A DNA stretch of 16,824 nt, from the NCBI GenBank assembly GCA_024655865.1, contig JANLFM010000027.1, positions 1 through 16,824 on the forward strand. Direction: 5' to 3'. Under the pieces are notes generated by a model. The model was not told the DNA's origin. It saw only the letters and a program-made list of their open reading frames with translations, and did no database searches. The DNA comes from Caldisericota bacterium. GTDB lineage: Bacteria; Caldisericota; JANLFM01. The translations under genes and the position numbers were made by a program. This document shows, one piece after another, positions 1 to 16,824 of this stretch. Each line of letters starts with the position of its first letter. Position 1 is the stretch's first letter.

Positions 1-183
1 TCTACCTTGAATTTGCCTTCCGAATCACCCTTTCCCAATTCAATCCTCCTTAAAATTGGTATGATATAGAAAAGAATTGCCAGGAGGGGGAAATGGCTGT
101 TTTTTTTGCTTTAGTAAGCTTGCCTTTTGTCTTTGATCCAAGCAGTATGCGTTCCACTCCTTTTAAACCCGGAGGGATAACCC
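1..183. other. Upstream region of the zinc-ribbon/PH-like gene
   Basis: No gene is visible here. The only supported signal is the ribosome binding site GGAGG at 171-175, eight bases before the ATG at 184. A TATGAT hexamer at 60-65 could be a -10 box, but no convincing -35 box lies at the right distance, so I do not call a promoter. Confidence 0.5.
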
Positions 184-1107
184 ATGAAGGTAAAATGCCC
201 TAATTGTGGATATCAAAGCGAAGGTAACTTCTGCCGTAAGTGTGGTTCTCCTTTACCCCGGCCATCCTCTACGGGGGAGGGGACCTCGATTCCTGAAGGT
301 CACTGGACCGCAAAATGCCCCGTATGTAAATCAGGTCCCTTAAAATGGGTAAGCAAAAAGGTCCTTTTTGGTTTAGGGACTTTTCAAACTCTTGAGTGTC
401 ATAACTGTGGGGCGGTCTTTAGACCAGAAAAAGGTAAATTCAAGTTAATTTCGGTTAAGGACAAAACAAACTCCGTCTGGCAGGATTACAAAAACCAGAG
501 TCTCACGGAGAAGGAGTGGAAAAACATCGCTTCCGGGGGTGTCTCTTTTGCAAAACAACGCCAGCTCGATTTTGAACGATGGATGGTCTTACTAAAAGAG
601 GGGTTGGTAAATTTTGAAGTATTGTTCAGTCCCTCTTCCTTGCTGTTGGGACCGGGAGAGAAGCTTCAAGCAGTCTTGCCCAACATCACTTTGTGGGAAC
701 CGCGCTCTATCAGGAGGAGCACGGGAATTTATGGGGGGCCAAGTATCAGAATTATGAAGGGGGTATATTTAAGGTTGGGGACTTTTAGCGCCGGTGGCGA
801 ATCCCACGAGGAACTTAGGGCAATAGACCAGGGCACACTAACAATAACTAATAAGAGAATTGTTTTCTCAGGGCCAACACGCACAGTAGATTTAAGCCTT
901 AATAAAATAATATCCATTGAACCGTATGTTGATGGAATAGCTGTGAGAACAAGCAATAGGCAAAAGGCCCAATATTTTGTAGGATTGTCCCCCGGAAAAT
1001 ATCCCATTGAGTTCACTGTGGAAAATCGAAAATATACTGAGTCCTTGAGCGGTCTAATGCTCAAATACTTAATTGAAGGCTTGGCTAAAAAACAGATCTT
1101 CTTTTAG
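184..1107 (+). CDS. Zinc-ribbon protein with GRAM/PH-like domain, function unknown
   Basis: A 307-residue, probably cytosolic protein. Residues 5-20 form a C-x2-C-x8-C-x2-C zinc ribbon (Cys5, Cys8, Cys17, Cys20). A second, wider ribbon uses Cys45, Cys48, Cys72 and Cys75. From about residue 154 to 270 the strand pattern, with GTLTITNKRIVFSG followed by a DLSLNKIISIE segment, resembles bacterial PH or GRAM-like domains, which bind lipids or proteins. I see no signal peptide and no clear membrane helix. The start is supported by GGAGG eight bases upstream. It stands alone, about 425 bp from the next firm gene on the same strand. Such ribbon-plus-PH proteins often serve as sensors or adaptors, but no substrate can be named from the sequence. 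The zinc ribbons are clear; the PH-like call is moderate. Confidence 0.7.
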   Translation: MKVKCPNCGYQSEGNFCRKCGSPLPRPSSTGEGTSIPEGHWTAKCPVCKSGPLKWVSKKVLFGLGTFQTLECHNCGAVFRPEKGKFKLISVKDKTNSVWQDYKNQSLTEKEWKNIASGGVSFAKQRQLDFERWMVLLKEGLVNFEVLFSPSSLLLGPGEKLQAVLPNITLWEPRSIRRSTGIYGGPSIRIMKGVYLRLGTFSAGGESHEELRAIDQGTLTITNKRIVFSGPTRTVDLSLNKIISIEPYVDGIAVRTSNRQKAQYFVGLSPGKYPIEFTVENRKYTESLSGLMLKYLIEGLAKKQIFF

Positions 1108-1320
1108 CCTGGAAGTAAGAGATTAGCTTTTGTAGGGAGCCAACAAAACTCCTTCTTTGAATCGCGGTAGGCTTTCTCATGTGCAGGGCTCCTTTCTGTT
1201 ATTTATTCCAGAGTGAGGGTAACCCCGCACTTCCTTTTTGTCTATTAAGAGTATCGCATCTATCTGAACTTTTTCAGGGCAGAAGGGAAATTCCCTCTAA
1301 ATTCCAAGAAGGAGTCCTAA
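1108..1320. other. Intergenic region with no firm gene
   Basis: This stretch separates the zinc-ribbon/PH-like gene from the restriction-modification genes. A 53-codon plus-strand frame opening at an ATG near 1179 runs on to about 1340, but its composition is poor in typical protein signatures and it has no ribosome binding site. I see no terminator hairpin with a T-run and no recognisable RNA. It may hold the 5' part of a decayed gene whose remaining part is the short frame at 1321-1530. Confidence 0.4.
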
Positions 1321-1530
1321 GTAGTTATTGCTCGCAATAATTTACCTTTACTGCTTCTTGACCCATTATGGCTATCGTATTTCCATAAAGGAGAAAGGTC
1401 ACCTTCTGGTGATGAGATGTTGATTCTCCTTCAAAAGGTTTATGGCTTTACAAAGATGACACAAATTAGGTTACACTATCCTTATGCTGAGTTTTTAACT
1501 CCTCTCGCCCAGGAAGATATGGAGGAATAA
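1321..1530 (+). pseudogene. Short open frame (69 codons), possible gene remnant upstream of the endonuclease
   Basis: This frame is open from just after a TAA at 1318-1320 to a TAA at 1528-1530. It ends three bases before the endonuclease ATG and contains that gene's ribosome binding site (GGAGGA, 1521-1526), an arrangement typical of translational coupling. The peptide, with segments such as LILLQKVYGFTKMTQIRLHY and a terminal AQEDMEE, reads like the C-terminal part of a soluble protein. There is no good start: an AAGGAG at 1309-1314 lies 12 bases before an in-frame ATT, and the first ATG (1417) lacks a ribosome binding site. I do not recognise the family. It is either the 3' remnant of a gene disrupted upstream, a small gene with an odd start, or chance. 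Confidence 0.3.
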
Positions 1531-1533
1531 GAA

Positions 1534-2166
1534 ATGCCCGATCGCCTCAGAGAAATATTTGAAGATGAAAGGCTGATAGAGAAAATTAAAAGACGCCTAC
1601 CATACCTATTCCAGCTGGCGGAATTAGAAAGCTCCCGAGCAGGTATAACAGGAATGGAGGTGGGATCTGTGCGCGAAAGGATCGTCGTCGCCTTGCTTAT
1701 TTACAAATTCGGCGAGGAAAATGTGGAAACTGAAATACCCATCACGGAACCGGAGGTGGACGCCAAACTTTTTGGAGAACCCATTTCTGTAAAAACCATC
1801 ACGGGCAAAAGCCTGGGAGGGGTTAAGCTTATATGGACAGTAGATGCTCAGAAGGCCCAAGAATTTTATGAAAGTTATCATCCTCATTGCCATATTCTCT
1901 TAGTGCAAATTAACTGGAACGACACTGGAGGGTTCTATTTCATTCCCCTAACGGTTCAACAACGGATTTTTGCTAAAATAGGGAGAGAAAACTATATCAA
2001 ACTCCCCAAGCCCGGAACAAACCCAAGAGGGGTGGAGATTACTAAAGAGGCTCTCATGGGCTTAATTGGGGATAAAGAGAGTCAGAACATTATGATAAAC
2101 TGGTATAAAACAAAGATTGAATTTAACTCCTATAAAAGATGGGTAGACCTCTGGAGGGAGGACTGA
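1534..2166 (+). CDS. ThaI-family type II restriction endonuclease
   Basis: A 210-residue protein that I recognise as a ThaI-type restriction endonuclease. The prototype from Thermoplasma acidophilum cuts CGCG; specificity here is inferred only from family resemblance. A PD-(D/E)XK-like active site is visible: the segment TEPEVDAKLFGEPISVKTIT (71-90) supplies Asp76 and Lys87, with acidic residues at Glu74 and Glu82, and an earlier conserved-looking GSVRER (44-49). The C-terminal half carries the family-like KLPKPGTNPRGVEIT segment and a terminal KRWVDLWRED. It starts at an ATG with GGAGGA seven bases upstream, and its TGA directly abuts the ATG of the downstream methyltransferase, so the two are co-transcribed. 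It would act as a dimer on unmethylated invading DNA, protected by that methylase. Length and motifs are intact, so the gene looks functional. Confidence 0.78.
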   Translation: MPDRLREIFEDERLIEKIKRRLPYLFQLAELESSRAGITGMEVGSVRERIVVALLIYKFGEENVETEIPITEPEVDAKLFGEPISVKTITGKSLGGVKLIWTVDAQKAQEFYESYHPHCHILLVQINWNDTGGFYFIPLTVQQRIFAKIGRENYIKLPKPGTNPRGVEITKEALMGLIGDKESQNIMINWYKTKIEFNSYKRWVDLWRED

Positions 2167-3093
2167 ATGGGGGTCTATAAGAGAAAGAACGGAACGAGAA
2201 CGAGTGTTTTTGGTTCCCCGGGGAGGATCAATCACGATTCTGCTCCTTTTTATTCCAGCAGGTTATACGAGGGGTTGCCCAAAGAGGAAATAGTCATGTA
2301 TTCAGAAAATTCCATTCCTTCTCAATTTATGGATAGGATTTTTTGCAAAACCAGCGAAAATATGGAGGAGCTTCCGGACAACAGCGTTCATCTCATGGTC
2401 ACATCTCCTCCTTACAATGTAGGAAAGGAGTACGACAAAAACCTTACATTAAACGAGTACCGGGCCTTTTTAAAGCGGGTATGGAATGAAGTTAAAAGGG
2501 TCCTCGTGCCTGGGGGCAGAGCCTGCATTAACGTTGCTAATTTGGGTAGGAAGCCTTATATCCCTCTCCATGCTTTTGTCGTTGAGGACATGCTTGATTT
2601 GGGGTTTTTAATGCGCGGTGAAATCATCTGGAACAAAGCTTCCTCGAGCAGCCCTTCTACTGCCTGGGGTAGCTGGCTCTCGGCGAAAAATCCTACTCTG
2701 AGGGATATTCACGAATATATACTGGTCTTCTCTAAAGGCATGTTTACTAGGGAGAACGCCGGGAGGAAAAGCACGATTTCCAAAGAGGAGTTTTTAGAGT
2801 TCACAAAAAGCGTCTGGACTTTTGACGCCGAATCCGCAACAAAAGTGGGTCATCCCGCTCCCTTTCCTGTGGAATTACCCTATCGCTTAATCCAGCTTTA
2901 TACCTTTGAGGAAGAAGTAGTTCTGGATCCTTTTATGGGAAGTGGACAGGCGGCCATCGCAGCGATTAAAACCCACCGTCATTTCGTCGGGTATGAGATC
3001 AATGAGGAATATGTAAAATTAGCTGAAAGGCGAATCAGAGAATTCTCCTCAATCTTTAATGCCCCCAAGCTGTTCAATTTTCAAGGAAGATAG
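2167..3093 (+). CDS. Site-specific DNA methyltransferase, class beta (modification partner of the ThaI-like endonuclease)
   Basis: A 308-residue S-adenosylmethionine-dependent DNA methylase. The catalytic motif IV, TSPPYN at residues 79-84, comes first and the AdoMet-binding motif I, DPFMGSG at 254-260, comes last; this order defines class beta. SPPY is typical of N4-cytosine methylases, although N6-adenine enzymes of this class can look alike. The target-recognition region should lie between them, around 160-220. The ATG directly follows the endonuclease stop codon, so it is the modification half of a type II pair. The first 43 residues lack methylase motifs. An internal ATG at 2296, with AGAGGA a few bases before it, is a credible alternative start giving 265 residues. 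The gene is intact and ends 66 bp from the converging broken gene downstream. Confidence 0.88.
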   Translation: MGVYKRKNGTRTSVFGSPGRINHDSAPFYSSRLYEGLPKEEIVMYSENSIPSQFMDRIFCKTSENMEELPDNSVHLMVTSPPYNVGKEYDKNLTLNEYRAFLKRVWNEVKRVLVPGGRACINVANLGRKPYIPLHAFVVEDMLDLGFLMRGEIIWNKASSSSPSTAWGSWLSAKNPTLRDIHEYILVFSKGMFTRENAGRKSTISKEEFLEFTKSVWTFDAESATKVGHPAPFPVELPYRLIQLYTFEEEVVLDPFMGSGQAAIAAIKTHRHFVGYEINEEYVKLAERRIREFSSIFNAPKLFNFQGR

Positions 3094-3159
3094 CGGGCAG
3101 GCTTTCCTAATTGGTAAAATTTTATGTAGCGCTAAAAATATGGTCGAATTTCCTTTGCT

Positions 3160-4536
3160 TCATTCTGCGATATTTTCTGTAACTAAGGTTTCGTGGACGA
3201 TGCGAAGGAATTTATTAAAGTACTTATGGTAATAAGCATCGGTGGATGCGTAATCCAACCTCCCATCTTGTCCTTCTCTTTTGAAGAATTTTTCTAATAT
3301 ACGGAATGCCAGCGCTTCAGCTATTACTTCAGCCAAAACAGTGTAATAGGGAAGAGATTTAATACCTGGGTACCCTTGTTCAGTGGGAGTCCCCAAATAT
3401 TTTTTTATGGTTGGATTTTTTGCGCCTATTTTTAATAAGTATGGGTCTTTATCATCCCATTTGTATCTTGTCGTTCCATAGTCTTCTTCGACTGGTTCAA
3501 ATTTTAGTTTTACTCCACTTCGAGGGGGCTCGTGCTCCTCAACTTTAACCTGAGTTAAGGCCGGTTCAAATCCATTTACTTTGGCAGTAATTTTCCCTCT
3601 TGCCTGTAACTGCCGGCCAAAAACACCAAATTGTCCCGAATAAACCTCCGGAAAAGGTGTTGCGCGCAATCGGCATTTTCCTCCACCTTTTACAACGATT
3701 TCAGGGTGATCGGACTCAATTTCTGCAAGGATTGGATCGGATAATGTTATATTAGATTTTAGCCACAAAACAAGTGTTTTCTCCTTATTAATTGGTAAGT
3801 GATAAAATGGTTTATCAAAGGTAAGTCCTTCTGGGGGCAAGGGTGGGGGTGGAGGCTCAATGACTTTTACAAGAACTAAATTACTATAATTGAGGAAATG
3901 CGCCTCAATTACTGATTCTGCTCCAACTTTTTGCCCCTCTAAAGTAAATGTAGCCCTTCCAATTTTTTTATCTTCGGAGAGTTTTTTGAAATAAACAGGT
4001 GAAGTGCGAATTTTTATGTCCTCCGGGTCACTGCTTTCCAAACTAATTGGTAAAGATTCATCCAACTCTTCATTGTGCTTTACTAAGATTGAAAAGGTTT
4101 TTGCTTGGTTTACTACGATAGGTTGCTCCTCAGGAGGAATAATGTACAACCAATTCCTAATGTTTCTGCATTGGGAAAATCCATTAAATCGGTAGGGATC
4201 TCATCTTCAAGTTCTTTAAATTCTTTTTCAAAAAGGGGAGAAATTTCTTTTGAAAGGCGGTTTAATCTTTTGTTGAGATTTTCATCTGTAACGTCTCTTT
4301 TGGGCGGGGATTCGGCATTTTTAAGCTTATCGACGAACTTTTGAAGGACCTCCTTTCCTTTCTTATAAAGCATTTGAGTGGAGGGATGCTCATAGAGTAA
4401 CCCATCCCGGAAATCCTCCATTTCCTCAGATCAGTCCCGCAGAAAGGGCAGAAGTACCTCCAGGATCTCAGAAGGTATTCTTCCTCCACATTGGACAAGC
4501 GAACCTATGGGTGTTAGGGGCTTTCAATTTCCTCAC
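3160..4536 (-). pseudogene. Broken zinc-ribbon/beta-rich protein, three apparent single-base deletions
   Basis: Three overlapping minus-strand frames join into one 459-residue protein if one base is restored at each of about 4487, 4430 and 4149. Starting at GTG 4536, the rebuilt N-terminus has CPMC (14-17, the last Cys depending on the missing base) and CPFC (30-33): a standard C-x2-C-x12-C-x2-C zinc ribbon. A helical region rich in Lys and Glu follows (about 37-115). The last 329 residues (3160-4149) form an intact frame. They contain beta-rich, Ig-like stretches on both sides of a proline linker (EPPPPPLPPEG) and end in a helical domain beginning near YYTVLAEVIAEALAFRILEK. I do not recognise the family. 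The beta-rich part recalls accessory regions of large ATPase-type defence proteins, but no ATPase motif is present. The shifts are confined to the first third, while every neighbouring long gene is intact, which favours real decay over poor sequence. The intact C-terminal frame could still be translated from TTG 4149. Confidence 0.65.
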
Positions 4537-4752
4537 GTTTCACCGCCCTTTTCTTATTTTCTTAATTAGTATTAAATCTATTGGGCATAAACATTTACGA
4601 AGAAGTCCTTCCTTTCCTTGATTTTTATGTCTCCTCTCCTTTAGATTAATTAAAAATGAAAAGCTTAGGAGGAGGCTTAATCACCTTGGGGAAAGGCGCC
4701 ATTCGGAGACCAATCGCTGGAACCATCGCAAGTTTTATTTTAAATCACATCC
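4537..4752. other. Divergent intergenic region before the five-gene operon
   Basis: This AT-rich gap lies between the minus-strand broken gene and the helicase and should hold the operon promoter. A weak candidate is TTGATT (4618-4623) and TAGATT (4642-4647), 18 bases apart, each matching four of six consensus bases. A 34-codon plus-strand frame starts at ATG 4656 and ends at TAG 4758-4760, overlapping the helicase start by eight bases (ATGAATAG). It could be a leader peptide or chance. The helicase ATG itself has no ribosome binding site, so coupling to this leader is one way it might be translated. Confidence 0.35.
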
Positions 4753-7700
4753 ATGAATAGCCAATATCATCACATCAAACCAGGTGTTATCCTGGAGGGT
4801 GAAGTTTTCCCTGAACCTATTAAAGTTGTTTTGGTTCAACCTATTGGTGGAGATCTTAAAGTTGGGGGACAAGGGCTTCGCTCTAAGGAATATATTGAAC
4901 GTCTATTAAATCAATACCAGGTTAATTCTCTGAAGATCATTCCTTCCGAAGCTCCTTTTGATGGAGATGCCTTCAGGTTCCGCTTAGGGATCGAAGCGGC
5001 TCGTCTGAGCTTGGCCTACGAATATGATCCGTATTTTTCTCTTTCTATCTCCCGGGTAGATCCTCTTCCTCATCAATTGGAAGCGGTTTATCACTACATC
5101 TTACCATTGCCTCAAATTAGATTTCTTCTGGCTGACGATGCCGGGGCGGGAAAAACGATAATGGCCGGTCTACTATTAAAAGAGCTAAAGCTTAGAGGCC
5201 TGGTTTCCCGGACCCTTATTGTAGCTCCTGCTAACCTTGCTTTTCAGTGGCAGCGAGAGATGCGCGATCGCTTTCAGGAGAGATTTGAAATTATTCGCGG
5301 AGTAGATTTGAAAAATGCCTATGGCGTTAACCCCTGGCAGGATAAACCCCAGGTAATAACTTCCATAGACTGGGCCAAGCGCGAAGATGTAAAAGAAAGT
5401 CTCAGCCGCACAGATTGGGACTTAATTATTGTTGATGAAGCTCACCGTATGTCTGCAAGCGACCCAGATCATAAAACTGACCGCTACCAGTTAGGTGAAC
5501 TTCTTTCCCAAAAAACTCACCACTTTTTGCTATTGACAGGCACGCCTCACAAAGGTGACCCTGAGAATTTTTGCCTTTTCCTGCAGTTACTGGATAAGGA
5601 CGTATATGGCGACGTAAAAAGTTTGGAAGAAGCCATGGAACGGAATCAGGCTCCTTTCTATTTAAGACGAACCAAAGAGGCTTTGGTTACTTTTCCTGAC
5701 CCGGAGACTGGAAAGGTCCGCAAGCTATTCACCAATCGGGAGGTGCGCACAGCGCGCTTTAATTTAGATGGACCAGAGTTTGAGTTTTATGAATCCCTGA
5801 CCCGCTATGTGCAGGATCAGTCTATTCGCGCCGCCCAGGACGATTCCGCTCGTGGTCGAGCTTTAGGCTTCACGATGGCCATGTACCAGCGTCGTTTTGC
5901 CTCCAGCGTTTTTGCAGTCAGAAGGAGCCTTCAACGCCGCCTCCAAAAATTAGAAGACTCCTTAAACCATCCTCAAGTGGAGATTGCGAGAGACCTCTCT
6001 CGTTTGGAAGATATTGACGAGCTTCCTGAAGATGAAGTGACCAAATTAGAGGAGGAAATTGAACAAGCTTCTCTTCCTTCCGAACGCCAATTAATTCAAA
6101 AAGAAATAGAAGACCTAAAAGTTTTAATCCAAAAAGCTCTCGCTTTAGAAGAACGGGAGATTTCCTCCAAGTTGAAAAAACTACATGAGGTGCTAACTGA
6201 CCAAAATATCTTTGCGGATACCAATACCAAGTTGCTCATTTTTACGGAATTCAAGGACACTTTGGACTACTTAGTCGAAACACTTAGGCGTTGGGGGCTT
6301 AGGGTAACACAAATTCATGGGGGCATGAAAATTGGTGACCGCAATACACCAGGTACCCGGCTTTTCGCAGAACTGGAATTTCGGGATAAAGTGCAGGTTA
6401 TGGTGGCCACTGAGGCTGCAGGAGAAGGTATTAACCTTCAATTCTGTTGGCTCATGATAAATTTTGATATCCCTTGGAACCCCATGCGTCTTGAGCAACG
6501 CATGGGTCGTATACACCGGTATGGGCAAGACCGGGATTGCCTCATCTTCAACTTCGTAGCTGCTAATACCCGAGAGGGCCAGGTTTTGGAACGCCTTCTG
6601 GAACGCCTGCATGAGATCCGAAGAGAATTGGGAAGCGATCAGGTCTTTGATGTAGTAGGGGAGGTTGTCCCTGGGAATTACTTGGAGCGTTTATTCAGGG
6701 AACTCTATGCAGGGCGTATCACCCAGCAAACACTTATGGACCGTTTAGTTCATGATTTTGATCGCGAGCGCTTCGCAAGAATTTGCCAATCGACATTAGA
6801 GGGGTTAGCCAAGAAAGAGCTTAATCTTTCAGCAATTCTGGGGCGTACGGCCGAGGCCAAAGAGCGGCGTTTAGTTCCCGAAGTAGTAGAGCAATTCTTC
6901 CTTCAGGCGTCTCCTATAGCTGGACTTCCCATTCCTCGAGGAAAAAACGGAATCTATGCTGTGGGTCGTATTCCTCGACACCTCCAGTCCGTGGGGGATC
7001 GTCTTGAGCCTCGTTTTGGAAAGCTGGGGAAGGAGTATCGCCTGATAACTTTTGACAAAAAGCACCTTGCCCGGGATCCCACCTTAGAGTGGGTTACTCC
7101 AGGTCATCCCCTTTTTGAGACAATCCGCGAGGAAGTGTGGGAGAAGGTCCAGGCTGATCTCCATCGAGGCGCTATCTTTTACGACCTGGATCGCACTTCT
7201 CCCTCCCGCCTTGAGGTTTACGCGGCCTCAATCGCGGACGGTCGGGGAAATACGCTCCACTGGGAGCTCTTTGTGGTGGAGGTTACCGATTCCGGGGAAA
7301 TGCGTCTGCGCCAGCCCACGGTTTTTTTGGACCTGGTTCCTGCGGGGGCCCAAGCTCAAATAAATCCGCCCATTATTCCGGAGCGCACTGAGTTAGAGAG
7401 CTTTTTACTTGAAAATGGGCTAAAACCTTTTCTCCATAAGGTCCAAGAGGGACGCCAGAAAGAGTTGGATACTATCTCCCAGCATATAGAGGTCAGCCTC
7501 CTTACCCTAATTGACCGCCAGCAACGCCAAATCGGAGAGCTCATCGAGCGACAGCAGAGAGGAGAGGATGTTTCCTTAGCGCTTGGCGAAGCGGAACGAA
7601 GGCTTGAGGAATTGAATGGTCGCTTGGAGCGTCGGCGCCTGGAAATCCAACGGGAGCGGCAATTGGCCATCGCTGATCTCTCCCACCTGGGTTCTGCCCT

Positions 7701-8121
7701 GGTTTATCCGCACCCTGAGCGGAAGAATTTTATACCTCTAATTCCGGATGAAGAAATTGAACGCATTGCCATGGAAGAAGCCCTGCGCTATGAGAGGGAA
7801 AGGGGTTGGATTCCAGAGGATGTCTCTGCTGAAGACCGAGGTTTTGACATCCTCTCTCGACATCCCCAAGGAGGTGGAGTTCGTTTTATTGAGGTTAAGG
7901 GGCGTGCAGAACCAGGACCTGTTTTGCTCACACCCAATGAGTACAAAACCGCTGAACGGCTCAGAGAGGATTACTGGCTCTATATAGTCTTGGATTGCAG
8001 AAAAGTGCCTCGCCTTGTTCCCATTCAGGATCCCTTCCGGTTGAGATGGGAGCCTGTTTTAAGAATAGATTTCTACCAATGGAGTACCCAAAACCTTGAT
8101 TGGAAGAACTTCGAAGGTTGA
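4753..8121 (+). CDS. SNF2-type helicase with C-terminal DUF3883 domain
   Basis: A 1122-residue superfamily 2 helicase/translocase, first gene of the five-gene operon. The N-terminal helicase lobe has Walker A ADDAGAGKT (127-135), motif II DEAH (228-231) and motif III TGTPHKGD (262-269). Charged, coiled-coil-like helices follow (about 390-485). The second lobe starts near residue 490 (LLIFTEFKDTLDYL), with VATEAAGEGINLQ near 550 and QRMGRIHRYGQ near 583. Another Arg/Glu-rich coiled coil lies around 925-975. The C-terminus (about 1005-1085) is DUF3883-like: Asp1032, then FIEVKGR with Glu1047 and Lys1049, a PD-(D/E)XK-like arrangement that could be nucleolytic. It should translocate on double-stranded DNA using ATP. 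Similar helicases occur in DISARM (DrmD) and in helicase-methylase-ATPase defence loci. No ribosome binding site precedes the ATG, but the HHIKPGVILEG opening fits the usual family start. No truncation is seen. Confidence 0.88.
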   Translation: MNSQYHHIKPGVILEGEVFPEPIKVVLVQPIGGDLKVGGQGLRSKEYIERLLNQYQVNSLKIIPSEAPFDGDAFRFRLGIEAARLSLAYEYDPYFSLSISRVDPLPHQLEAVYHYILPLPQIRFLLADDAGAGKTIMAGLLLKELKLRGLVSRTLIVAPANLAFQWQREMRDRFQERFEIIRGVDLKNAYGVNPWQDKPQVITSIDWAKREDVKESLSRTDWDLIIVDEAHRMSASDPDHKTDRYQLGELLSQKTHHFLLLTGTPHKGDPENFCLFLQLLDKDVYGDVKSLEEAMERNQAPFYLRRTKEALVTFPDPETGKVRKLFTNREVRTARFNLDGPEFEFYESLTRYVQDQSIRAAQDDSARGRALGFTMAMYQRRFASSVFAVRRSLQRRLQKLEDSLNHPQVEIARDLSRLEDIDELPEDEVTKLEEEIEQASLPSERQLIQKEIEDLKVLIQKALALEEREISSKLKKLHEVLTDQNIFADTNTKLLIFTEFKDTLDYLVETLRRWGLRVTQIHGGMKIGDRNTPGTRLFAELEFRDKVQVMVATEAAGEGINLQFCWLMINFDIPWNPMRLEQRMGRIHRYGQDRDCLIFNFVAANTREGQVLERLLERLHEIRRELGSDQVFDVVGEVVPGNYLERLFRELYAGRITQQTLMDRLVHDFDRERFARICQSTLEGLAKKELNLSAILGRTAEAKERRLVPEVVEQFFLQASPIAGLPIPRGKNGIYAVGRIPRHLQSVGDRLEPRFGKLGKEYRLITFDKKHLARDPTLEWVTPGHPLFETIREEVWEKVQADLHRGAIFYDLDRTSPSRLEVYAASIADGRGNTLHWELFVVEVTDSGEMRLRQPTVFLDLVPAGAQAQINPPIIPERTELESFLLENGLKPFLHKVQEGRQKELDTISQHIEVSLLTLIDRQQRQIGELIERQQRGEDVSLALGEAERRLEELNGRLERRRLEIQRERQLAIADLSHLGSALVYPHPERKNFIPLIPDEEIERIAMEEALRYERERGWIPEDVSAEDRGFDILSRHPQGGGVRFIEVKGRAEPGPVLLTPNEYKTAERLREDYWLYIVLDCRKVPRLVPIQDPFRLRWEPVLRIDFYQWSTQNLDWKNFEG

Positions 8122-8133
8122 AGAAGGAGGATA

Positions 8134-8994
8134 ATGTTCATTGGCTTCTTCGATGATACGGAAGTTTTGGCGAGCGGGAAAATAGAACCAGACGTTTATG
8201 TTTTTGGCGGTTACTTTATCCTGCAAAGCCAATTGGAAAAATTCCAGAGACGAATTTTCCAGATAAAAGAAGAATATGGGTTAAAAGGACACTTCCCCAT
8301 CAAATGGAATTGGAAAGCCTCAGAGCTGAAATGTTTTTATGAGGAGCAGAGGCTTTTAGAAAATTATAATAAGCTTTTCAAAATTGGGAATCAGATTCGG
8401 CGCCCCTTGCTACAACTGCTGAAAGAATTCCATGCAATTGTTATGGCATGTGGATTGTATCGTCAGGCCCAAACTACAAAACATGTGGATTGTTATCGCT
8501 GGGCTTTTGAAAATTTATTGCAGAGGATTGGAATGATGGCAAAAAGTCACAATATCGGAAGCAGTTCTGAAAATAACTTTATAATCGTTGTGGACTGGCC
8601 TCAAGGAGGAGTGAATAAAAGATTATTTGATATTTATATGTCCGGTTATCATGAAGGAAAAGCGATGGACTCTAATCAGGCATATTTCTCAGGCCCCCTT
8701 TCCACTTATCACTTTGTGGATTCCCTTTTTCATAGTTCCACTATTCATTGCTCCTCCCTTCAAGTCGCCGACCTTGTTGCAGGGGTCCTGAAGGATTTTA
8801 TCCGTTGGTGCATAAAGGATGACCATGCCCAGCGTGTAAGGGAATACTTTTCAATTTTAAGTTCATGCTTTTATTCAAGCGACAAAGGGGTCATCAACGG
8901 TTATGGTTTAAAGATATCAGGGATTAATATCGACTTGGATGGAAAGATTCTGGAATTGTTAAAGACAGAAGAAAGCGAGGTTGTTCATGAATAG
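8134..8994 (+). CDS. DUF3800 domain protein, predicted RNase H-like
   Basis: A 286-residue protein of the DUF3800 family, which is predicted to have an RNase H-like fold; its biochemical role is not established. The N-terminal strand reads FIGFFDDTEV, where family members usually show a D-E-S/T-G signature, so the second acidic position is Asp here. Other candidate acidic residues include the Asp in IIVVDWPQGG. The C-terminal family hallmark is SSLQVADLVAGVLKDFI, containing the LQ-x-AD-L-x-A pattern. It starts 12 bp after the helicase stop, with AAGGAGG just before the ATG, and ends with an 8-bp overlap (ATGAATAG) with the methylase gene, so it is an integral operon member. A nuclease role in the defence system is possible but inferred. 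G+C is lower here (about 42%) than in the following methylase. Confidence 0.72.
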   Translation: MFIGFFDDTEVLASGKIEPDVYVFGGYFILQSQLEKFQRRIFQIKEEYGLKGHFPIKWNWKASELKCFYEEQRLLENYNKLFKIGNQIRRPLLQLLKEFHAIVMACGLYRQAQTTKHVDCYRWAFENLLQRIGMMAKSHNIGSSSENNFIIVVDWPQGGVNKRLFDIYMSGYHEGKAMDSNQAYFSGPLSTYHFVDSLFHSSTIHCSSLQVADLVAGVLKDFIRWCIKDDHAQRVREYFSILSSCFYSSDKGVINGYGLKISGINIDLDGKILELLKTEESEVVHE

Positions 8995-11890
8995 GATTCG
9001 CCGCTTAATTGAGTCTGATATGCCCATCGGAATCATCTCGGGGCATTCTCGCCGAGACCAAAATATAAAAAGGGGACATCTGCACACTTTTCATGTCTGG
9101 TGGGCAACCCGACCTCTTGCCGCCTGTAGAGCTGTGCTCATGGCTTCTCTTCTTCCCGACCCAGCCGACGACCGTTGCCCGGAAGAATTCCGCCTGGTTG
9201 CCCGGGAGACCCTAAAAGATTTCACTGGCCGCAACCTTTCCGACCCCTTGGAGTTGGGCCGGAAACTGCTGGACTTCGTGGGCAATTTCGCGGACTGGGA
9301 TAACGTCCACAACCCGCAGTTCGTTAAAGCCGCCCGCCAGCTTGTTCAGGCGGCACATCCGGAGGGCCCGCCCATGGTATTGGACCCCTTCGCCGGCATC
9401 GGCTCCATCCCCTTTGAGGCCCTGCGCATCGGGGCCGACGCCTATGCCTCCGACCTCAACCCGGTGGCGGTGCTCCTTGAGAAGGTGGCGCTGGAGTATC
9501 TCCCCACCTACGGCCACAAGCTGGCTGAAGCCGTCCGCAAGTGGGGCCAGTGGGTACGAGATCGAGCAGCCGAGGAATTGAACGAGTTTTATCCCAAGGA
9601 GGCAGACGGCTCAATTCCTCTGGCTTACCTCTGGGCCCGGACCATCCGCTGCGAGGGACCCGGCTGTGGGGCCGAGGTGCCCCTGGTGGGGCTCCTATGG
9701 CTCTCCCGCAGGGAGAAACAGCGGGTCGCTCTCCGCTACCGGAGCGATAAAGCCCGCAAAGAAGTGGTCTTTGAAGTCTTCCACCCCAAATCCGAAAGCG
9801 AGGTCCAGCCGCCCATCGTAAGGCGCTTTTCTGCCACCTGCCCCGTGTGCGGCTACACCACGCCCTACGCGCGGGTGCGGGAGCAGATCCGGGCCAAACG
9901 GGGCGGAACGCGCGACGCCCGCCTCATCGCTGTCATCACCCTGAAACGCGACGGGAGCCGGGGCTTCCGCTTGGCTACGGAAAGGGATGTGGAAGTGGCG
10001 GAGCTTGCCGCCCAGGAACTCGCCCGCCGGGAGCGGGAGCATGCAGGCCCCCTGCCCCTGGTGCCGGATGAGCCTATTCCCCCAGAGCGGGCGCAGGGTA
10101 ATTCCGGTTTTCGAATGCTGTTGTACGGCATGGAGACCTGGGGCGACCTCTTCACACTCCGCCAGGCGCTGGCCCTTGCCACCTTCGTCCGCCTGGTGCG
10201 AGAGGCCCACGCCGAGATTCTCCAGGAGACCGGCGACGCCGGCTTCGCCCGGGCCGTCGCCACTTCCCTGGCGGTAGCGGTGAGCTCGATGAGTCCATAC
10301 CACGCCAGCACGTCTTTCAATCACCCTGCTTTCGGTATTAGGGAGGTATTTTTAGGCAGTGGTCTCCCAATGAAACCCGATTTTGCCGAGGGCAATCCTC
10401 TCATTCCGCGGTTGGTGCCAGGGTTCTCTTACTACTTAGAACAGGTGGCCCAGGTGCTGGAGCGGGAAGGCTCTCAAGGCTTTCGGCCCGGCACCGTCCG
10501 GCAGGGCTCGGCCACGACCATCCCCCTTCCCGACGGCTTCGCCCCGTACGTGGTCACTGACCCGCCTTACTATGATGCCATCGCCTACGCCGACCTATCC
10601 TCATTCTGCTATGTATGGCTCAAACGCATGGTTGGAGATCTTCATTCCGACCTCTTTCGCTTTCCGCTTCCACCAAAAGCTGAAGAATGTATCATGGACC
10701 CGCCAGAAAAGCCGAGGGAGTTCTTCGAGACCACCATGGAGCGGTCCCTGGCCGAATGCCGCCGGGTGCTCCGGCCCGATGGGCTGGCAGTGGTGCTCTT
10801 TGCTCACAAGGGCACGGCCGGCTGGGAGGCGCTACTGAACGCATTGGTCCGGGCCGGCTGGACGGTCACCGCCTCCTGGCCCATTGAGACGGAGCGGGCA
10901 AGCCGAAAGCAAGCCGTGGGATCCGCAGTTCTTCAGAGTTCGGTCTTCCTGGTCTGCCGTCCCCGTCTCGAAAACGCTGGCGTAGGCGACTGGCGACGGG
11001 TGCTGGAGGAGATGAACCGCAAGGTGGCCGAGTGGCTTCCTCGCTTGGAAAAAGAAGGAATCCATGGAGCGGACGCCATTTTCGCCTGCATCGGCCCAGC
11101 CCTTGAAGTCTATAGCCGTTACGAGCGGGTGGAGACTGCGAGCGGGCAGGTGATCCCCTTAGGTGATTTGAAAAACGGTAAAGGCCAGATTCTCCAGCGT
11201 GGTTGCCTTTCCTATGTATGGGAGGCTGTGGCTCGGGAAGCTTTGAAGCTAATATTCCCAGAAGCTGATCCTGCGGGGTTTGAGGAAGATGCTCGTGTGA
11301 CCGCCATGTGGCTCTGGGCTTTGCGGGCTAGGATCAACGGAGAAAGAAGCGGGAAAACCCAGGAGGAAATATTGGAACCAGAAGAGGAAACTGGGGAAAT
11401 ACAGGGAAAGAAGTCATTCGGCTTCTACCTCCCCTACGACGACGCCCGACTCATTATCCAGGGGGTAGGAGCCAGTGAGGAAAGGCTCACGCGTCCAGGT
11501 GGCATTCTTGAGGTGGAGGGTAATTCAGCCCGCCTCCTTTCCGCTGGGGAAAGACGGCGTTTCCTTTTAAGGCAAGATTCAAGGACACAAAGGGTGCATC
11601 GTCGCCGAGGACAACAACAAACGCTTTTTGAGGAGATTTCTTCGGAACCTGAGGTTCTTGAGAATATCGAGCCTGGCCACACAACCTTAGACCGTTTACA
11701 CCAGGCCATGCTTTTATTCGGGGAGGGTCGAAATGAATCCCTACGCTGGCTCCTTGTGGACGAAGGGGTTGGCCAGGATGGAAAATTTTGGCGGTTAGCG
11801 GATGCGCTTTCTCGGCTTTATTCACCCTCATCTCCCGAGAAGCGCTTAGTAGATGGCCTTCTTGCAAGAAAGAAGTCCTGGGGCCTATGA
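8987..11890 (+). CDS. DUF1156 DNA methylase (defence-associated)
   Basis: A 967-residue AdoMet-dependent DNA methyltransferase, probably N6-adenine. The N-terminus matches DUF1156 (GHLHTFHVWWATRPLAACRAV). AdoMet motif I is DPFAGIGS (133-140), followed by SDLNPVA. The catalytic motif is TDPPYYD (524-530). Between them sits a large insert with a split zinc site: Cys222, Cys227, Cys285, Cys288. Motif I precedes motif IV by about 390 residues, unlike the beta-class enzyme at 2167. I chose ATG 8987 (GAGG six bases upstream, overlapping the previous stop) over the TTG at 8981. It overlaps the next gene by four bases (ATGA). It likely marks self DNA for the operon. From about 9340 to 11000 the G+C is roughly 63-73%, interrupted by patches near 50% (around 10320-10440 and 10600-10690), then falls to about 55%; this suggests a mosaic origin. 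Confidence 0.88.
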   Translation: MNRIRRLIESDMPIGIISGHSRRDQNIKRGHLHTFHVWWATRPLAACRAVLMASLLPDPADDRCPEEFRLVARETLKDFTGRNLSDPLELGRKLLDFVGNFADWDNVHNPQFVKAARQLVQAAHPEGPPMVLDPFAGIGSIPFEALRIGADAYASDLNPVAVLLEKVALEYLPTYGHKLAEAVRKWGQWVRDRAAEELNEFYPKEADGSIPLAYLWARTIRCEGPGCGAEVPLVGLLWLSRREKQRVALRYRSDKARKEVVFEVFHPKSESEVQPPIVRRFSATCPVCGYTTPYARVREQIRAKRGGTRDARLIAVITLKRDGSRGFRLATERDVEVAELAAQELARREREHAGPLPLVPDEPIPPERAQGNSGFRMLLYGMETWGDLFTLRQALALATFVRLVREAHAEILQETGDAGFARAVATSLAVAVSSMSPYHASTSFNHPAFGIREVFLGSGLPMKPDFAEGNPLIPRLVPGFSYYLEQVAQVLEREGSQGFRPGTVRQGSATTIPLPDGFAPYVVTDPPYYDAIAYADLSSFCYVWLKRMVGDLHSDLFRFPLPPKAEECIMDPPEKPREFFETTMERSLAECRRVLRPDGLAVVLFAHKGTAGWEALLNALVRAGWTVTASWPIETERASRKQAVGSAVLQSSVFLVCRPRLENAGVGDWRRVLEEMNRKVAEWLPRLEKEGIHGADAIFACIGPALEVYSRYERVETASGQVIPLGDLKNGKGQILQRGCLSYVWEAVAREALKLIFPEADPAGFEEDARVTAMWLWALRARINGERSGKTQEEILEPEEETGEIQGKKSFGFYLPYDDARLIIQGVGASEERLTRPGGILEVEGNSARLLSAGERRRFLLRQDSRTQRVHRRRGQQQTLFEEISSEPEVLENIEPGHTTLDRLHQAMLLFGEGRNESLRWLLVDEGVGQDGKFWRLADALSRLYSPSSPEKRLVDGLLARKKSWGL

Positions 11891-12495
11891 GCATCATTTC
11901 GGATCCTAAAGAATGGTATAAAGAATGGTATAAAGTTTTCCGCAGGTTATTAAAATATTCGCGTTGGGCAGAACCCCTCCGGGAATCAGCGCTTGCCGGA
12001 GAATTGGGCAGGTGGACGGAGCAACTTACAGGTGCTGTTGTCGCAACTTGTGATTCCTTAGGTTGGAAAGCTGTTGCAAAAGGTTATCCTGGCCAAGCAC
12101 TGCCCATTTCCAAGCAGGAATATCTCGCGGTTGATGTGATGGCTTTCCCTTCCCAGGTGGAACCGTGCTGGCAAAGACCTATAGCCGCCTTTGAATTGGA
12201 AAACCAGTTGGATCCAAATTCTATCTCGTATTCACTTTGGAAAGTCAGCATGATTCGCTGTAACTTTGGTGGTGTTTTCTGCTACTGCCGACAGCCAGAA
12301 GAAATAAAAGATTTACTTAGGTCTCTAACTGAAAGTGTGATGGTTCCTTTATTCTCCCCTGTAGACTCTCTTGATGCCGTAGTTTTTTTAGTAGTCGGCA
12401 CAAGGAGCAAAGCGGAGGATTTCCCTGATGGTTTTTTTAGACCTTATTTTTGGGATAGGGCATATGGGCAGTTTCGTCTTCCCACCATTTTTTAA
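11887..12495 (+). CDS. Operon protein with restriction-nuclease-like D...ExE motif, family not recognised
   Basis: A 202-residue protein starting at ATG 11887, which overlaps the methylase stop as ATGA; an in-frame upstream ATG at 11788 lies inside the methylase and is unlikely. The central part runs QEYLAVDVMAF, then, after about 12 residues, PIAAFELENQLDPNSISYSL and WKVSMIRCNFGGVFCY. An acidic strand (VDV) followed by an E-x-E strand and a helix containing SYSLWK resembles the PD-(D/E)XK nuclease core, with Glu in place of the usual Lys. That is an inference from motif order; the fold is not proven. A perfect 12-bp tandem duplication at 11907-11930 gives the repeated KEWYKEWY near the N-terminus. 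The DUF499 gene follows after 18 bp. It could be the effector nuclease of the operon, or a non-catalytic nuclease-fold subunit. Confidence 0.6.
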   Translation: MSIISDPKEWYKEWYKVFRRLLKYSRWAEPLRESALAGELGRWTEQLTGAVVATCDSLGWKAVAKGYPGQALPISKQEYLAVDVMAFPSQVEPCWQRPIAAFELENQLDPNSISYSLWKVSMIRCNFGGVFCYCRQPEEIKDLLRSLTESVMVPLFSPVDSLDAVVFLVVGTRSKAEDFPDGFFRPYFWDRAYGQFRLPTIF

Positions 12496-12513
12496 GGGAG
12501 GTGATGTTTTCAA
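12496..12513 (+). promoter_or_regulatory. Strong ribosome binding site for the DUF499 gene
   Basis: GGGAGGTGAT closely matches the anti-Shine-Dalgarno complement and lies nine bases before the ATG at 12514. It is the strongest such site in the operon, suggesting that the ATPase is translated at high level independently of the gene before it. Confidence 0.7.
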
Positions 12514-15288
12514 ATGTTTAGATTGAAACCTTGGTATCAGGTGGCGGTTCCTCGAGAAGACCTGCGTTCTGGTCAACCTTTGGATGCCTCAGAGTTTGCC
12601 ATCCATTTAGACCATGTGATGGGTGGGCGCGCTCCCCGGGATTATCTGGACCCGGAGCGCTTTTTTGCCCGTACCTACCTCACAGAGGCTTACCGCAAAA
12701 TGACCGTTGAGGTGATGCGCCGCCTGGCAGGGGATGTTTCGGGTACTTCCCCTGGTATCAACCTTACTACCCAATTTGGTGGTGGTAAAACTCACTTTCT
12801 TACGCTTCTTTATCACCTTTTTACCCAGGGAGAAAAGGCAAAGAATTTTACCGGGGTTGGAGAATTGCTCAAGTCCGCTAACTTAGATACGGTGCCCCGG
12901 GCCCGGGTTGCTGTTTTTATCGGTAACTGGTTTGACTTCCTCGTGGGGGTTGGCGTTAATGGTGAACCCAAGCGCCAGACCCCTTGGGGTGATTTGGCAT
13001 GGCAGCTTGGAGGCCCTTCCCTATATTCTCTGGTGGAACAACATGACCGGGCAGGAATTGTTCCGGGAGGGGAAGTCCTGCAGAAGATCTTCACTGGGGA
13101 GCCAACGCTCATTCTAATGGACGAGGTGCTGAATTTTATTCGTCGCACTCGAGAGGCAGGAGGCCCTTATGCCAAATTGGGCTCGCAAATGTACAGTTTT
13201 CTGGATGTTTTGACCCGGGAGATAGCTGGCACTTCTAAGGTTGTCCTTGTTGTATCCCTTCCCATGTCCCAGTATGAAATGACCCAGGATGATGAAGCGG
13301 ACTATCAGCGGTTGGAAAAGCTCCTCGATCGGCTTAGTAAAGCGGTCTTGTTGAGCCAGAAGGAAGAAATTGCGGAGATTGTCCGACGGCGGTTATTTGA
13401 TCGTACTGGAGATGAGAAAGAAGTCCGTCTTACCACAAAGGCTTATGCCAATTGGATCAAAGAGCATTACCAACAACTCCCCGAGTGGTTCCCTGCAGAT
13501 CAAGCTGAAAAAATCTTTGAAGTTGCCTATCCTTTTCACCCCTCAGTAATTTCCGTTTTTGAACGCAAGTGGCAATCCCTTCCCAATTTTCAACGCACCA
13601 GGGGTATCCTTCGCCTTTTAGCGCTTTGGGTCTCTCATGCCTATCGGGAAGGCTTCCAATCCGCAACCAGAGAACCTTTGATCTCATTGGGGTCAGCTCC
13701 TTTAGCTGACAGCCTCTTTCGGGCCGCGGTTTTCGAGCAGTTGGGAGAGCAAAGACTGGAGGCCGCAATTCTTTCTGACATCGCAGGAGAGGGGGCCCAT
13801 GCCGTCCGCATGGATGCTGAAGCTCCGGAAACAATAAAGAGAGCTGGCCTCCATCAAAAAGTTGCCACTGCAGTCTTTTTTGAATCCTCGGGAGGCCAGG
13901 TTCGGAATGAGGCTACACTGCCTGAGATTCGGCTTGCCATAGGCGAGCCCGAAATGGAAATCGGGAACATTGAGACCGCCCTTGATGATCTGGTACGCCG
14001 TGGTTACTATTTTGAAGCCAAAGGGACAGCATATCGTATCAGCTATCGGCCGACGCTCAACAAAATTTTGGCGGATTTGAAAGCAGTTCTCTCTGGCCCC
14101 GAAGCTCAAGAGGAAATCCGGGAGAAGGTGCGGCAGACAATCCGGGAGGTCTTCCGCCCTGGCCCTCCGCTCGAGCGCCGCTTCTTCCCAGAAACGTCTT
14201 CTGATATTCCCGATATACCCTCTTTAAGCCTTGTGGTTATTGACCCCGAGCATGGTTGGGATATTGCAACGCGAAAAGAAACCCAATACCTTCTTGCGAG
14301 TATGATTCAAGAATGCGGCAATCGGGGTCGAACTTATAAAAGCGGGCTTCTCTTTGCAGTGGCCGAAGACGGTGCAGCTCTTTTTGAGGAGGCCAAAACT
14401 TTGCTTGCCTTGGAAAGGCTTGAAGATCCTTCAGAACAAGAGCGGCTCAAACTGGAACCTCCACAGGTCCAAGAACTAAGGGAAAAGAAGAGACGCAGTG
14501 AACGGGACCTGAAAGAGAAGGTTTGGAGCTCATACAGGCGCATTTTTCTTTTAGGAGAGGATAATTGCATTCAGGAAATAGATCTTGGTTTGCTTAATTC
14601 AAGTGCCGCCGACTCCTTAGTAGGATATATTGTTGCTCGTCTCAAGCAGGAGGGGCTTTTGGAGGAGAGCATCAGTCCGGAGTTCTTGGTCCGCAATTGG
14701 CCACCTGCTCTTCCTGAATGGAGCACTAAGGAGATCAGAAACATGTTTTTCGCCTCCCCAAAGTTTCCACGGTTGCTGGATCCTGGAATTTTACGCAGCA
14801 CGATTGCCCAGGGAGTGAAGACGGGCAAGTTCGGTTATGCTCTTAAGATGGATAGCCAATATCAGAATTTTCCTATCATTAATGATCAAGCTTTCGATCC
14901 TGGGGAGGTTGAAATTGAAGAATGGGCTGTCCTCCTTCGTCCAGAAAAAGTGTTGGAGCTGAAGAGAAATCCTCCCCAAGAAGAGGGGCCCGAAGAGGAA
15001 CCAAAAGAAGAAGAGGGGAAAGAAGTTAAAATTAAGCCCCCACAAGAGGAAGATTTAAAAAAGAAAAAAAGACTTTCTTGGGAAGGCCTCCTTTCTCCAC
15101 AAAAGTTGATGCTATTTTATACGAAAATTCTTTCCCGTTTTGCAACCGATCCCAGTCTTCATCTTCGAATCAGTTTTGAAGTGACTCCCGAGGCAGGAGT
15201 AACGGAGATACAGTTGGAAGAAATTAAAGCAGCTCTTTTAGAGCTTGGGCTGGATTTGGAAGGCCTGCAGGTTGAGGATCAAGAATAA
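12514..15288 (+). CDS. DUF499 AAA-type ATPase (defence-associated)
   Basis: A 924-residue P-loop ATPase and last gene of the operon. Walker A is TQFGGGKTH (86-94), the form characteristic of DUF499 proteins; Walker B is LILMDEV with Asp203 and Glu204. Residues of the LVVSLPMSQYEM segment (about 246-257) probably include sensor 1. The middle (about 270-520) is helical and winged-helix-like. Near residues 830-855 there is a Glu/Lys/Pro-rich low-complexity linker (for example PEEEPKEEEGKEV), followed by a compact C-terminal domain (LHLRISFEVTP to the end). DUF499 proteins recur next to DUF1156 methylases and helicases in predicted anti-phage loci, where they may act as nucleotide-driven regulators or motors. 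Length is typical and no break is seen. No clear terminator follows the TAA. Confidence 0.88.
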   Translation: MFRLKPWYQVAVPREDLRSGQPLDASEFAIHLDHVMGGRAPRDYLDPERFFARTYLTEAYRKMTVEVMRRLAGDVSGTSPGINLTTQFGGGKTHFLTLLYHLFTQGEKAKNFTGVGELLKSANLDTVPRARVAVFIGNWFDFLVGVGVNGEPKRQTPWGDLAWQLGGPSLYSLVEQHDRAGIVPGGEVLQKIFTGEPTLILMDEVLNFIRRTREAGGPYAKLGSQMYSFLDVLTREIAGTSKVVLVVSLPMSQYEMTQDDEADYQRLEKLLDRLSKAVLLSQKEEIAEIVRRRLFDRTGDEKEVRLTTKAYANWIKEHYQQLPEWFPADQAEKIFEVAYPFHPSVISVFERKWQSLPNFQRTRGILRLLALWVSHAYREGFQSATREPLISLGSAPLADSLFRAAVFEQLGEQRLEAAILSDIAGEGAHAVRMDAEAPETIKRAGLHQKVATAVFFESSGGQVRNEATLPEIRLAIGEPEMEIGNIETALDDLVRRGYYFEAKGTAYRISYRPTLNKILADLKAVLSGPEAQEEIREKVRQTIREVFRPGPPLERRFFPETSSDIPDIPSLSLVVIDPEHGWDIATRKETQYLLASMIQECGNRGRTYKSGLLFAVAEDGAALFEEAKTLLALERLEDPSEQERLKLEPPQVQELREKKRRSERDLKEKVWSSYRRIFLLGEDNCIQEIDLGLLNSSAADSLVGYIVARLKQEGLLEESISPEFLVRNWPPALPEWSTKEIRNMFFASPKFPRLLDPGILRSTIAQGVKTGKFGYALKMDSQYQNFPIINDQAFDPGEVEIEEWAVLLRPEKVLELKRNPPQEEGPEEEPKEEEGKEVKIKPPQEEDLKKKKRLSWEGLLSPQKLMLFYTKILSRFATDPSLHLRISFEVTPEAGVTEIQLEEIKAALLELGLDLEGLQVEDQE

Positions 15289-15346
15289 TTTTGTTCTCTC
15301 GAATGTAGCTTCAAAGCCTTCCATTTAAAAGGAAATTTAAGAAGAT
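15289..15346. other. AT-rich trailer after the operon
   Basis: Sequence directly after the DUF499 stop. I looked for a hairpin followed by a T-run and did not find a convincing one, so the operon's end of transcription is not located. Confidence 0.35.
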
Positions 15347-15517
15347 TCATGATTTTTTGACTCCAGAGGGCCCGCCGGGTCGGCTGCGGCGAGCCCCCTC
15401 GAGCCCCTGAAGAAAACGCTGGCGCATTTTTTCCAGGATCCCCACGAAGCACTTGAAGAGAAACTTTCTTCTTTTAAGGTAACCCATCAAGGCCATTAGA
15501 AAGCGCTTGCGCCTTCT
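15347..15517 (-). pseudogene. 56-codon minus-strand fragment, basic, family unknown
   Basis: This frame is open on the minus strand from just after a TAA to a TGA at 15347-15349. The peptide is strongly basic, with segments such as GYLKRRKFLFKCFVGILEKM and RQRFLQGLEGARRSRPGG. It has internal ATG codons but no ribosome binding site. Its regular hydrophobic-basic pattern suggests a real, truncated coding remnant rather than chance, possibly from a mobile element, since the flanking sequence is repeat-rich debris. I cannot assign it. Confidence 0.25.
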
Positions 15518-15998
15518 TTAAGCCATCCTCAGCGCTCCCCAGGGTCGATGTTTCCCTTTTTCTCATGATCGGCTTTTCCCTCCACAGCTCACCTAAAGGG
15601 TTTCCCATCTTCTTTGTGACCCCAAGCGTTGAGTTTCTCCAATTTTTTCCGCATTTTATTCCTGGGTCCTGGGAAGTGCCCGTTTATCTGTGCCCCCCGT
15701 GAAAACCTGAGCATTTTCACAGGGTGAACTCAGGCGGAGCAGAAGCGGGGGAGAAGCGGAGCATGTCCCTCTGTGGCAATTCCAGAGCCATTCACAGGGC
15801 AGGCTTCCAGGGCTGATCCCACCTTGAAAATTAAGCAGGGAGGTAAAACGGCCTGAAGGAAAAGCCCAAGGGGGTCTTCCCGTTGAAGGGATCTCCCAGG
15901 TGAAGGGATCCCCAGCCGGGGAAACGGGAGAAAGCATTCTGAAGGCCGAACTCAGAAGCCCCGCCTGCATTGAAAGAAGCTCCGGGCCCCAAAGAACC
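15518..15998. other. Non-coding debris between the operon and the DnaC-like fragment
   Basis: No supportable gene lies here. A minus-strand open frame across 15656-16135 is generated largely by the 36-bp tandem repeat and looks spurious. Visible structure is limited to the hairpin cluster at 15699-15734 and to GC-rich stretches that partly resemble the tandem repeat unit (for example around 15959-15970). Confidence 0.45.
15699..15734. repeat. Overlapping inverted repeats (alternative hairpins)
   Basis: GTGAAAA (15699-15705) pairs perfectly with TTTTCAC (15714-15720) across an 8-base loop. TTCAC (15716-15720) can instead pair with GTGAA (15724-15728) across a 3-base loop, extended by CCTGAG (15706-15711) with CTCAGG (15729-15734). 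The two folds exclude each other. Such nested repeats are found at ends of some insertion sequences and in regulatory hairpins. CTCAGGCGG at 15729-15737 is also the inverse of CCGCCTGAG, the start of the tandem repeat unit downstream. Confidence 0.6.
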
Positions 15999-16128
15999 CC
16001 GCCTGAGCTGACAGCGGCCCGCGCTCTCAATTCCCCGCCTGAGCCTACAGCGGCCCGCGCTCTCAATTCCCCGCCTGAGCCTACAGCGGCCCGCGCTCTC
16101 AATTCCCCGCCTGAGCTGACCACGGCCC
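15999..16128. repeat. 36-bp tandem repeat, three full copies and a partial fourth
   Basis: Copies begin at 15999, 16035, 16071 and 16107. Each starts CCGCCTGAGC and the full ones end GCTCTCAATTCC. Copies 2 and 3 are identical; copy 1 differs at two adjacent bases (TG in place of CT), and copy 4 diverges after about 15 bases. There are no unique spacers, so this is a minisatellite and not a CRISPR array. The unit is a multiple of three and, read on the minus strand, gives the peptide period GSGGELRARAAV, but nothing shows it is translated. Each full unit holds one CGCG, the site of the ThaI prototype. Confidence 0.85.
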
Positions 16129-16141
16129 CGCTCACCCTTCC

Positions 16142-16615
16142 TCAATTCCCCTCCTTCCCCTTCCTCATCCTGGCGATCCTCCTCCGGTAGTCCTCCCCTC
16201 CCACCTCCACTGGGAGGCACATCTCGATCAGCCTCCCGAAGGTGCGCTCCCCCAGGAACCCCTCCAGGGAGTTCAGGTCCAGGTTGGTGGTGGCGATCAG
16301 GAGCTTCAGGCTCTCGTATCTGGAGTTCACCAGCTGGTAGATCTTCTCCCTGGCCCACTCCGTGGCCTTCTCCGCCCCCAGATCGTCCAGGACGAGGAGG
16401 TCCGCCCTTAAGGCTTTCTCGAAGAGGGAAGCCTCGCTCTCCTCCTCCCGGTAGAGATTCCGCAGGGCGTTGAGGAATTCCACGGCGTTGAGGAAGACCG
16501 GGGAGTCCCCCCGCTCCAGAATGTCGTTGGCAATGCCCGCCGCCAGGTGGGATTTTCCCACCCGTTTTCTTTTGGGGCTTATTTCTTCCAAAGGAGAGGT
16601 CTTGAGAAATTTCAT
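16142..16615 (-). pseudogene. DnaC/DnaI-like helicase-loader ATPase fragment, truncated at the P-loop
   Basis: From about 16564 downward on the minus strand the frame reads as the AAA+ core of a DnaC-like replicative helicase loader: RVGKSHLAAGIAND (Walker A remnant), LLVLDDLG (Walker B), LLIATTNLDL (sensor 1) and ERTFGRLIEMCLPVEVGGEDYRR (shown only in part by its arginines at the C-terminus). The first half of the P-loop and the entire N-terminal domain are missing. The 18 residues before RVGKSH, from the ATG at 16615, are unrelated AT-rich sequence with no ribosome binding site, so the gene is a 5'-truncated remnant. IstB of IS21-type elements is the alternative, but the ATTNLDL and EVGGEDYRR features fit DnaC better, and no istA is present upstream. 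It points to past insertion or deletion next to the tRNA gene. Confidence 0.65.
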
Positions 16616-16624
16616 GGAATTTCA

Positions 16625-16653
16625 ATACATCTTTTTGAAAAAATTTGTATAAT
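16625..16653 (+). promoter_or_regulatory. Candidate promoter for the leader and tRNA-Thr
   Basis: A perfect TATAAT at 16648-16653 points toward the tRNA. At 17 bases upstream the -35 position (16625-16630, ATACAT) is poor, so the call rests on the -10 box and on its position in front of the hairpin leader and tRNA gene. Confidence 0.35.
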
Positions 16654-16685
16654 CTAAGTGGCTCCGTTATGGAGACTATTAAGGG

Positions 16686-16715
16686 AACTTCCGTAGTCAG
16701 CAGGAAAGTTTTTTT
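16686..16715 (+). terminator. Terminator-like hairpin in the tRNA leader
   Basis: AACTTCC (16686-16692) can pair with GGAAAGTT (16703-16710) with one bulged A, followed directly by a run of seven T (16709-16715). It lies 33 bases after the TATAAT box and about 55 bases before the tRNA, so it could end a short transcript or attenuate the tRNA transcript. The stem is short, hence low confidence. Confidence 0.3.
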
Positions 16716-16769
16716 ACGCCAGCGGAGCTATTGGTCGGTAGAATCGTGGTTTGATCAGGCTTTCATTGT

Positions 16770-16824
16770 GCCGGCGTAGCTCAGCGGTAGAGCTGCTGAA
16801 TCGTAATCAGCGGGTCGGGGGTTC
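16770..16824 (+). tRNA. tRNA-Thr, anticodon CGT, 3' end beyond the window
   Basis: The cloverleaf can be followed for 55 bases: acceptor strand GCCGGCG, D-arm GCTC-AGCGGTA-GAGC, anticodon stem GCTGA/TCAGC closing the loop ATCGTAA with anticodon CGT (reads codon ACG, threonine), a short variable loop, and the start of the T-arm with GGGGGTTC. The rest of the T-arm and the acceptor 3' strand are cut off by the window edge. tRNA genes are common integration targets, consistent with the defence genes and element debris beside it. Confidence 0.9.

Follow-up and report, generated by a model that had tools for sequence, protein, structure and literature searches.

PADLOC introduced the name Hma in 2021 for an operon of three genes (PMC8565338). 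In January 2026, a paper in NAR renamed it Type-1 BREX-related (BR); its main text gives the core as a DUF499 ATPase, a DUF1156 N6-methyltransferase and an Snf2 helicase-nuclease, and also describes auxiliary nucleases, located within Type-1 BR loci or close to them (PMC12839542). Systems of this kind are among the commonest of the little-studied defences. Here we analyse an Hma locus on a 16,824-nucleotide stretch of DNA from a Caldisericota bacterium (contig JANLFM010000027.1, positions 1 to 16,824; hereafter, the window), in which two further genes lie inside the operon: one encodes a DUF3800 protein, the other a protein of 202 residues, which we call D. The locus combines an established defence system with a DUF3800 passenger and with a member of a new family of predicted nucleases that is apparently restricted to Hma.

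An established core with two additional genes

Five intact, co-directional genes are contiguous on the + strand at positions 4753-15288. The first encodes HmaA (4753-8121, 1122 aa), assigned by PADLOC and Pfam as an SNF2-type helicase with a C-terminal NOV_C/DUF3883 PD-(D/E)XK nuclease domain. It is followed by the gene for the DUF3800 protein (8134-8994, 286 aa; Pfam DUF3800), by that for HmaB (8987-11890), an adenine-type DNA methyltransferase according to PADLOC, Pfam DUF1156 and alignment, by the D gene (11887-12495), characterized through its homologues in surveyed loci, its motif and an AF2 model, and finally by that for HmaC (12514-15288, 924 aa), a DUF499 AAA+ ATPase according to PADLOC and Pfam DUF499. 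Junction sequences show gaps of 12 bp between the HmaA and DUF3800 genes and of 18 bp between D and HmaC, as well as a 4-bp ATGA overlap between HmaB and D. The overlap between the DUF3800 gene and HmaB is 8 bp if HmaB starts at the ATG at 8987, an alternative TTG start being present at 8981. Gene coordinates and junctions thus agree in every respect with the layout described in an earlier sequence-only reading of the window.

The core is assigned to an established system, namely Hma (later Type-1 BR), because each of its three proteins is matched along most of its sequence by a PADLOC model (HmaA, E=1.6e-189; HmaB, E=7e-97; HmaC, E=3.8e-120). Pfam identifies Helicase_C, SNF2 and NOV_C in HmaA, the latter being the DUF3883-type C-terminal domain (residues 1002-1089), and an alignment of 73 HmaA sequences shows that the nuclease triad (D1032, E1047-x-K1049) is intact. 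HmaB matches DUF1156 (57.5 bits, cut-off 24) and contains the motifs DPFAGIG and DPPYY, while HmaC matches DUF499 (102.7 bits, cut-off 23) and carries a Walker A (GGGKTH) and a Walker B motif (LILMDE), its sequence showing no N-terminal HEPN fusion. No DUF3780, HKD helicase or PglZ, which are hallmarks of Types 2 and 3, was detected by Pfam in the ten main window proteins, and a search of the operon proteins against NCBIfam returned only further relatives below cut-off. The PADLOC and Pfam matches therefore confirm the previous identification of helicase, DUF1156 methylase and DUF499 ATPase as an Hma locus.

HmaB is compositionally unusual, with a GC content of 0.60 (0.66 at third codon positions) versus 0.40-0.49 in its four operon neighbours. 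The rise is confined to about residues 61-720 (window positions 9160-11140), a segment which may have been acquired from a GC-rich donor by replacement within the gene; the window HmaB also shows a long branch and an odd amino-acid make-up on the HmaB tree. Just upstream of the operon, at 1534-3093, is a complete Type II restriction-modification (R-M) pair, a ThaI-family restriction enzyme (Pfam E=3.5e-98) immediately followed by an N6/N4 methyltransferase, and this pair and the Hma region form a small defence island. Between them lie two overlapping ORFs on the - strand (3160-4421), which occupy different frames, encode 329 and 102 aa without any Pfam family and look like a broken gene. Downstream of HmaC are a 36-bp tandem repeat (15997-16133, 3.8 copies, 93% match), an adjacent ORF on the - strand (16142-16615) that reads by eye like a DnaC/IstB-type ATPase, and a partial tRNA gene (16770-16824, Rfam tRNA 35.6 bits) cut by the right end of the window.

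Two cargo slots within the operon

A scan of 84,980 species genomes for HmaB, based on an alignment of the protein, gave 304 relatives. We retained the 80 loci most similar in HmaB, each with flanks of 10 kb, and supplemented them with six loci from cyanobacterial plasmids. The survey thus covers the clade nearest the window HmaB (about 42-49% identity) rather than all Hma. The order HmaA-HmaB-HmaC is constant in the 68 surveyed loci that hold a complete core (68/68), and this arrangement is therefore not due to chance.

We defined two slots, the HmaA-HmaB gap (A-B, slot 1) and the HmaB-HmaC gap (B-C, slot 2), and considered a slot to be occupied when it exceeded 250 nt. In the 68 loci that show the complete core together with both gaps, the A-B slot is occupied in 51, the B-C slot in 59 and both in 44; 66 of the 68 have at least one slot occupied, the two exceptions being L086 and L097. 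Most of the cargo is of defence type (OLD-type ATPases, Schlafen, DarT/macro, PIN, GmrSD), and toxin-like genes (PIN/VapBC, DarT/macro, MNT) are also carried. Pfam assigns 15 slot proteins to OLD-type AAA ATPases, 10 to Schlafen AlbA_2, 8 to HD, 6 to PIN, 5 to DarT, 4 each to GmrSD_N and macro, and 3 to Uma2, among others. Some of this cargo uses both slots: OLD-AAA genes occur five times in A-B and six times in B-C, and Schlafen genes likewise (six and four times, respectively).

One arrangement was seen in the A-B slot only. An HD-domain protein (about 435-458 aa, six loci) is followed there by an unnamed protein of ~183 aa (seven loci), for example at L021:8110-10001 and L093:8054-9975, and this pair is possibly a slot-1 counterpart to the predicted slot-2 nuclease described below. 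The A-B slot of one locus (L096:7339-9963) encodes DarT-HD and macro-domain/DprA-like proteins, possibly a DarTG-like cassette inside an Hma operon.

More distant Hma loci with other cargo are found in Thermus, Gloeocapsa, Tolypothrix and Haloglomus. Compact Hma loci also exist: one without inserts is present in the phylum of the window itself (G005/L113, HmaB 31% identical), and others, with an HEPN-fused HmaC, are on plasmids of Rhodococcus, Meiothermus and Arthrobacter. HmaC is HEPN-fused in the compact, insert-free plasmid loci L122, L123 and L128 and short (about 820-1050 aa) in the cargo-rich clade. A fused HEPN may possibly trade off against cargo in the slots, but HEPN-fused HmaC together with cargo also exists (L121, L124, L125).

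The DUF3800 gene is sporadic cargo

The DUF3800 protein of the window scores 34.7 bits against the Pfam family (cut-off 21). DUF3800 (PF12686) has been modelled with an RNase H fold and is found with Cas12a2 (PMC10910872), and the window protein is accordingly predicted, by family, to be an RNase H-like nuclease. A Pfam scan of the slot proteins detected DUF3800 in only 3 of about 79 loci. It occupies the A-B slot in the window alone; in the two others (L029 and L063, Syntrophomonadaceae-type loci), where the proteins were identified by their DES/LQ.D sequence signatures, it is in the B-C slot. Searches yielded no close relative of the window protein among the surveyed loci and no homologue in 54 genomes of the window's phylum, and the only plasmid match (Thermus brockianus) is 25% identical. 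There was no match to PDB sequences, and no DUF3800-linked Rfam RNA motif in the operon. The gene is thus a sporadic, interchangeable passenger, and its proposed status as a core component has to be abandoned, as does a five-gene core subtype that includes it.

A protein family restricted to one slot

D is recurrent. It was detected in 27 of 79 informative loci (the window and 26 others), from archaea, cyanobacteria, Acidobacteriota, Chloroflexota, Planctomycetota, Verrucomicrobiota and Pseudomonadota, and is missing from the 52 others. Every copy lies downstream of HmaB and, wherever the contig continues, upstream of HmaC, i.e. in the B-C slot, where it is usually the sole occupant and often overlaps the HmaB stop. 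Profile searches conducted independently of HmaB covered the genomes of four phyla and recovered D in 4/339 (Nostoc phylum), 3/344 (Methanothrix phylum), 3/297 (Acidobacteria phylum) and 1/54 (window's phylum) of them. A single plasmid in PLSDB and a single contig in IMG/VR also carried it. Each real match adjoins HmaC, and also HmaB where the sequence reaches that far; in the genomes of these four phyla, PLSDB and IMG/VR, no D was found outside Hma. A copy in G915 is degenerate, as is the HmaC beside it. A weak match in L103 proved to be noise (30 residues with stops), and a long frame suggesting a fusion in L106 is a chance upstream extension, D beginning there at its own ATG.

Profile and HHalign comparisons of all slot proteins revealed no hidden distant homologue of D in other slots or in distant Hma loci, and none of the 170-210-aa hypothetical proteins of distant plasmid Hma loci is related to it. 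Slot cargo as such is thus not unique to the surveyed clade, as distant loci carry other cargo, but the D family is, as no relative of it was found in those loci. Neither Pfam nor PADLOC gives a match for the window D, and no match to Pfam, PADLOC, NCBIfam or PDB holds across members. D is therefore the founding member of an unnamed family that is apparently restricted to Hma and to a fixed slot.

On an HmaB tree of 87 loci, the presence of D requires 19 changes, at least 14 of which are forced by well-supported branches. Pairwise distances of D correlate with those of HmaB (r 0.72) and HmaC (r 0.71) over all loci; once the window is removed and close relatives are thinned, the correlation is r 0.14 (p 0.23) with HmaB and r 0.42 (p 0.02) with HmaC. 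These results show that the D gene has been repeatedly lost or regained, always at the same place, and that it is better tied to HmaC, albeit weakly, than to HmaB; as the thinned HmaB correlation is not significant, co-evolution with HmaB is unsupported.

The sequence-only reading had taken the five genes as a distinct subtype with D and DUF3800 as core parts, and had stated that their sporadic occurrence in otherwise identical loci would refute this. With DUF3800 sporadic and D absent from two thirds of similar loci, there is no fixed five-gene subtype. The claim for DUF3800 fails on the survey counts and that for D is weakened by them (27/79), although D does stand out as a recurrent component found in B-C only, despite having been gained or lost at least 14 times.

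Motif and predicted fold of D

The 22 full-length members of the family are 34-41% identical to the window protein, and all of them share E78, D83, E103-L-E105-N106 and Y115-x-L-W-K119. The acidic site (D83, E103-x-E105, with K119) is an ExE variant rather than ExK. BamHI has an ExE site, and an E-x-E site may be inactive in some PD-(D/E)XK families. At the start of the D gene, a 12-bp tandem repeat (2.4 copies, window positions 11907-11935) encodes EWYKEWYK.

The AF2 model of D is confident (pLDDT 87.5, pTM 0.87), and its alpha and beta elements follow one another in an order that would fit a PD-(D/E)XK core, with D83 and E103/E105 placed on the second and third strands and K119 in the next helix after E103-x-E105. 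Foldseek found nothing under E 0.001 in PDB and BFVD. The top VIA-align match is NucC (6p7p, Z 7.8, 149 residues, rmsd 3.9), five NucC entries being at or near the head of the matches listed, followed by OkrAI, EcoT38I, BamHI, BglII, PaqCI and Can2; domains of yeast acetyl-CoA carboxylase score almost as well. Because Z is below 8 and Foldseek E values are above 0.001, the fold match to NucC and restriction enzymes is suggestive only. Nevertheless, the D...ExE nuclease look previously noticed in the 202-residue protein is borne out by the D83/E103-x-E105 motif and the predicted fold, and an ExE-type PD-(D/E)XK nuclease is the best reading of D, an activity that we infer from motif and fold.

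Proposed mechanism and alternatives

We consider it rather probable that the locus is a restriction-modification-like Hma system, with two cargo slots and with D as a dedicated but optional second DNA-cutting effector. According to the published model of the family, HmaB would methylate host DNA, HmaC would use its ATPase to assemble or license a scanning complex, and the HmaA helicase-nuclease would destroy unmethylated invading DNA. D, with its predicted PD-(D/E)XK fold, would be translated from one mRNA together with HmaB and HmaC and would most likely act with the HmaB-HmaC complex, providing a second, optional cutting activity. It does not appear to compensate for a lost HmaA nuclease, an explanation we rejected: among loci that include this region of HmaA, the D-ExK triad is preserved in every one of the 21 with D and in 44 that lack D. 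D would thus add to the HmaA nuclease and not replace it, and since 52 of the 79 loci have no D, the system clearly works without it. The A-B and B-C gaps would serve as cargo slots in the surveyed clade, and DUF3800 would be one of many interchangeable passengers, probably a nuclease acting as a backup or suicide effector.

A more specific proposal, which we put forward tentatively and rate a little below even chances, is that D is a dedicated fourth component of Hma, an ExE nuclease restricted to this system and gated by HmaC. If so, HmaABC in this clade would be a chassis offering two bays for cargo, with D tied to one of them and interchangeable effectors entering the other.

Alternatively, D might be the cognate, sequence-specific restriction enzyme of HmaB, the two forming a Type II R-M pair nested in Hma in which D would cut the site recognized by HmaB whenever it lacks methylation. 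Their translational coupling (in many loci the genes overlap by 4 bp or nearly abut), the BamHI-like E-x-E motif and the presence of OkrAI, BamHI and BglII among the structural neighbours would fit such a pair, yet 52 of 79 loci have HmaB but no D, and partners in a strict pair should co-vary, whereas the thinned D and HmaB distances do not (r 0.14, p 0.23). We therefore regard a nested pair as unlikely. It also seems improbable that D has a degenerate nuclease fold and serves, without catalysis, as an adaptor or sensor that helps HmaC to bind DNA or HmaA. The usual third-position lysine is indeed missing from its E-x-E site, D always adjoins HmaC, and its VIA-align neighbours include non-nuclease folds; however, the invariance of the acidic residues and of K119 in 22 diverse members goes beyond the needs of a scaffold. 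Finally, both D and DUF3800 could be independent toxin-like or selfish passengers with no functional tie to Hma, as is perhaps suggested by the PIN/VapBC, DarT/macro, MNT and other toxin-like genes found in the slots. This would suit DUF3800, with its sporadic distribution (3 of about 79 loci), reasonably well. D, unlike the freely moving OLD-AAA and Schlafen genes, occupies one slot only and was not found outside Hma, and for the two genes taken together we consider this explanation very unlikely.

On the favoured reading, that of an optional second effector, a small predicted nuclease occurring in one slot of one system, in archaea as well as bacteria, offers a testable partner for HmaC. In addition, the two-slot cargo pattern marks sites of effector swapping and provides a practical route to more effectors.

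Comparison with described systems

Among the matches listed, the best structural neighbours of the D model include NucC, BamHI and OkrAI, with the same arrangement of acidic residues, the ExE site of BamHI included. D differs from NucC and the ExE restriction endonucleases in having no sequence similarity to any PDB chain, with Z below 8. Similarly, the DUF3800 protein belongs to PF12686 by its score above the Pfam cut-off, without a close homologue in other Hma loci. The operon as a whole has the same three core proteins in the same gene order as the Hma of PADLOC, but that system is defined as three genes (PMC8565338), whereas the window operon holds two extra genes inside. The likeness to Type-1 BR extends to the DUF499 ATPase, the DUF1156 methyltransferase and the Snf2 helicase with its C-terminal PD-(D/E)XK domain, the motif of which is intact here; the main text describing Type-1 BR makes no mention of DUF3800 and names no slot-specific family of about 200 residues (PMC12839542). 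The same text describes in-locus nucleases which compensate for a missing helicase nuclease or back it up (PMC12839542), and in the present locus D accompanies an HmaA whose nuclease motif is intact.
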